A stretch of 64,000 nt of DNA, from contig JAPKZB010000004.1 of the NCBI GenBank assembly GCA_026393985.1, positions 86,255 through 150,254 on the forward strand. The letters are read 5' to 3'. Positions 1 to 64,000 of this stretch are shown here, piece by piece (positions within the stretch are counted from its first letter, which is position 1; each line of letters opens with the position of its first letter). The notes under the pieces are model-generated. The model saw only the letters and a list, made by a program, of their open reading frames with translations. It was not told the DNA's origin and made no database searches. A program made the translations under genes and the position numbers. The DNA comes from Acidobacteriota bacterium (GTDB lineage Bacteria > Acidobacteriota > Terriglobia > Bryobacterales > Bryobacteraceae).

Positions 1-59
1 AGAGCCTCCAGGCGACCGGCGGGTCCCGGGACAAAGAGCGTTTCGATGCGCCGGGCCAT
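1..59 (-). CDS. alpha/beta hydrolase, N-terminal fragment (runs off window)
   Basis: An ATG at 59 on the minus strand opens a reading frame that leaves the window after 19 codons, reading MARRIETLFVPGPAGRLEA. The pattern E-T-L-(F)-(V/I)-P-G-P-A-G-x-L-E-A is how COG2945-type small alpha/beta hydrolases begin (family knowledge). It starts 2 nt after the yajQ stop, so it is probably the last visible gene of the minus-strand cluster that begins with ispG. Only the first beta-strand region is present, so no catalytic residue can be checked. Confidence 0.5.
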   Translation of the reverse strand, partial: MARRIETLFVPGPAGRLEA

Positions 60-61
60 GG

Positions 62-559
62 CTAGTTCCGGTAGTTGGTGAACTGCATGTCGATGCCGAG
101 GTCGGAGCGCTTGAGCAGGGCGATGACCTCCTGCAGGGAGTCGCGGTCCTTGCCCGAGACGCGGACCATGTCGCCGTTGATGGCGGCCTGGACCTTAATC
201 TTAGCGTCCTTGATGATCTTGACGATCTCTTTGGCCTTTTCGATAGGAATGCCGGCCTGCAGGGTGATCTCCTGACGGACGCTCATGCCGGAGGCGGGCT
301 GGATGGGCCCGTAGGTGAGCGCCTGGAGCGAGATGCCGCGCTTGTTGAGCTTCGATTGGAGGATGTCGACGACGGCGCCGAGTTTGTATTCGTCAGCCGA
401 GGCCATCAGGACCTTGTGGTCCTTTTCCTTCAATTCGATCGAGGATTTGGAATCTTTGAGATCGTAGCGGGTGCCAATTTCTTTGAGCGCCTGCTGGATT
501 GCGTTGTTTACTTCGGGCATCTCCACTTTGGAGACGATGTCAAAACTGTTATCAGCCAT
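62..559 (-). CDS. yajQ: YajQ family nucleotide-binding protein
   Basis: This 165-residue protein matches YajQ/UPF0234 over its full length. It opens with the family signature around ADNSFDIVSKVEMPEVNNA and carries the typical GTRYDLKDSKSSIEL segment at about residues 29-43. YajQ proteins have two ferredoxin-like lobes; some bind cyclic di-GMP and act with transcription factors, while others were described as nucleic-acid binding (family knowledge; ligand here unknown). The ATG at 559 has a GAGG-like ribosome site a few bases upstream. It lies 16 nt after the receiver gene and 2 nt before the hydrolase, so it is very likely co-transcribed with both. Confidence 0.93.
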   Translation of the reverse strand: MADNSFDIVSKVEMPEVNNAIQQALKEIGTRYDLKDSKSSIELKEKDHKVLMASADEYKLGAVVDILQSKLNKRGISLQALTYGPIQPASGMSVRQEITLQAGIPIEKAKEIVKIIKDAKIKVQAAINGDMVRVSGKDRDSLQEVIALLKRSDLGIDMQFTNYRN

Positions 560-575
560 AGCAACCTCGATAATG

Positions 576-1118
576 TCAGGCTGGACGCAGATTGCGCAAC
601 ACTTCGCGCGTAATCAGTTCCACCATCTGCGGCATGGCTTCGTCGAGCGCGACCGTGACGGCGGCACGGATGCGCTCCTCATCCGCAACGGGGATCACGG
701 GCAGGGGTGGGGCGTCGGCGCCGAACTCGCCGGCGAGACGGCGTTCGGCGACGCGGTCGAGCAGCGCCGTCAGGGCTTCGAGCAGCGAGGCAACGCTGAA
801 GGGTTTTTGGACGATGCCGTCGGCCCCGGCAGCGGAGGCTTTTTCGGCGTCGACCGGTTCGGTGATGCTGCCGCTCAACAGAACGCCGATGTGGCGGTGG
901 ACCAGGGTTTCGCGGATGAACTGCGCGAGTTCAAAGCCAGAGCGTTTGGGCAGGAAGGCGTCGGCGATAAGGACATCGGGACCGACGTCGGCGAGGCGGA
1001 GCAGGGCTGTCTCTCCGTCGGTCACCGAGACGACTTCAAAGCCCTCTTCGCGTAACATTCGCTCGCCGAGGCGCTGCGCGATGGCGCTGTCGTCGGCGAG
1101 CAGGATCCGGGCGGCCAC
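576..1118 (-). CDS. response regulator receiver-domain protein
   Basis: A 180-residue protein with an N-terminal receiver domain (about residues 3-120). The acidic pair is D9-D10 in LLADDS, the phosphoacceptor is D53 in IADAFLP and the conserved lysine is K105 in QKPF, so the phosphorylation site looks intact. There is no recognisable DNA-binding or enzymatic output domain; the remaining 60 residues are Ala/Glu-rich with a helical tail. It starts at a GTG whose G is shared with the TAG stop of the BamD-like gene, so translation is probably coupled. No histidine kinase is next to it. It may act by protein-protein contact, as single-domain regulators do (inference). Confidence 0.85.
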   Translation of the reverse strand: MAARILLADDSAIAQRLGERMLREEGFEVVSVTDGETALLRLADVGPDVLIADAFLPKRSGFELAQFIRETLVHRHIGVLLSGSITEPVDAEKASAAGADGIVQKPFSVASLLEALTALLDRVAERRLAGEFGADAPPLPVIPVADEERIRAAVTVALDEAMPQMVELITREVLRNLRPA

Positions 1119-2353
1119 TAGTTCTTGACCTTAGCCTTTTTCTCTTTCTTCTGCTTTTTGCCGACAGGCACCTGACGGTTGGCCGGGGGTGGGACGGGAG
1201 CGGCTTCGGCCGCCGGGGGGGCGGCCGGGGAAGCGGCGGCCGGGGCGGGACTACCGGCGCCACCGGGCTGCTGGGCGCTGAGGCGGGCGTCATCCTTTCT
1301 ATCGAGCGCGGTCTCACCGGTCAGGACTTGGCCGCCAACGTCATTGACGCCGGTCGCCGCGCCCACCGGCAGCGGGATCGAAGCAGGGAGGGTGGGCCGC
1401 ATGGACTCCATGGACGGGGAGCCGCTCTTGGCGGCGGCGATGGTATCGGGGCTCTTGCTGAAAACGCCCCAGAAGTTGTGCATCATGCCGGGTTTGGTGC
1501 GGTTTTCGTCCTCGTACTTCATGCGGGCGACGGCGACGGGATCGGCCTCGGGAACCTGCATCTCCATCTCTTTGAGCTTGTCGACGGCCTGTTTGGCGAG
1601 AGGGGAGAGCGGATAGTCCCGCACGAGGCGCTGGTAGGCCTGGCCGGCCTTGGCTTTGAAGCGGGGGCCCATCTTCGAATAGCTGTCGGCGAGTAGCCAA
1701 AGGTCCATGTCGGCCTTCGAGTAGAGCGGCCACTGGTCGACCACGTTTTGCAGACGGTTACTGGCGGCCGGGTTCGAGCCTTTGGAGTTATAGAACGAGC
1801 CGACGCGGAACTCTTTTTCGGCCAGAACCTCCTGGATGTTGCGGAGCAGTTGCTGGGTCTGGGGCGCGAACCTCGAGTTGGGGAACTGAGTGAGCAGGGT
1901 CCGGCACTCCTCTTCGGATTTGTAGGTGTGGCGGTCGTCACGGTCCGGCTTCTCCATCTGCTTATAGTGGATCATGCAGACCTTTTGCTGGGCTTCGGCG
2001 GCCTCCTCCATGGTGGGGTAGAAGAGGATGAAGTCCTTGTATTCAGCTTCGGCCTGGGCCATGCCGTTCGAGCCTCCTTCGCGCATCCAGCTATCGGCGA
2101 TGGCGAGTTTCGCCTTGGCCAGATACTCGGAGGTGTCGTAGGTGTTCATGAGGGTATTCAGGGTGATGCGGGCCACTTCGTAGCGGCCGCGCTCGATATC
2201 CCTGACCGCCTTGTCGAACAGGACCTTGTCCGGCTGCTGGGTATCTTTCGAAATCGGGTTCTCGTACTTCTTTTTCCGGAAGCAGCTCGAGAGCGAGGGA
2301 ATCGCCAAGGCTGTCACCATCAGAACCGCTATCATTTTGCGCGAAAGAAACAT
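1118..2353 (-). CDS. bamD: BamD-like outer-membrane assembly lipoprotein
   Basis: From the ATG at 2353 the product is about 411 residues, with a lipoprotein signal ending in the lipobox L-S-S-C (Cys24). An upstream in-frame GTG at 2368 would add five residues; the ATG gives the better signal-peptide length. The body is TPR-like: repeated helical pairs such as LFDKAVRDIERGRYEVARITL and ALYxDYxxFYPT spacing, as in the YfiO/BamD family. BamD recruits BamA and is needed to insert outer-membrane beta-barrels (family knowledge). The last ~130 residues are Pro/Ala-rich and end in a Lys-rich tail, longer than in proteobacterial BamD. It follows rpe by 31 nt. Confidence 0.8.
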   Translation of the reverse strand: MFLSRKMIAVLMVTALAIPSLSSCFRKKKYENPISKDTQQPDKVLFDKAVRDIERGRYEVARITLNTLMNTYDTSEYLAKAKLAIADSWMREGGSNGMAQAEAEYKDFILFYPTMEEAAEAQQKVCMIHYKQMEKPDRDDRHTYKSEEECRTLLTQFPNSRFAPQTQQLLRNIQEVLAEKEFRVGSFYNSKGSNPAASNRLQNVVDQWPLYSKADMDLWLLADSYSKMGPRFKAKAGQAYQRLVRDYPLSPLAKQAVDKLKEMEMQVPEADPVAVARMKYEDENRTKPGMMHNFWGVFSKSPDTIAAAKSGSPSMESMRPTLPASIPLPVGAATGVNDVGGQVLTGETALDRKDDARLSAQQPGGAGSPAPAAASPAAPPAAEAAPVPPPANRQVPVGKKQKKEKKAKVKN

Positions 2354-2384
2354 AATTCCAAATCTCACTTGCTTAGACTCTGGC

Positions 2385-3053
2385 CTAGACTAGGGATCCG
2401 ACGCTCGCGGCCTGCCGCAGCGAGCGAACGGCGGCGCCGGAATCCGACGCTCCAAACACACTGGAGCCCGCAACGAGCCATTCGGCGCCGGCGCGGGCAA
2501 TGGCGGCCGCGTTTTCGACAACCACGCCGCCATCAATTTCGATTTTGAAGCCCAGGCCCTGCCGGGTCCGGCGCTCGACCAACTGTTCGATTTTCCGGAG
2601 CGAACCGGGCAGGAAACGCTGCCCGCCGAAGCCCGGATTGACGCTCATGATCAGCACAAAGTCGACGAAGTCGAGCACTTCGTCCAACGTCGCCACGGGG
2701 GTGGCGGGATTGAGTACGACCCCGGCCAGTGCGCCTTCGGCCTGAATCAGGCGGAGGGTGCGGTCGAGATGGGGACAGGCTTCCTGGTGCACCGAGACGC
2801 TGTCGGCGCCCGCTTCGATGAAGACGGGGGCGAAGCGGTCGGCGTCGGTAATCATGAGATGGACGTCGAGGTGCGCTTTGGTAATCTTGCGCAGGGATTT
2901 GACGACAGGGGGCCCCATTGTCAGATTCGGGACAAAATGCCCATCCATCACGTCGACGTGCAGCATCGACACGCCCGCCTGTTCGACGCGCGCGATCTCC
3001 TCACCCAGCCGGGCAAAGTCCGCAGCTAGTAACGATGGCAGAATCTCGACCAT
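2385..3053 (-). CDS. rpe: ribulose-phosphate 3-epimerase
   Basis: The 222-residue protein is a standard-length Rpe TIM barrel that interconverts ribulose 5-phosphate and xylulose 5-phosphate in the pentose phosphate and Calvin pathways. Visible signatures are ILPSLLAADFARL at the N-terminus, the metal-binding HVDVMDGHFVPN stretch (about 37-48), HLMI (His metal ligand), MSVNPGFGGQ and the phosphate-binding EIDGGV. The ATG at 3053 lies 13 nt after the rsmB stop. All expected motifs are present and nothing is unusual. Confidence 0.96.
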   Translation of the reverse strand: MVEILPSLLAADFARLGEEIARVEQAGVSMLHVDVMDGHFVPNLTMGPPVVKSLRKITKAHLDVHLMITDADRFAPVFIEAGADSVSVHQEACPHLDRTLRLIQAEGALAGVVLNPATPVATLDEVLDFVDFVLIMSVNPGFGGQRFLPGSLRKIEQLVERRTRQGLGFKIEIDGGVVVENAAAIARAGAEWLVAGSSVFGASDSGAAVRSLRQAASVGSLV

Positions 3054-3066
3054 GGGAACGCAGTCT

Positions 3067-4095
3067 TCATGCTATCACGGCATGCCAAAAGCCGTCCCCG
3101 GGTTCCTGGCCGGGCAGCCGGTATCCGGCTTCGACGATGCGGCCGGGGCAGACGGCGGCTACGACCGCTTCGTTCTCCTCCTTTTCGAGGGAGCAGGTGG
3201 AGTAGACGAGGCGGCCGCCGGGCGCCAGAACGCCCAGGGCGCTGCGCAAAATGGCGCGTTGGCGGGCGGCGAGGTCGTCGAGATCGGCGGGGGTAATTCG
3301 CCATTTGATCTCCGGATTTCTCCCCAGGGTGCCGGTGCCGCTGCAGGGGGCGTCGACCAGAATCCGTTCGAACGTTTTTACAAACGGCAACGGGGCGGTG
3401 GCGTCAAGCACCACGCGGTCGGCCACGTCCACCAACCGCAGGCGGTGCCCATAGCGGTCGGCGGCGACGACGCGGCCGCCGGCGGCGACCAGCTGCCGGG
3501 TCTTGTTGCCGGGCGCGGCGCACAGGTCGAGGACGGACATGCCGGGGGCGACGTCGAGCAGAGGCACAATGGCGGCGGCGCCCGGGTCCTGGCCCGGCGC
3601 GGCGGGCGGGGCGAGAAAGGCCCGGGCGATGCCGGCGGCTTGTTCGGGGCCGAAAGCGGCCTGCCAGCGGGCCAGCAGCCAGGCGGGTACGGCCAGTTCG
3701 ACCTCGGCGTCGGGCCAGGCGACCGGGGCGCGGTTCACTTTGCGCAGCACCGCGTTGACGAATCCCATGGCCGAGCGCTTGCGGGCGCGACGGACCAGAT
3801 CGACGGAGGCCGAAACGGCGGCGTGGGGCGGGATCCGGTCGAGATAGCGCAGCTGATAGATGCCCAGGCGCAGGGCGAGACGGACCTCGGGATCGAGCTT
3901 ACCGGTTTTGCCGGAGTAGAGGCGGATAAGGTAGTCGAGCTGCGACTGCACGCGCAAGGGGCCGAGCACGAGCTCCCAGGCCAGGTCGGCGTCGCGCGGG
4001 TCCAGACCGGCCACGGCCCCCCGCAGGACCTCCTCGGCCCAGGCGCCGTTTTCGACGCGGAGGGCGGCGTCGAAGGCGATCTCGCGGGCGGTCAT
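3067..4095 (-). CDS. rsmB: 16S rRNA (cytosine-C5) methyltransferase RsmB-like
   Basis: The 342-residue protein has an N-terminal NusB-like helical domain (about 1-125, with LRLGIYQLRYLDRIPPHAAV) and a C-terminal m5C methyltransferase domain. The SAM motif is LDLCAAPGNKT at 189-199, and the two family cysteines are C251 in DAPCSGTG and C301 in YSTCSLEKEENE. RsmB methylates C967 of 16S rRNA in E. coli (family knowledge). It is some 90 residues shorter than E. coli RsmB because the linker before the SAM motif is reduced to an Ala/Pro stretch. It starts 2 nt after the ispG stop. Confidence 0.92.
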   Translation of the reverse strand: MTAREIAFDAALRVENGAWAEEVLRGAVAGLDPRDADLAWELVLGPLRVQSQLDYLIRLYSGKTGKLDPEVRLALRLGIYQLRYLDRIPPHAAVSASVDLVRRARKRSAMGFVNAVLRKVNRAPVAWPDAEVELAVPAWLLARWQAAFGPEQAAGIARAFLAPPAAPGQDPGAAAIVPLLDVAPGMSVLDLCAAPGNKTRQLVAAGGRVVAADRYGHRLRLVDVADRVVLDATAPLPFVKTFERILVDAPCSGTGTLGRNPEIKWRITPADLDDLAARQRAILRSALGVLAPGGRLVYSTCSLEKEENEAVVAAVCPGRIVEAGYRLPGQEPGDGFWHAVIA

Positions 4096-4097
4096 TC

Positions 4098-5324
4098 TTA
4101 CGCGGTCACGGGACCGTAGTGCGATTCGACGTAGTCGTTCAACATCGTGATGAACTCGGCGACGATATGATCGCCGCGTAGCGTCCGGACGAGTTTGCCA
4201 TCCACGTAGACGGGCGCCACGGGCTCTTCAAACGTGCCGGGCAGAGAGATGCCGATGTTGGCGTGCTTTGATTCACCGGGGCCGTTGACGATGCAGCCCA
4301 TCACGGCCACCTTCATCTCCTCCACCCCGGGATGGTTCGCCCCCCATACCGGCATCTGCTCCCGCAGGTAGGTTTGAATCTGGTCGGCCATGTCCTGGAA
4401 GAAGGTGGACGTGGTGCGGCCGCAGCCCGGGCAGGCGGTGACCTGCGGGGTGAAGCTGCGGAGTTCGAGTGATTGGAGAATCTGCTGGCAGACGAGCACC
4501 TCTTCGGTGCGGTCGCCGTTCGGCAGCGGGGTGAGGCTGGCGCGAATGGTATCGCCGATGCCCTCCTGCAGGAGCACGGAGAGGGCCGCGGTGGTGGCGA
4601 CAATGCCTTTCGAACCCAGGCCGGCCTCGGTGAGGCCGAGGTGCAGGGCGTAATCGCATTGCGCGGCGAGCATCCGGTTGACGGCGATGAGGTCCTGCAC
4701 GCCGCTCACCTTGGCGCTGAGCAGAATCTGGTTGCGACGCAGGCCGTAGCGCTCGGCCGCCGCGGCCGCCTCGAGGGCACTGACCACCATGGCGTTCATG
4801 GTGACCTGCTTGGCGTCGAGCGGTTCGGCCAGCTTGGCGTTCTCGTCCATCATGCGGGTGAGGAGCGCGCCATCGAGCGAGCCCCAGTTGACGCCGATGC
4901 GGACCGGCTTCTGGTGTTCGACAGCGACTTCGATCATCGCCCGGAAGTTATCGTCGTGCTTCTTGCCGATGTTGACGTTGCCGGGGTTGATCCGGTACTT
5001 AGCGAGCGTGCGGGCGCACTCCGGGTACTTCTTGAGCAGCAGGTGGCCGTTGTAGTGGAAATCCCCGACCATGGGCACGCGGCAGTCATAAAGCATCAGC
5101 GTGTCGACGATCTTCGGGACGGCGCGGGCGGCCTCTTCCGTGTTCACAGTGATGCGCACGATCTCCGAACCGGCCTTGGCGAGAGCGAGAACCTGATTGG
5201 CGGTACCCGTGACGTCCGCCGTATCGGTGTTCGTCATGGACTGCACCACAATCGGGTTGTCCCCTCCCACCATCACCCCGCCGACATTTACCGGCACCGA
5301 CTTTCGACGCGCAACCACAGGCAT
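4098..5324 (-). CDS. ispG: 4-hydroxy-3-methylbut-2-en-1-yl diphosphate synthase
   Basis: IspG (GcpE) catalyses the penultimate step of the non-mevalonate isoprenoid pathway, using a 4Fe-4S cluster. From the ATG at 5324 the product is 408 residues. Cluster ligands are C298 and C301 (CPGCGR) and C344 ([10 protein letters not shown]), with the neighbouring Glu at 351. The frame stays open upstream to 5555, but that extension has no IspG similarity and overlaps the divergent gene at 5510, so I chose the internal ATG. It is the first gene of the minus-strand cluster; TACAAT about 13 nt upstream of the start could be a -10 box. Confidence 0.96.
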
Positions 5325-5509
5325 AACCGTTATTGTACCAACCGCACAGGAGTAGCTTTGAATCGTAACCATAAGATTTTTCGATTGGATCGCCGGAGGA
5401 CGGTCCGGTACCGTAAGGTTAGGCGTGGCATCCCTCCCGGTTCGATTTTGGTGCGGCGCATTCTCCGGGTTCGAGAGTAGACCAAGGTTGACGGCTTCAA
5501 AAGGACGGC

Positions 5510-5878
5510 ATGTGCCCGCGAATACTGCTTTATGGCTTATCCCCTGAACTCTCACGCGAACTGCGCGACGTCCTGATCACCACCCACCACGTCCCGGAAA
5601 TCGACGATGAGATGCGCGCCGGCGGACTTTGCTGGTCGGAGACCGACCTGGTCTTTTGCCCGGCTGACCCTTCGGCACTTGCCAAAGTGCTGACGGCGAC
5701 CGCGGCGCAGCAGCCCCGCCTGCGGGTGATCGCCACGAGCCGGCTTCCGGAGACGGCCGAGTGGCTGGACGCGGTGGAGGCCGGTGCGGCCGACTACTGT
5801 GCTGCTCCGTTTGAGGCGACCCAGATCCGCTGGCTTCTGGCGGCGCACCTTTCGCGACTGAAACCGGTAGCCGCCTGA
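5510..5878 (+). CDS. degenerate receiver-like small protein
   Basis: A 122-residue protein with the beta-alpha layout of a CheY-type receiver (RILLYGLSP strand, hydrophobic LVFCPADP strand, LRVIATS strand, ADYCAAPFE). The usual phosphoacceptor Asp is replaced (CPADP segment, Cys at the expected place), and the conserved Lys-Pro is replaced by Ala-Pro. It is therefore probably a phosphorylation-independent pseudo-receiver (inference). The ATG at 5510 has AAGGAC five bases upstream. It diverges from ispG and precedes the DUF1385 gene by 86 nt. Function unknown. Confidence 0.7.
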
Positions 5879-5964
5879 GCACGGAGGCACCGAGGCATCC
5901 TGAAGCGCTCGCCGGGCATCGAACAGCTATACTTGAAAAAGGAAGCGTTATTCTGGTTCCGCGT

Positions 5965-6966
5965 ATGTCTTTGCGTCATTTTTTCCGTCTCGTCACTCAC
6001 ACTCAACTCCTGCCGGTGCTCGAAAGCGGCGAGGAGACCCTCGTCGGCGGCCAGGCCGTCATGGAAGGGGTGATGATGCGGGCGCCGCACAGCTACTGTG
6101 TGGCCGTGCGCCGGGCCAACGGAGAGATTGCCACCGAACAGTCGCCGCTGCCGCGGGTGAGCGAAAAGTATCCGTTGTTCAAACTGCCCGTCTTGCGCGG
6201 CATTGGCACGCTGGGCCAGGCGATGTCGTTGGGAGTAAAGGCGCTGCGGTTTTCCACCAACATCGCCATGGAGGAAGAGAACGCGGCCAAGGGCAAGCCG
6301 GAGGCCTCCTCGGAAGTACCCGCCTGGATGATGACGCTTAACCTGGTCTTCTCTGTCGGCTTCTTCATCCTGATGTACAAAGTTCTGCCCGCCTTTGCCA
6401 CCGGGCAGTTGACGAACTACTTTCCGGTGTTGCAACAGGGCGCGCTGTTCAGCCTCGTCGACGGGGTGATTCGTCTCTGTATCTTCCTGGCCTTTCTTTA
6501 CGGTATTTCGCGGTACAAGGACATTCACCGGGTTTTTGAGTACCACGGCGCCGAGCACAAAGTGGTTTACAATTTCGAGTCCGGCCAGCCGGTAACGATC
6601 GCCAACGCGCAGAGCTTTACCACCCTCCATCCCCGCTGCGGCACCAGCTTTCTGCTGGTGGTGATGCTGATTTCGATGGTGACTTACATGGTGGTGGATC
6701 CGTTGTTTGGCTTGAACACGTTGCCCGCCAAGATCGCTTCGCGGGTGATTCTGATTCCGGTGATTGCCGGCCTGAGTTACGAACTGATTCGTTTTGCCGC
6801 CCGCCGCCGCGGGTCTTTGCTGGCCGCCATGACCATCCCCGGTCTGTGGCTCCAGAAGATTACCACCCAACCGCCCGCGGACGACCAGACCGCCATTGCG
6901 ATTCATGCCCTTGAAGGGGCCATGGAGCTCGAAAAGAAGCAGGGCGGGCAGCTAGTCATCGCTTAA
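5965..6966 (+). CDS. DUF1385 (YqhQ-like) membrane protein
   Basis: A 333-residue polytopic membrane protein of the DUF1385 family. The diagnostic opening [20 protein letters not shown] lies at about 30-49. Further family features are [14 protein letters not shown] (about 195), the [10 protein letters not shown] motif (about 215) and four to five hydrophobic segments. The biochemical role of the family is not established. It is frequently found beside prfA and prmC, as here: the prfA ATG follows its TAA by one base, so the three genes are almost certainly one transcript. Confidence 0.9.
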
Positions 6967-6967
6967 C

Positions 6968-8059
6968 ATGCAATACGCCGATAAGTTGGACGCGCTCGAA
7001 GCGCGCTTTGAAGAGTTGAGCCGGGCCATGGCGGATCCGGATATAATCACCGATCCGGAGGCTTACCGGAAGACCGCCAAGGCGCATCGCGACATGGAAG
7101 AGGTGGTCAACAAGTACCGCGAGTGGAAGCAGGCCAACGATGCGCTCGCGCAGGCCAAGAGCATGTCGCAGGATACCGATCCGGAGATGCGCGAGATGGC
7201 GCTGGCCGAGATCGCCGACCTCGAACCGGCCATGACCAGGCTAGAAGAGGAGCTGATGATCTTCCTGCTGCCGAAGGACCCGAACGATGATAAGAACATC
7301 GTGCTCGAAATCCGGGCCGGCACGGGCGGCGACGAGGCGACGCTGTTTGCGGCCGAGTTGTGGCGGATGTATACGCGTTACTTTGAAACGCAACGGTGGA
7401 AAGTGGATATCACCGACCTGAGCGATTCCTCGGTGGGGGGCATTAAAGAAGTCATTGCGCTCATCAGCGGGGATAAGGTCTACAGCAAGCTGAAGTATGA
7501 GTCGGGCGTCCACCGGGTACAGCGCGTGCCGCAGACCGAGACGCAGGGACGGGTGCACACCTCCGCCGTCACGGTTGCGGTGCTGCCGGAGGCCGAGGAT
7601 GTGGACATCCACATTGAAGCCAAAGACATCCGGATAGACACCTTCTGCTCGTCCGGCCCGGGCGGACAGAGCGTGAACACGACCTACTCAGCCATCCGCA
7701 TTACGCACCTGGCGACCGGGGTCGTGGTGAGCTGCCAGGACGAGAAGTCGCAGATCAAGAATCGCGATAAGGCGATGCGGGTGCTCCGGTCGCGGCTCTA
7801 CGAGTTGGAACTGGAAAAGCAGCAGGCCGCCATTGGCGCCGAGCGGAAGAAGATGGTGGGTTCGGGCGACCGCAGCGAGAAGATCCGCACTTACAACTTT
7901 CCGCAGAACCGCGTGACCGATCACCGGATTGGCCTTACCCTACATCAGCTCGATCTAGTCATGGAGGGGCGCATTGAGGCGATTATCGACGGGCTAGTCA
8001 CCTTCTACCAGGCCGAGAAGTTGAAGGAACAGGCTGGAGATGGCCAGCGAGCCGCCTAA
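6968..8059 (+). CDS. prfA: peptide chain release factor 1
   Basis: RF1 reads UAA and UAG stop codons and triggers peptide release. The 363-residue length is normal. Visible are the N-terminal helical bundle, the core [18 protein letters not shown], and the catalytic GGQ at about residues 232-234 inside [16 protein letters not shown], whose glutamine is the substrate of PrmC encoded next. The gene overlaps prmC by 20 nt, linking release factor and its methylase in one operon. A clear ribosome site is missing, suggesting re-initiation after the DUF1385 stop. Confidence 0.97.
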
Positions 8060-8876
8060 TCTGACCCTCGGGGAAGCCTTACGGCAGGCGATTCGTTTTC
8101 TGAGCGAGCACGGCATCGAAAGTCCGCGGCTGACGGCCGAGGTACTGCTGAGCCGGGCGCTCGGCCGGGACCGCGTGTATCTGTACGCTCATCCGGAAGC
8201 CCCGCTGCCGGAGTTGGCCTGGATCCACTTCGGCCGCTGGCTGCACGAACGGACGCAGGGCAAGCCGCTGCAGTACATCACCCGGGAGCAGGAGTTCTAC
8301 GGGCGCCGCTTCGCGGTGGCCCCGGGCGTGCTGATTCCCCGCCCCGAGACCGAACTGATCGTCGAACTCGCTTTGCGAAACGAAGCCACCACGTTGCTCG
8401 ACATCGGCACGGGTTCGGGGATTCTGGCCATCACCCTGGCGCTTGAATGGGAGCGCCCTGCGGTGGCGACCGATCTTTCGGCCGAGGCGCTGCAGATTGC
8501 GCGGGCCAACGCCGCGGCACTGGGGGCGCCGGTGCAGTTTGTGCAGGCTGACCTGGCCGCCGCCTTCGCGGGCCACTCGTTCGGCGCGATTGTGACCAAT
8601 CCGCCGTATGTGCCGGCGGGCGACGGGCCGGGGCTGCAGCGGGAGGTGCGCGATTGGGAGCCGCCGACCGCGCTCTTCAGCGGCCCGGACGGCCTCGACC
8701 ACTACCGCCGCCTCGAACCGTTGTGCCGGCGCCTGCTCCGGCCGGGCGGCTGGCTGCTGGGCGAGTTCGGCTACGGGCAGGCGGCCGCCATCGCCGAGTT
8801 GTTTCGCGGCTGGCGGGAGGTGGAACTCCATGCCGACCTGGCCGGGACGCCCCGCGTGCTGGCCGCCCGCACTTGA
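8040..8876 (+). CDS. prmC: release factor glutamine methyltransferase
   Basis: PrmC (HemK) methylates the GGQ glutamine of RF1 and RF2. The 278-residue protein has the N-terminal five-helix domain ([31 protein letters not shown]), then [19 protein letters not shown]. The SAM motif [11 protein letters not shown] is followed by the catalytic NPPY at residues 187-190. The ATG at 8040 lies within the last codons of prfA and is preceded by a GGAG-type site. Position and motifs make this assignment secure. Confidence 0.96.
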
Positions 8877-8913
8877 CTCTCCCCCCGCAAACATGAAATA
8901 ACCTTCTCTAATC

Positions 8914-9999
8914 ATGCGACGCCGTGAACTCTTTCAAGGCGCGGCTCTGGCCGCCGCCGCTCAACTCCCCGCCTCCGCCGCCAAATCGAAAAGCCAGGGT
9001 AAACCGGTTCTGATGAAGGCCGGCCATCAGCACGCCGACGACCCGGAAACGCTCAACGCGCTGGCCGCGTTTGGCGTCAACAACATCTGCTCCGGCCTGC
9101 CCTCCCGCAAGCTCGACGAGAAGTGGAGCGTGGATGGCCTAAAGGCGCTGCGCGACCGCGTCAACCAGCATGGCATCACCCTCGAGATGGTGCCGCTGCC
9201 GCTCAGTTCGGCCTACATCACCCGCGCCGAGTACCCGGCGATCATGATGGGCAAGTCGCCGGACCGCGACCGCGCCATTGACGAGATCTGCCAGATGATC
9301 AAGAACGTGAAGGAAGCCGGCATCCCCGCCGTCAAATACAACATGTCGATCCTTGGCGTCGTCTCCACCGAGCCGACCAAGGGCCGGGGCGGGGCCGTTC
9401 AGCGCAGCTTCAAGTACGCCGGCGCCAAGCAGGACCCGCCGCTCACTGAAGCCGGCGCCGTTTCCGAAGACATCTACTGGGAGCGGATCACCTACTTCCT
9501 CGATCGCGTCGTGCCGGTCGCCAACGAGTACAAGATCCGCCTTGCGTGCCACCCGCACGACCCGGCCATGCCCAAGAACAAGGGCTGGCGCGGCTGCGAA
9601 ACCGTCCTGAGCCCGGAGGGACTCAAGAAGTTCGTCTCCATCCGGGAGAGCCCGTACCACGGCCTCAACTTCTGCCAGGGGACGATCAGCGAAGGGCTGG
9701 TGGATCCGAACAAACAGATCCACGACTACATCCGCTACTTCGGCACGCGCAAGAAGATATTCAACGTGCACTTCCGCAACATCGAAGGCGGCTACCTGGA
9801 CTTCAAAGAGACCTTCCCGGACAACGGGTCGGTGAACATGCTCGAAGCGCTGCGGACCTATAAAGAAGTCGGCTACGACGGCATGGTGATGCCCGACCAC
9901 GTGCCCCGCGTCGAAGGCGACCCGGGCGGCAAGAAGAGCTTTGCATTCTGCTTCGGCTACATCCAGGCCGGGATTCAGATGCTGAAGATGGAAGGCTGA
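8914..9999 (+). CDS. mannonate dehydratase-like TIM-barrel protein with export signal
   Basis: A 361-residue protein starting with an Arg-Arg leader (MRRRELFQG) and an Ala-rich stretch, consistent with Tat export or a residual leader. The barrel resembles UxuA: a [10 protein letters not shown] segment, [16 protein letters not shown], and [13 protein letters not shown] with the Asp-His near the C-terminus. UxuA removes water from D-mannonate in glucuronate breakdown (family knowledge). Acidobacteria and Planctomycetes have many exported paralogues of unknown substrate, so the reaction is uncertain. It stands 37 nt after prmC but is metabolically unrelated. Confidence 0.75.
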
Positions 10000-10096
10000 G
10001 GTTTCCCGCCCTCCGGCGGTAGTGACCTGCGACAATATGGGGGAGTTGGCTTCGTTTCGCGAAGTCCGGCTCCCCGTTTTCTTTTTACTAAGCCTA

Positions 10097-12331
10097 ATGG
10101 ATCTGAAAGCACTTCCTACCCCCGTCCTCCTGCACATTGCGAAACTCCTGGAGATTTCGCTCCAAAGCCTGGTGGCGACCATCGCCCTGTTTGACGAAGG
10201 CGGCACCGTTCCCTTCATCGCCCGCTACCGTAAGGAAGCGACGGGCAACCTGGATGAGGTCAAAATTCTCGCCATCCAGGAAAAACTCGAATACTTCCGC
10301 GAACTGGAAGACCGCCGCGCCACCGTGCTGGCCTCGATTGCCGAGCAGGGCAAGTTGACCCCGGAGCTCCAGGCGAAAATCGAAAAGACGCTCGATAAGT
10401 CCGAGCTCGAAGACCTCTACCTGCCCTACAAGCCCAAGCGCAAGACCAAGGCGAGCGTGGCGCGCGAGAAGGGTTTCGAGCCGCTGGCGCTCTACCTTTG
10501 GGAGCAGATTCCCAACGGGCAGCCGCTGGTCGAGTACGCCGCCACCTTCGGCGACCCCCAGGAGGCGCTCGAAGGCGCCCGCCATATAATCTCCGAAATG
10601 GTCGCAGAAAACGCGGACTTCCGGAAGGCCGTGCGCGCCATGATGGCCGAAAAAGGCATCGTGGTCTCGAAGGCCATCGAAGGCGTGCCCGACCCGGAAG
10701 GCAAGTTCCACATGTACGCCGACTTCTCCGAACCGGTCGCCAAGATCCCGTCCCACCGCATGCTGGCCATCCGCCGCGGCGCCAAAGAGGGCATTCTGCA
10801 CTTTGAGATTGAACTGAACCGTGATGAGGTTTGCGCGTGGCTGCGGGCGAAGGTTTGCCGCGAAGCCGGGGAGTGGCAGACGCATCTGCACGAAGCCATC
10901 GAAGACGGCTACGACCGGCTGCTGAACCCTTCGATTCAGACCGAAATCCGCCTCGATCTCAAAGACCGCTCCGATGAGGAGGCCATCAAGGTCTTCCGCG
11001 AGAATCTTGAAAACCTGCTGCTGTCGCCGCCGGCGGGCGCGCTGACGGTAATCGGGGTCGACCCGGGTATCCGCACCGGCTGCAAATTGGCGGTGGTGGA
11101 TGACACGGGCAAGATGCTTGAGCATACGGTGATCTATCCACTCGAGCCGAAGAACGACGTCGCCGGGTCGATTCGGACGCTGTCGCGGCTGATTCAGCAG
11201 CACAAGGTGCAGGCCTTCGCCATCGGCAACGGGACCGGGTCGCGCGAGGTGGCCGAGATCATTAAGCAGGCTAACCTGGGGCCGTTTTCGGTGGTGGTCT
11301 CCGAGGCCGGCGCGTCGGTCTACTCGGCCTCGGACGTGGCGCGGCAGGAGTTCCCGGACCTGGATCTGACCGTTCGAGGCGCCATCTCCATCGCCCGGCG
11401 GTTGCAGGACCCGCTGGCCGAACTCGTCAAGGTGGACCCGAAGTCGATTGGCGTCGGGCAGTATCAACACGACGTCGACCAGCGGCGTTTGAAGCAGGGC
11501 CTTGAACAGACGGTGGAAAGCTGCGTGAACCGCGTGGGCGTGGATTTGAACACCGCCTCGGCGCCGCTGCTGAAGCAGGTGGCAGGGTTGAGTGAACGCG
11601 TGGCGCAGAAGATCGTCGAGTTCCGCAATGAGAACGGCCGGTTCAAGAGCCGCGTGCAGCTGCTGGCGGTCTCCGGCTTCGGGCCGAAGACGTTTGAGCA
11701 GGCGGCTGGCTTTCTGCGGATCCGCAACGGGGAGAATCCGCTCGATATGACGGCGGTACATCCGGAATCGTACCCGGTGGTGGAGGCGATTGCGGCGTCA
11801 CTGCAGGTTTCGGTGCCGGAGCTGATCGCCAAACCGGATCTGGTGGAGAAGGTCAAGATCGAAGGCTTCAAGACCGAGAAGGTGGGCATCTACACGCTCA
11901 ACGACATTCGCGAGGAGCTGCGGAAGCCGGGGCGCGACCCGCGCGAGAAGTTTGTGGTGCCGAACTTCCGGGACGATGTGAAGGAGGTGAAGGACGTCGC
12001 GGTGGGGATGGTGCTCGAAGGGGTGGTCACCAACGTCACCAAGTTCGGTGCGTTTGTCGATATTGGCGTGCATCAGGACGGGCTGGTCCACGTGAGCGAG
12101 ATCAGCCACCGGTATATTACCGATCCGGCCGAGGCGCTCAAGGCGGGGCAGATCGTGAAGGTTTCGGTGCTGGCGGTCGATCTGAAGTCCAAGCGGATTG
12201 CATTGTCGATCAAGGCACTGGAGCCGAAGCCCGCCGGGGGCGGGCGTCCGCAGCCGCGGCAGCAGCAGGCGCCGCAGCCGTCGGTGCAGGACAAGCTAGC
12301 CGCGCTCTCCGGGAAGTTCCGCACCCGGTAG
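10097..12331 (+). CDS. tex: Tex-like RNA-binding protein with S1 domain
   Basis: Tex/YhgF proteins bind nucleic acid and influence transcription. Domains in order: N-terminal helical domain with FDEGGTVPFIARYRKEATG, a YqgF-type RNase H-like domain (VIGVDPGIRTGCKLAVVDD), helix-hairpin-helix repeats (LNTASAPLLKQV, VSGFGPKTFEQAAGFLRI) and a C-terminal S1 domain (GVVTNVTKFGAFVDIGVHQDG), about 744 residues in all. A GTG at 10022 would add 25 residues with no family match, so I prefer the ATG at 10097. The 3' end overlaps the convergent DinB-like gene by 36 nt. Confidence 0.95.
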   Translation: MDLKALPTPVLLHIAKLLEISLQSLVATIALFDEGGTVPFIARYRKEATGNLDEVKILAIQEKLEYFRELEDRRATVLASIAEQGKLTPELQAKIEKTLDKSELEDLYLPYKPKRKTKASVAREKGFEPLALYLWEQIPNGQPLVEYAATFGDPQEALEGARHIISEMVAENADFRKAVRAMMAEKGIVVSKAIEGVPDPEGKFHMYADFSEPVAKIPSHRMLAIRRGAKEGILHFEIELNRDEVCAWLRAKVCREAGEWQTHLHEAIEDGYDRLLNPSIQTEIRLDLKDRSDEEAIKVFRENLENLLLSPPAGALTVIGVDPGIRTGCKLAVVDDTGKMLEHTVIYPLEPKNDVAGSIRTLSRLIQQHKVQAFAIGNGTGSREVAEIIKQANLGPFSVVVSEAGASVYSASDVARQEFPDLDLTVRGAISIARRLQDPLAELVKVDPKSIGVGQYQHDVDQRRLKQGLEQTVESCVNRVGVDLNTASAPLLKQVAGLSERVAQKIVEFRNENGRFKSRVQLLAVSGFGPKTFEQAAGFLRIRNGENPLDMTAVHPESYPVVEAIAASLQVSVPELIAKPDLVEKVKIEGFKTEKVGIYTLNDIREELRKPGRDPREKFVVPNFRDDVKEVKDVAVGMVLEGVVTNVTKFGAFVDIGVHQDGLVHVSEISHRYITDPAEALKAGQIVKVSVLAVDLKSKRIALSIKALEPKPAGGGRPQPRQQQAPQPSVQDKLAALSGKFRTR

Positions 12332-12871
12332 CGGCGGCAATTGGGTGAAGTGCCTCCGCCCGTGGGCTGCCATGGCCAGCAACGCGCAGCCCAGCGGAGG
12401 CTTGAGCAGGGCATTGGCGGGCGAGGCGACCTTGACGCGTTCGAGGTCGTAGCCGACCGCGCGGTGGATCCGTTCGATGAGCGCATCGTGGGCGGCGAGG
12501 AATCCGGCGAGGGTGACATCCACCGCCGGATTCTCGCCGGGCGCGAAGGCTTTGGGGGCCCGGAAGCGTTGCTTGATGGGCGGTTCGAGGGTGCGCAGAA
12601 ACAGGCGCCAGCCCCAGCCGTAATTCGGCTCACCGGGTGGCGACGCGGTTTTTTCGGCCCGGGCGAGCGCGGCGTCGATGGCCGGCAGATACTGCTCGAC
12701 GGTGCGGCGCAGGTGATCGAGAATCTCGACGGGACTCCAGGCTTCCGGCGACGGCCGTTCGCGCATCTGCCCGGCGGTCAAGCGTGCGGAGAGCGCCAGG
12801 GCGCGGGCTTTGAGCGTCTCGATCTGCCGTCGGTAGTCTTCGAGCACGGGCGGCAGGGGGCCGTTGGTCAC
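12296..12871 (-). CDS. DinB-like four-helix protein
   Basis: A 191-residue mostly helical protein with the DinB/DUF664-type opening (LSARLTAGQMRERPSPEAWSPVEILDHL), where the W-S-(P/V)-x-E-I-L-x-H-L stretch normally supplies the first metal-binding His. HDALIER (about 125) and HGRRHFTQL near the C-terminus could supply the others. Such proteins are metal-binding bundles, some being thiol-dependent transferases; the substrate cannot be predicted. It starts at a GTG overlapping the TGA of the DUF2721 gene by 4 nt, and runs convergently into tex. Confidence 0.75.
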   Translation of the reverse strand: MTNGPLPPVLEDYRRQIETLKARALALSARLTAGQMRERPSPEAWSPVEILDHLRRTVEQYLPAIDAALARAEKTASPPGEPNYGWGWRLFLRTLEPPIKQRFRAPKAFAPGENPAVDVTLAGFLAAHDALIERIHRAVGYDLERVKVASPANALLKPPLGCALLAMAAHGRRHFTQLPPLPGAELPGERG

Positions 12872-13401
12872 GCCGACTCCTGGTGTTTTTCCGCGCCGCG
12901 TTCCATGAACTCGATCTCCCAGTGCAGACCCTGGGCCGACATGCGGGCTTCAAAAATCAGGCGGAAGGTGCCGTAGGCCAGAAAGCAGGCGCCGCCGAGG
13001 CCCATGGTGATGGGCATCCAACTCAGGCGCTTGAGAAAGACCGAGGCGATGCCGATGGAGACGCTGGTACCGACGAACATGGCCGCCGCCAGATAGAGCA
13101 CCTGCATGACCTGAATGAGCAGGCGGGCGCGGCGGCCGAGGATCTCTACCTGGCCAAGCAGCATCTGTTTGCGGTCGGGGTTGATCCGGGTTTCGTGGGT
13201 GGGATCGAAGTCGTTTTCGAGCAGATCGGAGATCTTCCGGATCCGGTCGATGCAGCGACCGAGGCGGGTGGAGGTGGAAAGAATGAACGTACCGGTGGCG
13301 GACAGGAGCAGGGCCGGCGTAATCATCGACGTGAGTACGGCGAGCCCCGCGGATAGAGTAAAGAACTCCGGATTGTTGAAAATCGGAGGAAGCGGGAACA
13401 C
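12868..13401 (-). CDS. DUF2721 membrane protein
   Basis: A 177-residue protein with a long N-terminal hydrophobic helix and two more near the middle (LYLAAAMFVGTSVSIGIASVFL and PITMGLGGACFLAYGTFRL). The segment PALLLSATGTFILSTSTRLGRCIDRIR is the DUF2721 signature; function is unknown for the whole family. It starts at a GTG at 13401 and shares a 4-nt overlap with the following DinB-like gene, so the two are probably translated together. Confidence 0.82.
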   Translation of the reverse strand: MFPLPPIFNNPEFFTLSAGLAVLTSMITPALLLSATGTFILSTSTRLGRCIDRIRKISDLLENDFDPTHETRINPDRKQMLLGQVEILGRRARLLIQVMQVLYLAAAMFVGTSVSIGIASVFLKRLSWMPITMGLGGACFLAYGTFRLIFEARMSAQGLHWEIEFMERGAEKHQESA

Positions 13402-13410
13402 CCTTTCAGG

Positions 13411-14256
13411 TTAGTCGTTCTTCTTGTCGATCCGCATCCGCTGCATGATCACGGGCCCGTTTTGATCGCCGGAGGCCAGGGTGTAATCCGGAGGCATTTC
13501 AAAGAGGAGCCGCGACGGTTCGCCCTTGCGCAGATTGGTGAGCCGGTAGGTGGTTTCCCCGGTGCGGGGGTCCTTGCGCGTCGAGAGCACCACGGTCTTC
13601 AACTCGATGGACACCCAGCGTTCGCTGATGGTGACGAGGGGAAGGTCGTTGCCGACGGACCCGGCCGGGACAGTGACGGTGGTGCGGGTTCCTTCGGACT
13701 CGGTGCCTTCGATCATGCGCTTGCCGAGCGGTTCGGTTTTGGTATCGAAGGGCGATTTGTCGCCGGCCGGGCTGGCGGTCCGCGCAAACCGGATGACATC
13801 GGGCGCGGGGCCGCCGGGCGGCGGGGCCATGGTGGTGAAAAACATCACGTTTTTGCCCTGGGCCCCGGGCGGAAGCTCCGGTAGCGCGATTTTCCGAGCG
13901 GTTTTCTTTTGGTTCTCGAGGATCAGATCGACCTTGGCGACGGGATCGTGGATAAACGTGACCGGCCCCATCTCGCGGCGGGTACGGCCCTCGGCATCGC
14001 GCGCGTAGATCTCGCTGCGCTTTGACGTGATGCGGTTGCCGTCGGGCAACTGCTGCAAGGTTTCGGTGACGAACTCGCCAGAAAACGGCGCACCCTTGAC
14101 GAGAGTCATCTCGATCGAAACTTCCGGACCGATGTTCCAGGCCGGGCCGGCTTGGCCGATCTCAATCCGCTCAGCGTGTACCCCGCCGGACGGCAGGGGC
14201 GACTGCCCCTGGGCCAACACTCCCGCGATCAGTCCGAGTCCCAAAACATTTTTCAT
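13411..14256 (-). CDS. secreted protein of unknown function
   Basis: A 281-residue protein with a clear signal peptide (MKNVLGLGLIAGVLAQGQSPLP). The ATG at 14256 has GGGA seven bases upstream. The body is beta-rich: it contains EFVTETLQQLPDGNRITSKR, DPVAKVDLILENQ and a C-terminal GETTYRLTNLRKGEPSRLLFEMPPDY. This layout recurs in many Acidobacteria periplasmic proteins, but I know no function for it. Promoter and leader probably lie in the stretch just upstream (14257-14530). It ends 9 nt before the DUF2721 gene. Confidence 0.75.
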   Translation of the reverse strand: MKNVLGLGLIAGVLAQGQSPLPSGGVHAERIEIGQAGPAWNIGPEVSIEMTLVKGAPFSGEFVTETLQQLPDGNRITSKRSEIYARDAEGRTRREMGPVTFIHDPVAKVDLILENQKKTARKIALPELPPGAQGKNVMFFTTMAPPPGGPAPDVIRFARTASPAGDKSPFDTKTEPLGKRMIEGTESEGTRTTVTVPAGSVGNDLPLVTISERWVSIELKTVVLSTRKDPRTGETTYRLTNLRKGEPSRLLFEMPPDYTLASGDQNGPVIMQRMRIDKKND

Positions 14257-14891
14257 ATTCCCTTTCTCCTTCTGAATTATTACACCGACGAGACCAGACG
14301 AATGGGCCCGAAGGTTCCGGCTCGTCAGCCGGTCCCGTTCCTACCGGCATCCCGTATCCGGCCAAGGTCATCCGCGGAACAGCAGCCCGGAAAATGCCTG
14401 CCCGTTGCATCGGCCCAACGGCGAGGGCCCGGCCGGGATGAAGGGCTGCGGCGCCGGCTCGGCGTAGCTCATCTCTTCGACCAGACACAGCAGAAGGGAC
14501 TCACCTTCGGCGCTCGCGAGAAATGACCCACCCCTGCTCACCAAAAGTTGACCACCAGTCAGGACCGGATTCCGCGATATCTGCGCCGAGTGAGGTCTCG
14601 TGGCGCGCGGCCGCGCCGCGCGGATGAGAGCGCCCCCGCGCACCCGTGCCGTGCCACGTGGCGACGGGTGTTTTCGACGTGGTCAACTCTATCCGAGCAG
14701 AAGTGGTCAACTTTTGGTGAGCGCCGAGGCTCACGGAGCTCGGTCGGCAGGGTGGGGGTGAGCATCCGCAACTGGCCGGGCAGATCAGCCTGCTGTCGAT
14801 CCTGGCGTGGATCGACGGCGACCTCCACCTCGTCTTCCGGAATGGCTTTGTATCGTCGGTCGACGGCGGCGTGCTTGGTTTCCGATTTTTT
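14257..14891. other. 635-nt gene-poor stretch
   Basis: No convincing gene is seen on either strand; open frames here have shadow-like Arg/Ser/Pro-rich translations. Its only structured part is the 187-bp element with 20-bp inverted ends at 14536-14722, listed separately. The first ~30 nt must hold the promoter and leader of the minus-strand secreted protein. Nothing recognisable is left in 14723-14891. Confidence 0.5.
14536..14722. mobile_element. MITE-like element with IS21-type inverted ends
   Basis: A perfect 20-bp inverted repeat flanks 147 nt of non-coding DNA: left arm 14536-14555 (GCTCACCAAAAGTTGACCAC), right arm 14703-14722. Just inside the right arm, GTGGTCAACT occurs again at about 14680-14689, giving two direct copies about 24 nt apart. 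Terminal clusters of short repeats containing TGGTCAACTTTT are typical of IS21-family ends (family knowledge). No istA or istB coding remains, so this is either a non-autonomous derivative or a deletion scar. Confidence 0.5.
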
Positions 14892-15440
14892 CTAGACGAG
14901 CGAGCGGCGCACGGCCCGCCGGATCGGCTCCGGCAGCAGGTACTCGTCAAAGCGGTCCACGGGACACCAGGCCGTGGCACGGACCTCATCCGATCCTGCC
15001 ACGACCGCCGAAGCCGCCCGGAAGCGGAAGATCAGGTCGTGATGGAGATGGAACGGTTCTTTTTTGCGGCCCGGAATACCGTGGACGTCGAGACCGACAA
15101 GGGTCGGGCCGTTCGAGGCATCGAGTACGACGCCGGTCTCTTCAACGGCCTCGCGGCGCGCGCTGCCGGCGATGGTGGTATCGCGATCGGCTTCGACGTG
15201 ACCGCCGGGCAGCAGCCAGCGGTCCAGGCGCCGATGGTGAACGAGCAGCACGGCTGGCTCAGCCGGATGAATGACGCAGGCGGTGGCGGTCACGTGGCCA
15301 GGCGCGAACTGGTTGCGGGCAAAGGGATAGGGCGTTTCGCGCAGCAGCTGCAGAATCAGTTCGCGGCTTTTCCAGGCCTCGCCATCGCGCTCGTCCTCCC
15401 AGGCGGTGACCAGCGACTGCACGGCAAAGGGTTCGAGCAC
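14892..15440 (-). CDS. Nudix hydrolase
   Basis: A 182-residue protein with a Nudix fold. The box begins at LPGGHVEADRD and ends REAVEETGV, keeping the catalytic REUxEExGU core; the spacing before it is slightly irregular and the first Glu is displaced. Nudix enzymes cleave nucleoside diphosphates linked to another group; the substrate is unknown. It starts at a GTG immediately after the TAG of the alpha/beta hydrolase gene (no gap), implying translational coupling and possibly a shared pathway. Confidence 0.85.
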   Translation of the reverse strand: MLEPFAVQSLVTAWEDERDGEAWKSRELILQLLRETPYPFARNQFAPGHVTATACVIHPAEPAVLLVHHRRLDRWLLPGGHVEADRDTTIAGSARREAVEETGVVLDASNGPTLVGLDVHGIPGRKKEPFHLHHDLIFRFRAASAVVAGSDEVRATAWCPVDRFDEYLLPEPIRRAVRRSLV

Positions 15441-16475
15441 CTATAGATTCCTCTTGAGAAAATTGATGATCTGGTAGCCATCCATGAATTTGAAGGGCGA
15501 TTCGCCCATCGTATAGTGGCCACAGGGCAGCGCGACCACCTTGTGCGCGATGCCGTGATCGGCAATGGCGCCGACGATCTGACGGGAAAACTCGGGTAGG
15601 AAGGTGGTGTCGTACTTGGTGTAGATAAAGAGGTTCTTTTTGTGGGAATGGGCGGCGTAGAGACGCAGGTAGTTCATCGGGCTGATGGCGCCCCATAGCG
15701 CGCGAAGCCGGTCCTGATCGAGGTGGTTTTCGAGGCCCTGGCGGACGTGAATCGTCGACAGCCCGGTCCAGACGACATCGGCGACATAGGAGGAGCAGTG
15801 GTTGTAGACGTTGACCTTGATGCGGGGGTCGAAGGTGCTGGCCAGGAAGGCGTAGCAGGAACCCAGGCTGGTTCCGACAATCCCGATTTCGGAGTAGCCC
15901 TGGCCGATGAGCCAATCCACGCAGGCCCGGACATCAGCGACGGCTTGCCGGGTGGCTTCGATGGTGCGGCCCACGTTGGCGGAGACGGCGTAGTCGGCGC
16001 GGTGCAGTTCGGCCGGCATGCGGAAGTCGTGATAGGGCAGGCTGAGGCGTAGCGCGGAGATCCCGAACTTGGCGATTCCCTTGGCGAGGCCTACGTGCTG
16101 GGGCAGGGTGGAGTTCCAGTGGGGCAGTACGACGACAGCCTTGCCGTTTGGTCTTTCGGCGGGGCACCACAGGGCATGGACAAGGTTGTTGGCCGGGTGG
16201 GGGCTGGCGAGCGGGGTCCGGAAGCGGAGCCACCCGCCCTCAAGACGATACTCAGTCTGCTTTTCGTAAGCAAAGAAGGCCTCGGGGGAGGCGAGGATCG
16301 ACTCGTTGAGGTCCTGGAAGTAGCGTTCGGGATCACTCGGATCGGCGGCGGCTACGGGCCATCCGGCGGTCCACTCGACGCCCCACTCAAAGGGTCGCAC
16401 GACCCGGTCGTTGGACCGGAAACACAGTGCGGCCTCCCGTTGCGTGATCCAGCGTTCATACCAGTTTCGGAGCAT
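15441..16475 (-). CDS. alpha/beta hydrolase (ABHD18-like)
   Basis: A 344-residue protein with an alpha/beta-hydrolase core: AVVVLPHWNST strand, then the nucleophile elbow G-T-S-L-G in IGIVGTSLGSCYAF, and a late CGHYTMGESPFKFMDG that could supply the catalytic His. The long N-terminal lead (WYERWITQREAALCF) and overall layout resemble the ABHD18 group. It has no signal peptide, so it is cytoplasmic. The substrate is unknown; the Nudix gene directly downstream is its only obvious partner. Confidence 0.8.
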   Translation of the reverse strand: MLRNWYERWITQREAALCFRSNDRVVRPFEWGVEWTAGWPVAAADPSDPERYFQDLNESILASPEAFFAYEKQTEYRLEGGWLRFRTPLASPHPANNLVHALWCPAERPNGKAVVVLPHWNSTLPQHVGLAKGIAKFGISALRLSLPYHDFRMPAELHRADYAVSANVGRTIEATRQAVADVRACVDWLIGQGYSEIGIVGTSLGSCYAFLASTFDPRIKVNVYNHCSSYVADVVWTGLSTIHVRQGLENHLDQDRLRALWGAISPMNYLRLYAAHSHKKNLFIYTKYDTTFLPEFSRQIVGAIADHGIAHKVVALPCGHYTMGESPFKFMDGYQIINFLKRNL

Positions 16476-16756
16476 ATGACGAAAACCTTTAGTTTATCAG
16501 CCATCCGGACCGCAAGACGGGTGGGAGCGGTCTCATCGGGCCCTCGTTATTGCAGTAGCGCTCTGGCTGGAAATCCTGACACCAATGTTTACGCGGGGTG
16601 AAGCGGGCTAGGGATCGCGTTGGGTGAGTCACCGCATCGCGGGAGTCTCGCCGGGCGGCAGGTTCATAGGTAGAAACACCTAGTGTCAGGAGAATACGCA
16701 CCTAAGGGGATTGAATCAGCGCGATTGTGGGCGATAATTCCATTGGGAGTGGTGCT

Positions 16757-17719
16757 TTGACTTGCAAGTATTGCCAAAAACCCATTGGTTTGCTGCGCAG
16801 TCTTACCGATGAGGAGTACTGCTGTAACGACCACAAGAGCGCCCATCAGACCGGGTCTGCCCGGACCCTGCGGGATCTTAGCGAATTGCAGCCTGACACG
16901 GCAAGCTCCTGGACGATTAATGGACTGCGCGCTAATAATCAGCAAACCGGGGAGAATTTCTGGAGTTACACGCAGACCGCGCTGCTCAGCCTGGTCGCTC
17001 TCGGCGGTATTCTTTTTCTGGCGATCCAGTTTTCCGGCAGCGACTACCAGGGTGAGCGCCCCGAAGGCAGGTTTTCCGAATGGCTCGGCTCCCAGCTCTC
17101 GTCGCTTCTTGCCAAAGAAAAGATCGACCTCCCGCGCCTGAATTTCCACGAGGAGTTCAACAAGGCCAATCTGAGCAGGTGGACTCCAGCCAACAACGGC
17201 GCGCGCTGGAACGTCCATAACGGGCTGATTCAACCCGGCGGTCTGCGCATTTGGCAACCAACGCAAAATCTGGCCGACTACCGGTTTCAATTCGAAGGGA
17301 GCGTCGAGAACTCGTCGATCAATTGGGCCGTCCGGGCGATCGATCACCGCAACTATCAGGCGAGCAAGGTGACGATCGGCAGCGATAAGTCCAGACCCTC
17401 CACCGATCTGGTTCGGTTCACGGTCATTGCCGGCAAAGAGATGCGCCGCATTCGAGTACCGCTTCCCGTCCGGTTGAAACAACATGCCTTTCACCACTAT
17501 GAGATACGCGCCTCCGGAGATCGGCTGATGACCTTTGTTGACGGTCAGTTTGTCGACTCCTACGTTGACCCTCGCCTCGCCTCCGGGGGCGTTGGCTTTT
17601 TCAGTGAGGGTCGCGAACGCGCCTCGATTCGCTGGGTTCGGCTGTCGTCAGGTCGCGAGTTTGTTGACCAACTCCGGAGCTACTTCTCTTTTGGACTCGA
17701 TTTGCCCTTCTTCAAATAA
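16757..17719 (+). CDS. zinc-ribbon, one-TM protein with LamG-like domain
   Basis: From a TTG at 16757 (GGGAG about 8 nt upstream) the protein is 320 residues; an in-frame GTG at 16727 would add ten. The N-terminus carries C-x2-C then C-C-N-D-H (TCKYCQKP...YCCNDH), a probable zinc-binding knuckle. A single membrane helix follows (TALLSLVALGGILFLAIQF). The outer half, about 110-290, is a beta-sandwich of the LamG/3-keto-disaccharide-hydrolase type (FHEEFNKANLSRWTP, HHYEIRASGDRLMTFVDGQ, GGVGFFSEG). A cytosolic metal knuckle joined to a periplasmic lectin-like fold suggests a sensor or anchor (inference). Confidence 0.7.
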   Translation: MTCKYCQKPIGLLRSLTDEEYCCNDHKSAHQTGSARTLRDLSELQPDTASSWTINGLRANNQQTGENFWSYTQTALLSLVALGGILFLAIQFSGSDYQGERPEGRFSEWLGSQLSSLLAKEKIDLPRLNFHEEFNKANLSRWTPANNGARWNVHNGLIQPGGLRIWQPTQNLADYRFQFEGSVENSSINWAVRAIDHRNYQASKVTIGSDKSRPSTDLVRFTVIAGKEMRRIRVPLPVRLKQHAFHHYEIRASGDRLMTFVDGQFVDSYVDPRLASGGVGFFSEGRERASIRWVRLSSGREFVDQLRSYFSFGLDLPFFK

Positions 17720-17990
17720 AGTGTTTGGGGCCGTGCGAGAGAGGGGTATCAGCGCTCACTGAAGTGGTGTCGTTTGCGTTGACGTTTTGGTTCCGCGAGG
17801 AGCCTGGAGATTTCCGCCCAGCGTTTCCGTGCCTGTTCGTGGCCCACCTGAGGAAAGAGCGCTGCGTGAGTTTCGCGGCGAACTCGAGATTCAGTTTCCC
17901 CAGTTGTCACCAATCGTCCCCGAACGGAGAAAGCTGACCACTGGATCCGTGAGCGCAACGACCGCCAATCACCAGGCAGACTCAACCCCG

Positions 17991-18815
17991 CTACTGCTTC
18001 TCCACCGGCAACTCCGCCATCCCGCTCCACTCCTCAAACGAGCCGTCGTACAACCGTACCTCCCGGCCGGCCAGCCGCGCCGCAAAGTACGGCACCGTGG
18101 CCTGCATCCCAATATGGCAGTAAGTCACCAGCGTCTTACCCGCCCCTAACTTACTCGCCAGCTCCCCCGTCGGCAAAAACGCCTTACCCTCCGTCAGCAG
18201 CGTCGGGTACGGCACGCTGGCCGCCCCCGGTATGTGCCCCGCCCGCGGCATATTCCCCGCGCTCGCCCCCGTATAAAACTCCGGCAGCCGCGCATCCACC
18301 ATCGTCACCGCCGCATCCCCCAAATGGCCCTTCACCCAGGCCGCATCCACAATCAGCTCCGGCCGCGGCCGCACCGTCAAACTGACCGCCGGCGTCACCG
18401 TCGGCGACTCCGTCGTTACCGGCAACCCCTTCGCCTTCCATGCCGCCAATCCCCCGTCCAGCAGCGACGCCGGCAAGCTGTGGTACTCGAGCGTAAACCA
18501 AACCCGCGTGGCCGTCTGAATCGACTCATTCCCGGCATACACCACCACCGACGTGCCGTCCCCGATTCCCCACTGCCGCAGCCGCTCGCGCATCAACTCC
18601 GCCGGCGGCATCTCCCGCCGCAGCTTCGACTCCGGCCGCGACACATCCGCCAGCGTCACCAGTCGCGCCCCCGCAATATGCCCCTCGGCATAGTCCTTCG
18701 CCGACCCGGCATGCAGAATCACCACATCTTTCTGGTTCGAGAGCCACTCCGGCGTTACCAGCAGGTTCACGGAAGCCAACAGCATCGAAATCGCAAGCAT
18801 CCCTCCAGTGTGCAC
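17991..18815 (-). CDS. two-domain rhodanese (sulfurtransferase), exported
   Basis: A 274-residue thiosulfate/3-mercaptopyruvate sulfurtransferase-like protein. The N-terminal rhodanese domain (about 20-135) lacks the active cysteine (YAGNE at that place). The C-terminal domain carries C233 in VTYCHIGMQAT, preceded by the GHIPGAASVP strand. The first 20 residues are hydrophobic and could be a signal peptide. A GTG at 18815 opens the frame and ATG codons follow at residues 6 and 11, so the exact start is open. It faces away from the TIGR03437 gene and lies at the left edge of the C-rich tract. Confidence 0.85.
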   Translation of the reverse strand: MHTGGMLAISMLLASVNLLVTPEWLSNQKDVVILHAGSAKDYAEGHIAGARLVTLADVSRPESKLRREMPPAELMRERLRQWGIGDGTSVVVYAGNESIQTATRVWFTLEYHSLPASLLDGGLAAWKAKGLPVTTESPTVTPAVSLTVRPRPELIVDAAWVKGHLGDAAVTMVDARLPEFYTGASAGNMPRAGHIPGAASVPYPTLLTEGKAFLPTGELASKLGAGKTLVTYCHIGMQATVPYFAARLAGREVRLYDGSFEEWSGMAELPVEKQ

Positions 18816-18914
18816 AAACCCGCAACCAAATGCCCAATTCGCAGGAAAAATAACGATAATACTCCCGACATTCCGAACGAAATGTTATGAAGGATAGAAG
18901 TATTTCTTCCCGCC

Positions 18915-20378
18915 ATGCGTAACTTATCACTTTTCCTCCTCGCCGCAGCCTCCTCCTTCGCCCAGCCGGCCTCTCTGGTCGCCACCTATCCCTTCGAGAA
19001 CTCCCTCGCCGCGCTCCAGCCCGGGGCACCCGCCCTCCTCGCCGTCAATCCTGGTAACGGCAACACCTTCGTCACCGATACGGTCCTCGGCCAAACCCGC
19101 ACCGTCTACCAGCTCGCCGGCCTGCACCTCCGCCCGGGCGCCCTGTTGAACCCTAACTCTTACTCGATCGAAATCCTCTTCGCCTTCACCGAAGGCCCCA
19201 ACGCCCGGCGCCGCATCCTCGATGTCGCCGAACGCACCTCCGACGGCGGCCTCTCCCTCAACCCCAACAAGCGCCTCGAACTCTCCCGCCTCCGCACCGG
19301 CACCTACGCCTACCCATCCGGCCAGTACGTCCATCTCGTCCTCACCGTCGCCGCCAATCAGGCCCGCCTCTACGCCAACGGCAACCTCGATATCGAGTTC
19401 GCGGCCAGCCCCCTCCACCTCGCCGGCCCCGACTCCCTGCTGCATCTCTTCCCGGACGACGCAGCGGGCAACCCTCCCGCCGCCCGCATCGCCCTCCTCC
19501 GCGTCTACTCGCACGCGTTGTCCGCTGAACAGGCCGCCACCCTCGCCGCCAACCCCTTCACCGCCAACACGGCCACCGAAGTCCCCTCCTTCACCGCCGC
19601 CGGCGTCCGCAACGGCGCCTCCTTCGGCGAAGGCAATCCCATCGCCTCCAACGCCTTCTTCTCCATCTTTGGCTCGGCCCTCTCCGACGCCACCGGCGAC
19701 TGGACCGGCAAATTCTCCGGCTCCATCGCCCCAACGCTCCTCAACGGCACCCGTGTCCTGATGAACGACCGGCCGGCCTTCCTCTCCTACACCTCTCCCG
19801 GCCAGCTCAACGGCGTCGCCCCCGACGGCCTCACCGCCGGCCCCGTCTCCGTCGTCGTCGAACGCAACGGCGTCCGCAGCACCCCCGTCACCGTCCAGGC
19901 CCGCGCCGTCAACCCCGCCTTCTTCACCTTCGAACCCCGCAATCGCCGCTACGCCGCCACCCTCTCGCTCGACTTCAGCGCCTATATCGCCCCGGCCGAC
20001 CTGTTCGGCGTCTCTACCATCAACAACCTCCGCATCCGCCCGGCCCGTCCCGGCGACTTCATCGGCGTCTACGGTATGGGCCTCGGGCCCACCACGCCCA
20101 ACCTCCCCGCCGGCACGCTGCCCCCGGTCCTCAACGGCGGCCACCCCGCCGTCGGCCCCGTTCAACTCCGCCTCGGCGGCCAGGCCGTCACGCCCATCTA
20201 CGCCGGTCTCGCCAACGCCCTGGTCGGCGTCTACACCGTCAGCTTCCAGGTCCCGACCCTGCCCTCCGGCGACCACGAACTCATCGTCACAGTCAACGGC
20301 GTCTCCTCGCCCTCAGGCGTCTTCGTCCCCGTCGTCCGCGACAACGTGGTCAGCCCCGGCCTCCCCACCCCGGATTAA
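18915..20378 (+). CDS. secreted LamG protein with TIGR03437 C-terminal domain
   Basis: A 487-residue exported protein (signal MRNLSLFLLAAASSFAQPA). Residues about 25-215 form a LamG/concanavalin-like fold (YSIEILFAF, LTVAANQARLYANGNLDIEF, RIALLRVYSHALSAEQAATL). From about 225 comes the Solibacter-type C-terminal domain TIGR03437: VRNGASFGEGNPIASNAFFSIFG, GQLNGVAP, PGDFIGVYGMGLGPTTP and a final VYTVSFQVP beta-repeat. This domain is common in Solibacter-lineage Acidobacteria and is the best taxonomic marker in the window. A role in surface or periplasmic binding is inferred. Confidence 0.88.
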   Translation: MRNLSLFLLAAASSFAQPASLVATYPFENSLAALQPGAPALLAVNPGNGNTFVTDTVLGQTRTVYQLAGLHLRPGALLNPNSYSIEILFAFTEGPNARRRILDVAERTSDGGLSLNPNKRLELSRLRTGTYAYPSGQYVHLVLTVAANQARLYANGNLDIEFAASPLHLAGPDSLLHLFPDDAAGNPPAARIALLRVYSHALSAEQAATLAANPFTANTATEVPSFTAAGVRNGASFGEGNPIASNAFFSIFGSALSDATGDWTGKFSGSIAPTLLNGTRVLMNDRPAFLSYTSPGQLNGVAPDGLTAGPVSVVVERNGVRSTPVTVQARAVNPAFFTFEPRNRRYAATLSLDFSAYIAPADLFGVSTINNLRIRPARPGDFIGVYGMGLGPTTPNLPAGTLPPVLNGGHPAVGPVQLRLGGQAVTPIYAGLANALVGVYTVSFQVPTLPSGDHELIVTVNGVSSPSGVFVPVVRDNVVSPGLPTPD

Positions 20379-20411
20379 ATCCGTAGCATCCCAAGCACTA
20401 TCCTGGAGGCA

Positions 20412-23045
20412 GTGCCCCCCGCCCTGCTCTGCTTCCTCCTTCCCCTCCTCGCCGCCGCGCAAACCACCCAGTCTACCGGCACCCTCCAAGGCACCGTCCG
20501 CGACCGTACCGGCGCCACCATCCCCAACGCCACCCTCACCGCCCGCAATCAGGACACCGCCGCCGAACGCCGCGCCACCACCAGCGCCGACGGCCTGTTC
20601 ACCTTCCGCGCACTCCCCCCCGGAACCTACACCCTCACCGTCGCCGCCCCCGGCTTCGCCACTCTCAAAACCACCCCCTTGCCCCTCTCCGTCGGCCAGA
20701 TCTTCCAGCGCGACCTCGAACTCGCCCCCGCCGGCCTCACCGAAACCCTCGAAGTCAGCGAAACCCCGGAAGCCATCGACCCCGCCGCCTCCAGCGCCAG
20801 CGTCGCCCTCGGCAACGAACGCATCGAAGAAGCCCCCGCCCGCAGCCGCAACTACCTCAACTTCGTCCTCGCCGCCCCCGCTGTCGCCACCTCCGCCGGC
20901 AGCAGCTCCCAACGCACCATGACCGGCACCCGCACACCCATGGGCGACAGCGGCTTCACCTCCGGCGGCATCCGCGCCCGCAACAACGCCATCCTCATCG
21001 ACGGCACCGACAACCGCGACGAAACCACCGGCGGCAACCGCGTCGCCATCGGCCTCGAAATGGTCCAGGAGTTCCGCGTCGCCACCGCCGCCTTCGGCGC
21101 CGAACTCGGCGGCGCCGCCGGCGGCCTCCTCAACATGGTCACCCGCTCCGGCGTCGATATCTGGCACGGCGACCTCACCTTCTTTGCCCAAAACGAAATC
21201 ACCAACGCACAGCGCGCCGAGGTCGCCGCCCCCACCCGCCCCCGCTTCCCCCGCTACCAGCCCGGCGTCTCCGCCAACGGCCCGCTCCGCCCCCATCGCA
21301 CCTTCATCGCCGGCGCCATCGAATACGAGTCCGAGTCCGCCGAAGAGTGGTCCAACATCGCCGCCCCCGTCGCCGCCCTCCTCCCCAACGTCTACCGCGG
21401 CCTCTACCCCACCAGCACCCGCGGCACCGAACTCTCCCTCAAACTCAACCACCAGATCGGCGAACACGATACCTTCGCCGCCCGCTACGCCTTCTCCCGC
21501 GGACGCACCCGCGGCGAAGTCCAGGGTCCCGATAACTTCGCCGACCGCTCCGCCCAGGGCAACAGCCTCACCCAGGACCACGCCCTCGTCGCCAACTGGC
21601 TCCGCGTCCTCTCCCCCACCACCGTCAACGACCTCCGCCTCCAAATCGCCGAACGCCGCGCCGAGCTCACCCCCAACGGCGCCGGCCCCGCCGTCGAAGT
21701 CCCCGGCGTCGTCACCTACGGCGCCTTCCCCCGCATGGACGCCGACCGCACCGAACGCCACTACCAGCTCATCGAACATCTCAACGCCGCCCTCGGCACT
21801 CACCGCCTCAGCGCCGGTCTCGACGCCCACTGGGTCACCCTCGACTCCGCCCTTCGCCACCGCCACGCCGGCATCTTCGTCTTCCCCACCCTCAACGACC
21901 TCCTCGCCGGCCGCCCCGATCTCTACCTCCAGGCCTTCGGCAACCCCGCCACCCAGCTCACCACCCTCCCCCTCGGCCTCTGGCTCCAGGACCGCTGGCA
22001 GCTCCACCCCCGCCTCCTGCTCGAAATCGGCGCCCGCTTCGACCGCCAGCGCCTACCCGCCGGCCTCTCCCCCAGTTCGAACAACCTCGCCCCCCGCCTC
22101 GGCCTCGCCTGGCGGCCCGTCGCCGCCCGCCCCCTCGTCCTCCGCGCCGGCTTCGGCCTCTTCTACGATCGCTACCCCCTCGCCTGGCTCAACGAAGCCC
22201 TCCAGAAAAACGGCACCCAGGGCTTCGAACAGTACGGCGCCGGCCCCGACGCCGTCCGCGCCTGGCAACTGCCCCGCTCCGCCCCCGTCCCCGGCCTGCC
22301 CCGGCTCACCTACGCGACCGCCGCCCACTTCCCCTCCACCTACAGCCGCAAATGGAGCACCGGCTTCGAGTACGGCTTCGGCTCCCACACCTCCCTCAGC
22401 GTCGAAGCCAACCTCATCCGCGGCCTCCACCTCCCCCGCACCCGCCTCTACCAGCTCGAACAAACCGGCCGCTCCCAATACGCCGGCCTCGCCGCCACCC
22501 TCAACCGCCGCATCAGCAAAGAGCTCTCCTACCTCGCCACCTACAACTGGGGCCGCACCTACGACGACGGCTCCGACTTCGACGAACAACCCAGCAACCC
22601 CTATAACATCCGCCAGGACTGGGCCCTCTCCCGCCAGCACCAGGCCCACCGCCTCGCCCTCAGCTCCCTGTTCGAACTCCCCTGGCTCATCGACAAACTC
22701 ACCATCGCCCCCATCTTCACCCTCGGCTCCGGCCGCCCCCTCAACGCCCTCCTCACCACCGACCCCGCCCGCACCGGCGCCTACCCCCTCGTCGCCCGCC
22801 CCCCCGGCGTCCCCCGCAATCCCTCCTTCGGCCCCAAAACCACCAGCCTCGACCTCCGCGTCATGAAAACCATCCCCCTGCTCGACCAACGCGCCGTCCT
22901 CCAGTTCGGCGTCGAAAGCTTCAACCTCACTAACCACACCAACGCCGAACGCCTCAGCCCCTTCGCCGGCCTCCCCTCCTACGGCGCCATCCTCGAAAGC
23001 CTCCCCGCGCGACAAGTGCAGTTCATGATCCAATTCGAATACTGA
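20412..23045 (+). CDS. TonB-dependent receptor with carboxypeptidase-regulatory domain
   Basis: An 877-residue outer-membrane receptor. It starts at GTG 20412 behind GGAGG, with a signal peptide (ALLCFLLPLLAAAQ). The N-terminal Ig-like carboxypeptidase-regulatory domain (GTLQGTVRDRTGATIPNATL) is followed by a plug domain and a long beta-barrel ending in VQFMIQFEY with a terminal aromatic, as barrels require. Such Oar-type receptors take up large ligands in Acidobacteria; the ligand is unknown. Its TGA overlaps the sulfatase ATG, tying uptake to a sulfatase. The coding strand is extremely C-rich (line 22801-22860 has 34 C and 10 G). Confidence 0.9.
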   Translation: MPPALLCFLLPLLAAAQTTQSTGTLQGTVRDRTGATIPNATLTARNQDTAAERRATTSADGLFTFRALPPGTYTLTVAAPGFATLKTTPLPLSVGQIFQRDLELAPAGLTETLEVSETPEAIDPAASSASVALGNERIEEAPARSRNYLNFVLAAPAVATSAGSSSQRTMTGTRTPMGDSGFTSGGIRARNNAILIDGTDNRDETTGGNRVAIGLEMVQEFRVATAAFGAELGGAAGGLLNMVTRSGVDIWHGDLTFFAQNEITNAQRAEVAAPTRPRFPRYQPGVSANGPLRPHRTFIAGAIEYESESAEEWSNIAAPVAALLPNVYRGLYPTSTRGTELSLKLNHQIGEHDTFAARYAFSRGRTRGEVQGPDNFADRSAQGNSLTQDHALVANWLRVLSPTTVNDLRLQIAERRAELTPNGAGPAVEVPGVVTYGAFPRMDADRTERHYQLIEHLNAALGTHRLSAGLDAHWVTLDSALRHRHAGIFVFPTLNDLLAGRPDLYLQAFGNPATQLTTLPLGLWLQDRWQLHPRLLLEIGARFDRQRLPAGLSPSSNNLAPRLGLAWRPVAARPLVLRAGFGLFYDRYPLAWLNEALQKNGTQGFEQYGAGPDAVRAWQLPRSAPVPGLPRLTYATAAHFPSTYSRKWSTGFEYGFGSHTSLSVEANLIRGLHLPRTRLYQLEQTGRSQYAGLAATLNRRISKELSYLATYNWGRTYDDGSDFDEQPSNPYNIRQDWALSRQHQAHRLALSSLFELPWLIDKLTIAPIFTLGSGRPLNALLTTDPARTGAYPLVARPPGVPRNPSFGPKTTSLDLRVMKTIPLLDQRAVLQFGVESFNLTNHTNAERLSPFAGLPSYGAILESLPARQVQFMIQFEY

Positions 23046-24451
23046 TGCAACGCCGCCAATTCCTCTCGCTCCTGTCGAGCCACGCGCTCGCCCAGCCCGC
23101 CCTCCCCCCGCCCAACATCGTCCTCATCCTCGCCGACGATCTCGGCTGGACCGACCTCGGCTGCTACGGCTCCGACCTCCACGAAACGCCCCGCATCGAC
23201 CGCCTCGCCCGCCAATCCCTCCGCTTCTCCCACGCCCTCTCCCCCGCCCCCGTCTGCTCCCCCACCCGCGCCTCCCTCCTCACCGGCAAACATCCCGCCC
23301 GCCTCGGCATCACCATCTGGCGCGAAGGCGCTGCCCAGCCCCCCACCCACTTCCCCCTCCTGCCCGCCCCCTCGGAAACCGACCTCCCTCACGCCGAAAC
23401 CACCTTTGCCGAGCTCCTCCAGCAGGCCGGCTACTCCACCGCCCTCATCGGCAAATGGCACCTCGGCGACGCCGATCACGCCCCGGAAACCCAGGGTTTC
23501 GAAGTCAACCTCGGCGGCACCCACTGGGGCGCCCCGCCCACGTATTTCTATCCCTACAGCGGCCGCTTCGGCAGCCAGAAAGAGCACCGCTACGTCCCCG
23601 GCCTCACCCCCGGCCCCGCCGGCGAATACCTTACCGACCGCCTCACCACCGAAGCCCTCCGCGTCATCGACGCCTTCCACGCTCGCCAAAAACCCTTCTT
23701 CCTCTACCTCGCTCATCACGCCCCCCACACCCCCATCGAGGCCAAACCCGCCCTCCTCGCCAAGTACGAAGCCAAACTCCCCCAAGGCGTCAACCACACC
23801 AACCCCGCCTACGCCGCCATGGTCGAATCCTTCGATCAATCCGTCGGCCGCGTCCTCGACCACCTCCGCATCCGCGGCCTCGACCGCAACACCATCTTCA
23901 TCATCACCTCCGACAACGGCGGCTATCTCCAAAGCGGCAACGGCCCCCGCATCACCTCCAACGCCCCCCTCCGCTCCGGCAAAGGCTCCCTCTACGAAGG
24001 AGGCCTCCGCGTCCCCCTCATCATCCAATGGCCCGGCTTCACCCCCGCCAACGCCGTCTGCGCCGAACCCGTCGTCCTCACCGACCTCTTCCCCACCCTC
24101 TGCGCCGCCGCCCAGGTCCCCCTCCCCGCTGCCGCCACGGACGGCCTCGACCTCCGCCCGCTCCTCCGCAACCCCGCCGCCCGCCTCCCTCGCCAAGCCA
24201 TCCCCTTCCATTACCCGCACTACTACCCCACCACCACCCCCGTCTCCGCCCTCCGCACTCGCGACTGGAAGCTCCTAGAGTACTTCGAGGACAACCGCCT
24301 CGAACTCTACCACCTCGCCCAGGACCCCGGCGAAAAAACCAACCTCGCCGAAAAGAACCCCACCCAGGCCCAGGCCCTCCGCGCCCAGCTCCACGCCTGG
24401 CGTCAATCCGTCAACGCCCGCCTGCCCACCCCCAACCCCCAAAAACCATAA
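23045..24451 (+). CDS. type I sulfatase, exported
   Basis: A 468-residue arylsulfatase-family protein with a short leader (MQRRQFLSLLSSHALAQ). The formylglycine signature C-S-P-T-R is at residues 71-75 (VCSPTRASLLTGK), with the metal-binding Asp pair at about 31-32 (LADDLGWTDLG). KWHLGD and TSDNGG give further metal and substrate residues. It would hydrolyse sulfate esters, probably on a polysaccharide, after cysteine conversion by an FGE-type enzyme not in this window. It overlaps the receptor gene by 1 nt (TGATG). Confidence 0.93.
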   Translation: MQRRQFLSLLSSHALAQPALPPPNIVLILADDLGWTDLGCYGSDLHETPRIDRLARQSLRFSHALSPAPVCSPTRASLLTGKHPARLGITIWREGAAQPPTHFPLLPAPSETDLPHAETTFAELLQQAGYSTALIGKWHLGDADHAPETQGFEVNLGGTHWGAPPTYFYPYSGRFGSQKEHRYVPGLTPGPAGEYLTDRLTTEALRVIDAFHARQKPFFLYLAHHAPHTPIEAKPALLAKYEAKLPQGVNHTNPAYAAMVESFDQSVGRVLDHLRIRGLDRNTIFIITSDNGGYLQSGNGPRITSNAPLRSGKGSLYEGGLRVPLIIQWPGFTPANAVCAEPVVLTDLFPTLCAAAQVPLPAAATDGLDLRPLLRNPAARLPRQAIPFHYPHYYPTTTPVSALRTRDWKLLEYFEDNRLELYHLAQDPGEKTNLAEKNPTQAQALRAQLHAWRQSVNARLPTPNPQKP

Positions 24452-24546
24452 TCCTCCCCTCCTCTCGCTCCGCTGCCCGGAACTGGTAACGAACCTGCCA
24501 CGCTCCTGCCATCGGATTGAAACGACCGGTTGATTACGATAGGCTA

Positions 24547-27500
24547 ATGTTCCGCCAACTCGCGCTCGCCACCCTCGTGGGCCCCGGCCTGCTTGCCCAA
24601 GGTCTCTCCACCGCCTCCCTCTCCGGTCAGCTCACCGACCCCGCCAACGCCCTCGTCCCCCGCGCTACCGTTACGCTCAAAAGCCCAACCACCGGCTGGG
24701 AGCGCGCCACTACCTCCTCCCCCGACGGTCAATACAGCTTCTCCGCTGTCCCGGTTGGCGTCTATTCCCTCACCGTGGCCGCCTCCGGCTTCTCCACCTT
24801 CTCCCAAACCGGCCTCCGCCTCAATATCAATACCGCCAGCACCCTCAACATCAAACTCACCGTCGGTTCCGTCTCCGACTCCGTCACGGTCCAAGCCGAT
24901 GCGCTCATGGTCAACACCACTTCCGGCACCCTTTCCCAAACCGTCCAACAGCGCTATATCCAGGAACTGCCGCTCAACGGCCGGAACGCCGCCAACCTCG
25001 TCCGCATGGTCCCCGGGGTCGTCACCGGCGCCAGTACCACAACCGCCGGTTACGCCAACTCTGCGGACACCATCGCCATCTCCGCCAACGGCTCCCGCGG
25101 CAACGAAGTCAACTACCGCCTCGACGGCGCCACCCACATGGACAATGTCACAAACCTGAACGCCGCCTACCCCAACCCCGATGCCGTCCAGGAGTTCACC
25201 GTCCAAACCTCAAACTTCTCGGCCCAATACGGCAATTTCTCCGGCGCCGTCGTCAACGTGGCCACCCGCTCCGGCTCCAACGAGTTCCACGGTTCCCTGT
25301 TCCACTTCACCCGCAACGGCTCTTTGAACGCCCGCAACTACTTCGCCGCCCAGGCCGACAATCTCAAACGCAACCAGTTCGGCGCCACCCTCGGCGGACC
25401 CGTCCTGCGCAACAAACTGTTCTTCCTCGGTAGCTTCCAAAACACCATCGTTCGCAACGAAAGCTTCTCCAATCAAGCCACCGTTCCCAACCCCGCCTTC
25501 CGCGCCGGCAACTTCGCCTCCCTCCTGCCCGGGACCCCCATCCGTGACCCCCAGAACGCAAACACCCCCTTTCCCGGCAACCTCATCCCCTCCTCCCGTC
25601 TCCGCCCCATCGCCACCAATCTCCTGGCCAAAGTGCCCACCGCCACCACCACCAACGGCATCATCCGCTACGCCCGCCCCGACCGCTCCGACACCCTCCA
25701 GTACCTCGGCAAACTCGACTATAACCTCGGCCACCATCACCTCTCCGGCAGCGGCTTCTTCAACCGCTTTGAAGATCCCGGCTGGGACGGAGCCAACACC
25801 CTCCTCACCGTCCGCATCGGTCAGGATCAGCGTACCAACAACTGGAAACTCCAGGACTCCTGGACCCTCCGGCCCAATCTCATCAACTCCATCATTGTTT
25901 CCGGACTCATGCTCGACTCCTTCAATCTGCGTCGCAGCACCGCCTGGCTCTCCCAGTTCGGCCCCATCCAGTTCAATGAGCCCCAGGAATCAGACCGCCA
26001 ACTCGAACTCGGCGTCACTGGCTTCGGCGGCTGGGGCAGCGTCACCAACTCGCCTCCCGGACAGTGGATCCGTCGCAACGTCGAAATCAACAACGTCACC
26101 ACCTGGATCCATGGCCGCCACACCCTGAACTTCGGCGCCGAATACTCCCCCTGGACCGGCTTCGATTCCAGCACCAAATTCCAACAAAGCGGCAATTTCA
26201 CCTTCTCCGGCCAACTCACCGGCAACGGCATCTCCGACCTCCTCCTCGGCCGCGTCGCCACCTTCGTCCAGTCCGCCGGCAAGTTCAAACAAACCCGCGG
26301 CGCCCAAATCAGCCTCTTCCTCGATGACACCTGGCGCCTCTCCCGCCAACTCACCCTCAACGCCGGCCTCCGCTGGGACCCCTACTACGCCTGGCACGAC
26401 CAACTCGACCAGGTCTCCGGCTATCGCCCCGGCGCCCGCTCCCAGCGCTTCCTCAACGCTCCCCCCGGAGCCATCTTCGCCGGCGACCCCGGCTTCCCCA
26501 AGGCCGGCCAGCAGCACGACGCCGATAACTTCTCTCCCCGCTTCGGCTTCGCCTGGCAACCCCTACCCGGCAATTCCGCCACCGTCGTCCGCGGCGGCTA
26601 TGGCATCTTCTACGTCCGCCCCTTCCCCCGCCTCTACAACAACTTCGTCGAATCCGCGCCCTTCTCCCCCACCCTCACCCTCAACGGCGTCGATATGCAG
26701 GACCCCTACGGCTCCGCCGGCGTTCGTAACCCCTTCCCGCCTTTTGCCCCCGTCAACCTCAACGACAAGAATATGCCCTTCTCCTTCCCCATGCCCTTCG
26801 CCTGGTTTAAAGAGGATTGGCGCGTCGGCTACTCCCAAGCCTGGAACCTCACCGTCGAACGCCAACTCGGCGCCGACTACCTCCTTCGCGCCGCCTATGT
26901 CGCGAATAAAGGCACCAACCTGCAAACCTTCCGCGAACGCAACTGGGCTCTCTACTCACCTACCGCCACCGTCGCCAACACCAACGCCCGGCGGCCCCTC
27001 GGCCAGTTCTTCTCCTCCATGCGGGAACTGGTCGACTACGGCAACTCCCAGTATCATTCCCTGCAACTTACCCTCGACAAACGCTTCAGCCGCAACTTCT
27101 CCGTCCTCGCCTTCTACACCTGGTCTAAATCCATCGACGACGAAAGCGCCAACAACCAGTTCTCCCTCTCCAACCCCCATCCCACCGACGGACGCTTCAA
27201 CCGCGGCCTCTCCGACTTCGATATCCCCCACAACTTCCGGCTCAGCGGCGTCTTCGATCTCCCCAAGCTCCAGAAAGCCAACCCACTCCTCCGCCAGCTC
27301 CTCGGCGGCTGGAGCCTGCTCAACATCCTCGACATCCGCTCCGGCCTGCCCTTCGGCCTCAGCTCCGGCCGCGACAACTCCTTCTCCGGCATCGGCCTCG
27401 ACCGCGCCGACCTCCGCGGCAATCCCGTTCTTCCCGCCGGCCGCTCCCGCAACGACTACCTCAACTCCTTCTTCGATCGCTCGCAGGTCACCTTCAATGC

Positions 27501-27756
27501 CGTCGGTACCTACGGAAACTCTCCCCGTAACTTCCTCCGCTCTCCCGGCGCCGTCAACCTCGACCTCACCGTGCAAAAGACCTTCCCCATCCGCGAACGC
27601 ATCCAGCTCAACCTCCGCGGCGAGTTCTTCAATGCCCTCAACAAGGCAAACTTCGCCGCCCCCGGCAACAACGTCAGCGCCGCCGCCAACTTCGGCGTCA
27701 TCACCAGTGCCGCCGATCCCCGCATCCTCCAAGTCGGTGCCCGCCTCACGTTCTAA
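24547..27756 (+). CDS. TonB-dependent receptor, large Oar-like
   Basis: From the ATG at 24547 (a TTG at 24517 would add ten residues) the product is about 1069 residues with a signal peptide (LALATLVGPGLLAQG). It has the carboxypeptidase-regulatory domain (SLSGQLTDPANALVPRATV), a plug with LPLNGRNAANLVRMVPGV and VNVATRSGSNEFHGSLF, and a barrel ending in RILQVGARLTF. The R-(S/N)-G-(S/T)-N-x-(F/I)-H-G plug motif recurs in the third receptor (48353), so these two are closer to each other than to the first. The ligand is unknown; the DUF1080 enzyme follows within 20 nt. Confidence 0.92.
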   Translation: MFRQLALATLVGPGLLAQGLSTASLSGQLTDPANALVPRATVTLKSPTTGWERATTSSPDGQYSFSAVPVGVYSLTVAASGFSTFSQTGLRLNINTASTLNIKLTVGSVSDSVTVQADALMVNTTSGTLSQTVQQRYIQELPLNGRNAANLVRMVPGVVTGASTTTAGYANSADTIAISANGSRGNEVNYRLDGATHMDNVTNLNAAYPNPDAVQEFTVQTSNFSAQYGNFSGAVVNVATRSGSNEFHGSLFHFTRNGSLNARNYFAAQADNLKRNQFGATLGGPVLRNKLFFLGSFQNTIVRNESFSNQATVPNPAFRAGNFASLLPGTPIRDPQNANTPFPGNLIPSSRLRPIATNLLAKVPTATTTNGIIRYARPDRSDTLQYLGKLDYNLGHHHLSGSGFFNRFEDPGWDGANTLLTVRIGQDQRTNNWKLQDSWTLRPNLINSIIVSGLMLDSFNLRRSTAWLSQFGPIQFNEPQESDRQLELGVTGFGGWGSVTNSPPGQWIRRNVEINNVTTWIHGRHTLNFGAEYSPWTGFDSSTKFQQSGNFTFSGQLTGNGISDLLLGRVATFVQSAGKFKQTRGAQISLFLDDTWRLSRQLTLNAGLRWDPYYAWHDQLDQVSGYRPGARSQRFLNAPPGAIFAGDPGFPKAGQQHDADNFSPRFGFAWQPLPGNSATVVRGGYGIFYVRPFPRLYNNFVESAPFSPTLTLNGVDMQDPYGSAGVRNPFPPFAPVNLNDKNMPFSFPMPFAWFKEDWRVGYSQAWNLTVERQLGADYLLRAAYVANKGTNLQTFRERNWALYSPTATVANTNARRPLGQFFSSMRELVDYGNSQYHSLQLTLDKRFSRNFSVLAFYTWSKSIDDESANNQFSLSNPHPTDGRFNRGLSDFDIPHNFRLSGVFDLPKLQKANPLLRQLLGGWSLLNILDIRSGLPFGLSSGRDNSFSGIGLDRADLRGNPVLPAGRSRNDYLNSFFDRSQVTFNAVGTYGNSPRNFLRSPGAVNLDLTVQKTFPIRERIQLNLRGEFFNALNKANFAAPGNNVSAAANFGVITSAADPRILQVGARLTF

Positions 27757-27774
27757 ATCGGCTAGGCTACCAAC

Positions 27775-29331
27775 ATGCGCCCCGTGCTCCTGTTGGTAGC
27801 CCTCTCCGCCCTCCTCCCCGCCCAACCCAACACCCTCACCCCCGCCGAAATCCAGGCCGGTTGGCAGCTCCTGTTCAACGGCCACTCCCTCGCCGGCTGG
27901 CGCTGGACCTCCCAATCCCCCGCCCCCACCCCCTCCTGGCAGGTCGCCGACGGCGCCCTCGTCACCACCCCCGGCCGCGGCAAACCCGTCTACCTCCTCA
28001 CCGAAGCCTCCTTCACCGACTTCGAACTCACCTTCTCGTGGCGCGCCGCCCCCGGCGCCAACTCCGGCATCAAGTACCGCATCCAGTCCCTCACCGAAAA
28101 AGACCGCCTCGAACCCACCGGCCCCGAATACCAGATCACCGACGACCTCGCCAGCCCCGACTCCCTCTCCACCCCCCGCCACTCCTCCGGCGCGCTCTAC
28201 GACTACGTCGCCCCCCGCCGCTCCGCCCCCGCCGCCCCCAACGTCTGGCACCAGGCCCGCATCCTCGTCCACGGCCTCCACGTCGAACACTGGCTCGACG
28301 GCGAAAAAATCATCGACGTCGACCTCGACTCCCCCGCCGCCGCAGCCTCCTTCGCCCAAAGCAAACGCACCGAAAGCAAAGTCACCCTCCGCCGCCAGGC
28401 CCGCCGCCTCTCCCCCCTCGCCCTCCAGATCCACGACGGCGTCGTCGCCTTCCGCGACCTCAAAATCCGCCCCCTCCCCCTCACCGCCCAACTCGCCGTC
28501 TCTCAGCTCGCCGCTACCATCGGCGCCAACGCCCTCGCCGGCGACCACCGCGCCGGCTACAACGGCGTCTTCGCCCTCTCCACCCCCACCCGCCCCGCCA
28601 ACCCCTTCGTCCCCGCCTACGCCGGCCTCAACCTCGAACACTACTTCGACGGCCGCCCCCGCCCCACCGACCCCCGCGTCTTCTTCGAACCCCGCCACGC
28701 CCCCATGGCCCTCCGCCAGCTCTCTCCCGCCGCCGCCGAACTCACCCAGGGCCCCACCCCCGTCTTCGGCGTCGCCAGCACCACCCGCTTTGAACTCAAA
28801 GAGCCCTACTATCTCGACATCGCCTACCGCGCCACCCCCACCCACACGAACTTCACCAACAACTTCCTCGGCATCTTCTGGGCCTCCTATATGAATGCGC
28901 CCGAGGACAAGAGCATCTACTTCCGCGGCCCCCAGGGACAGTGGCGCCAGTTCGCCACCCAGCTGCACGGCCGCGATGCGACGATTCTCGCCGCGGACGC
29001 CCCGCCCCCGCCCGCTGCGACGGAGGACCCCGCCTCGCTCTTCCGCAATCTCTCCCCCCTCCGCTACGCCGAGCCGTTTTTCTACGGCCGCCTCGGCGAC
29101 ATGGTGCTGATTTACATCTTCCGACCCAACCCGTATCTCCGCTTCGCCCAGTCTCCCTCCGGCGGCGGCAACACCCCCGCCGGCGACGACACCAACCCCG
29201 CCTGGGACTTCCAACTCGTCATCCCCAACCCCGAAGCCAACCGCACTTACCCCCTCGACCTCCGCGTCGTCTACAAACCCTGGGCCGGCCGCGCCGATGT
29301 CCTCCGCGAAGTGAAAAACTACCTCCCCTAA
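27775..29331 (+). CDS. 3-keto-disaccharide hydrolase (DUF1080) domain protein with extra C-terminal domain
   Basis: A 518-residue exported protein. Residues about 20-220 form the DUF1080 fold (LLFNGHSLAGWRW, FTDFELTFSWRAAPGANSGIKYRI, GPEYQITDD, HDGVVAFRDLKIRPL). The C-terminal ~270 residues form a second domain seen alongside DUF1080 enzymes in Planctomycetes and Acidobacteria (LDIAYRATPTHTNFTNNFLGIFWASYM, SIYFRGPQGQWRQFATQL, PEPFFYGRLGDMVLIY-like stretch), whose function I do not know. The C-skew lessens after about 28.9 kb. A 57-nt decayed copy of its HDGVV region lies at 30683-30741. Confidence 0.8.
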   Translation: MRPVLLLVALSALLPAQPNTLTPAEIQAGWQLLFNGHSLAGWRWTSQSPAPTPSWQVADGALVTTPGRGKPVYLLTEASFTDFELTFSWRAAPGANSGIKYRIQSLTEKDRLEPTGPEYQITDDLASPDSLSTPRHSSGALYDYVAPRRSAPAAPNVWHQARILVHGLHVEHWLDGEKIIDVDLDSPAAAASFAQSKRTESKVTLRRQARRLSPLALQIHDGVVAFRDLKIRPLPLTAQLAVSQLAATIGANALAGDHRAGYNGVFALSTPTRPANPFVPAYAGLNLEHYFDGRPRPTDPRVFFEPRHAPMALRQLSPAAAELTQGPTPVFGVASTTRFELKEPYYLDIAYRATPTHTNFTNNFLGIFWASYMNAPEDKSIYFRGPQGQWRQFATQLHGRDATILAADAPPPPAATEDPASLFRNLSPLRYAEPFFYGRLGDMVLIYIFRPNPYLRFAQSPSGGGNTPAGDDTNPAWDFQLVIPNPEANRTYPLDLRVVYKPWAGRADVLREVKNYLP

Positions 29332-30048
29332 CCCGCCCGAGATTTCCTGGAAATCGACCTTTACAAACTACCCCCTTTGTCGTAATTCATCAGCGCAGCA
29401 ATCGTGATTTACGAGCGCCGGACCGACCCTCCGCCCGCCCTTTCTCTCCGTCGCTGCGCAGGGCCTTGCAAAAATTGGTTTACGTATGGGCGTACTGGCC
29501 ACCAGCGCCGGGTTCTTTCGAGTGATGGCCTAAGTTCCCTGTGGTTCGGTAATGCGTGCGTATTCAATACCGATTTGCTGCGGACATCACGGCGTCGTCC
29601 CAATTGCACCGGCCCGCCCATCGACCTGCGTTTTCGGTTTGCATCCGCAAGCGGTTCACGCGCGCCCGGCCAACCAGCCCAATCGTCACCCTCCGGTTCC
29701 GGCATCGCCCCCAACCTTCGCTGGACCAAATACGTCATCGACGGCTTCGGTCGCAACCTCGAAGTCACCAAATGGCTACCCGTACTCCATGTTTCCATGC
29801 CCAACTCCACCTACACCGCGCCATTCCACCGGGCTACCTACTCTTTACGAGCACGGCGGCACGACGGTGGAAACCATCGACCCGAAGGGCAAATGGAAGA
29901 AGTTTGCAATCGACGCCCTCGGCAGCCGGATTCGCGTCTGGGAACCCCACCCCGGCAAAGGACTGAACCCGGACACCGTCAACCTAGTCCACGCCCCCGC
30001 GATTCGCCACGAACAGCTCCACCGCCACCCGCAAGCAAGGACTACAAA
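29332..30048 (+). pseudogene. decayed RHS-repeat gene remnant
   Basis: No intact gene exists in this 717-nt stretch, but two adjacent frames encode RHS/YD-repeat wording. Frame one gives TKYVIDGFGRNLEVTKW at about 29722-29775. Frame two gives TLYEHGGTTVETIDPKG and then KWKKFAIDALGSRIRVWEP at about 29841-29943. These match the cycle Y-E-Y-D-G-x-T-V-T-x-x-D-P-x-G-K-W-K-x-x-x-x-D-A-x-G-x-x-x-x-V of RHS proteins (family knowledge). A frameshift separates the pieces near 29780-29840; the rest of the stretch is unreadable. RHS proteins are often polymorphic toxins or surface proteins, so this may be a toxin-gene scar. Confidence 0.6.
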
Positions 30049-30540
30049 CTAGTCCAATTCGGCGAAAAGCGCGTCCAGCGGCACCGCCACATCGCCCGCC
30101 GACAGAGCGGTCGCCACCCGCACGGGCTCGCTGCCGGAGTGATATTCCCAAGCCGTCCGCTTTTCCGGATCAATCACCCAGCAATACGGAACACCCCAAG
30201 CGTGGTAATCCTCGCACTTGGCAAGCATCGCGCCCAGTCGGTCACCGGGCGACAGGATCTCGCAACAGAGCCGAACGGGCTCCGTCGGATAAGAGCCAGG
30301 AAACGCGTCCCCCGCGATTACGTCTGGAACAAGGTACGTCCTCTCGGAGATCCGCACCGTTACTTCCGCATAAGCCCGCCACCCCTGCGCCCGCAGCAGA
30401 ACTTGCAAGGCAAACTGAATGATCGCATGCAGCTTCGTGGGCCTCGCCTTTGCCGTCACCACCCCGTCCCGGTATTCTCCAGTAGGTTTCTTGCTCGATC
30501 GCAAGAACTCTTCCACCGTCGTCAGAACCGCGACGCTCAT
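30049..30540 (-). CDS. Uma2 family (DUF820) putative endonuclease
   Basis: A 163-residue protein of the Uma2/DUF820 family, a PD-(D/E)XK nuclease fold. Signatures are TVEEFLRSSKKPTGEYRDGVV, VRISERTYLVPDVIAGDAFP (the Asp in VPDVI is the metal ligand), then LCCEILSPGDRLGAMLAKCEDYHAWGVPYCWVIDPEKRTAWEY, where E-I-L-S-P takes the place of the E-x-K pair. Many copies occur per genome in cyanobacteria and Acidobacteria; function is unresolved. It sits between two decayed fragments, suggesting a rearranged stretch. Confidence 0.88.
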   Translation of the reverse strand: MSVAVLTTVEEFLRSSKKPTGEYRDGVVTAKARPTKLHAIIQFALQVLLRAQGWRAYAEVTVRISERTYLVPDVIAGDAFPGSYPTEPVRLCCEILSPGDRLGAMLAKCEDYHAWGVPYCWVIDPEKRTAWEYHSGSEPVRVATALSAGDVAVPLDALFAELD

Positions 30541-30926
30541 GACCTCAGTCTACCCCAATCCTCCCACCCCCAACCTTCCAATATCGCCCCAATATCGCCA
30601 AGGAAACACTCCTTTTCTAACCTGCCTCATCCCATCGGAAAACCCTTCTCGCCGTTTGCTCTACACCACTCGCCACTTCCCCCTCGCCCTCCATCTCCAC
30701 GACGGCGTCGTCACCTTCCGCGACCTCAAAATCCACCCCACCGCCACTCCTCTTCGAAATCCAGGCCCTCTTCAGGCACCCTGCCCCATTTGAGCCTCCC
30801 CGCCTCCCTGCCCTCCTACCATCCACCCCACACAATCAAACACTTAGCCGCCCGACCCACTCTGGCATCCGAATTGCCAATGAAGCTGAGACCCGACCGG
30901 TTTCGGCTCCTCTCACCAAACAATCT
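30541..30926. other. 386-nt spacer with little content
   Basis: Between the Uma2 gene and the outer-membrane-like gene. Apart from the DUF1080 fragment at 30683-30745 I see no gene; promoters for the divergent genes are probably here. Confidence 0.5.
30683..30745 (+). pseudogene. decayed DUF1080 fragment
   Basis: The 57 nt from 30683 match 28417-28473 of the DUF1080 gene at 53 positions by my hand alignment and read LALHLHDGVVTFRDLKIHP versus LALQIHDGVVAFRDLKIRP. No start, stop or remaining domain is visible around it in 30541-30926, so it is a relic of a second DUF1080 gene or of a partial duplication. Confidence 0.6.
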
Positions 30927-31631
30927 ATGAAATGGTCCGCACTCTTCCTGGCCACTCTCCTCACCGCCCACGCCCAGCAAGCCATCGTAAACATGCCCTC
31001 AGCCGACATCACCCCCAAAGGCCAGGGCTTCCTCATGCACGAAACCCAACTCCGTCCCTACCAGGCCGGGGCCTACCGTTATTGGTACGCCACCAACTTC
31101 TTCACCTATGGCGTCGGCCGCAACACCGAACTCGCCCTCACCACCTATAACGCCGGGGCTCCCAGCACCAAGAACCAGAACGTCGGCTTTGGCTTCAAAT
31201 CCGCCATCCCCCTCGCCCCGGACTCCCGCGAACGCCAGATCACCATCGGATCCATGGGCCTGTGGAACTACCGCGGCCAGGGCGTCGGCAACTTCTCCTA
31301 CGCCCACTACAGTTGGCGTCTCCCCCAGGCCCGCACCCGTCTCACCATGGGCGGCTGGTTCGGCACCGAAGAACTCTTCAAGAAGAACTCCGGCAACGTC
31401 CTCGCCGGCCTCGAACACCCCGTCAACAAACGCTTCATCCTGCTCGCCGAATGGTTCGCCGGCAACCACGATCTCGGCTTCTTCGTCCCCGGCGTACTCT
31501 TCCATCCCACCCCCCGCCAGATCGTCGTCGTCGGCTACAAGATCGCCAACAACCCCCGCAACGGCGCCGGCGGATTCGTTGTCGAGTACGGTTTCTTCTT
31601 CGGCGGCAAATCCAAGGGCGGCCATCACTGA
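30927..31631 (+). CDS. exported beta-rich protein, possibly small outer-membrane barrel
   Basis: A 234-residue protein with a signal peptide (MKWSALFLATLLTAHAQ). The body alternates short aromatic-rich strands: YRYWYATNFFTYGVG, TELALTTYNAG, RQITIGSMGLWNY, FSYAHYSWRL, RFILLAEWFAG and a C-terminal GGFVVEYGFFFGG. This pattern is what one expects of a small beta-barrel. The extreme C-terminus (GGKSKGGHH) lacks the classical terminal Phe, so membrane insertion is uncertain. I recognise no named family. Confidence 0.7.
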   Translation: MKWSALFLATLLTAHAQQAIVNMPSADITPKGQGFLMHETQLRPYQAGAYRYWYATNFFTYGVGRNTELALTTYNAGAPSTKNQNVGFGFKSAIPLAPDSRERQITIGSMGLWNYRGQGVGNFSYAHYSWRLPQARTRLTMGGWFGTEELFKKNSGNVLAGLEHPVNKRFILLAEWFAGNHDLGFFVPGVLFHPTPRQIVVVGYKIANNPRNGAGGFVVEYGFFFGGKSKGGHH

Positions 31632-31726
31632 CGCGTCATCCTATGTGTCACGATCCCGACCACCCGCTCCCCGCCCCCACCTTTGAGCCCGAAACGCCAA
31701 TTTGATAAAGTGTCCCCCAGATTCCC

Positions 31727-34235
31727 GTGCGCACCAAACCTCTCCTCCTCGCCCTGTGGGTCGCCGCCTCCCTCCCCGCCGCCGGCGCCGTCCGCGTTGA
31801 AATCTTCGAAGACCTCGCCCCCACCCGCGACCTCCAACTCCCCACCGCCACCCCCGTCGACGCCTACTCCGAACCCGCCTTCGCCTTTCCCCACACCCCC
31901 ACCAAATTCACCCCCACCGCCGCCCCCGCCGACCGCTCCACCCCCTTCTACCTCCGCGCCACCTACCAACGCTCCTTCCCCGCCGGCACCTACCAGTTCC
32001 GCCTCCGCGCCCGCGGCGCCGCCCGCCTCTCCATCGACGGCAAACTCGTCGCCTCCACCAAACCCCAAAAACCCAACACCTCCAGCGACGACCCCGTCCC
32101 CCAACCCGTCGAACGCGGCAACACCCCCCTCCGCCCCGCCGCCTACCCCCACCAGGACCAAACCGTCACCCTCGAACTCTCCCCCGGCCCTCACTCCTTC
32201 GAACTCATCGCCGCCGTCGGCGGCAAAGGCCTCTACCCCTCCACCGGCGAACTCGCCGTCAGCCTCGCCCGCCCCGGCGAACTCGACCGCCTCCTCGGCC
32301 CCGACAACGCCCCCCTTCTCACCGACGCCGCCTGGGAATCCTACGTCGCCGCCTCCTTCGCCCGCCACACCGCCGCCGACCGCGATCGCCGCCGCGCCGC
32401 CAGCCGCGAAGTCGCCGCCGCCTGGAACCAACGCCACCTCTCCCTCCGCAACCGCCTCACCCCGCCCACCCCCGGCGCTTCCCCCGGCGCCTCCATAGAC
32501 GCCTTCCTCGACGCCAAACTCCGCGCCGCCTCCGTCCCCCCCGCGCCCCCCCTCTCCGACCTCGAATTCCTCCGCCGCGTCACCCTCGACACCACCGGCC
32601 TCATCCCCACCCCCGCCCAAGTCCAGGCCTTCCTCCGCGACCAACCCGCCACCCGCCGCGCCAACGCCATCGAACGCCTCCTCCAGGACCCCTCCTGGGC
32701 CGACCATTGGGTCGCCTACTGGCAGGACGTCCTCGCCGAAAATCCCGGCATCCTCAAGCCCGATCTCAACAACACCGGCCCCTTCCGCTGGTGGATGCAC
32801 GACGCCTTCTCCGACAACATCCCCTTCGATCGCTTCGTCGCCGAACTCGTCCAGATGGACGGCTCCCCCACCCTCGGCGGCCCCGCCTCCTTCGGCCTCG
32901 CCACCCTCAACGACGCCCCCATGGCCGCCAAAGCCGACATCATCGGCCAAGCCTTCCTCGGCCAAAAACTCAGCTGCGCCCGCTGCCACGACGCCCCCTT
33001 CCACCCTTATAAGCAACAGGATCTCTTCTCCATGGCCGCCATGCTCAACGGCGGCGCCGTCAAACTCCCCGTCACCAGCACCGTGCCCCAGGGCGAGGGC
33101 GGCCGCAAGCCCAACGTCGTCTCCGCCCTCAAACCCGGCGAAACCATCGCCCCCGCCTGGCCCTTCGCCAAACTCGCCGCCCACGCCGCCACCGGCGACC
33201 TCCCCCCCTCGAACTCGCCAGAAACCCGCCGCGAACTCGCCGCCTACCTCGTCTCCCCCGAAAACGAACGCTTCGCCCAGGTCATCGCCAACCGCGTCTG
33301 GCGCCGCTACATGGGCATCGGCATCTTCGAACCCGTCGACGACTGGGCCCGCGGCCGCGCCTCCCACCCCGAACTCCTCGCCTTCCTCGCCCAGCAGTTC
33401 GCCTACTCCGGCTACGACCTCAAACATCTCGCCCGCCTCATCCTCAACTCCCGCGCCTACCAGCGCCGCGCCGTCGGCACCCCCGCCGACCAATTGAACT
33501 CCGCCAAACGCCTCTTCGCCGGCCCCGCCCACCGCAACCTCACCGCCGAACAGCTCGTCGACTCCCTCCACCTCGCCGCCGGCAAAACCTTCGACTGCGA
33601 ACCCATGAACCTCAACCCCGCCGGCGACCGCACCGCCAAGCAGTTCCTCGACCTCGGCAGCCCCACCCGCGCCTGGATGATGACCGCCCTCTCCAACGAA
33701 CGCGACCGCCCCGCCCTCGCCCTCCCCATCGCCCAGTCCATCGTCGACGTCATGACCACCTACGGCTGGCGCCAGTCCCGCCAAAGCCCAGCCACCGACC
33801 GCGACGACGCCCCCTCCCCCATGCAAACCCTCATCCTCGCCAACGGCGTCCTCGGCACCCGCATGGCCCGCCTCTCCGACGACTCCTGGTTCACCGCCCG
33901 CGCCCTCGCCGCCCCCCGCCCCGAAACCCTCATCGACGAAACCTTCCTCCGCATCCTCTCCCGCCCGCACGCAGTTCGCCAACCTCCTCACCCCCGTCTT
34001 CGCCAACCGCATCGTCGCCGGCGCCCCCGTCCGCGCCTCCCGCCGCGAAACCGACGGCCGCGTCTCCTGGTCCAACCACCTCAGCGCCGAAGCCAGCCTC
34101 ATCCGCATGGAAGAGGAGCGCAAGCTCCGCTTCGGCGACCAGCCCACCGCCCGGCTCACCAAAGAGTTCCGCGAACGCTACGAAGACATGCTCTGGGCCC
34201 TCATGAATTCGCCCGAGTTTGCCATGGTGCCCTAA
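31727..34235 (+). CDS. DUF1549/DUF1553 (planctomycete cytochrome-like) protein with apparent frameshift
   Basis: GTG start at 31727 with a signal peptide. Order: a PA14-like beta domain (about 20-180), DUF1549 (about 260-440) with the haem-type C-x2-C-H motif in SCARCHDAPFHPY, then DUF1553 (about 500-830; RVWRRYMGIGIFEPVDDW, LILNSRAYQRR). The frame is lost at about 33955-33970: in the original frame the protein turns into Arg/Pro-rich nonsense. The family-like end (TQFANLLTPVFANRIVAG ... YEDMLWALMNSPEFAMVP) lies in another frame, closing at TAA 34233. So the gene is either broken or carries a base-call error. Its TAA overlaps the ATG of the DUF1501 gene. Confidence 0.85.
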
Positions 34236-35473
34236 TGCTGCTCACCCGCCGCGCTTTTACCCAAATGGCGGCCGCCGCCGCCCTCCCCAAGGGCAAGGCC
34301 GACGCCTGCATCCTCCTCTGGCTCGGCGGCGGCGCCGCCCAGATCGATACCTTCGACCCCAAACGCCGCGGCGACGGCAAAAAGGTCCCCGGGTCGTACT
34401 ACAACGCCATCAACACCGCCATCCGCGGCGTCCAACTCACCGAGCACCTCGCCAAAACCGCCCCCCTGCTCGACCGCTGCGTCCTCCTCCGCTCCATCAC
34501 CCACTCCATCGTCAGCGAGCACGCCGCCGCCGCCAACCTCGTCCATACCGGTCGCATGCCCTCCGGCACCCTCCAGTACCCCTCCATCGGCTCCGTCGTC
34601 TCCCACCAACTCGGCCCCAAGACCGAGGAGGTGCCGAGCTACGTCGTCATGGGCTACCCCAACATCACCCGCGACCCCGGCTTCCTCGGCGCCAAGTACG
34701 GCTACATCTACCTCACCCAGGTCGACATCGGCCCCAACGGCCTCGTCCGCCCCCCCGACGTCGACGCCTCCCGCCAGGATCGCCGCGAAACCCTCCTCGC
34801 CGCCCTCCGCGAAGGCCACCAGCAGCGCCACCCCGCCGACCCCGTCGTCCAGGCCCAGGCCGACGTCTCCCGCCAGGCCTTCCGCCTCGCCGGCCCCCGG
34901 TTTCTCAACGTGTTCGACCTCAACCGCGAAAGCGCCACCCTGCGCCAGGCCTACGGCAGCGAGTTCGGCCAGCGCTGCCTCCTCGCCCGCCGTCTCGTCC
35001 AGTCCGGTGTCCGCTTCGTCGAGGTGTCCTACAATCTCAACTTCCTGAACGGCAGCGGCTGGGACACGCACAACGACGGCCAGCGGAACCAGCACCTCCT
35101 GATCCAGGACCTCGACCAGTCCTTCGCCACGCTCCTCCAGGATCTCGAACGCAACCGCCTGCTCGACACGACCCTGGTAGTGATCGCCACCGAGTTTGGC
35201 CGTCCCCCGGAGTTCGACGCGGGAGGCGGCCGCGGTCATCAATCGGAAGCGTTCAGCGTTCTGCTCGCCGGTGGCGGGTTGAAGACGGGCCAGGCGATCG
35301 GCACGACGGATGAGTTGAGCAAGCGGGTGGTGGACCGCCCCGTCACGGTCCCCGACCTCCACGCCACCATCCACCGCGCCCTCGGCATCGACCCCCACAA
35401 AAACCTCTACGCCGGCGACCGCCCCGTCCCCATCACCGACCAGGGCAAACCCGTCACCGAAGCCTTCTCCTGA
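34235..35473 (+). CDS. DUF1501 protein
   Basis: A 412-residue DUF1501 protein, the usual partner of DUF1549/1553 proteins. It starts MLLTRRAFTQMAAAAALP, with an Arg-Arg leader suggesting Tat export. Visible family features are LWLGGGAAQIDTFDPK, GVQLTEHLAKTAPLLDRCVLLRS, the SEHAAAANLVHTGRMP region, and VVIATEFGRPPEFDAGGGRGHQ near 320. The fold is alkaline-phosphatase-like; the substrate is unknown. Because of the frameshift upstream, the open frame runs from 31727 straight into this gene, which would mislead automatic callers into one 1248-residue protein. Confidence 0.87.
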   Translation: MLLTRRAFTQMAAAAALPKGKADACILLWLGGGAAQIDTFDPKRRGDGKKVPGSYYNAINTAIRGVQLTEHLAKTAPLLDRCVLLRSITHSIVSEHAAAANLVHTGRMPSGTLQYPSIGSVVSHQLGPKTEEVPSYVVMGYPNITRDPGFLGAKYGYIYLTQVDIGPNGLVRPPDVDASRQDRRETLLAALREGHQQRHPADPVVQAQADVSRQAFRLAGPRFLNVFDLNRESATLRQAYGSEFGQRCLLARRLVQSGVRFVEVSYNLNFLNGSGWDTHNDGQRNQHLLIQDLDQSFATLLQDLERNRLLDTTLVVIATEFGRPPEFDAGGGRGHQSEAFSVLLAGGGLKTGQAIGTTDELSKRVVDRPVTVPDLHATIHRALGIDPHKNLYAGDRPVPITDQGKPVTEAFS

Positions 35474-35645
35474 CCCCCGGCCCCGGCCATCCGCCCCACG
35501 CGACCGAGGCATCCCGCCCGCCCTTGCCGAACCCGGCAATCCGCTTCCAAACACGGGCCGCCCACCGCGCCACCCGCCACAAGCAGTTCCCCGGAGCCGC
35601 CGCCCGTGATTTCTGTACCGATTCAGTCGACTCCGGTCAGGCAGT

Positions 35646-36329
35646 TCAAAGAGATCTAGCCACCGCCCACATAACCCAGAGCAAGGCAACTCCCACCCCT
35701 GAGAGAGCTGTCTGATAAACGCCCGTTGGCCGATGCCGAACGACCAAATTTTGCGATCGATCCCACGTAGTTGAACCGGTGCTGATCAGAGTGGATCGAG
35801 CGGAACGGAGAGTAATTAGCATCACCAGCGGCAGGCCAAGAGCTAATCCCTTGAGCCACACCTTGAATTCCCGTTGGAGTGCGGCACGGATGCCGATAGG
35901 AGCAAGATCTGCGCCAAGAACCCGAACACCAAAGAACCACTTACCCAGAGTACATCCGGTCAGCCCAATCAAGATCGCATCCAACGGAATGGCGAAAAAA
36001 GACGCAAAGAGACTACTCATAATTTTGTTCTCTGACGCGTACCCCAAGAATCGCTCTGCCACCTTTTCGTCGATGAATGCCCACAGTGAAGCAACAATCA
36101 GCCCAGTAATCGAACCGTTGAGGGAGAGGTCAAGCGATCGAGCAAAGTATCGCCGCCATGGATGTGGTGAGTCGTCCGCCCAACTGACCGAGTTCGTCTC
36201 GGACTGTGCAACAAAGGATACTTTTGCGACTTCCGGCACGTAACCGGCACTCACGGCTCCAACACCCGCACTGCCAACGAAGCCACTGCTGTCCGGAGCA
36301 GCGGGCAACAGTTCACGCGGATCCTGCAC
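35646..36329 (-). CDS. RDD family membrane protein
   Basis: A 227-residue protein with a ~50-residue soluble lead, then the RDD core: RRYFARSLDLSL (the R-x-x-A-R-x-x-D pattern), two membrane helices, GCTLGKWFFGVRVL and a final helix (GVGVALLWVMWAV). RDD proteins are small membrane proteins, some linked to ion exchange; function unknown here. Base composition from this gene to 41.2 kb is more mixed than in the flanking C-rich tracts, suggesting a different history. Confidence 0.82.
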   Translation of the reverse strand: MQDPRELLPAAPDSSGFVGSAGVGAVSAGYVPEVAKVSFVAQSETNSVSWADDSPHPWRRYFARSLDLSLNGSITGLIVASLWAFIDEKVAERFLGYASENKIMSSLFASFFAIPLDAILIGLTGCTLGKWFFGVRVLGADLAPIGIRAALQREFKVWLKGLALGLPLVMLITLRSARSTLISTGSTTWDRSQNLVVRHRPTGVYQTALSGVGVALLWVMWAVARSL

Positions 36330-36392
36330 GACATCAAGCGCGCAGCCCCGACGCGAAATGTGACTGAACGGCTATAGGCAAGCTCAGCAAAG

Positions 36393-37586
36393 CTAGTGGT
36401 GACCGCTTGCTGGAACCGCTGCTCGGATCCGCCGGAAGGGCTGCCATTGTCCTTTGCTGAATGAGCGGAGCAGCCACTCATCCGGGCCGAGCAGGAACCA
36501 GCGGGGGTAGTAAACGCTGACGATCCCTTGCACGAGGAACCAACCGGCCGCGATCAAAAACAAGTGTGCCGGTCCGAAGCGTCCCAGTTGGCCCAAACCC
36601 CAACCGCAGAAGAGGAAGCAACCGAAGAGATTCTGACAAAAGTAGTTGCTTAGGGAGAGGCGTCCGGCACTCTCGAGCGGAGCCGTGTGTGCCGGCCAGC
36701 GGAAGTGTAGCCAGGCCAGTCCATACAGATAGGCAAACGACAGACAGACGGCGGAGGCGGGACTAAGAGCAATCGAGAAAAACCCCACCCAAATGCCGAC
36801 CGACCGATCCGTGACGGCAAAGGCGAAGAGCAAGTTGGCAGGCAGACCGATAGCCAAACACATTCGGGCACGGCTGCCGTGCCGGCTTAAGAATTCGGAG
36901 ATGTCTTCAAAGGCGCCCGTCTTGGCAGCAGCAAGTCCCCAGCAGAACATGCCAAAAGCCGGCAGCCAGTTTGTGATCGCCAGAAAAGGCAGAACAAGCA
37001 GAAGGTCACCAGCCCGTTGAATCGCCCCCTGCCAAAAGGAACCAGCGTAAGCCTTTGTTGCCTGCTCCAGAATCTCCTTCGAAGGGGAAAGATCGTCGCC
37101 GCCCATGGCAACAATTGCGCAGCCGTAAATGAGGATGGCCAGCAGAAAAGCGCCCAGGCCCATGCGCCAAAGTCTGCGCGGTGGGGACCACCGCACCTTG
37201 AGCAGCAAAACCCCAAGCAGAGCATAGGAAGTCAAGATGTCACCCACGAAGAGAAAAACGCCGTCCAACAGGCCAAAGGCGAACAGCCCAGTGAGGCGGC
37301 GCCGGAAGGCTTGGATCTTCGATGGCTCTTCTCGTTCAGACTCGATTTGCAAACCAAAGCTATAGCCGAATACGAACGAAAAGAGGAGATAGAACTTGAG
37401 TTGGAAGAGTGCGGAAACGAGGAGGGTCACGAAACGGTCGATCCAGCCGAGCGAGGCCAGTTGCGGTTCGTGATAGATGGTGTTCGCCATGAAGGGCAGA
37501 TTGACTACGAAGATGCCAAAGAGGCCAAAGCCGCGAATCAGATCCAAAAGGCGAAGCCTGGGTGCAGTTCTTATCTTGGTTGACAA
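36393..37586 (-). CDS. DUF418 family membrane protein
   Basis: A 397-residue polytopic membrane protein. The opening RLRLLDLIRGFGLFGIFVVNLPFM is the DUF418 signature, as is the late GRLSLSNYFCQNLFGCFLF followed by FLVQGIVSVYYPRWFLLGPDEWLLRSF. The start is a TTG at 37586 with GAAAGGGA about seven bases upstream. Role unknown; some members are proposed transporters. It diverges from a TetR gene across only 31 nt, so it is the likely target of that regulator. Confidence 0.88.
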   Translation of the reverse strand: MSTKIRTAPRLRLLDLIRGFGLFGIFVVNLPFMANTIYHEPQLASLGWIDRFVTLLVSALFQLKFYLLFSFVFGYSFGLQIESEREEPSKIQAFRRRLTGLFAFGLLDGVFLFVGDILTSYALLGVLLLKVRWSPPRRLWRMGLGAFLLAILIYGCAIVAMGGDDLSPSKEILEQATKAYAGSFWQGAIQRAGDLLLVLPFLAITNWLPAFGMFCWGLAAAKTGAFEDISEFLSRHGSRARMCLAIGLPANLLFAFAVTDRSVGIWVGFFSIALSPASAVCLSFAYLYGLAWLHFRWPAHTAPLESAGRLSLSNYFCQNLFGCFLFCGWGLGQLGRFGPAHLFLIAAGWFLVQGIVSVYYPRWFLLGPDEWLLRSFSKGQWQPFRRIRAAVPASGHH

Positions 37587-37603
37587 GTGAGATCCCTTTC
37601 AAT

Positions 37604-37620
37604 ACTATACTATACGTATG
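37604..37620. promoter_or_regulatory. AT-rich palindromic candidate operator between DUF418 and tetR
   Basis: The 31-nt divergent spacer ends in ACTATACTATACGTATG, with the 8-bp palindrome ATACGTAT at 37612-37619 covering the first bases of the TetR start codon. TetR proteins usually bind such symmetrical sites in the divergent spacer (family knowledge); the role here is inferred. TATACT-like boxes nearby could serve as -10 elements. Confidence 0.4.
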
Positions 37621-38166
37621 GTACAGAAATTAAGGCGGCCCAGCAAGAAAAATCAACTGCTCGAAGCTGCGATTCATGTCGCCGCACAGGGCGGTATCGA
37701 GGCACTGACGATTGAGTCTTTGGCTGCGGCGGCTGGTGTGACCAAAGGCGGCGTGCAGTATCACTTCCGCTCCAAAGATGTTCTCTATGAGGAACTGCTT
37801 GACTATGCCTTGCGCCTATTCGATCTGGCGTTGGAGGAAAAGGCACCGCGTGGGTCGAAGCCCGGAACGTGGCTGCACGCCTACGTGGATTTGAGCCTTG
37901 GATCGACCACCGACTACGACAAGGCCGTGGCGACTCTGCTTGCGGGAATCCCGGTGAATGACGAACGAGCCGGACCGTACCGCCGCTTTGCCGCGAGATG
38001 GAAAGAACGTGCAAATGCCGATGGCCGGGACGCGGCGACGAATACGATCGTGCGCCTTGCCGCCGACTCGGTGTGGATGGAACGAGCCTATCTTTCGGCC
38101 TCGTCCACCGAAATCGCAAAACTCAAGCAGAGGCTGCACCAGTTGATCGATGAGGCCCAACAATGA
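37618..38166 (+). CDS. TetR family transcriptional regulator
   Basis: A 182-residue regulator. The N-terminal helix-turn-helix is clear: LLEAAIHVAAQGGIEALTIESLAAAAGVTKGGVQYHFRSKDVLYEE at about 14-60. The C-terminal ligand domain is helical (TWLHAYVDLSL, AVATLLAGIP). It diverges from DUF418 and overlaps the DUF2141 gene by 4 nt (ATGA), so it probably controls its own operon and the DUF418 gene. The inducer is unknown. Confidence 0.9.
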   Translation: MVQKLRRPSKKNQLLEAAIHVAAQGGIEALTIESLAAAAGVTKGGVQYHFRSKDVLYEELLDYALRLFDLALEEKAPRGSKPGTWLHAYVDLSLGSTTDYDKAVATLLAGIPVNDERAGPYRRFAARWKERANADGRDAATNTIVRLAADSVWMERAYLSASSTEIAKLKQRLHQLIDEAQQ

Positions 38167-38585
38167 ACATCCGTTTCTGGACGCTGTTTGCCGCGATGCG
38201 GTGCTGGGCGACCGAGCCCGCGAATCTCGAGGTTGCCGTCAAGGACGAGCGGCGATCGAACTGCCAAGTCTACGTGGCAGTCTATCGCGACCCGCGCACA
38301 TGGCTGAGTGAAAATCCATATCGGTTCGAGAAAGGTGAAATGAAGGCAGGAGCCGGAACGGTGCAAATCATGAACTTGCCTCCCGGCAAGTTCGCGATCC
38401 TGGCCTACTGCGACAAAAATGGCAACGGCAAGCTCGATGAGAATCTCCTTGGAGTTCCCAAGGAACCCTATGGGTTCTCCAACGGCAAGCCTGGACAGTA
38501 TGAACTCCGCTTCGCCGAAGCGGCATTCGAGGTGTCGCCGAATGCAACCAAGAGTAAACAAGAGATCACGCTACTCTCGCCATAG
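38163..38585 (+). CDS. DUF2141 exported protein
   Basis: A 140-residue protein. The body NLEVAVKDERRSNCQVYVAVYRD, the IMNLPPGKFAILAYCDKNGNGKLDENLLGVPKEPYGFSN stretch (an EF-hand-like DKNGNGKLD) and a final beta strand are typical of DUF2141. The N-terminus (FWTLFAAMRCWA) is a short probable signal. Function unknown for the family. It is translationally coupled to the TetR gene. Confidence 0.87.
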   Translation: MNIRFWTLFAAMRCWATEPANLEVAVKDERRSNCQVYVAVYRDPRTWLSENPYRFEKGEMKAGAGTVQIMNLPPGKFAILAYCDKNGNGKLDENLLGVPKEPYGFSNGKPGQYELRFAEAAFEVSPNATKSKQEITLLSP

Positions 38586-38783
38586 CCGTCTGCCAGTGTT
38601 CACGCAGCATTCAGAAATGGCGAGAGTCTGGCGCAACCTGGAATTGAAGGCTCTGGCTGTAAATAAGGCTGTGACGCCTGAGAAATGGCATAGCGTTTGC
38701 GAGTCGTGTCCGGTTGGTCGGCGATCCGTCAATTGGCGAATCTCGCGTCAGCCAGGCGAGATAGCGCAACACGGCGCGACTGG

Positions 38784-39255
38784 TCACGGATTTTCTGTAC
38801 AAATTAATCGCGGTGCAAACGACGCTTTGGCGCCGTCATGGTCAAACAGCTTGTTGCGTAATGTTGCAGGCACGGAGGAATTCGGCACAAGAAACACTCG
38901 CCGGTCGCATTCAGGCACTCTTTGGCCTGTCGAAAAAGCACCCATTCCACAAATCGCGCCAGCCGACCGACAGGTCCAGGACCGCCCAGTCTCGGTCAGC
39001 AATCGAGAGTTGGCCACCGTAAGGCGAGCTCGGGCAATCGTCATCAAAATCCAAAAGGATGACGACCAAACCGTGCCGGCCAACCCGCTCCGCCGCCAGC
39101 GCCAGATCCCCTTCCGGTTCGTGCTCCATCAGCAGTTTGTCACGGCTCCTCCGACTCGGCGAATGCGCCACAATCGAGAGATCGGGAGCAAACTGAGCAG
39201 CCAAGCGGCGCAACAGGACAGCGAGGGACAGCCTTCCCCCCATAATGCGGATCAC
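38784..39255 (-). pseudogene. DUF4276 family remnant
   Basis: On the minus strand about 39260-39040 reads [20 protein letters not shown], then [24 protein letters not shown] and [21 protein letters not shown]. That is the DUF4276 pattern (L-L-R-R-x-A, x-R-x-K-L, and V-L-L-D-x-D-D-D-C-P). The frame then breaks and the C-terminal half is unreadable. No start is seen, because the N-terminus runs directly into the decayed sialidase remnant. DUF4276 proteins are often encoded beside AAA ATPases in defence-like pairs (family knowledge); no such partner is left here. Confidence 0.6.
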
Positions 39256-39264
39256 CCCATCCAC

Positions 39265-40130
39265 GCTTTGCTGGCCGTCGGGATAGGAGACACCAGACCT
39301 TTCGTCGAGCAGCAGCCCGCCAATCCAGTTGCGGCCGTCGTCTTTGAAAACATTTGCCGTCAGATGCGAGCGCCCTCCGGGCTAGTCCATCGGACCGTGC
39401 TTGATCGGCAGCAGATTGCCCGTCAGCGAGCCGCCGGATAAGAAATCGCGACGCCGTGTGCGGAATCGCCGCAGGTTTCACTTCCTGCCAGGTGGCGCCA
39501 CCATCGGTGCTCACGCTCTCGCCAAGGCCGTATTTCGTCCGCGCCAGAAGCCATCAGGATCCGCCTCGCCGCTTCCAGGTCTTGCCCTCGTCGACCGAAA
39601 CGATCCTCTGCGCGCTGGTGTCGTGCTCTTTCCACTTCGAGACGGGCAGCACCCATTCTCCCGATAACACCACGAGCGGCTTGCCCATCATCACACCGTC
39701 GCCAACACGGCGCGACTGGGACCACACCGGCCGCGCCGCGTCCGGCTGTTTGGTCTCAATGCACCAGACGCCGAGTTGCTTGTCGGAGCGGGTCCGGCCC
39801 ATCTGCACCCAGAACAGGAACAGCCGCCGGTCCGGAGAAACCCACCGCTGCGGATCGAAGCGGAGCACGCGGTCAGGCCCATCCGGATCCCCGTCAGAAT
39901 CCCCGTCAGAATCAATGACCAGCACCTCCGTCCACGTGGCGCCGCCGTCCCCACTGGTGCTGAGCACCTCGGAGTGATTCTCGTCCTCGCCGGGCGTCAC
40001 ACCCGCATTCCAGTTCGCCCAAAGACGCCCTTGGGGTGCCAGGGCCAGACTCGGAATGCCTCGGAACGTCCGATTCGTCACCGGCGGCGGGAAGGCCGCA
40101 AAGCAGAACGGCCAGCGCGCTCCGGAGCAT
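39265..40130 (-). pseudogene. sialidase (BNR/Asp-box) family pseudogene
   Basis: The ATG at 40130 opens a signal peptide (MLRSALAVLLCGLPAAG), and the frame then shifts by about residue 17. The main part is in a second frame (RTFRGIPSLALAPQGRLWANW ... SVDEGKTWKRRGGS, stop at 39554), followed by a third (STDGGATWQEVKPAAIPHTA) and a fourth ([21 protein letters not shown]). Three Asp boxes (S-x-D-x-G-x-T-W) survive: SGDGGATW, SVDEGKTW and STDGGATW. At least two frameshifts and probably a deletion near 39545 make it non-functional. It is followed immediately by the DUF4276 remnant and lies 5 nt after the intact sialidase-like gene. Confidence 0.75.
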
Positions 40131-40135
40131 CAGGA

Positions 40136-41278
40136 CTACTTCACGCGGGGCAGTTTCGCGCCGTAGTAAACCGCCCGGTGTCGGTTGTCATCGTAGGAGA
40201 GATGCAACCACCGCCGATCGCGGCTGACAAAGCCGTCCGGATAGTTGATCCGGCCCGTCGGCCCATCGCTCGATTCCCTCATCAGGACCCGTTGGTACGG
40301 CCAGGTCCGCATGCCGTCGAAGCTGACCCAAAGCGCCAGCGGGCTGCGGTGCTTGGGATTCGGGTTGTGCACCAGTGCGACCGACTCTCCACCAAGGGAA
40401 TACATCGTCGCCTTCGACCCGGGGTTTGGAATCTCGGTCTTGCTCGCGAACTCGGGCCACGTGCGGCCGCCATCCCGTGACTCGGCATAGTAGAGCACCC
40501 CGCCCAACTTGTCCGCGCGAATGATCATGGCGATTCGATTGCCGGGCAGCTCCACAATACTCGGTTCCGCCCAGCCGAAGTAACGGTCATCGGGGGTCAG
40601 CCGGATATCCCCGTGCTCGCTCCACGTCTCTCCGCCGTCCGCACTGATGAGGACGCCATTACGAGGGTTGGTGAGTTCGCGTTCGAGAGGAGGTCTCGAG
40701 CCTTGATCGTCCGGCCCGATGTAGTGCTGGAAGGGCAGCAGGATGCGTCCGTCCCGCGCGACGAAGCCGTTGCGGATAAACGTGCGGTTTTCTAGCCGGC
40801 CCGGTAGCAGCACGGGCGCCGTCCAGGTGCGGCAGTTGTCGGTGCTGTGGATCACATACGACTTCCAGTCGTTGCGCCAATGAAACGAATGCGTCGCGAA
40901 GTACAGGGAGCAGCGCCCTTTGTGGATCAGCAACTCTGTGGGCCCCTGCCCGACGGCTTTACCCTCTCGCGCGATACCCACGTGGAATGGCTCAAGTGGC
41001 GTCCAGGTCTTGCCTTGGTCGCGGCTCCGCGTGACGCCGGTGTAGTTGAGCGGGGAAGGCTCGGTGTCGCCGCCCGCCAGCAGGAATAGAATCCACGTCC
41101 CGTCGGGGAGTTCGCGCAGAGTGGTATCGCAAACCATGCTATTCGGCTTGATCCCGTCATACGCTATCGTGGTGCGGTCCTGCTTTCCGTCCCGGAGGGC
41201 TGCCTGCGGCCAATCCGGCCGACGGGCGGCAAGTAACGAGGACGGCGTAGCGGCGAGAAGGGTACGTCTGCTGATCAT
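40136..41278 (-). CDS. sialidase/neuraminidase-like exported protein
   Basis: From the ATG at 41278 the product is 380 residues with a leader (MISRRTLLAATPSSLLAA), possibly Tat-type. It contains five Asp-box-like repeats: SRDQGKTW, STDNCRTW, SADGGETW, SRDGGRTW and SFDGMRTW, as in six-bladed sialidase propellers. Such exo-acting enzymes in Acidobacteria may act on sialic acids or on other sugars; the substrate is not determined. A longer frame extends to 41338 but adds only an unlikely lead. It probably once formed a two-gene unit with the pseudogene downstream. Confidence 0.83.
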   Translation of the reverse strand: MISRRTLLAATPSSLLAARRPDWPQAALRDGKQDRTTIAYDGIKPNSMVCDTTLRELPDGTWILFLLAGGDTEPSPLNYTGVTRSRDQGKTWTPLEPFHVGIAREGKAVGQGPTELLIHKGRCSLYFATHSFHWRNDWKSYVIHSTDNCRTWTAPVLLPGRLENRTFIRNGFVARDGRILLPFQHYIGPDDQGSRPPLERELTNPRNGVLISADGGETWSEHGDIRLTPDDRYFGWAEPSIVELPGNRIAMIIRADKLGGVLYYAESRDGGRTWPEFASKTEIPNPGSKATMYSLGGESVALVHNPNPKHRSPLALWVSFDGMRTWPYQRVLMRESSDGPTGRINYPDGFVSRDRRWLHLSYDDNRHRAVYYGAKLPRVK

Positions 41279-41310
41279 AGATTCACCCACCAAAATCCTA
41301 TCGCACTCCC

Positions 41311-42219
41311 TCACCCAACCCGCCCGCCACCCAGCCAATCCGCCCCACCGTCACCCTTCCGCCGGCAGGTAATCGCCGTCACCAGATACGACCGCGGCCC
41401 CAGATCCCACACCCACGGCGCCGAACCCTCCGGCGCCCCCGCCCAACAATCCTTGAGCGGAGGCCCATCCAACAGCCGCACCAGCCCCGCCGGATTCATG
41501 CCCGGAAAGCAGCCCCCCTCCCGGCATACCCACTCCATCAACGCCGCCAGCTCAGCCGCCGGCGCATCCAACATCCGCGGCTCCGTCTCACTCGAAACCA
41601 CATCAGCAAACAAAATCGCCGTCCCGCCCGGCGCCGCCAGCGCCGCCACCGTCCACAAATGCTGCAGCCGCACAAGCTCCCCCACCGGGCCCAATTCCGC
41701 CCCACCTTCACCCATGGCCCGGCGGAATATCGAAACCAACTGCGAAAGCACGCACGTCGACGCCACCGTCGTAAACGGCCCGCCCCCCGCCGCCACCGCC
41801 GGCAGCAGCGCCAGAGCCCCCCGCAGCCGCCCAAGGTTCCCGGACGTGGGAGCCACGGCATACTCATGGCACACCTCCAGCGCACCGGTCAGGTCGCACG
41901 GCACCAGCCGGATCCGCTCCCGCAGCCCCTGCGCCCCCGCCGGCGCCGTAGCAAATTGGTGCGCCAGCCCTCCCTGCATCGCCGCCGCGTCAATATCCAG
42001 CAGATGAATCGACGCGTACGCCTCCGCCAGCCTCAAAAGGTCCAGATCATTACAGTTCCCCGCGCCCAGCACGCCCAGCGAAGCCCCCGGCTGCCCACCC
42101 GCCGCCGCCAGCCTCGCCGTCACCTCCCGCCGATGCGCAGCAAATGAAACCCAACTCCCCTCCGAAGAGCGATTGTAAAAGCGCTGCCGAGCCGAAGGAT
42201 CAACGCCGCCGGGGCGCAT
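41311..42219 (-). CDS. SAM-dependent methyltransferase-like protein
   Basis: From the ATG at 42219 the product is 302 residues. It opens with RQRFYNRSSEGSWVSFAAHR, then a Rossmann SAM-binding strand LGVLGAGNCNDLDLLRLAEAYASIHLLDID (glycine loop G-A-G-N-C and acidic D at strand 2 end). The later strands GTAILFADVVSS and RSYLVTAITC complete the fold. The methyl acceptor is unknown. The frame is open further upstream to 42483, but that part is only the antisense of the fuconate dehydratase gene, so the ATG after its stop is preferred. Confidence 0.75.
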   Translation of the reverse strand: MRPGGVDPSARQRFYNRSSEGSWVSFAAHRREVTARLAAAGGQPGASLGVLGAGNCNDLDLLRLAEAYASIHLLDIDAAAMQGGLAHQFATAPAGAQGLRERIRLVPCDLTGALEVCHEYAVAPTSGNLGRLRGALALLPAVAAGGGPFTTVASTCVLSQLVSIFRRAMGEGGAELGPVGELVRLQHLWTVAALAAPGGTAILFADVVSSETEPRMLDAPAAELAALMEWVCREGGCFPGMNPAGLVRLLDGPPLKDCWAGAPEGSAPWVWDLGPRSYLVTAITCRRKGDGGADWLGGGRVG

Positions 42220-42227
42220 CCCCGCCC

Positions 42228-43616
42228 CTACACCCGCCAAAACCGCGCATACGGCGGCGCCCCCGGCTGCTCCGCCGCCACCCGGTCCGCCTCCTCCGTA
42301 TCCGCCGTATCTACCCCCTCCGGATACCGGTATCGCGCCACAAACTCCTCCTCCATCTCCAACCCCCAACCCGGTGCCGACGGCAGCACCCAATGCCCGT
42401 CCCGCACCACCAGCGGATGCCGGAACACCCCCGCCTGCAAAAACTCCAAATACTCCAGCCACCGCCCCTCGCTCCCAAACCACGCCTGGTCAAAAATCGA
42501 CATCGGCCCCACTAACTGCCCCAACCCGATTCCCCCGCTGTGCGGACACACCGGCACCCCAAACTTAGCCGCCATCGCCACAATCGCGAATAACTCATTC
42601 ACGCCCCCCACCCGCGCCCCGTCAATCTGGCAATGCGTCAACCCGCCCCCCGCCAGTAACTGCTTGAACGTAATCGCGTCCGGCGCCTGCTCCCCGCCCG
42701 CTACCCCCATCCCCAACGGCGCCAGCGCCTCCCGCAGCCGGATGTAACCCAGCACATCGTTGTAACCAATCGCCTCTTCAATAAACAGCAGCTTATACTC
42801 CGCCAACTCCCCCATGTAACTCGCCGCGTTCCGCCAATCCCCCAGGTTCTGATTCGCGTCCGTCAACAGCAGCGCATCCTCCCCCGTCGCCGACCGCATC
42901 GTGTCCAGCATCCGCCGGTCTTCCTCCAGCGCCCGCCCCCGGTCATACTGCTGCCCCCGCCCCACCTTGGCCTTAAACGCCCGCGTCCCCGCCCGGTACA
43001 ACCCGCTGCACAACGCCCGCACCTCCTCCAGCGGCCTCCCCGACCACCCCGCCGTGCTATAAACCCGAATCCCCTCCCGCTCCAACCGCGCCAGATTCGC
43101 CGCCCGCGCCCCCTCCCGCGACCGCAGCATCTCCAGCAACTCCTCCTCCGTCAACACATCCCGCAAATGGTGGAAATCCACGCACTGCACAATCTTCTCC
43201 GGCGGCAGCCCCGTCAACAGCCGCCACATCGGCACCCCCTCACTCTTCGCCCACAAATCCCACAGCGCGTTCACCACCCCGCCCACCGCCATCCGGTAAG
43301 TCCCCAACGCCAGCCATCGCAGCTGATGATGCTCCGCCAACGCCTGCGCAAACAACCCCGGCTCCGCAATAAATTCCTCAAGCGTCCGCCCCACCACAAA
43401 CCGCCGCAGCGCCTCAATCGCCGCCTTCTGAATCTGCGTCCCGTCGCCAATCGTAAATACCAGCGACCGCCCCTCCAATCCCCCATCCGTCCGGATCACC
43501 GCCACCGCGCACGAATAATTCGGCGCCAAATGCCGCGGGTCGCTCCCCGCCATCCCCAACCGCACCGTCGGGTACCGAATATCAAGAACGTCGAGAGAAA
43601 TAATTGTCTGTTTCAC
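42228..43616 (-). CDS. L-fuconate dehydratase-like enolase superfamily enzyme
   Basis: A 462-residue enolase-superfamily enzyme starting at a GTG at 43616. Residues match the acid-sugar dehydratase pattern: catalytic K215 and K217 (FKAKVG), metal ligands D253 (TDANQN), E280 (FIEEA) and E309 (GGEQ), and the catalytic H359 (CPHSGG). The N-terminal capping domain (DIRYPTVRLGMAGSDPRHL) and total length agree with L-fuconate dehydratase. It would convert L-fuconate to 2-keto-3-deoxy-L-fuconate in fucose breakdown (family knowledge). It is followed by the methyltransferase and preceded by the esterase, all on the minus strand. Confidence 0.88.
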   Translation of the reverse strand: MKQTIISLDVLDIRYPTVRLGMAGSDPRHLAPNYSCAVAVIRTDGGLEGRSLVFTIGDGTQIQKAAIEALRRFVVGRTLEEFIAEPGLFAQALAEHHQLRWLALGTYRMAVGGVVNALWDLWAKSEGVPMWRLLTGLPPEKIVQCVDFHHLRDVLTEEELLEMLRSREGARAANLARLEREGIRVYSTAGWSGRPLEEVRALCSGLYRAGTRAFKAKVGRGQQYDRGRALEEDRRMLDTMRSATGEDALLLTDANQNLGDWRNAASYMGELAEYKLLFIEEAIGYNDVLGYIRLREALAPLGMGVAGGEQAPDAITFKQLLAGGGLTHCQIDGARVGGVNELFAIVAMAAKFGVPVCPHSGGIGLGQLVGPMSIFDQAWFGSEGRWLEYLEFLQAGVFRHPLVVRDGHWVLPSAPGWGLEMEEEFVARYRYPEGVDTADTEEADRVAAEQPGAPPYARFWRV

Positions 43617-43649
43617 GGGAGAACCCCCATCATACCCGCCCCCCCTCCC

Positions 43650-45556
<1,907 letters not shown>

Positions 45557-45587
45557 ATCTGTCCATAATCGAATAAGCAGCGCCCCT

Positions 45588-46451
45588 ATGTACTCCTACC
45601 CCCTCTGGCTCGCCGCGCTCTCCCTCCTCTTCCTCCTCCTCGAACGCCTCGCCCCCCGCCGCCCCCAACCCCTCCTCCGCCCCGGCTTCTTCACCGACCT
45701 CGCCTACCTCCTCCTCAACTCCGAAGTCGTCGGCCTCCTCCTCGGCCTCCTCACCCTCCGCCTCACCCTACCCCCCGCCAACCTCTTCTCCGCCCTCCCC
45801 TTCCCCCTCCAGTTCCTCACCCTCCTCCTCCTGTTCGATTTCGCCCAATGGCTCATCCATAACCTCCTCCACCGCGTCCCCCTCCTCTGGCGCATCCACC
45901 AGGTCCACCACAGCGCCACCCACATGGACTTCCTCGCCAACTGGCGCTTCCACCCCCTCGAAATCCCCCTCTACCGCGCCTTCCTCTACCCCCTCGCCGC
46001 CCTCTGCGGCTTCTCCCCCGCCGCCCTGTTCGCCTACGGCATTCTCAACACCACCATCGGCCACTTCGCCCACTCCAACCTCCGCCTCCCCCTCGGCCCC
46101 CTCCAATATCTCTTCAATAACCCCCAACTCCACCTCTGGCACCACAACCACCCCGCCGCCGGACCCGTCAACCGCAACTTCGCCATCACCCTCTCCCTCT
46201 GGGATTACCTCTTCCGCACCGCCTATTTACCCCCACCCCACACCAACCAACACCCCGCCCGCCTCGGCTTCGCCGGCATCGAACACTACCCCACCTCCCT
46301 CCCCGGCCAACTCCTCGCCCCCTTCCGCCCTACTTCCCAATCGCCAGCAACTCCTTCGCCGTCCGGTGATACAACCGCTTCCCATCCCACGCCACCGCAT
46401 TCTGACTCCACGTCCGCCCCAACACCCCCAAATCATTCACCCCCAAAATAG
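45588..46451 (+). CDS. fatty acid hydroxylase/sterol desaturase family membrane protein
   Basis: A 287-residue membrane protein of the di-iron hydroxylase superfamily. Histidine clusters are HNLLHRV, HQVHHSATHMD, and NPQLHLWHHNHPAAG, with several hydrophobic helices (LLLGLLTLRLTL, LQFLTLLLLFDFAQWL). The family-like end is around GFAGIEHYPTSLPGQLLAPFRP (about 245). The last ~40 residues (Ser/Pro/Thr-rich) are antisense to the quinoprotein gene and probably result from loss of an earlier stop. It diverges from the esterase with a 31-nt spacer. Confidence 0.87.
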   Translation: MYSYPLWLAALSLLFLLLERLAPRRPQPLLRPGFFTDLAYLLLNSEVVGLLLGLLTLRLTLPPANLFSALPFPLQFLTLLLLFDFAQWLIHNLLHRVPLLWRIHQVHHSATHMDFLANWRFHPLEIPLYRAFLYPLAALCGFSPAALFAYGILNTTIGHFAHSNLRLPLGPLQYLFNNPQLHLWHHNHPAAGPVNRNFAITLSLWDYLFRTAYLPPPHTNQHPARLGFAGIEHYPTSLPGQLLAPFRPTSQSPATPSPSGDTTASHPTPPHSDSTSAPTPPNHSPPK

Positions 46452-48249
46452 CCCGCTCATCCAACACCTTCGCCTCCCCGTCCAACACATACACCGTCCC
46501 CACCGACGTCGTAAAATACACCTTCCCGCCAATCCCCACCGGACTCCCCCAAAACGCCGGCGTCTCCCACCCGTCCATCCGGCTCCGCTCCTCCGTCGCC
46601 ACCTCCTCCCCCGCCGCGTTCTTCGTCTCCGCCCGCAGCGCCACCCCGTAAATCCGCCGCCCCGCCTCATCCACCCCCACCGGCAGCTCCAAATACTCCA
46701 CCTTCCCCGTCCCCACCGCCACCCGCCCCACGCAATACGCCGGACCCGCCCGCCCCTTCGGCGGCTTCCGGTTCCGCCGATGCCCCGTGCTCGTCAGGAA
46801 GTAGTGATATCCCCCCACCACCACATTCGCGTGCCACGCCGGCTGCACCCGGATCACCTCCCCCTCCCCCAACGGCCGCCCATCCCCCACCTCCCGCAAA
46901 TTCACCCCCGCCAGCAACTCATACCGCCCCGTCTCCCGGTTCCACCGCCGGTAATCCACCCCCCGCACCAGCGACTGCTCCTTCACCAGCCGCCCCGTCC
47001 CCGCGTCAATCACCAAATGCGACTCCTCCGGATTCATCCGAAACCAGTACGCATACCGCGCATCCCAATGCATCACATACAACGCCTGCCACGTCGGCGC
47101 CCCCTCCCGCCCATCCCCCGCCACAAACCGCCACCAGCTCCGCCCCGTCCGCGCATCCGTCAAACTCAACCCCACCGGCCCCTCCGGCACCTCGTGCCAC
47201 CCTCCCCGCCCGTGCAGTATCGCCGCCCGCCCCTCCCGCGTCCGCCCCAGCCGCGGCGTGTTGTACGTCGTGGTCCCGTCCTCATTCGTCCACACCAGCC
47301 GCCCCGTTCTCTTGTCAAACGCCCTTAGATAATTCCACCCCTCCCGCTCCCCCGGCTCCACGTTGTAAATCAAATCCCCACTCATCATCGGCTCAAACTG
47401 CTTGTTAAACGGAAACGGCTTCCCCCACGGCTTCCACTGCCGCCGCCATACCTCCCGCCCCTCCCAATCCCAACACCCCATCTCCCCGCTCGCGTTCCAA
47501 AACCACACATGCCGCCCATCCGTCACCGGCGTCGGCGTCGTCGCGTCACTATACGCATACAACATCGGACTCTTCTCCACCCCCGCCAACTCTGCGCTCC
47601 ACAGCGTCCGCCCCGTCCGCGCCTCCACCGCCCACCCCGTCACCCGCCCGCTAAACCCCTTCTCCCCCTTGGCAAACGTCGTAAAAAACAGCCGCCCCCG
47701 CGCCGCCACAATCCCGCTCTGCCCCCCGTTCACCAACTCCCGCCGCCACGCAATATTCTCATTCCGCGCCACACTCCACCGCACCGGCGGCGCCCCACCC
47801 CGCACCGTCCACGTCCCCGCCGGCCCCCCCGCCTGCGGCCAGTCCCCCGCCCACAAACTCACCACCCCCAACAACCCCACACAACCCATCGCCCCCCCCC
47901 GCCCCGCCTTCACCGCCAGCCACCCCCACCCCACCAGAAACGCCACCCCACCCACCGGCGCCACCGCCCCCCAACTCCTCACCCCCGTCACCGCCAGCAG
48001 ATACAACGATCCCGAAAACAACAAAATCCCCCACCCCAACAACCCGCAAATCCGCCCCCCCGCCGCCCCCAACTCCCGCCACCGCCCCACCACCAAAATC
48101 CCCAGAGCATGCACAAAGTGGTAAAACACCGCCTTCTCATACACCCCCATCGCATACTCATCCAGCCGCCCCCGCAGCCCGTGCGCCCCAAACGCCCCCA
48201 AACCCACCGCCAAAGCCAGCAATCCCGCGCCCATCGCACTCCAGTTCAT
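46330..48249 (-). CDS. DUF423 membrane domain fused to PQQ-type beta-propeller protein
   Basis: From the ATG at 48249 the product is 639 residues. The first ~120 form a complete DUF423 (YgdD-like) four-helix membrane protein: LALAVGLGAFGAHGLRGRLDEYAMGVYEKAVFYHFVHALGI. Then, in frame and without a stop, MGCVGLLGVVSLWAGDWPQAGG looks like the signal peptide of a separate quinoprotein-like propeller with W-D/G-K-type blades (GWAVEARTGRTLWSAEL, LRAFDKRTGRLVWTNED, GKVYFTTSVGTVYVLDG). The second part alone resembles a secreted PQQ_like protein. The fusion may be real or may reflect loss of a stop between two genes. Confidence 0.75.
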   Translation of the reverse strand: MNWSAMGAGLLALAVGLGAFGAHGLRGRLDEYAMGVYEKAVFYHFVHALGILVVGRWRELGAAGGRICGLLGWGILLFSGSLYLLAVTGVRSWGAVAPVGGVAFLVGWGWLAVKAGRGGAMGCVGLLGVVSLWAGDWPQAGGPAGTWTVRGGAPPVRWSVARNENIAWRRELVNGGQSGIVAARGRLFFTTFAKGEKGFSGRVTGWAVEARTGRTLWSAELAGVEKSPMLYAYSDATTPTPVTDGRHVWFWNASGEMGCWDWEGREVWRRQWKPWGKPFPFNKQFEPMMSGDLIYNVEPGEREGWNYLRAFDKRTGRLVWTNEDGTTTYNTPRLGRTREGRAAILHGRGGWHEVPEGPVGLSLTDARTGRSWWRFVAGDGREGAPTWQALYVMHWDARYAYWFRMNPEESHLVIDAGTGRLVKEQSLVRGVDYRRWNRETGRYELLAGVNLREVGDGRPLGEGEVIRVQPAWHANVVVGGYHYFLTSTGHRRNRKPPKGRAGPAYCVGRVAVGTGKVEYLELPVGVDEAGRRIYGVALRAETKNAAGEEVATEERSRMDGWETPAFWGSPVGIGGKVYFTTSVGTVYVLDGEAKVLDERAILGVNDLGVLGRTWSQNAVAWDGKRLYHRTAKELLAIGK

Positions 48250-48352
48250 CCTCAAACCATACACCAATCCCACCAGGAAACTGAATCCGTGCAAATTGCG
48301 GAAGCATCTTTACAGGTTGGTTACTGCCGTAACTACCCCAAGGAAAAACCCT

Positions 48353-51300
48353 ATGCCAACTCCGCTCCTCCGCACCGCGGCCGCGCTCCTGCTCAGCACC
48401 GCCGCCCTCTGGGCCCAAACCACCGGCTCCGTCCTCGGCACCGTCTCCGACCCCACCGGCGCCGTCGTCGCCAACGCCAAAATCTCCGTCAAAAACCTCG
48501 CCACCGGCTTCCTCAACGCCGCCTCCACCGGCTCCGACGGCCGCTTCCGCATCCCCCAGCTCCCCGCCGCCAACTACGAACTCACCGTCGAAGCCCCCGG
48601 CTTCGCCCGCTACGTCCAGGGCCCCATCACCCTCCAGCTCAACCAAAACGCCGAATTCCTCGTCAAACTCGAAGTCAAATCGGCCACCGAAACCGTCAAC
48701 GTAACCAGCGAAGCCCCCCTCATCAACACCACCAACGCCGAAGTCGGCGCCAACTTCGACTCCAAGCGCATCGAAGAACTCCCCCTCTCCCCCAGCCGCA
48801 ACATCCTCAACGCCGCCCTCTCCGTCGCCGGCGTCGCCCAAATGTCCTCCGGCAACTCCAGCTTCACCTCCGGCGGCGTCTCCTTCTCCGTCAACGGCAT
48901 GCGCCAGCGCTCCAACAACTTCGTCGTCGACGGCTCCGACTCCAACAACCCCTCCGTCGGCGGCCTCCAGCAGGAGATCAACAACCCCGACACCGTCGCC
49001 GAATTCCGCATCATCACCAACCAGTTCCTCCCCGAATACGGCCGCGCCGCCGGCTCCGTCGTCTCCATCGTCACCAAAAGCGGCACCAACGAAATCCACG
49101 GCACCGCCTTCTGGTACCACAACAGCAACCGCCTCAACGCCCGCTCCAACGTCGAAAAGCTCTCCGGCTTCACCCGCGCCCCCTGGCGCATTGAAAACCA
49201 GTTCGGCGCCACCCGCGGCGGCCCCATCGTAAAGAACAAAACCTTCTTCTTCGGCTCCCTCATGCGCTGGACCGACCGCCAGTTCGCCGCCGGCACCGCC
49301 ATCCAGGGCGCCCCCACCGAAGCCGGCAAAGCCCTCCTCCGCCCCCTCGCCGCCGGCCGCCCCCAGCTCCAGGCCCTCCTCGACTTCCTCCCCGCGGCCG
49401 GCATCGCCGGCGGCGCCCCCGCCACCGTCACCGCCGGCGGCCAAACCCTCTCCATCCCCACCGGCACCCTCGCCGGCGCCCAGCCCGCCCTCCTCAACGC
49501 CTGGCAGTGGTCCGCCCGCGGCGACCACCGCTTTAACGACAAACACACCCTCGGCGGCCGCGTCCTCGTCGACACCCGCACCCAGGTCAGCGGCCAGTCC
49601 GTCCCCCCCGGCCTCACCTCCTCCTCCCCCACCGACCGTAACGCCGCCAACCTCTTCCTCAACTCCTCCCTCTCCGCCTCCGTCTTCAACGAGTTCCGCA
49701 CCAGCTTCCAGCGCGTCGTCTCCGTCACCACCGCCGCCGACGCCCGCGCCCTCGCCATCCCCTCGTTTGAAGTCTCCGGCCTCGGCCTCAGCGGCTTCAA
49801 CGCCGCCACCAGCCGCACCGCCATCGGCCTCGCCGTCAACCTCCCCCAGGCCCAGGCCGTCACCAACTACCAGATCATGAACAACTTCTCCTGGTTCCGT
49901 GGCACCCACTCCTATAAAGCCGGCTTCGACTTCCGCCGCCTCGACCAGAATCAGGACTTCAACCCCACCATCCGCGGCCGCATCGCCTACTCCACCCTCC
50001 AGAGCGTCATCGACGACCTCCCCATCAACGCCTCCATCAACTCCTTCCTCCCCGGCGTCGGCCGTTGGCAGGCTTACCGCTACTACGACTACTTCTTCTT
50101 CCTCCAGGACGAGTGGCGCATCCGCCCCAACCTCACCATCACCTACGGCCTCCGCTACGAAACCCCCGGCAACGCCTTTAACTTCCTCCAGGGCGTCAAC
50201 ACCCGCGTCGTCGCCGCCAACAACAACAACCCCGACTTCCGCGTCGACCCCGCCCCGCCCCGCGACCGCAACAACTGGGCCCCCCGTTTCGGCTTCAACT
50301 ACCGCTTCGGCAGCGCCCCCGGCCTCCTCGGCAAGCTCACCGGCAACCAGAAACTGGTCCTCCGCGGCGGCTACTCCCGCACCTACGACCTGATCTTCAA
50401 CAACATCTACCTCAACATCTATAGCGCCTTCCCCTTCACCATCGTCAACAACTTCCCCGCCGGCCAGCCCGGCGCCTACCAGCGCATCCAGGACATCGCC
50501 CAGGGCCGTGTCACCCCCGGCCCCACCAACCCCGCCCAACTGCCCCGCACCATCGTCGACTCCAACTTCCGCGCCCCCGTTGTCGAGCAGTTCGCCTTCC
50601 AGTTCCAGCGCGAACTCGCCCGCAACTGGGTCCTCACCACCGGCCTGGTCTCCACCAAGGGAACCGCCCTCTTCCAGACCCTGGACGGCAACCCGACCCT
50701 CCCCACCACCAACAACTTCGGCGGCGCCGCCAACCCGGTCGTCCGCGTCAACCCGGCGCGCGGCCCGATTCGCCACCGCGCCAACGCCGCCTCCTCCATC
50801 TACCACTCCTGGCAGACCTCAATCGAAAAGCGCCTCTCCCAGAACTTCGCCATCGGAGCCCACTACACCTGGAGCGCCTTCATTGACGACGCCTCGGAGA
50901 TCTTCAACCCCTCCGTCGCCGGCGAGATCGCCGTCCCCCAGGACAGCTTCAACCGCCGCGCCGACCGCGGCCGTTCCACCTACGACCGTCCGCACCGCTT
51001 CACCACCAACTTCACCTACGAACTCCCCTTCCTCCGCAAGCAGGAAAACGCTGCCGGCCGCATCCTCGGCGGCTGGATGGTCTCCTCGCTGATCAGCTTC
51101 CAGAGCGGCCCGCCCTTCACCCCGCTGAACGGTTCGGACCCCGGCCGCCGTCTCTCGGGGATTGACGCCCTGGTTGGCACCTCCATTCGTCCCAACCTGA
51201 ACACGAACCTCGATCTGTCGAGCATGGACATGCGCCAGATTCGCAGCGCCGGCCAGTTTACGGGAGGGGTCTTCAACCTCTTCTCCCTGGTCAATGCGGC

Positions 51301-51556
51301 GAACCCGATGGGCAACGTGGGCCGCAACGTCCTGCGCGCGGACGGCATTAACAACGTGGACATTGCGTTGAAGAAGGTGGTGCGTCTCCCCTGGGAGAAG
51401 CACACGTTTGACATCCGCGTGGACTTCTACAACCTGACGAACACCCGCGACTACGGCATCCCGCAGGCGAACGTGAACAACGCGGGCTTCGCCAACGAAG
51501 GCCTGACGGACGGAGGCCGCCGCCGAGTCCAATTCGGCCTCCGCTACGCCTTCTAA
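48353..51556 (+). CDS. TonB-dependent receptor, third Oar-like copy
   Basis: From the ATG at 48353 (AAGGAAAA about ten bases upstream) the product is 1067 residues with a signal peptide (AAALLLSTAALWAQ). The carboxypeptidase-regulatory domain (GSVLGTVSDPTGAVVANAK), plug (VVSIVTKSGTNEIHGTAF) and barrel ending RRRVQFGLRYAF are complete. The C-rich bias of the strand fades after about 50.6 kb within this same gene. A hairpin terminator candidate follows at 51592-51626. The ligand is unknown. Confidence 0.92.
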   Translation: MPTPLLRTAAALLLSTAALWAQTTGSVLGTVSDPTGAVVANAKISVKNLATGFLNAASTGSDGRFRIPQLPAANYELTVEAPGFARYVQGPITLQLNQNAEFLVKLEVKSATETVNVTSEAPLINTTNAEVGANFDSKRIEELPLSPSRNILNAALSVAGVAQMSSGNSSFTSGGVSFSVNGMRQRSNNFVVDGSDSNNPSVGGLQQEINNPDTVAEFRIITNQFLPEYGRAAGSVVSIVTKSGTNEIHGTAFWYHNSNRLNARSNVEKLSGFTRAPWRIENQFGATRGGPIVKNKTFFFGSLMRWTDRQFAAGTAIQGAPTEAGKALLRPLAAGRPQLQALLDFLPAAGIAGGAPATVTAGGQTLSIPTGTLAGAQPALLNAWQWSARGDHRFNDKHTLGGRVLVDTRTQVSGQSVPPGLTSSSPTDRNAANLFLNSSLSASVFNEFRTSFQRVVSVTTAADARALAIPSFEVSGLGLSGFNAATSRTAIGLAVNLPQAQAVTNYQIMNNFSWFRGTHSYKAGFDFRRLDQNQDFNPTIRGRIAYSTLQSVIDDLPINASINSFLPGVGRWQAYRYYDYFFFLQDEWRIRPNLTITYGLRYETPGNAFNFLQGVNTRVVAANNNNPDFRVDPAPPRDRNNWAPRFGFNYRFGSAPGLLGKLTGNQKLVLRGGYSRTYDLIFNNIYLNIYSAFPFTIVNNFPAGQPGAYQRIQDIAQGRVTPGPTNPAQLPRTIVDSNFRAPVVEQFAFQFQRELARNWVLTTGLVSTKGTALFQTLDGNPTLPTTNNFGGAANPVVRVNPARGPIRHRANAASSIYHSWQTSIEKRLSQNFAIGAHYTWSAFIDDASEIFNPSVAGEIAVPQDSFNRRADRGRSTYDRPHRFTTNFTYELPFLRKQENAAGRILGGWMVSSLISFQSGPPFTPLNGSDPGRRLSGIDALVGTSIRPNLNTNLDLSSMDMRQIRSAGQFTGGVFNLFSLVNAANPMGNVGRNVLRADGINNVDIALKKVVRLPWEKHTFDIRVDFYNLTNTRDYGIPQANVNNAGFANEGLTDGGRRRVQFGLRYAF

Positions 51557-51915
51557 CCAGAAACAAACCTAATCCCCAAACCAACCAAACAAAGGCCGGC
51601 CAACCCGAAAGGGAAAAGCCGGCCTTAAACATTCCCGCCGCCCCGCCCGCTGCGGGCGAACATTTCGCTCTACGCCAAAGAGGGCCAGAACACCCGTCGG
51701 AGTAACGGGCAGAATAGGTACCCTCGAACGTTTCCTGATCCCGTTACGCTCTCCCCTCTTAACCTCCAACTCGAAGCGCACAACACCTCACGGGGCGGCC
51801 ACCGCAACTGATCAATGGCTTTCGACACCTAAAACCATCCCCCCGGCCGATCAACGCCTTCTTTGGTACTTTAGGACTTCACGGCTCATGCAGCCGCCGT
51901 GAGCCCCCACCAATA
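51557..51915. other. 359-nt spacer at the left edge of the island
   Basis: The spacer holds the terminator hairpin and the leader of the DUF91/DUF5655-like gene. From about 51.9 kb to 62.3 kb the base composition is visibly less C-rich and more AT-rich than to the left, so this is a natural boundary. I see no att repeat or tRNA here, though short ones could be missed by eye. Confidence 0.45.
51592..51626 (+). terminator. hairpin after the third TonB receptor
   Basis: A perfect 9-bp stem, AAGGCCGGC at 51592-51600 pairing with GCCGGCCTT at 51618-51626, with a 17-nt loop. It lies 36 nt after the receptor stop. There is no long T-run, so efficiency is uncertain; it may act as a weak intrinsic terminator. 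Confidence 0.55.
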
Positions 51916-52821
51916 ATGAGCGACCTAAAACTATTCCGAAACACGTCAAACACCATAACCGAGATCCGCAGTGACTCGGTGGAGCTTGAGAAGTCATTAC
52001 AGACGCTCATCGAGTCGAATCTCGACGTGATGCTTGGCGTTCGCTTCCTCGTTTCGGAATACGCTACCGGCAAGACACATGGTGGAAGAATCGACACGCT
52101 TGGCATCGACGAGAATGCCTGTCCAGTAATCATCGAATACAAGCGCGCGATCAACGAGAACGTGATCAACCAAGGGTTGTTCTACCTGGATTGGCTTCTC
52201 GATCACAAAGCTGAAGTGAAGCTCCTAGTGATCGACAAGTATGGCCGTGAAGAAGCAGACCGCATCGACTGGAATGGCAGCCGGTTGCTATGTATCGCCG
52301 CCGACTTTACGAGATACGACGAGCACGCGGTTCAACAGATCAATCGCAACATCGAACTGATCCGTTACAGGAGGTTCGGGGCAGATTTGCTCTTATTGGA
52401 ACTCGTCAATGCTGTAACGGTCAAAACCGCTGAAGCGAAGCCACCCAAGTCGCAGGAGAAGCGCTCAACGGACAAGACCGTCACTGAAAGCTTGGCGGCA
52501 CTTCATGGACCGCTTTTGGACGTCTTTGAATCACTCCGAGCGTTTCTCTCGGCGCTCGGTGACGACGTGCAGGAGAAGCGTCTGAATCTTTACATAGCGT
52601 TCAAGCGCCTGAAGAATTTTGTTTGCATCGAGATTCGCAAGGACAAGCTAATGCTCTACCTTAAACTTGACCCTGAGTCCGTCGCGATGGAGAAGGGATT
52701 TTCGCGCGATGTCCGATCGATTGGACACTGGGGAACGGGTGATCTGGAGTTAACGATTCGCAGCGAACAAGACCTTGAGAAAGCGAAGCCACTTTTGGTT
52801 CGGAGCTATGGAAATGCCTGA
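51916..52821 (+). CDS. DUF91-type PD-(D/E)XK nuclease-like protein with DUF5655-like tail
   Basis: A 301-residue protein. The N-terminal ~175 residues have a nuclease-like core: a leading helix (ELEKSLQTLIESNLDVMLGVRFL), then GGRIDTLGIDENACPVIIEYKR, which supplies the D and the E-x-K of a PD-(D/E)XK fold. A Ser/Lys-rich linker follows and then a DUF5655-like domain (VQEKRLNLYIAFKRLKNFVCIEIRKDKLMLYLKL). Related proteins accompany restriction and defence loci (family knowledge). It lies 63 nt upstream of the methylase pair and could be a nuclease or regulatory subunit. Confidence 0.78.
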   Translation: MSDLKLFRNTSNTITEIRSDSVELEKSLQTLIESNLDVMLGVRFLVSEYATGKTHGGRIDTLGIDENACPVIIEYKRAINENVINQGLFYLDWLLDHKAEVKLLVIDKYGREEADRIDWNGSRLLCIAADFTRYDEHAVQQINRNIELIRYRRFGADLLLLELVNAVTVKTAEAKPPKSQEKRSTDKTVTESLAALHGPLLDVFESLRAFLSALGDDVQEKRLNLYIAFKRLKNFVCIEIRKDKLMLYLKLDPESVAMEKGFSRDVRSIGHWGTGDLELTIRSEQDLEKAKPLLVRSYGNA

Positions 52822-52884
52822 CGCGCCACAAAGACCTTTGGCCGCTTTAGGCCGTGAATCAAGTTCCCAACCGAGAGGAGCCAA

Positions 52885-53529
52885 GTGAAGTCGAAGCAAA
52901 GGGTCGCCGACCATGGCGAGGTGTTCACCCCGGAGTGGCTGGTTGAGGCGATGCTGGACCTGGTCAAGGCCGAGACCGAGCGCATTGATTCGCGCTTTCT
53001 GGAACCAGCCTGTGGCAGCGGCAATTTTCTCGTCAAGATTTTGCAGCGCAAGCTCGCCGCCGTCGAACTCAAGTTCGGTAGATCTGATTTTGAGAAGAAG
53101 CAGTATGCGCTGCTCGCTCTGATGTGCACCTATGGAATCGAGTTGCTCGAAGACAATATCGCCGAGTGTCGCATGAACATGCTGGAAATTCTAGCTGACT
53201 ACCTAAAGCTCGAAGAATCGGATGAATACTATAGGGCAGCAGCATATGTGTTATCGCTGAACATCGTCCATGGCGACGCCCTGAAGATGTGCACAAGCGA
53301 CGGAAAAGCGATCATTTTCGCTGAGTGGGGTTACCTGGGCAAGGGCAAGTTTCAACGCCGCGATTTCAACTTGAACACGTTAACTCTCTCGTCATCGTTC
53401 AGCGCCGAAGGTTCTCTCTTTGCTCATCTGGGAAAGCAAGAGATCTTCATGCCGACAAAGACCTACCCGACCATGACGATCGGCGAATTGGCCGCTTCAC
53501 TGGGTGATCGGCCCAAGGAGGTCGCATGA
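52885..53529 (+). CDS. N-6 adenine DNA methylase-type subunit (lacks NPPY)
   Basis: A 214-residue protein with GTG start at 52885 and a GAGGAG-like site upstream. It has the Type I/II M-subunit opening (GEVFTPEWLVEAMLDLV) and SAM motif EPACGSGNFLVKIL, then MCTYGIELLEDNIAECRMNM and HGDALKM. The catalytic N-P-P-Y motif is absent, so on its own it should not methylate adenine. The companion protein encoded next has NPPY but a less typical SAM motif. It may therefore be one half of a split enzyme or a non-catalytic subunit (inference). Overlaps the next gene by 4 nt. Confidence 0.8.
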   Translation: MKSKQRVADHGEVFTPEWLVEAMLDLVKAETERIDSRFLEPACGSGNFLVKILQRKLAAVELKFGRSDFEKKQYALLALMCTYGIELLEDNIAECRMNMLEILADYLKLEESDEYYRAAAYVLSLNIVHGDALKMCTSDGKAIIFAEWGYLGKGKFQRRDFNLNTLTLSSSFSAEGSLFAHLGKQEIFMPTKTYPTMTIGELAASLGDRPKEVA

Positions 53530-55133
53530 GTACTCAGGCAAATTTCGTCTTGCGCGGAAGAAACCCTGACGTCCTGACGTGTATCGCTAACCTCTCCAAC
53601 GACGAGGTGTTTACGCCGCCTGAGTTCGCGAACAAAATGTTGGATTTAGTAGCGAACACATGGGCTGCCAACAACAAGGGCGTAGACATCTGGACGAATC
53701 CATCGGTGAGTTTTCTCGACCCGTTTACGAAATCCGGTGTGTTTTTGCGCGAGATCACCAGCCGCCTGTCGAAGGGCCTGGAGAAGCGGATTCCCGATCT
53801 TCAGGAGCGAGTTGATCACATCCTTACCAAGCAGGTTTTTGGAATCGGTATTACACATTTAACGAGTCTCTTGGCGAGACGAAGCGTCTACTGCTCGAAG
53901 CACGCAAATGGACCGCATTCAATCGCCTCAAAGTTCACCAATGATGCAGGCAACATCTGGTTCCAACGCATGGAGCACCGGTGGGCAAAGGGAAAGTGCA
54001 CCTATTGCGGGGCAAGCCAGCAAGCCCTGGATCTGGGCGAACGGCGTGAAACCCACGCTTATGCTTTTACACACACGGACAATATTCAGGCTCGGATGGC
54101 CGAGCTGTTTGGAGGAGATATGCAATTTGACGTAATCATCGGAAATCCCCCGTACCAATTGGACGATGGCGGTCACGGTGCAAGCGCCGCTCCCATCTAC
54201 CAGTTGTTCGTGGAGAACGCGTTGAAACTTGATCCGCGATACGCGGTGTTTGTGACTCCTTCGCGGTGGATGGCAGGCGGCAAGGGACTCGACAAATACC
54301 GGGCACGAATGCTCGCCGACAAGCGCATGCGAGCAATTGTCGACTATCCGAAGCTTTATGAGGGATTTCCTGGTGTGAAAATTCGCGGCGGGATTTCATA
54401 CTTCTTGTGGGATCGAGATCACAACGGGCCATGCGGAGTGCAGACAATCTGGGATGGGAAGCCAACAGGGCCAGTTGTTTCCCGCTACCTGGATGCCTTT
54501 GATGTCTTGGTTCGGCGCAACGAGGCTGTGCCCATTCTGGAAAAGATCAGAGCGAAGAAGGAGCCAACGCTTGAGGCCCGCGTTTCAAGCCAAAAGCCGT
54601 TTGGCTTGCGCACCTTCTTTCACGGCAAACCCGACCCGAAGAGCCTCAAGAACCCCGTCAGACTTTTCGGGTCTCAACGGGTCAGCTGGGTCAATCGCTC
54701 AGAGATCCCAACGAACGAACACTGGATTGACAAGTGGAAGGTCCTGATGACTCGTGTCCAAGGCACCAGCGCTGCCGTAGAGACGAAGTTTCTCAGCAAG
54801 CCAATAATCGCAGAGCCCGGCACCGCCTGTACTGAAAGCTATCTCGTGGCAGGCATCTTCGATACCGAAAGCGAAGCGATGAACTATGCGAGTTATCTGA
54901 GCACACGGTTCGCGCGCTTCCTCGTGTCACTCCGAAAGTCTACCCAGGATGCGCCAAAGAATGTTTACGCTTTCATCCCGGATTTGCCGCTTGACAAGCC
55001 TTGGACTGACGAAATGCTATACAGGCGCTATGGTCTGACCAGAGAGGAGATCAACTTCATCGAATCGCAGGTTGCTGAACACAGTATGGATTTGTTCGAC
55101 GAAGCGCCTTCGGACGACATCGACGATGAGTAA
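53526..55133 (+). CDS. Eco57I-type DNA methyltransferase domain protein
   Basis: A 535-residue protein with GEVFTPP-like opening (NDEVFTPPEFANKML), a SAM-motif variant DPFTKSGVFLREI, a zinc-type CTYCG segment, and the catalytic N-P-P-Y in DVIIGNPPYQLDDGGHG. Then come YAVFVTPSRWMAGGKGLDKYR and FPGVKIRGGISYFLWDRD. The long C-terminal half probably recognises DNA. The layout resembles Eco57I/Type IIG-type methylases (family knowledge). Its stop overlaps the helicase start (ATGAGTAA), so methylase and helicase-nuclease are coupled. Confidence 0.88.
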   Translation: MSTQANFVLRGRNPDVLTCIANLSNDEVFTPPEFANKMLDLVANTWAANNKGVDIWTNPSVSFLDPFTKSGVFLREITSRLSKGLEKRIPDLQERVDHILTKQVFGIGITHLTSLLARRSVYCSKHANGPHSIASKFTNDAGNIWFQRMEHRWAKGKCTYCGASQQALDLGERRETHAYAFTHTDNIQARMAELFGGDMQFDVIIGNPPYQLDDGGHGASAAPIYQLFVENALKLDPRYAVFVTPSRWMAGGKGLDKYRARMLADKRMRAIVDYPKLYEGFPGVKIRGGISYFLWDRDHNGPCGVQTIWDGKPTGPVVSRYLDAFDVLVRRNEAVPILEKIRAKKEPTLEARVSSQKPFGLRTFFHGKPDPKSLKNPVRLFGSQRVSWVNRSEIPTNEHWIDKWKVLMTRVQGTSAAVETKFLSKPIIAEPGTACTESYLVAGIFDTESEAMNYASYLSTRFARFLVSLRKSTQDAPKNVYAFIPDLPLDKPWTDEMLYRRYGLTREEINFIESQVAEHSMDLFDEAPSDDIDDE

Positions 55134-57675
55134 GTCTATCGACGAAATCCTAGCGCCAAAGCCAAAGGCGCGGCCGCGAATCTACGCGTATTCGATCAAA
55201 GACGACGCCCATAAGGGGCTGCTCAAGGTTGGACAAACAACGCGCGACGTGAAGCAGCGTATCGCCGAACAACTGAGATCTGCTGCGATTAAGAACTACA
55301 CCATCGAGTTGGATGAACTCGCTGATCGCGACGACGGCGGAATCTTTACAGACTACAGTGTTCGCTCAGCTCTTACGAAGAAGGGTTTTGAGAACGTCGA
55401 GCTTGAATGGATGCGTTGCTCGGTCAAAGACGTGAAGACAGTCCTGACCGAGTTGCGAACCGGCCAGCAGTTTTCTGGAACCCATCACGAGACGTTTCCC
55501 ATGCGCAGGGAACAGGCCGAGGCCGTCGCTAAGACAATCTCGTACTTCAGATCGATCTGGACAGAAGATCAGAACGCGGCCCCACGGTTTCTTTGGAACG
55601 CGAAGATGCGTTTTGGCAAAACATTTACTTCGTATCAACTAGCGAGACAACTCGGAGCGAAGCGTGTGCTGGTGCTCACGTTTAAGCCCGCCGTGGAAGA
55701 CGCATGGCAGACGGATCTTGAGTCGCACATTGACTTCGATGGCTGGACGTACCTTTCGCGGAACTCGGATGGGGACCCACGAAACGTAAGCCGAGAGACG
55801 CCCCTAGCCTACTTCGGATCTTTCCAGGATCTCCTTGGGCGAGATTCTGCTGGGAACATCAAACCCAGGAACGAATGGGTTCACGAAGTGAACTGGGATC
55901 TGGTGATCTTCGATGAGTACCACTTCGGCGCGTGGCGCGAAACTGCCAAGGAACTCTTTGAGGGCGAGGAGGAAGCGGTATTCAAAAAAGAAGCGAAGCT
56001 TGAGTATGGCTCTGGCCTTGAGGATGTGAACGAAGACCTGAGTGAGCTTTCGGAGAAGGAAACTGAGTTCCTGCCCATCACAACCAGAGCCTATCTCTAC
56101 CTCTCGGGAACACCGTTTCGAGCACTGGCAACGGGAGAATTCATTGAAGAGCAGATCTTCAATTGGACATACACCGATGAGCAGAGGGCCAAGGAGGAGT
56201 TTGCCGCGCAGAATCCAGGAGCGTGGAATCCATATGGTTCGTTGCCGCAGATGCGACTCCTTACCTACCAGATGCCAGATGAGTTGCTTGCCATTGCTAG
56301 TGCTGGTGAGTTTGATGAGTTCGATCTGAACGCCTTTTTCGAAGCGACCGGCAGAGGCAAAGCGGCGCAGTTCAAACACAAGAGCGACGTACAGAAATGG
56401 CTCGACATTATTCGTGGCGGATACACCTCGAAGGCTGTTGAGCATCTCAAGACCGGGACGCGTCCACCCTTCCCGTACTCTGACACACGGTTGCTTCCAT
56501 ACCTCCAACATTCGTTCTGGTTTTTGCCTAACGTCGCTGCTTGTCATGCGATGGCGAACCTGTTGAGCGAGAAGCAGAATGTTTTCTGGCTTGACTACGA
56601 TGTGGTGGTGTCCGCAGGGACCTCCGCCGGCGTAGGCTTGGAGGCTCTGCCGCCAGTTAGGAAGGCCATTGGCAGCGGATTCGAAGCCAAGACGATAACA
56701 CTTTCCTGCGGCAAGCTAACCACCGGCGTAACCGTACCGCAGTGGTCATCGATTCTAATGCTGCGCAATCTCAAATCACCTGAGACGTACTTTCAAGCGG
56801 CATTCCGAATTCAGTCGCCCTGGTCCATCAAGAATCCAAACGGCGACAATCCAAACGAAGAGGAGATTCTAAAGCCCGTCTGCTTCGTCTTTGACTTTGC
56901 GCCAACTCGCGCTCTTCGGCAGCTCTCCGAGTATGGAATCGGTCTCTCACCCAATGAGCCCAACCCTGAGAACGCGGTGAAGGATCTCGTGTCGTTTTTG
57001 CCGGTGCTGGCATATGACGGTGCAAACATGACGCAGATTGATGCAGGCGGAATCCTTGACATCGCGATGGCCGGAACATCGGCCACGCTCCTAGCGCGGA
57101 AATGGGAAAGTGCGCTCCTAGTGAATGTCGATAATGATACCCTAAGGCGCATCATCGATGATGCAGAGGCCATGGCGGCAGTCCAGAGGATAGAGGGCTG
57201 GCGCGCACTCGGCGACAACATCATCCACACTATCATTAATAAGAGCGAGAAAGTGAAGGATCTAAAAACCAAGGCAAGGACGGAGGATTTGACACCAACG
57301 GAGAAAAAAGAACTCAGTGCAGAAGAAAAGGAATACAAGTCTAAGCGCAAACAGGTGCAAGAAAAGCTTATCAAATTTGCCACCCGCATTCCCGCTTTCA
57401 TGTACCTCACCGACTTTCGAGAGAATACGCTCCAAGATGTCATCACAAAACTTGAGCCAGACCTTTTCCAAGCGGTGACGGGCCTAACGGTAAAGGACTT
57501 CCACCTACTGGTGAAACTGAAAGTTTTCAACACGGAACAGATGAATCAAGCGGTGTTTGCATTCCGGCGTTATGAGGATGCCTCCCTGCGATACACCGGA
57601 ATCGACAGCCATCCTCATTTAGGCCACTACGGCCTTTACGACACAGTCGTTGCCAAGGACCACACCCACCCTTGA
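55126..57675 (+). CDS. GIY-YIG (MUG113/T5orf172-type) nuclease fused to SF2 helicase
   Basis: From the ATG at 55126 the product is 849 residues. The N-terminus (about 15-110) is a GIY-YIG domain of the MUG113/T5orf172 type: RIYAYSIKDDAHKGLLKVGQ, followed by a conserved Arg in DVKQRIAEQ. Then an SF2 helicase: MRFGKTFTSYQ (P-loop variant), VIFDEYHFGAW (DEYH), YLYLSGTPFRAL, and later CGKLTTGVTVPQW and AFRIQSPW. It probably is the restriction enzyme of the locus, cutting DNA lacking the methylation made by the upstream gene (inference). A long helical C-terminal region (about 700-800, Lys-rich) follows. Confidence 0.85.
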   Translation: MSKSIDEILAPKPKARPRIYAYSIKDDAHKGLLKVGQTTRDVKQRIAEQLRSAAIKNYTIELDELADRDDGGIFTDYSVRSALTKKGFENVELEWMRCSVKDVKTVLTELRTGQQFSGTHHETFPMRREQAEAVAKTISYFRSIWTEDQNAAPRFLWNAKMRFGKTFTSYQLARQLGAKRVLVLTFKPAVEDAWQTDLESHIDFDGWTYLSRNSDGDPRNVSRETPLAYFGSFQDLLGRDSAGNIKPRNEWVHEVNWDLVIFDEYHFGAWRETAKELFEGEEEAVFKKEAKLEYGSGLEDVNEDLSELSEKETEFLPITTRAYLYLSGTPFRALATGEFIEEQIFNWTYTDEQRAKEEFAAQNPGAWNPYGSLPQMRLLTYQMPDELLAIASAGEFDEFDLNAFFEATGRGKAAQFKHKSDVQKWLDIIRGGYTSKAVEHLKTGTRPPFPYSDTRLLPYLQHSFWFLPNVAACHAMANLLSEKQNVFWLDYDVVVSAGTSAGVGLEALPPVRKAIGSGFEAKTITLSCGKLTTGVTVPQWSSILMLRNLKSPETYFQAAFRIQSPWSIKNPNGDNPNEEEILKPVCFVFDFAPTRALRQLSEYGIGLSPNEPNPENAVKDLVSFLPVLAYDGANMTQIDAGGILDIAMAGTSATLLARKWESALLVNVDNDTLRRIIDDAEAMAAVQRIEGWRALGDNIIHTIINKSEKVKDLKTKARTEDLTPTEKKELSAEEKEYKSKRKQVQEKLIKFATRIPAFMYLTDFRENTLQDVITKLEPDLFQAVTGLTVKDFHLLVKLKVFNTEQMNQAVFAFRRYEDASLRYTGIDSHPHLGHYGLYDTVVAKDHTHP

Positions 57676-57867
57676 AACGACAGGAATACATCATCCTCAA
57701 ACACTTCCTGGAATGACAGTACCAACCACGCCCCTTCTCCGTCTTGACATCTTCGTAGCGAACTCGACGACCGTAAACTAATACCCAAACAACCACAATA
57801 CGCGAAGCGTGACCCTGCCGCGTCTTAGTGGGCGCCAACATCAAGACACTCGAACCATCATCATCAC

Positions 57868-58743
57868 ATGAGCAGCCTTACATACACACTCCCCAAACGA
57901 ATAAACCTCAAGGCCAGCACTGAGTATACAGAGGCTTGGGTACAGGCCAAAATCGCCGAAACGCCCTCGATTTTAGGACTCGGCGACCTAACGGTGATTG
58001 GAAAGGAGATCAAACAGCCCCGAGCCGGCCGATTCGATCTTCTACTGGTGGATTCGGAATCAGGAAAACGCTATGAAGTTGAAGTGCAACTCGGCCCCAT
58101 AGACGAATCCCATATAATTCGCACTATCGAATACTGGGACCTCGAACGAAAACTATATCCGCAATACGAACATTGTGCCGTCATAGTAGCAGAACACATC
58201 ACGAGTCGCTTTTTAAACGTAGTAAGTCTGTTTAACAGCGCCATTCCCCTGATCGCGATTCAACTGTATGCCTTCAAAGTCGAACAGCACTTATCGCTTG
58301 TATTCACAACCGTCCTTAGTGAAACAAGCAGGGGCAGACTAGAACCAGACACAACTACGCCCTCTGCCAACAGAGAGTACTGGCTAAAAAAGGCCGCCAA
58401 GAACACTGTAGACGCCGCCGATAGTCTTGAATCCCTTGTGAAAGAGATGGATCAAACACTTAAATTGAACTACACCAAGGGGTACATCGGCTTGTCCAAT
58501 CAGCACAATATTGCGAACAACTTCTTAACAATTCAGCCCAATAAAAGCGGCCTTGTGCTCTCTATCCGACTTGAACAGATTGACTCCTTAGAGGATCGAC
58601 TTAGCCAAAGCACCTTGGATACCATTGGTTACGATCGGACGTCCAATTGGTACAGGATTCGCCTGACGCCACAAGATGTTAATAGCTACCAAGACTTGTT
58701 ACGGACCATGATAGGGCAGGCGTGGACAGAATGGAACGATTAG
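57868..58743 (+). CDS. PD-(D/E)XK-like nuclease of unknown system
   Basis: A 291-residue protein. The N-terminus resembles a RecB-like nuclease: WVQAKIAETPSILGLGDLTV, AGRFDLLLVDSESGKRYEVEVQLG and a following helix, giving D in RFDLL and E-x-Q instead of the usual E-x-K. The C-terminal half has a helical, then beta layout that I do not recognise. It starts 193 nt after the helicase stop and ends 116 nt before the GHKL gene. AT-rich composition and orientation make it part of the same acquired region; whether it belongs with the restriction genes or the next two is open. Confidence 0.65.
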   Translation: MSSLTYTLPKRINLKASTEYTEAWVQAKIAETPSILGLGDLTVIGKEIKQPRAGRFDLLLVDSESGKRYEVEVQLGPIDESHIIRTIEYWDLERKLYPQYEHCAVIVAEHITSRFLNVVSLFNSAIPLIAIQLYAFKVEQHLSLVFTTVLSETSRGRLEPDTTTPSANREYWLKKAAKNTVDAADSLESLVKEMDQTLKLNYTKGYIGLSNQHNIANNFLTIQPNKSGLVLSIRLEQIDSLEDRLSQSTLDTIGYDRTSNWYRIRLTPQDVNSYQDLLRTMIGQAWTEWND

Positions 58744-58859
58744 TGCTCGCGGGCCCGCGCAACAGATACCATCACCTCTAAAGCCGGTCGGTGAATCACA
58801 GCGTTTTACCTCAAAGCAACTAGTCATCAACGATTGATCGTAAGTCTGACCATTGATCC

Positions 58860-60050
58860 ATGAACCAAAGAATCTCATTTGAGTCTCAGCACAGCATCCA
58901 AGGCATCGAATCCGTCCTGAAAGCCATCGAAGCAAACCCAGGTGCACGACTTCTCGTGCAGACGAAGCTACCGAAGCGTCACTTCGGCGTAGATGCTGCC
59001 TTAATCCAAGCCCTGATCACATGGAAACGACGAGGCGGATCACACCTCGAGGTTTATCGTGCGACGGACGCTGCAAAATCAATAGAAGGGCTCATCCGTA
59101 CCGACCACGGACTTGTTGCCCTAATTCTTGCAGAAACGCTCCTTTTAAGTGGCACCCTCACAGAACTCACCATTCCCCGCGAATCCCTATATTCGAGGTT
59201 AAATCAAGCCGTTAACGAGAACGTCAAACGTGGCCCCAAGTTATTTTTTCTTCTAAAAGACCACAGACGGTCCGTCGAAAACCTTACTCCGCTATACTAT
59301 CCAGCAGAAGACGCTGACCAAGGGATGCTTCTCCAACATGAGTTCACGCAGCTGATGAGACAACAACTTTATAACGCTCTGATTGCTGTCAAGACAATAC
59401 CCAAAGACCACCCAATAGTCACAACTTTACTACCACCAATTTGCACCGTTTTATTCGAACTGTTCGAGAACACTCACAGGTGGGCACGGACGGATGCTAA
59501 CTTGAACCCGTATGCGTTAGGCCTGCGGGCAATACGGGTTGAAGTACACCGAAATGATATTAACAACCTGCGGACACAATCCACTCTCTCCGGACCGATC
59601 CACCACTACCTTGCAAATAAACACTTTGATCACATCAGTGAGCAGGTCCGACTCCTCGAAGTTTCAGTACTTGACAGCGGTCCCGGACTGGCGGCCAGAG
59701 CCTTGAAGCGTAACCTTACACCGCAGGACGACTTAAATACAGAGATTGACGCAGTCGAAAGCCGTTTCCACCTCCACAGGACTAGCAGCGGAGCAACTCA
59801 TCGAGGGAAAGGCTTGCCTGCAATACTCCAAATTCTCTCCGAACATCAAGGATTTCTCCGCGTCCGTACTGGACGACTCAACATATATCGAAATTTTATC
59901 GACCATCCATATGCGGGTTCTCCAGACTATACTCATGCTGGGGCACCACTCTTCTCCGACTGGAGCGGAAACGCAGCAAAGACCACCCACGCCCGGGCCG
60001 AGGGCGTTTTGATAACTTTTATCTTCCCGCTAAGCCACCTTCTCTTCTAG
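58860..60050 (+). CDS. GHKL ATPase of unknown system
   Basis: A 396-residue protein with all three ATP-binding boxes of GHKL proteins: N-box E200-x3-N204 (ELFENT), G1 box D272-S-G-P-G, and G2 box G316-K-G-L-P, and a final GVLITFIFP strand. There is no histidine-phosphotransfer helix and no transmembrane segment, so it is not a classical sensor kinase. The N-terminal ~150 residues form an alpha/beta region of unknown type (ARLLVQTKLPKRHFG). The next gene starts only 8 nt after its stop, so the two are co-translated. Confidence 0.78.
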   Translation: MNQRISFESQHSIQGIESVLKAIEANPGARLLVQTKLPKRHFGVDAALIQALITWKRRGGSHLEVYRATDAAKSIEGLIRTDHGLVALILAETLLLSGTLTELTIPRESLYSRLNQAVNENVKRGPKLFFLLKDHRRSVENLTPLYYPAEDADQGMLLQHEFTQLMRQQLYNALIAVKTIPKDHPIVTTLLPPICTVLFELFENTHRWARTDANLNPYALGLRAIRVEVHRNDINNLRTQSTLSGPIHHYLANKHFDHISEQVRLLEVSVLDSGPGLAARALKRNLTPQDDLNTEIDAVESRFHLHRTSSGATHRGKGLPAILQILSEHQGFLRVRTGRLNIYRNFIDHPYAGSPDYTHAGAPLFSDWSGNAAKTTHARAEGVLITFIFPLSHLLF

Positions 60051-60058
60051 GACCTACT

Positions 60059-62269
60059 GTGGAGTATTTCATCTTCAATGTAACTGACGAACAACACGGC
60101 GCATCTGCCGTAACGACCACGACGGTTGCATTTTGCCCCTCCCCGGACGCAGCCCCGGAAAGCCTCAAGAGCGCACTAAAGGCTTTTTTCGACCACACAG
60201 TTCCGACAGATAACGTTTTGCTTCTTGGGCCAGAAGGCTTAGAAAGCACTCTCCAAACGCTGAGCACCGATTCGTTCATAGTAAACGCGCTTCCGCATTA
60301 CACGCAGCTAACCGCCCAACAAAAGATCCACACAAATACGATCAGTAGTAATAACATCCACACGAAGACCACTAAGGAAAAGCCGGGCACTGGCAAACTT
60401 CCAACATTAAACCAGATCCGCGAGACGGGGCTCCGCCATTTGGTCGAAAAACACCATGCATTGATTGATGCGAATCCCCACTTTCACTACCAGAAAAACA
60501 ACACCACCCACACTGACAAGTTCCTTCGAACAGCAAATCTGTTGGTACACGGCCCGGAGATAGCTTTTATCGCTTCATGGATCGCCCCTTATATCACCGA
60601 CAAGACACACTTCATACTAACCGACACCCCGGCGATCCACGCCCTAGCCTACGCTGCCGTTGCGATCAAGAAAACACTTATTCCAACGCTTAAGTCTCCA
60701 GTGATTGACAGCTTTGGGTCTTATAGCGGCATAGACCAGTTTACATTTCGACAAGACCACCTTGTAATTATATCCGCCTCGACTAGCGGAAACTTACAGC
60801 AACGTCTTCTGCAAAAGAGCAAAACCAAAGAGGATACTATGGTCACAGTGCTGCACAATGGCGAAACATTACCGTCGGGCCACCTCCTATGCCATCTGAA
60901 TCCAAAAACTTTTACGCAAATTGAAAACCACAAGGCTTCAAGCTGTGCCATGTGCAAAAGGGGAGTTCCGTTGATAATCATCGCTGGCGACCACTTTATT
61001 CCAGAAACGCCACCTGTGAAAGAGGTGGTCCTATTGAATACGGACTCCTCCACTGAATTAAGAACGTTTCTCAAAAAGATTACCTTAAAGAAACTGATCA
61101 AAATTAACAAGGCGGTCCATTCGGACGCACAGAAACCGAACGAGGTATTTATTGATGCAGCAAACTTTCTGACGGCCATACAGTCCGCACCAAACCAAGA
61201 ACTCGAAAGAATTCTCTACAAAATACCTGCTACAACCAACCGAATAATCCATGTCGACGATGAGGGATCGCGCACACTAGCCGAGCATGTCCAAACCGTG
61301 ACCTCATCTTACACAAATAGAACTATCACAATATTGAACGCGAGCGAGATTTTTGTAAATCCACATGCCTACACCTCTCAAACAGGAACAACGCTTGTTG
61401 TAGCCAGCTCACTAAGCACTGGCCGAGACCTACTCCCAATTAGCCAAATCCTGAGGATAATTCAGGAAAACCAAAGCATTTCATATTTGGTCGGAATTGC
61501 TCGCGCACGGAACAAGAGCAGCTTAGATCAACTTTGTAGCAATTTGCAATTTGGTGAACGCCCCAAGCAGCATAGCCTGCATATCGTCGAACGAGTTTTT
61601 CTACCCGCCGAGCACGCGCTACACGCGAACGCATGGGAGATGGAAAATGACTTTCTTTATTACTGGGAAAAGCAAAATCTTTCAGGTGACCTCCTCAACG
61701 TCGTAAGAGATCGCTTGAAGCAAATAGAAACGGACGGCGGCGCCAGCGGACTGCAAGATGCATTGTTTTGGCCGTCTTCGGGGGGGAGTACGCTGAAGCT
61801 AACTCCGAAGTTTGCATTGTGGGACCACGATTACACACAAAATTCACCAAGCCAGTCAGACGTCTATCTTACGATTACTGCAATTCTTCACTACCTGCGT
61901 GAAGGCATGGGACGGTTGAAACCGTGGTCGCAGAATCACTACAACAGACATGTCATTAGTCCAGATAATTTTTACCGCTACAACGACGGGGTAATCCAGG
62001 CTAGCCTACTTCGGGCAGCACATCCGAGTGAACTAGATTATCAATCAGACCTACCAGCAAGCCGACGAATGCTTGATTGGATCCTTTTTTCAATCTCGAA
62101 CGGCAACGTTGTCTACGAAAGTGCTTTAAAAGAATTCTTGCTTTCCCTAGCCATCGGCAGATTACAACTCCACAAGACGCACCATGAGGAGGTGATTCGA
62201 GCGCTAGAAAACCAGCCGGATTCAACTTTAGGTTTCTTCCTGCACGCATTGCAACATCCGCGCAACTGA
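60059..62269 (+). CDS. two-lobed phosphoribosyltransferase-like protein of unknown system
   Basis: A 736-residue protein with GTG start at 60059, AGGAC a few bases upstream. Two regions look like PRTase folds. The first has FILTDTP (186-192), then LVIISASTSGN (235-245) and an unusual C-x2-C (296-299) beside GVPLIIIAGDHF. The second has RIIHVDDEG (395-403), then VVASSLSTGRDLLPI at about 447-461, where S-T-G-R recalls the PRPP-binding loop (D-D-x-x-(S/T)-T-G). The C-terminal ~230 residues are helical and have no known match. Likely substrates are nucleotides or PRPP (inference). It forms a pair with the GHKL ATPase. Confidence 0.65.
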   Translation: MEYFIFNVTDEQHGASAVTTTTVAFCPSPDAAPESLKSALKAFFDHTVPTDNVLLLGPEGLESTLQTLSTDSFIVNALPHYTQLTAQQKIHTNTISSNNIHTKTTKEKPGTGKLPTLNQIRETGLRHLVEKHHALIDANPHFHYQKNNTTHTDKFLRTANLLVHGPEIAFIASWIAPYITDKTHFILTDTPAIHALAYAAVAIKKTLIPTLKSPVIDSFGSYSGIDQFTFRQDHLVIISASTSGNLQQRLLQKSKTKEDTMVTVLHNGETLPSGHLLCHLNPKTFTQIENHKASSCAMCKRGVPLIIIAGDHFIPETPPVKEVVLLNTDSSTELRTFLKKITLKKLIKINKAVHSDAQKPNEVFIDAANFLTAIQSAPNQELERILYKIPATTNRIIHVDDEGSRTLAEHVQTVTSSYTNRTITILNASEIFVNPHAYTSQTGTTLVVASSLSTGRDLLPISQILRIIQENQSISYLVGIARARNKSSLDQLCSNLQFGERPKQHSLHIVERVFLPAEHALHANAWEMENDFLYYWEKQNLSGDLLNVVRDRLKQIETDGGASGLQDALFWPSSGGSTLKLTPKFALWDHDYTQNSPSQSDVYLTITAILHYLREGMGRLKPWSQNHYNRHVISPDNFYRYNDGVIQASLLRAAHPSELDYQSDLPASRRMLDWILFSISNGNVVYESALKEFLLSLAIGRLQLHKTHHEEVIRALENQPDSTLGFFLHALQHPRN

Positions 62270-62605
62270 TATTTCTCAGTGCATTTCTCCACTCCCTGGC
62301 AGGAGTTTCTTGGTCCGCCCTGACTGAGACTGCGCCTAGCTCTCTCCAGCAGACGAGATTCCGCACTGCCGGGCGACTTTAGTTGCCGACACGCTTGAGA
62401 AAGTCGCTACGACATCCCCGAAACCAAAAAACCCGCCACTCTCCTCGCCCTGACCCGCCCTCAAAAACCGTCCATTTAGAAATATGAAATCAGCTTATCC
62501 TGTCGCTGGTAGCTGGCGCTCCGGACGGGGCTGGCGGAGCGGAGTCCCCGCAGACCGTTAGGCCCGGGGACGCAGCGGACCCGGCCCCGTCCGGAGCGAC
62601 GCCGC
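62270..62605. repeat. mobile-element debris with a large imperfect hairpin
   Basis: Between the PRTase-like gene and the transposase remnant. The arms GCTCCGGACGGGGC (62518-62531) and GCCCCGTCCGGAGC (62584-62597) are perfectly complementary, with further pairing to 62512 and 62609, giving a ~98-nt imperfect hairpin. It is GC-rich, unlike the island to its left, and abuts an IS3-type coding remnant. It contains one GTTAGGC, not enough to call an integron site. No gene is seen. Confidence 0.55.
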
Positions 62606-62808
62606 CAGCGCACCCCGAACGCTGCCGGCGTCCGGTAGTCCAAGCTGCTATGCGGCCGCTCCTAGTTGTAGTCGTACCGCCAACTCACCGCTCGCCCTCG
62701 CGCATCCCACAGGTACAGAAACCAGTTCACATTCAAGAACTCCTCCCGCAACCGTCCATTGAAGCTCTCGCTATAGGCGTTCTGTATCAGCTTGCCCGGT
62801 TGAATGTG
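62606..62808 (-). mobile_element. IS3-family transposase (OrfB) C-terminal remnant
   Basis: The minus strand reads HIQPGKLIQNAYSESFNGRL, then REEFLNVNWFLYLWDARGRA, WRYDYN, an in-frame TAG at 62664-62662, and ERPHSSLDYRTPAAFG. This is the C-terminal catalytic stretch of IS3-family transposases (N-A-x-x-E-S-F-N, W-R-x-D-Y-N-x-x-R-P-H-S-S-L). Only about 68 codons remain. Upstream (to the right) the IS4-type element begins, so that element seems to have landed inside this one. Confidence 0.78.
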
Positions 62809-62829
62809 TGTAAGCGTCCGGTCTCGCTT

Positions 62830-64000
62830 TCAATTACCCACAATCTGCCGAGCCGCCAAGAAGCCGGCGTGGAGGTCGTTCAGTTTCCGGAAGCCGCGCC
62901 AGATCACCATGTTGCCTGGTGGTGAATCATTCTTTCTGGCAAGATAACCGCCCAGCTTGGCGACTTTACGTAGATAGTACTGCAATGTGAATGACCGTGA
63001 TTCCGAAGGGCTGTCCTTGACGAAATGATCCAGTACCTTCTGTTCCGTTTCTGTAAAGACAAGGGACGGCGAGGCCTCTTTGTCTTCCCGTTGGTTCATG
63101 GTCAACCAGAAAACTCGCCAAGCGATGATACAGAAGATAGCAAACAGGTTAGTCAGTCGCTCCGCTGTTCGTAAGTGGGACTGCTCGGCTCGGCATCCGG
63201 ACTTGAGAACCTTATGAAACACCTCAATCTTCCAGCGCATTCCGTATCGCGCTAGCTGACAGACGGCTGCCTTCAAATCATCAACCGGAAGGTCCGTAAG
63301 CAACTTCCAGTCGATCCGCTCTCGATTCTCAGGTGCCTTGGTTTCGTAGGCGTGAATGGCGGTCACCGTCATCGTCGGGTACCGTTTCTGCTTGCCCTCC
63401 GGTGGATGCAACAGGAATCGTTGGAACTTGATTTCCAGGACCGCCTCCGCTGAATTGCCGTCCTGGTCAGGCACCCTGATCCGGTGTTGCCCTTGCGACG
63501 GGATCGTCGCCATTTGCTCGGAAATGCAGACTCGATTGGGGCCGCTGCGTCGATCCACACAAGTTCGAACCAGGAAGTGGGTTCCCTCCTCTTGAGCGGC
63601 GCAGAACAGTTCGTAGATATCGCTTTCGCGGTCGCCGATATGCAAGCATTGGGCGGGTTGGCCCAATAGGCGAGTGGAAGCTTTCACATTTTCGATCCAG
63701 CGAATACTCTCTTTGGTTTCGATGGGAATTCGCGTCGGATTGACGTGGCGCTTCAGTGCGTTCGTCCCCTTGAATTTCTTGCGGGTCCAGAACTTTGCCG
63801 CGCATAGGCCCAACGGGAGACCTTTTGCCGTAAGAGCCAGATTGGAGTGTAATAGCACCCACAGGTAGTTACCTCCGGGGTGACATAGGATCGGCCCGAA
63901 CGTAAGCTTTTGAGGAGGCCAACGGGCGCCGGATTGTCCCGCTTGACCGAGAACTCAGTTGTGTCATGTAAGACTAGGATCAATCCATCCTGACTGGCGC
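62830..64000 (-). mobile_element. IS4-family transposase, frameshifted and cut by window end
   Basis: The frame from 63858 to 62830 gives 342 residues: LPLGLCAAKFWTRKKFKGTN, then HIGDRESDIYELFCAAQE (the DDE-type second Asp), VDRRSGPNR and YGMRWKIEVFHKVLKSGC, the Y-(2)-R-(3)-E-(6)-K box of IS4 transposases. A second frame from 63983 supplies the N-terminal part LVLHDTTEFSVKRDNPAPVG. The two frames are joined by a shift near 63870-63900, so the transposase is probably inactive. The 5' end lies outside the window; the left terminal repeat should be within about 62800-62830. Confidence 0.85.

Follow-up and report, generated by a model that had tools for sequence, protein, structure and literature searches.

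Clover consists of two genes, encoding the dGTPase CloA and the nucleotidyltransferase CloB, and is described in parts of its published account as reading the dTTP pool (PMC12265719). The gene pair analysed here, termed A and B, shares this two-gene make-up, but the HD hydrolase and nucleotidyltransferase domains of Clover were not found in either protein (Pfam, E 1). In type I-D Shedu, represented by VcSduA, a GHKL ATPase is hypothesised to control the effector, according to excerpts of PMC12137116. A GHKL ATPase domain is also present in A, but type I-D Shedu is a single protein with a DUF4263 nuclease whereas A-B consists of two proteins, and no match to DUF4263 was obtained in A, B or the neighbouring ORF1 (Pfam, E 1). 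In structural comparison the model of A best matches the anti-sigma factor and kinase SpoIIAB, except that A is paired with a 736-residue protein resembling phosphoribosyltransferases (PRTases) instead of with a sigma factor or a STAS domain protein encoded separately. Two domains of B have predicted folds that resemble those of PyrR and of the orotate and adenine PRTases, but B appears to lack the acidic residues of the PRPP loop in 92 of 92 homologues, and it combines two different PRTase-like domains in tandem with a conserved C-terminal domain. The PRTases of the Ter system belong to a conflict system and are proposed, in sections of PMC7824862, to make signals; they would be biosynthetic enzymes in a multi-gene system, and are likened to B by their description in those sections. 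DefensePredictor yielded a validated PRTase-bearing system and a predicted HATPase system (in part of PMC13092281), from which A-B may differ, a weak argument for this being that two Pantoea A-B pairs have no DNA match in E. coli. A term search of Kaur et al. 2020 (PMC7159879) returned neither PRTase nor GHKL.

The pair is already catalogued as the PADLOC candidate PDC-M65, although the preliminary description of this DNA, made without searches, knew of no named system with the trio. Both proteins match the two PDC-M65 models over nearly their full length, A at 8.3e-48 (residues 4-392 on positions 3-394 of 398) and B at 1.2e-135 (residues 2-732 on positions 3-756 of 763). The label reportedly stems from a 2024 preprint by Payne et al., and a literature search found no paper describing the function, domain assignment or validation of PDC-M65. 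The pair thus corresponds to a catalogued candidate but not to a described system in the literature searched; where PDC-M65 is a catalogue label, its domains are assigned here from motifs and models.

The PDC-M65 locus and its two proteins

The locus lies in an Acidobacteriota bacterium of the Bryobacteraceae (GCA_026393985.1, contig JAPKZB010000004.1), within a stretch of 64,000 nt (86,255-150,254, forward strand) that is referred to as the window. The three plus-strand genes first noticed there are all genuine open reading frames (Table 1) and, as also noticed, lie in DNA of lower GC content, which is 0.47-0.51 at 57-62 kb as opposed to mostly 0.60-0.72 in the first 51 kb, where the lowest value is 0.56.

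Table 1. Positions of genes, predicted domains and conserved motifs in the window
Feature	Position	Strand	Remarks
ORF1	57868..58743	+	291 aa; neighbour, judged outside the A-B unit
Gene A	58860..60050	+	396 aa, ATG start; PDC-M65A
A N box, E200-L-F-E-N204	59457..59471	+	E200, N204 in 95/95 relatives
A G1 box, D272-S-G-P-G276	59673..59687	+	D272, G274, G276 in 95/95 relatives
A G2 box, G316-K-G318	59805..59813	+	G316, G318 in 95/95 relatives
Gene B	60059..62269	+	736 aa, GTG start; PDC-M65B
B PRTase-like domain 1 (predicted)	60410..60958	+	residues ~118-300; orotate PRTase nearest
B PRPP-loop position, domain 1, VIISASTSGN	60764..60793	+	no acid; S239 in 92/92
B C296-x2-C299, candidate metal site	60944..60955	+	each Cys in 87/88 sequences with a residue there
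B PRTase-like domain 2 (predicted)	61052..61603	+	residues ~332-515; APRT, PyrR, HGPRT nearest
B PRPP-loop position, domain 2, VVASSLSTGR	61397..61426	+	no acid at 447-452
B C-terminal helical domain (predicted)	61631..62266	+	residues 525-736; long strongly conserved stretch
B motif P635..FxRxNDGxIQA..LLR..Y661	61961..62041	+	in the C-terminal helical domain

Protein A is composed of an N-terminal alpha/beta domain (residues 1-124) and a GHKL ATPase domain (residues 125-393). The boxes ELFEN, DSGPG and GKGLP, which had been singled out beforehand, are located at residues 200-204, 272-276 and 316-320, and they are not due to chance because seven of their residues (E200, N204, D272, G274, G276, G316 and G318) are identical in all 95 aligned relatives. 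Judged by its sequence, A is a member of the GHKL superfamily with N, G1 and G2 boxes, and its AlphaFold model predicts a SpoIIAB-like GHKL domain with the Bergerat fold, while a Foldseek search with A returned nothing below 1e-3. Pfam recognises no kinase-type partner domain in A, in agreement with its proposed stand-alone nature. Strands and helices alternate in the predicted N-terminal domain, an arrangement like that of STAS domains; profile comparison of residues 1-124 gave no support for STAS, there being no similarity to a rough alignment of 20 STAS sequences. Matches of A to PHROG 3364 (E 0.0049) and of the A profile to TNFAIP8 (E 0.0011) were taken as chance.

Protein B is predicted to consist of an N-terminal domain, two PRTase-like domains and a helical C-terminal domain. 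Its AlphaFold model (pLDDT 90.3, pTM 0.84) contains two PRTase folds, which favours the initial view of B as a double PRTase-like protein, and it is from this predicted structure that B would be assigned the type I PRTase fold. The sole Foldseek match below 1e-3 is the UMP synthase 3qw4_C (4.5e-5). At the sequence level, Pfam Pribosyltran matched neither B of the window (E 1) nor 11 members of A1 (E 0.1), a PDB profile search gave no hit, and profile-profile comparison gave no support, a weak negative in that several comparison profiles included wrong-frame ORFs. The two halves of B align in register weakly (P 0.001 global, 0.008 local). A SIS (sugar-isomerase) fold, prompted by the STSGN string and by Foldseek rows for GlmS (prob <=0.89), was set aside, as the better PRTase rows reach prob 1.00 and the VIA matches listed are PRTase-fold chains. 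A Glyco_transf_8 match in B (E 0.0099, below its cut-off) was taken as chance. In a viral fold search the top rows for B are mostly large unrelated proteins with a query TM below 0.2, among them a few viral UMP synthases and PRTases.

With the PRPP loops placed by motif and not by superposition, none of the 92 homologues of B carries an acidic residue at 237-243 or at 447-452; acids at 453 and 454 (11 and 5 of 92, respectively) lie beyond the expected pair. By this motif placement B would lack the acidic pair that is expected of a type I PRTase. Since both loop positions are free of acids in every homologue, PRPP chemistry by B is unlikely, contrary to the preliminary description, which had envisaged such chemistry as the effector. 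The motifs DDEG (400-403), STGR (453-456) and CAMC (296-299) are present as had been reported, but the first does not hold up as a PRPP-binding motif, since the model places it after strand 393-398, which comes earlier in PRTase-like domain 2 than the PRPP loop. D401 is kept in 79 and G455 in 85 of the 92 homologues, whereas S239 and D189 are each invariant. The C-terminal domain is barely covered by VIA matches and no fold match was identified for it; within its motif R640 and R652 occur in 92/92 homologues and D643, G644, I646, Q647 and L651 in 91/92.

Distribution and genomic neighbourhood of the pair

Genes A and B are separated by 8 nt in the window, as first noted. At 78 of the 81 other loci A is the gene immediately 5' of B, and the remaining three loci begin at contig ends; at three of the 78 (L005, L034 and L079) A is seen in part only. 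The gap between the genes has a median of -4 nt and is 10 nt or less in 70 of these 78 loci. In 40 genomes that were chosen because they hold B, drawn from the 80 genome loci, each copy of B is accompanied by an A next to it and A was never seen on its own, solo A having been sought in B-holding genomes only. Plasmid records with B carry A in 10 of 11 cases, the eleventh being a remnant. The distance matrices of A and B correlate with r 0.96 over 75 loci, a value reached in none of 2000 permutations. The close adjacency in unrelated genomes that had been named as a check is therefore observed, and A and B travel together as one two-gene unit across several bacterial phyla. A further 72 relatives of A, found elsewhere, lie outside these pairing counts. 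On the R. leguminosarum plasmid NZ_CP018231, A lies beside a stub of B only. The queries P0077 and P0082, used to look for a remote subfamily of A that might have a different partner, matched only known A-B plasmids and the R. leguminosarum plasmids NZ_CP018231 and NZ_CP016292. The distribution is sporadic, at 1 of 396 genomes for the phylum of the window, 1 of 397 for the order to which a Rhizobium genome belongs and 7 of 395 for the phylum of a genome from the Bacteroidota, and no B was found in the phage records searched.

Proximity to other defence genes, likewise named as a check, is seen as enrichment beside type I restriction genes (HsdR). Near 41 copies of B, HSDR_N matches over the cut-off (all matches at E 1e-3 in brackets) occur within 10 kb of 6 (9) copies against an expectation of 0.35 (0.39), within 12 kb of 8 (11) against 0.41 (0.46), and within 20 kb of 8 (11) against 0.65 (0.73). 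The window itself carries restriction genes (Pfam, PADLOC), the pair adjoins Qat on a Pseudomonas plasmid, and plasmid annotation places it close to dgt and to genes for TIR proteins; no obvious defence gene was noticed in 6 of the 11 plasmid regions.

A second type of neighbour concerns thymidylate and dUTP metabolism. Among 93 loci examined for thyX, which encodes an accessory thymidylate synthase (81 loci by phmmer, 12 plasmid regions by annotation), the gene is linked to A-B at six, all in Rhizobiales, and phmmer did not find it in 78 of the 81 contig loci. Five of the six share one common gene order and may go back to one event. The linked ThyX is the sole ThyX in 3/3 whole genomes, each of which has ThyA elsewhere; in other Alphaproteobacteria tested thyX is on a different contig (L059) or was not found (L037, L077). 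In an Obscuribacterales genome (L029) a dUTPase gene lies 24 nt upstream of A, and this genome is alone among 15 in having two dUTPase matches below 1e-20. ThyX and dUTPase are makers of dTMP and dUMP, and their links to the pair point to nucleotides rather than to invading DNA, the other input that the preliminary description had considered.

Possible functions of the pair

A role in defence is suggested by the PADLOC match, the HSDR_N enrichment and the Qat, TIR, dgt and restriction neighbours. It is tentatively proposed that A-B is an anti-phage system in which B serves as nucleotide sensor and A as ATP gate, and in broader terms we infer an ATP-gated sensor or effector of the nucleotide pool that is probably tied to dTMP supply. 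A and B would form a complex, and infection would shift the pyrimidine deoxynucleotides, be it dUMP, dTMP, dTTP or a phage-modified pyrimidine. The PRTase-like domains of B would read this shift in the manner in which PyrR reads UMP, the ATP state of A would set the threshold, and the conserved C-terminal domain of B would deliver or relay a response that stops phage growth or the cell. Both the accessory ThyX of Rhizobiales and the second dUTPase of the Obscuribacterales genome would sustain dTMP supply, which would either shield the host or fix the level at which the system fires. In its most specific form the proposal is a new kind of immune system, in which a tandem pseudo-PRTase reads thymidylate supply, a stand-alone SpoIIAB-like ATPase triggers it and ThyX or dUTPase acts as a built-in antidote or dial; this is possible but speculative.

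It is rather doubtful, though not far-fetched, that B is instead an effector which, once licensed by A, exhausts the pyrimidine or thymidylate nucleotides or blocks them, with ThyX or dUTPase providing self-protection and not the tuning of a sensor. The enzymes linked to the pair make dUMP and dTMP, and the linked ThyX comes in addition to ThyA. Nucleotide depletion is also a known defence strategy, as described for Clover in parts of PMC12265719, but B contains no Pfam hydrolase domain above the cut-off, its PRPP loops look non-catalytic and thyX is found at only 6/93 loci. The earlier model of B as a working PRTase, which would use PRPP to make a signal or modify a target, draws on the two predicted folds, on the precedent of the proposed signal-making Ter PRTases (sections of PMC7824862) and on the invariant S239 and D189, which could mean an unusual active site; it is unlikely in view of the acid-free loops.

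Similarly improbable is a regulator, either a partner switch of the SpoIIAB type or one of the stress response, whose place in islands would be incidental, for which the structural match of A and the STAS-like look of its N-terminal domain would speak. STAS is without profile support in the rough 20-sequence comparison, and a mobile defence unit accounts better for the sporadic distribution, the carriage on plasmids and the HsdR enrichment. The cassette of three genes put forward in the preliminary description, in which ORF1 would be the nuclease, is very improbable. ORF1 precedes A by 116 nt on the same strand and weakly matches PDC-S18 in PADLOC (2.5e-7), but phmmer (E up to 10) found no relative of it among the called neighbour genes of the 81 other pairs, so that the unit is the pair. 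The PD-(D/E)XK label of ORF1 came from a motif seen by eye only, and its best Pfam match, DUF5655, is sub-threshold (18.5 bits against a cut-off of 24). The idea that ORF1 and the PDC-S18 protein encoded upstream are paralogues was also considered, but BLAST gave no useful match (E 0.11).

Being catalogued yet undescribed in the literature searched, the pair lends itself to validation as a new system. The new lead is its linkage to thyX and dUTPase, as an accessory thymidylate synthase and a dUTPase offer a concrete and testable way into the question of what the pair senses or attacks. PRTase folds are at the core of nucleotide salvage, and their doubled and apparently disarmed form, together with an ATPase in mobile islands of defence genes, suggests that a metabolic enzyme has been reused as a sensor of infection.

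The A-B gene pair

The GHKL ATPase protein A (396 aa) and its 736-aa partner B are almost certainly encoded by a single co-inherited two-gene unit. Scanning genome contigs with a profile gave 140 relatives of B; 80 of them were retained and, with one viral contig added, make up 81 loci. Their record titles include Planctomyces, many Bacteroidota, alpha-, beta- and gammaproteobacteria and an Obscuribacterales MAG. A relative of A lies directly upstream of B on the same strand in 78/81 loci, so that the adjacency foreseen in the preliminary description is kept across unrelated genomes; in the remaining three B begins no more than 310 nt from a contig end. Three of these 78 loci show an incomplete A: it lies at a contig edge in L005, is interrupted in L034 and is short in L079. 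The gap between the genes has a median of -4 nt and is within 10 nt in 70/78 loci. Forty of the 80 genomes, every one selected for holding B, were checked in full, and all have an adjacent A beside each B and no unpaired A, while 14 control genomes contain neither gene. Searching with the A profile brought up two additional viral contigs, and these carry B as well; A is present in 10 of 11 B-bearing plasmid records, the eleventh (L096) holding a B remnant only. Pairwise distances between A proteins correlate with those between B proteins at 0.96 over 75 loci, a value reached in 0/2000 permutations. Taken together, adjacency, short gaps, genome and plasmid pairing and correlated distances are strong evidence for one unit.

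Several copies are decaying: A is interrupted in L083 as in L034, and B is spread over two frames in L091. On a further plasmid (L085), A is found with a 73-aa B stub adjoining an IS4-family transposase gene. Residue 302 of A (59763-59765) is Cys in 92/95 relatives and Arg in the window protein.

The distribution of B is rare and scattered. Of 396 genomes in the phylum to which the window belongs, one has it, namely the genome of the window, and of 397 sampled around a Rhizobium genome within its order, one has it, namely that centre genome. Among 395 sampled from the phylum of a Bacteroidota genome it occurs in seven; five of these seven matches have E < 1e-100, and two of the five are already among the loci.

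Surroundings and defence context

The source assembly of the window is 5.9 Mb in size (window region G000:C47). ORF calling and alignments of relatives bear out ORF1 (a 291-aa neighbour), A and B as real ORFs with the spacing and sequence boxes originally described, and GC computation confirms the lower-GC DNA around them. ORF1 had been proposed as the nuclease of a three-gene cassette; it has no relative among the called neighbour genes of any of the 81 loci and is therefore excluded from the unit. The pair lies in a restriction-rich patch, as PDC-S18, two methyltransferases and a T5orf172/ResIII helicase are located upstream and a Tn5-type transposase downstream. One type IIG restriction-methylase model (PDLC03626) is matched at its front by the helicase and at its end by the second methyltransferase, an arrangement that looks as if a type IIG enzyme had been split in two. 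GC skew of the plus strand is strongly negative, mostly -0.3 to -0.58, at 18000-35000 and 41000-51000; the second block consists, at least in part, of a long ORF (48296-51556), TonB-type receptor-like by eye.

Features in the window and beside the pair at other loci
Feature	Sequence	Position	Strand	Place	Basis
PDC-S18 protein	window	51916-52821		upstream of pair	PADLOC
Methyltransferase gene, first of two	window	52885-53529		upstream of pair	ORF, domain matches
Methyltransferase gene, second of two	window	53526-55133		upstream of pair	ORF, domain matches
T5orf172/ResIII helicase	window	55072-57675		upstream of pair	ORF, domain matches
ORF1	window	57868-58743	+
A	window	58860-60050	+
B	window	60059-62269	+
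Transposase ORF	window	62830-63858	-	just downstream of pair	Tn5-type domains incl. dimerisation domain
thyX	L042	12128-13063		downstream of B
thyX	L062	7493-8479		upstream of A
thyX	L068	7552-8490		upstream of A
thyX	L086	5487-6425		upstream of A
thyX	L092	5540-6478		upstream of A
thyX	L093	5538-6476		upstream of A
dUTPase gene	L029 (Obscuribacterales)	1385-1861		ends 24 nt upstream of A

When the neighbouring genes are clustered, the three largest groups other than A and B span 11, 10 and 8 loci, and their genes have the lengths usual for HsdR, HsdM and HsdS. Near 41 copies of B, HSDR_N over the cut-off was found 6, 8 and 8 times within 10, 12 and 20 kb (expected 0.35, 0.41 and 0.65), and at E 1e-3 9, 11 and 11 times (expected 0.39, 0.46 and 0.73), distances which were chosen after the places were seen and at all three of which the excess persists. 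Among 136 immediate neighbours, six match type I REase models and four HsdS models, and the matches listed also include Schlafen, TIR, SEFIR and UvrD proteins; those listed for 130 second neighbours include N6_Mtase (5), Phage_integrase (4), Cap4 nuclease (2) and reverse transcriptase (2). On the Pseudomonas plasmid pBJ86 (L087) a Qat-type operon with annotated qatC and qatD follows the pair at a distance of about 400 nt, and on one plasmid the pair is near TIR genes and dgt. No obvious defence gene was seen in 6/11 plasmid regions, and housekeeping genes, for instance for glycine cleavage, are also among the neighbours of the pair, as would be expected where an island ends. The HsdR excess and the restriction, TIR and Qat neighbours agree with the proposed proximity to other defence genes, and a defence role of the candidate pair is likely.

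Linked thyX and dUTPase genes

At six Rhizobiales loci thyX adjoins the pair; phmmer detected three of these among the 81 loci, and the other three are in the 12 plasmid regions examined. The linked ThyX is an accessory enzyme, since it is the only ThyX in 3/3 whole genomes having this link, with ThyA present elsewhere. Three further Alphaproteobacteria were tested: in L059 ThyX is encoded on a different contig and ThyA is absent, and L037 and L077 have ThyA only. Bosea ThyX shares 63-64% identity with the other pair-linked ThyX proteins and Bosea B 33% with Rhizobium and Mesorhizobium B, which together with the different gene order suggests that the association arose in at least two events. 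The L029 genome, where a dUTPase gene precedes A, has another dUTPase elsewhere; two dUTPase matches below 1e-20 were obtained in 1/15 genomes selected, and three others gave a weak second match. As dUTPase produces dUMP, which ThyX converts to dTMP, a thymidylate or pyrimidine link was proposed; such a connection is tentative, and the linkage, which is confined to a minority of loci, could be incidental.

Identity and proposed function

A and B match the PADLOC models PDC-M65A (8.3e-48) and PDC-M65B (1.2e-135) nearly end to end, PDC standing for phage defence candidate, while Pfam, NCBIfam and PHROGs gave weak matches or none for either. A full-text search of the literature available did not find the name PDC-M65. 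The pair, first described within a trio for which no named system was known, does have a candidate name; among the literature matches listed there is no description of a GHKL and PRTase-like pair, nor of an A-B-type pair in those on PRTases or ThyX in defence. A defence reading dTTP does exist in Clover, but by proteins different from A and B (PMC12265719).

Modelling indicates that B very likely has PRTase folds, and PRPP chemistry is probably absent. Of the explanations considered, the likeliest is that A and B form a sensor-effector pair, in which B would bind nucleotides through its disarmed PRTase domains, A would gate with ATP and the response would be carried by the C-terminal domain of B.
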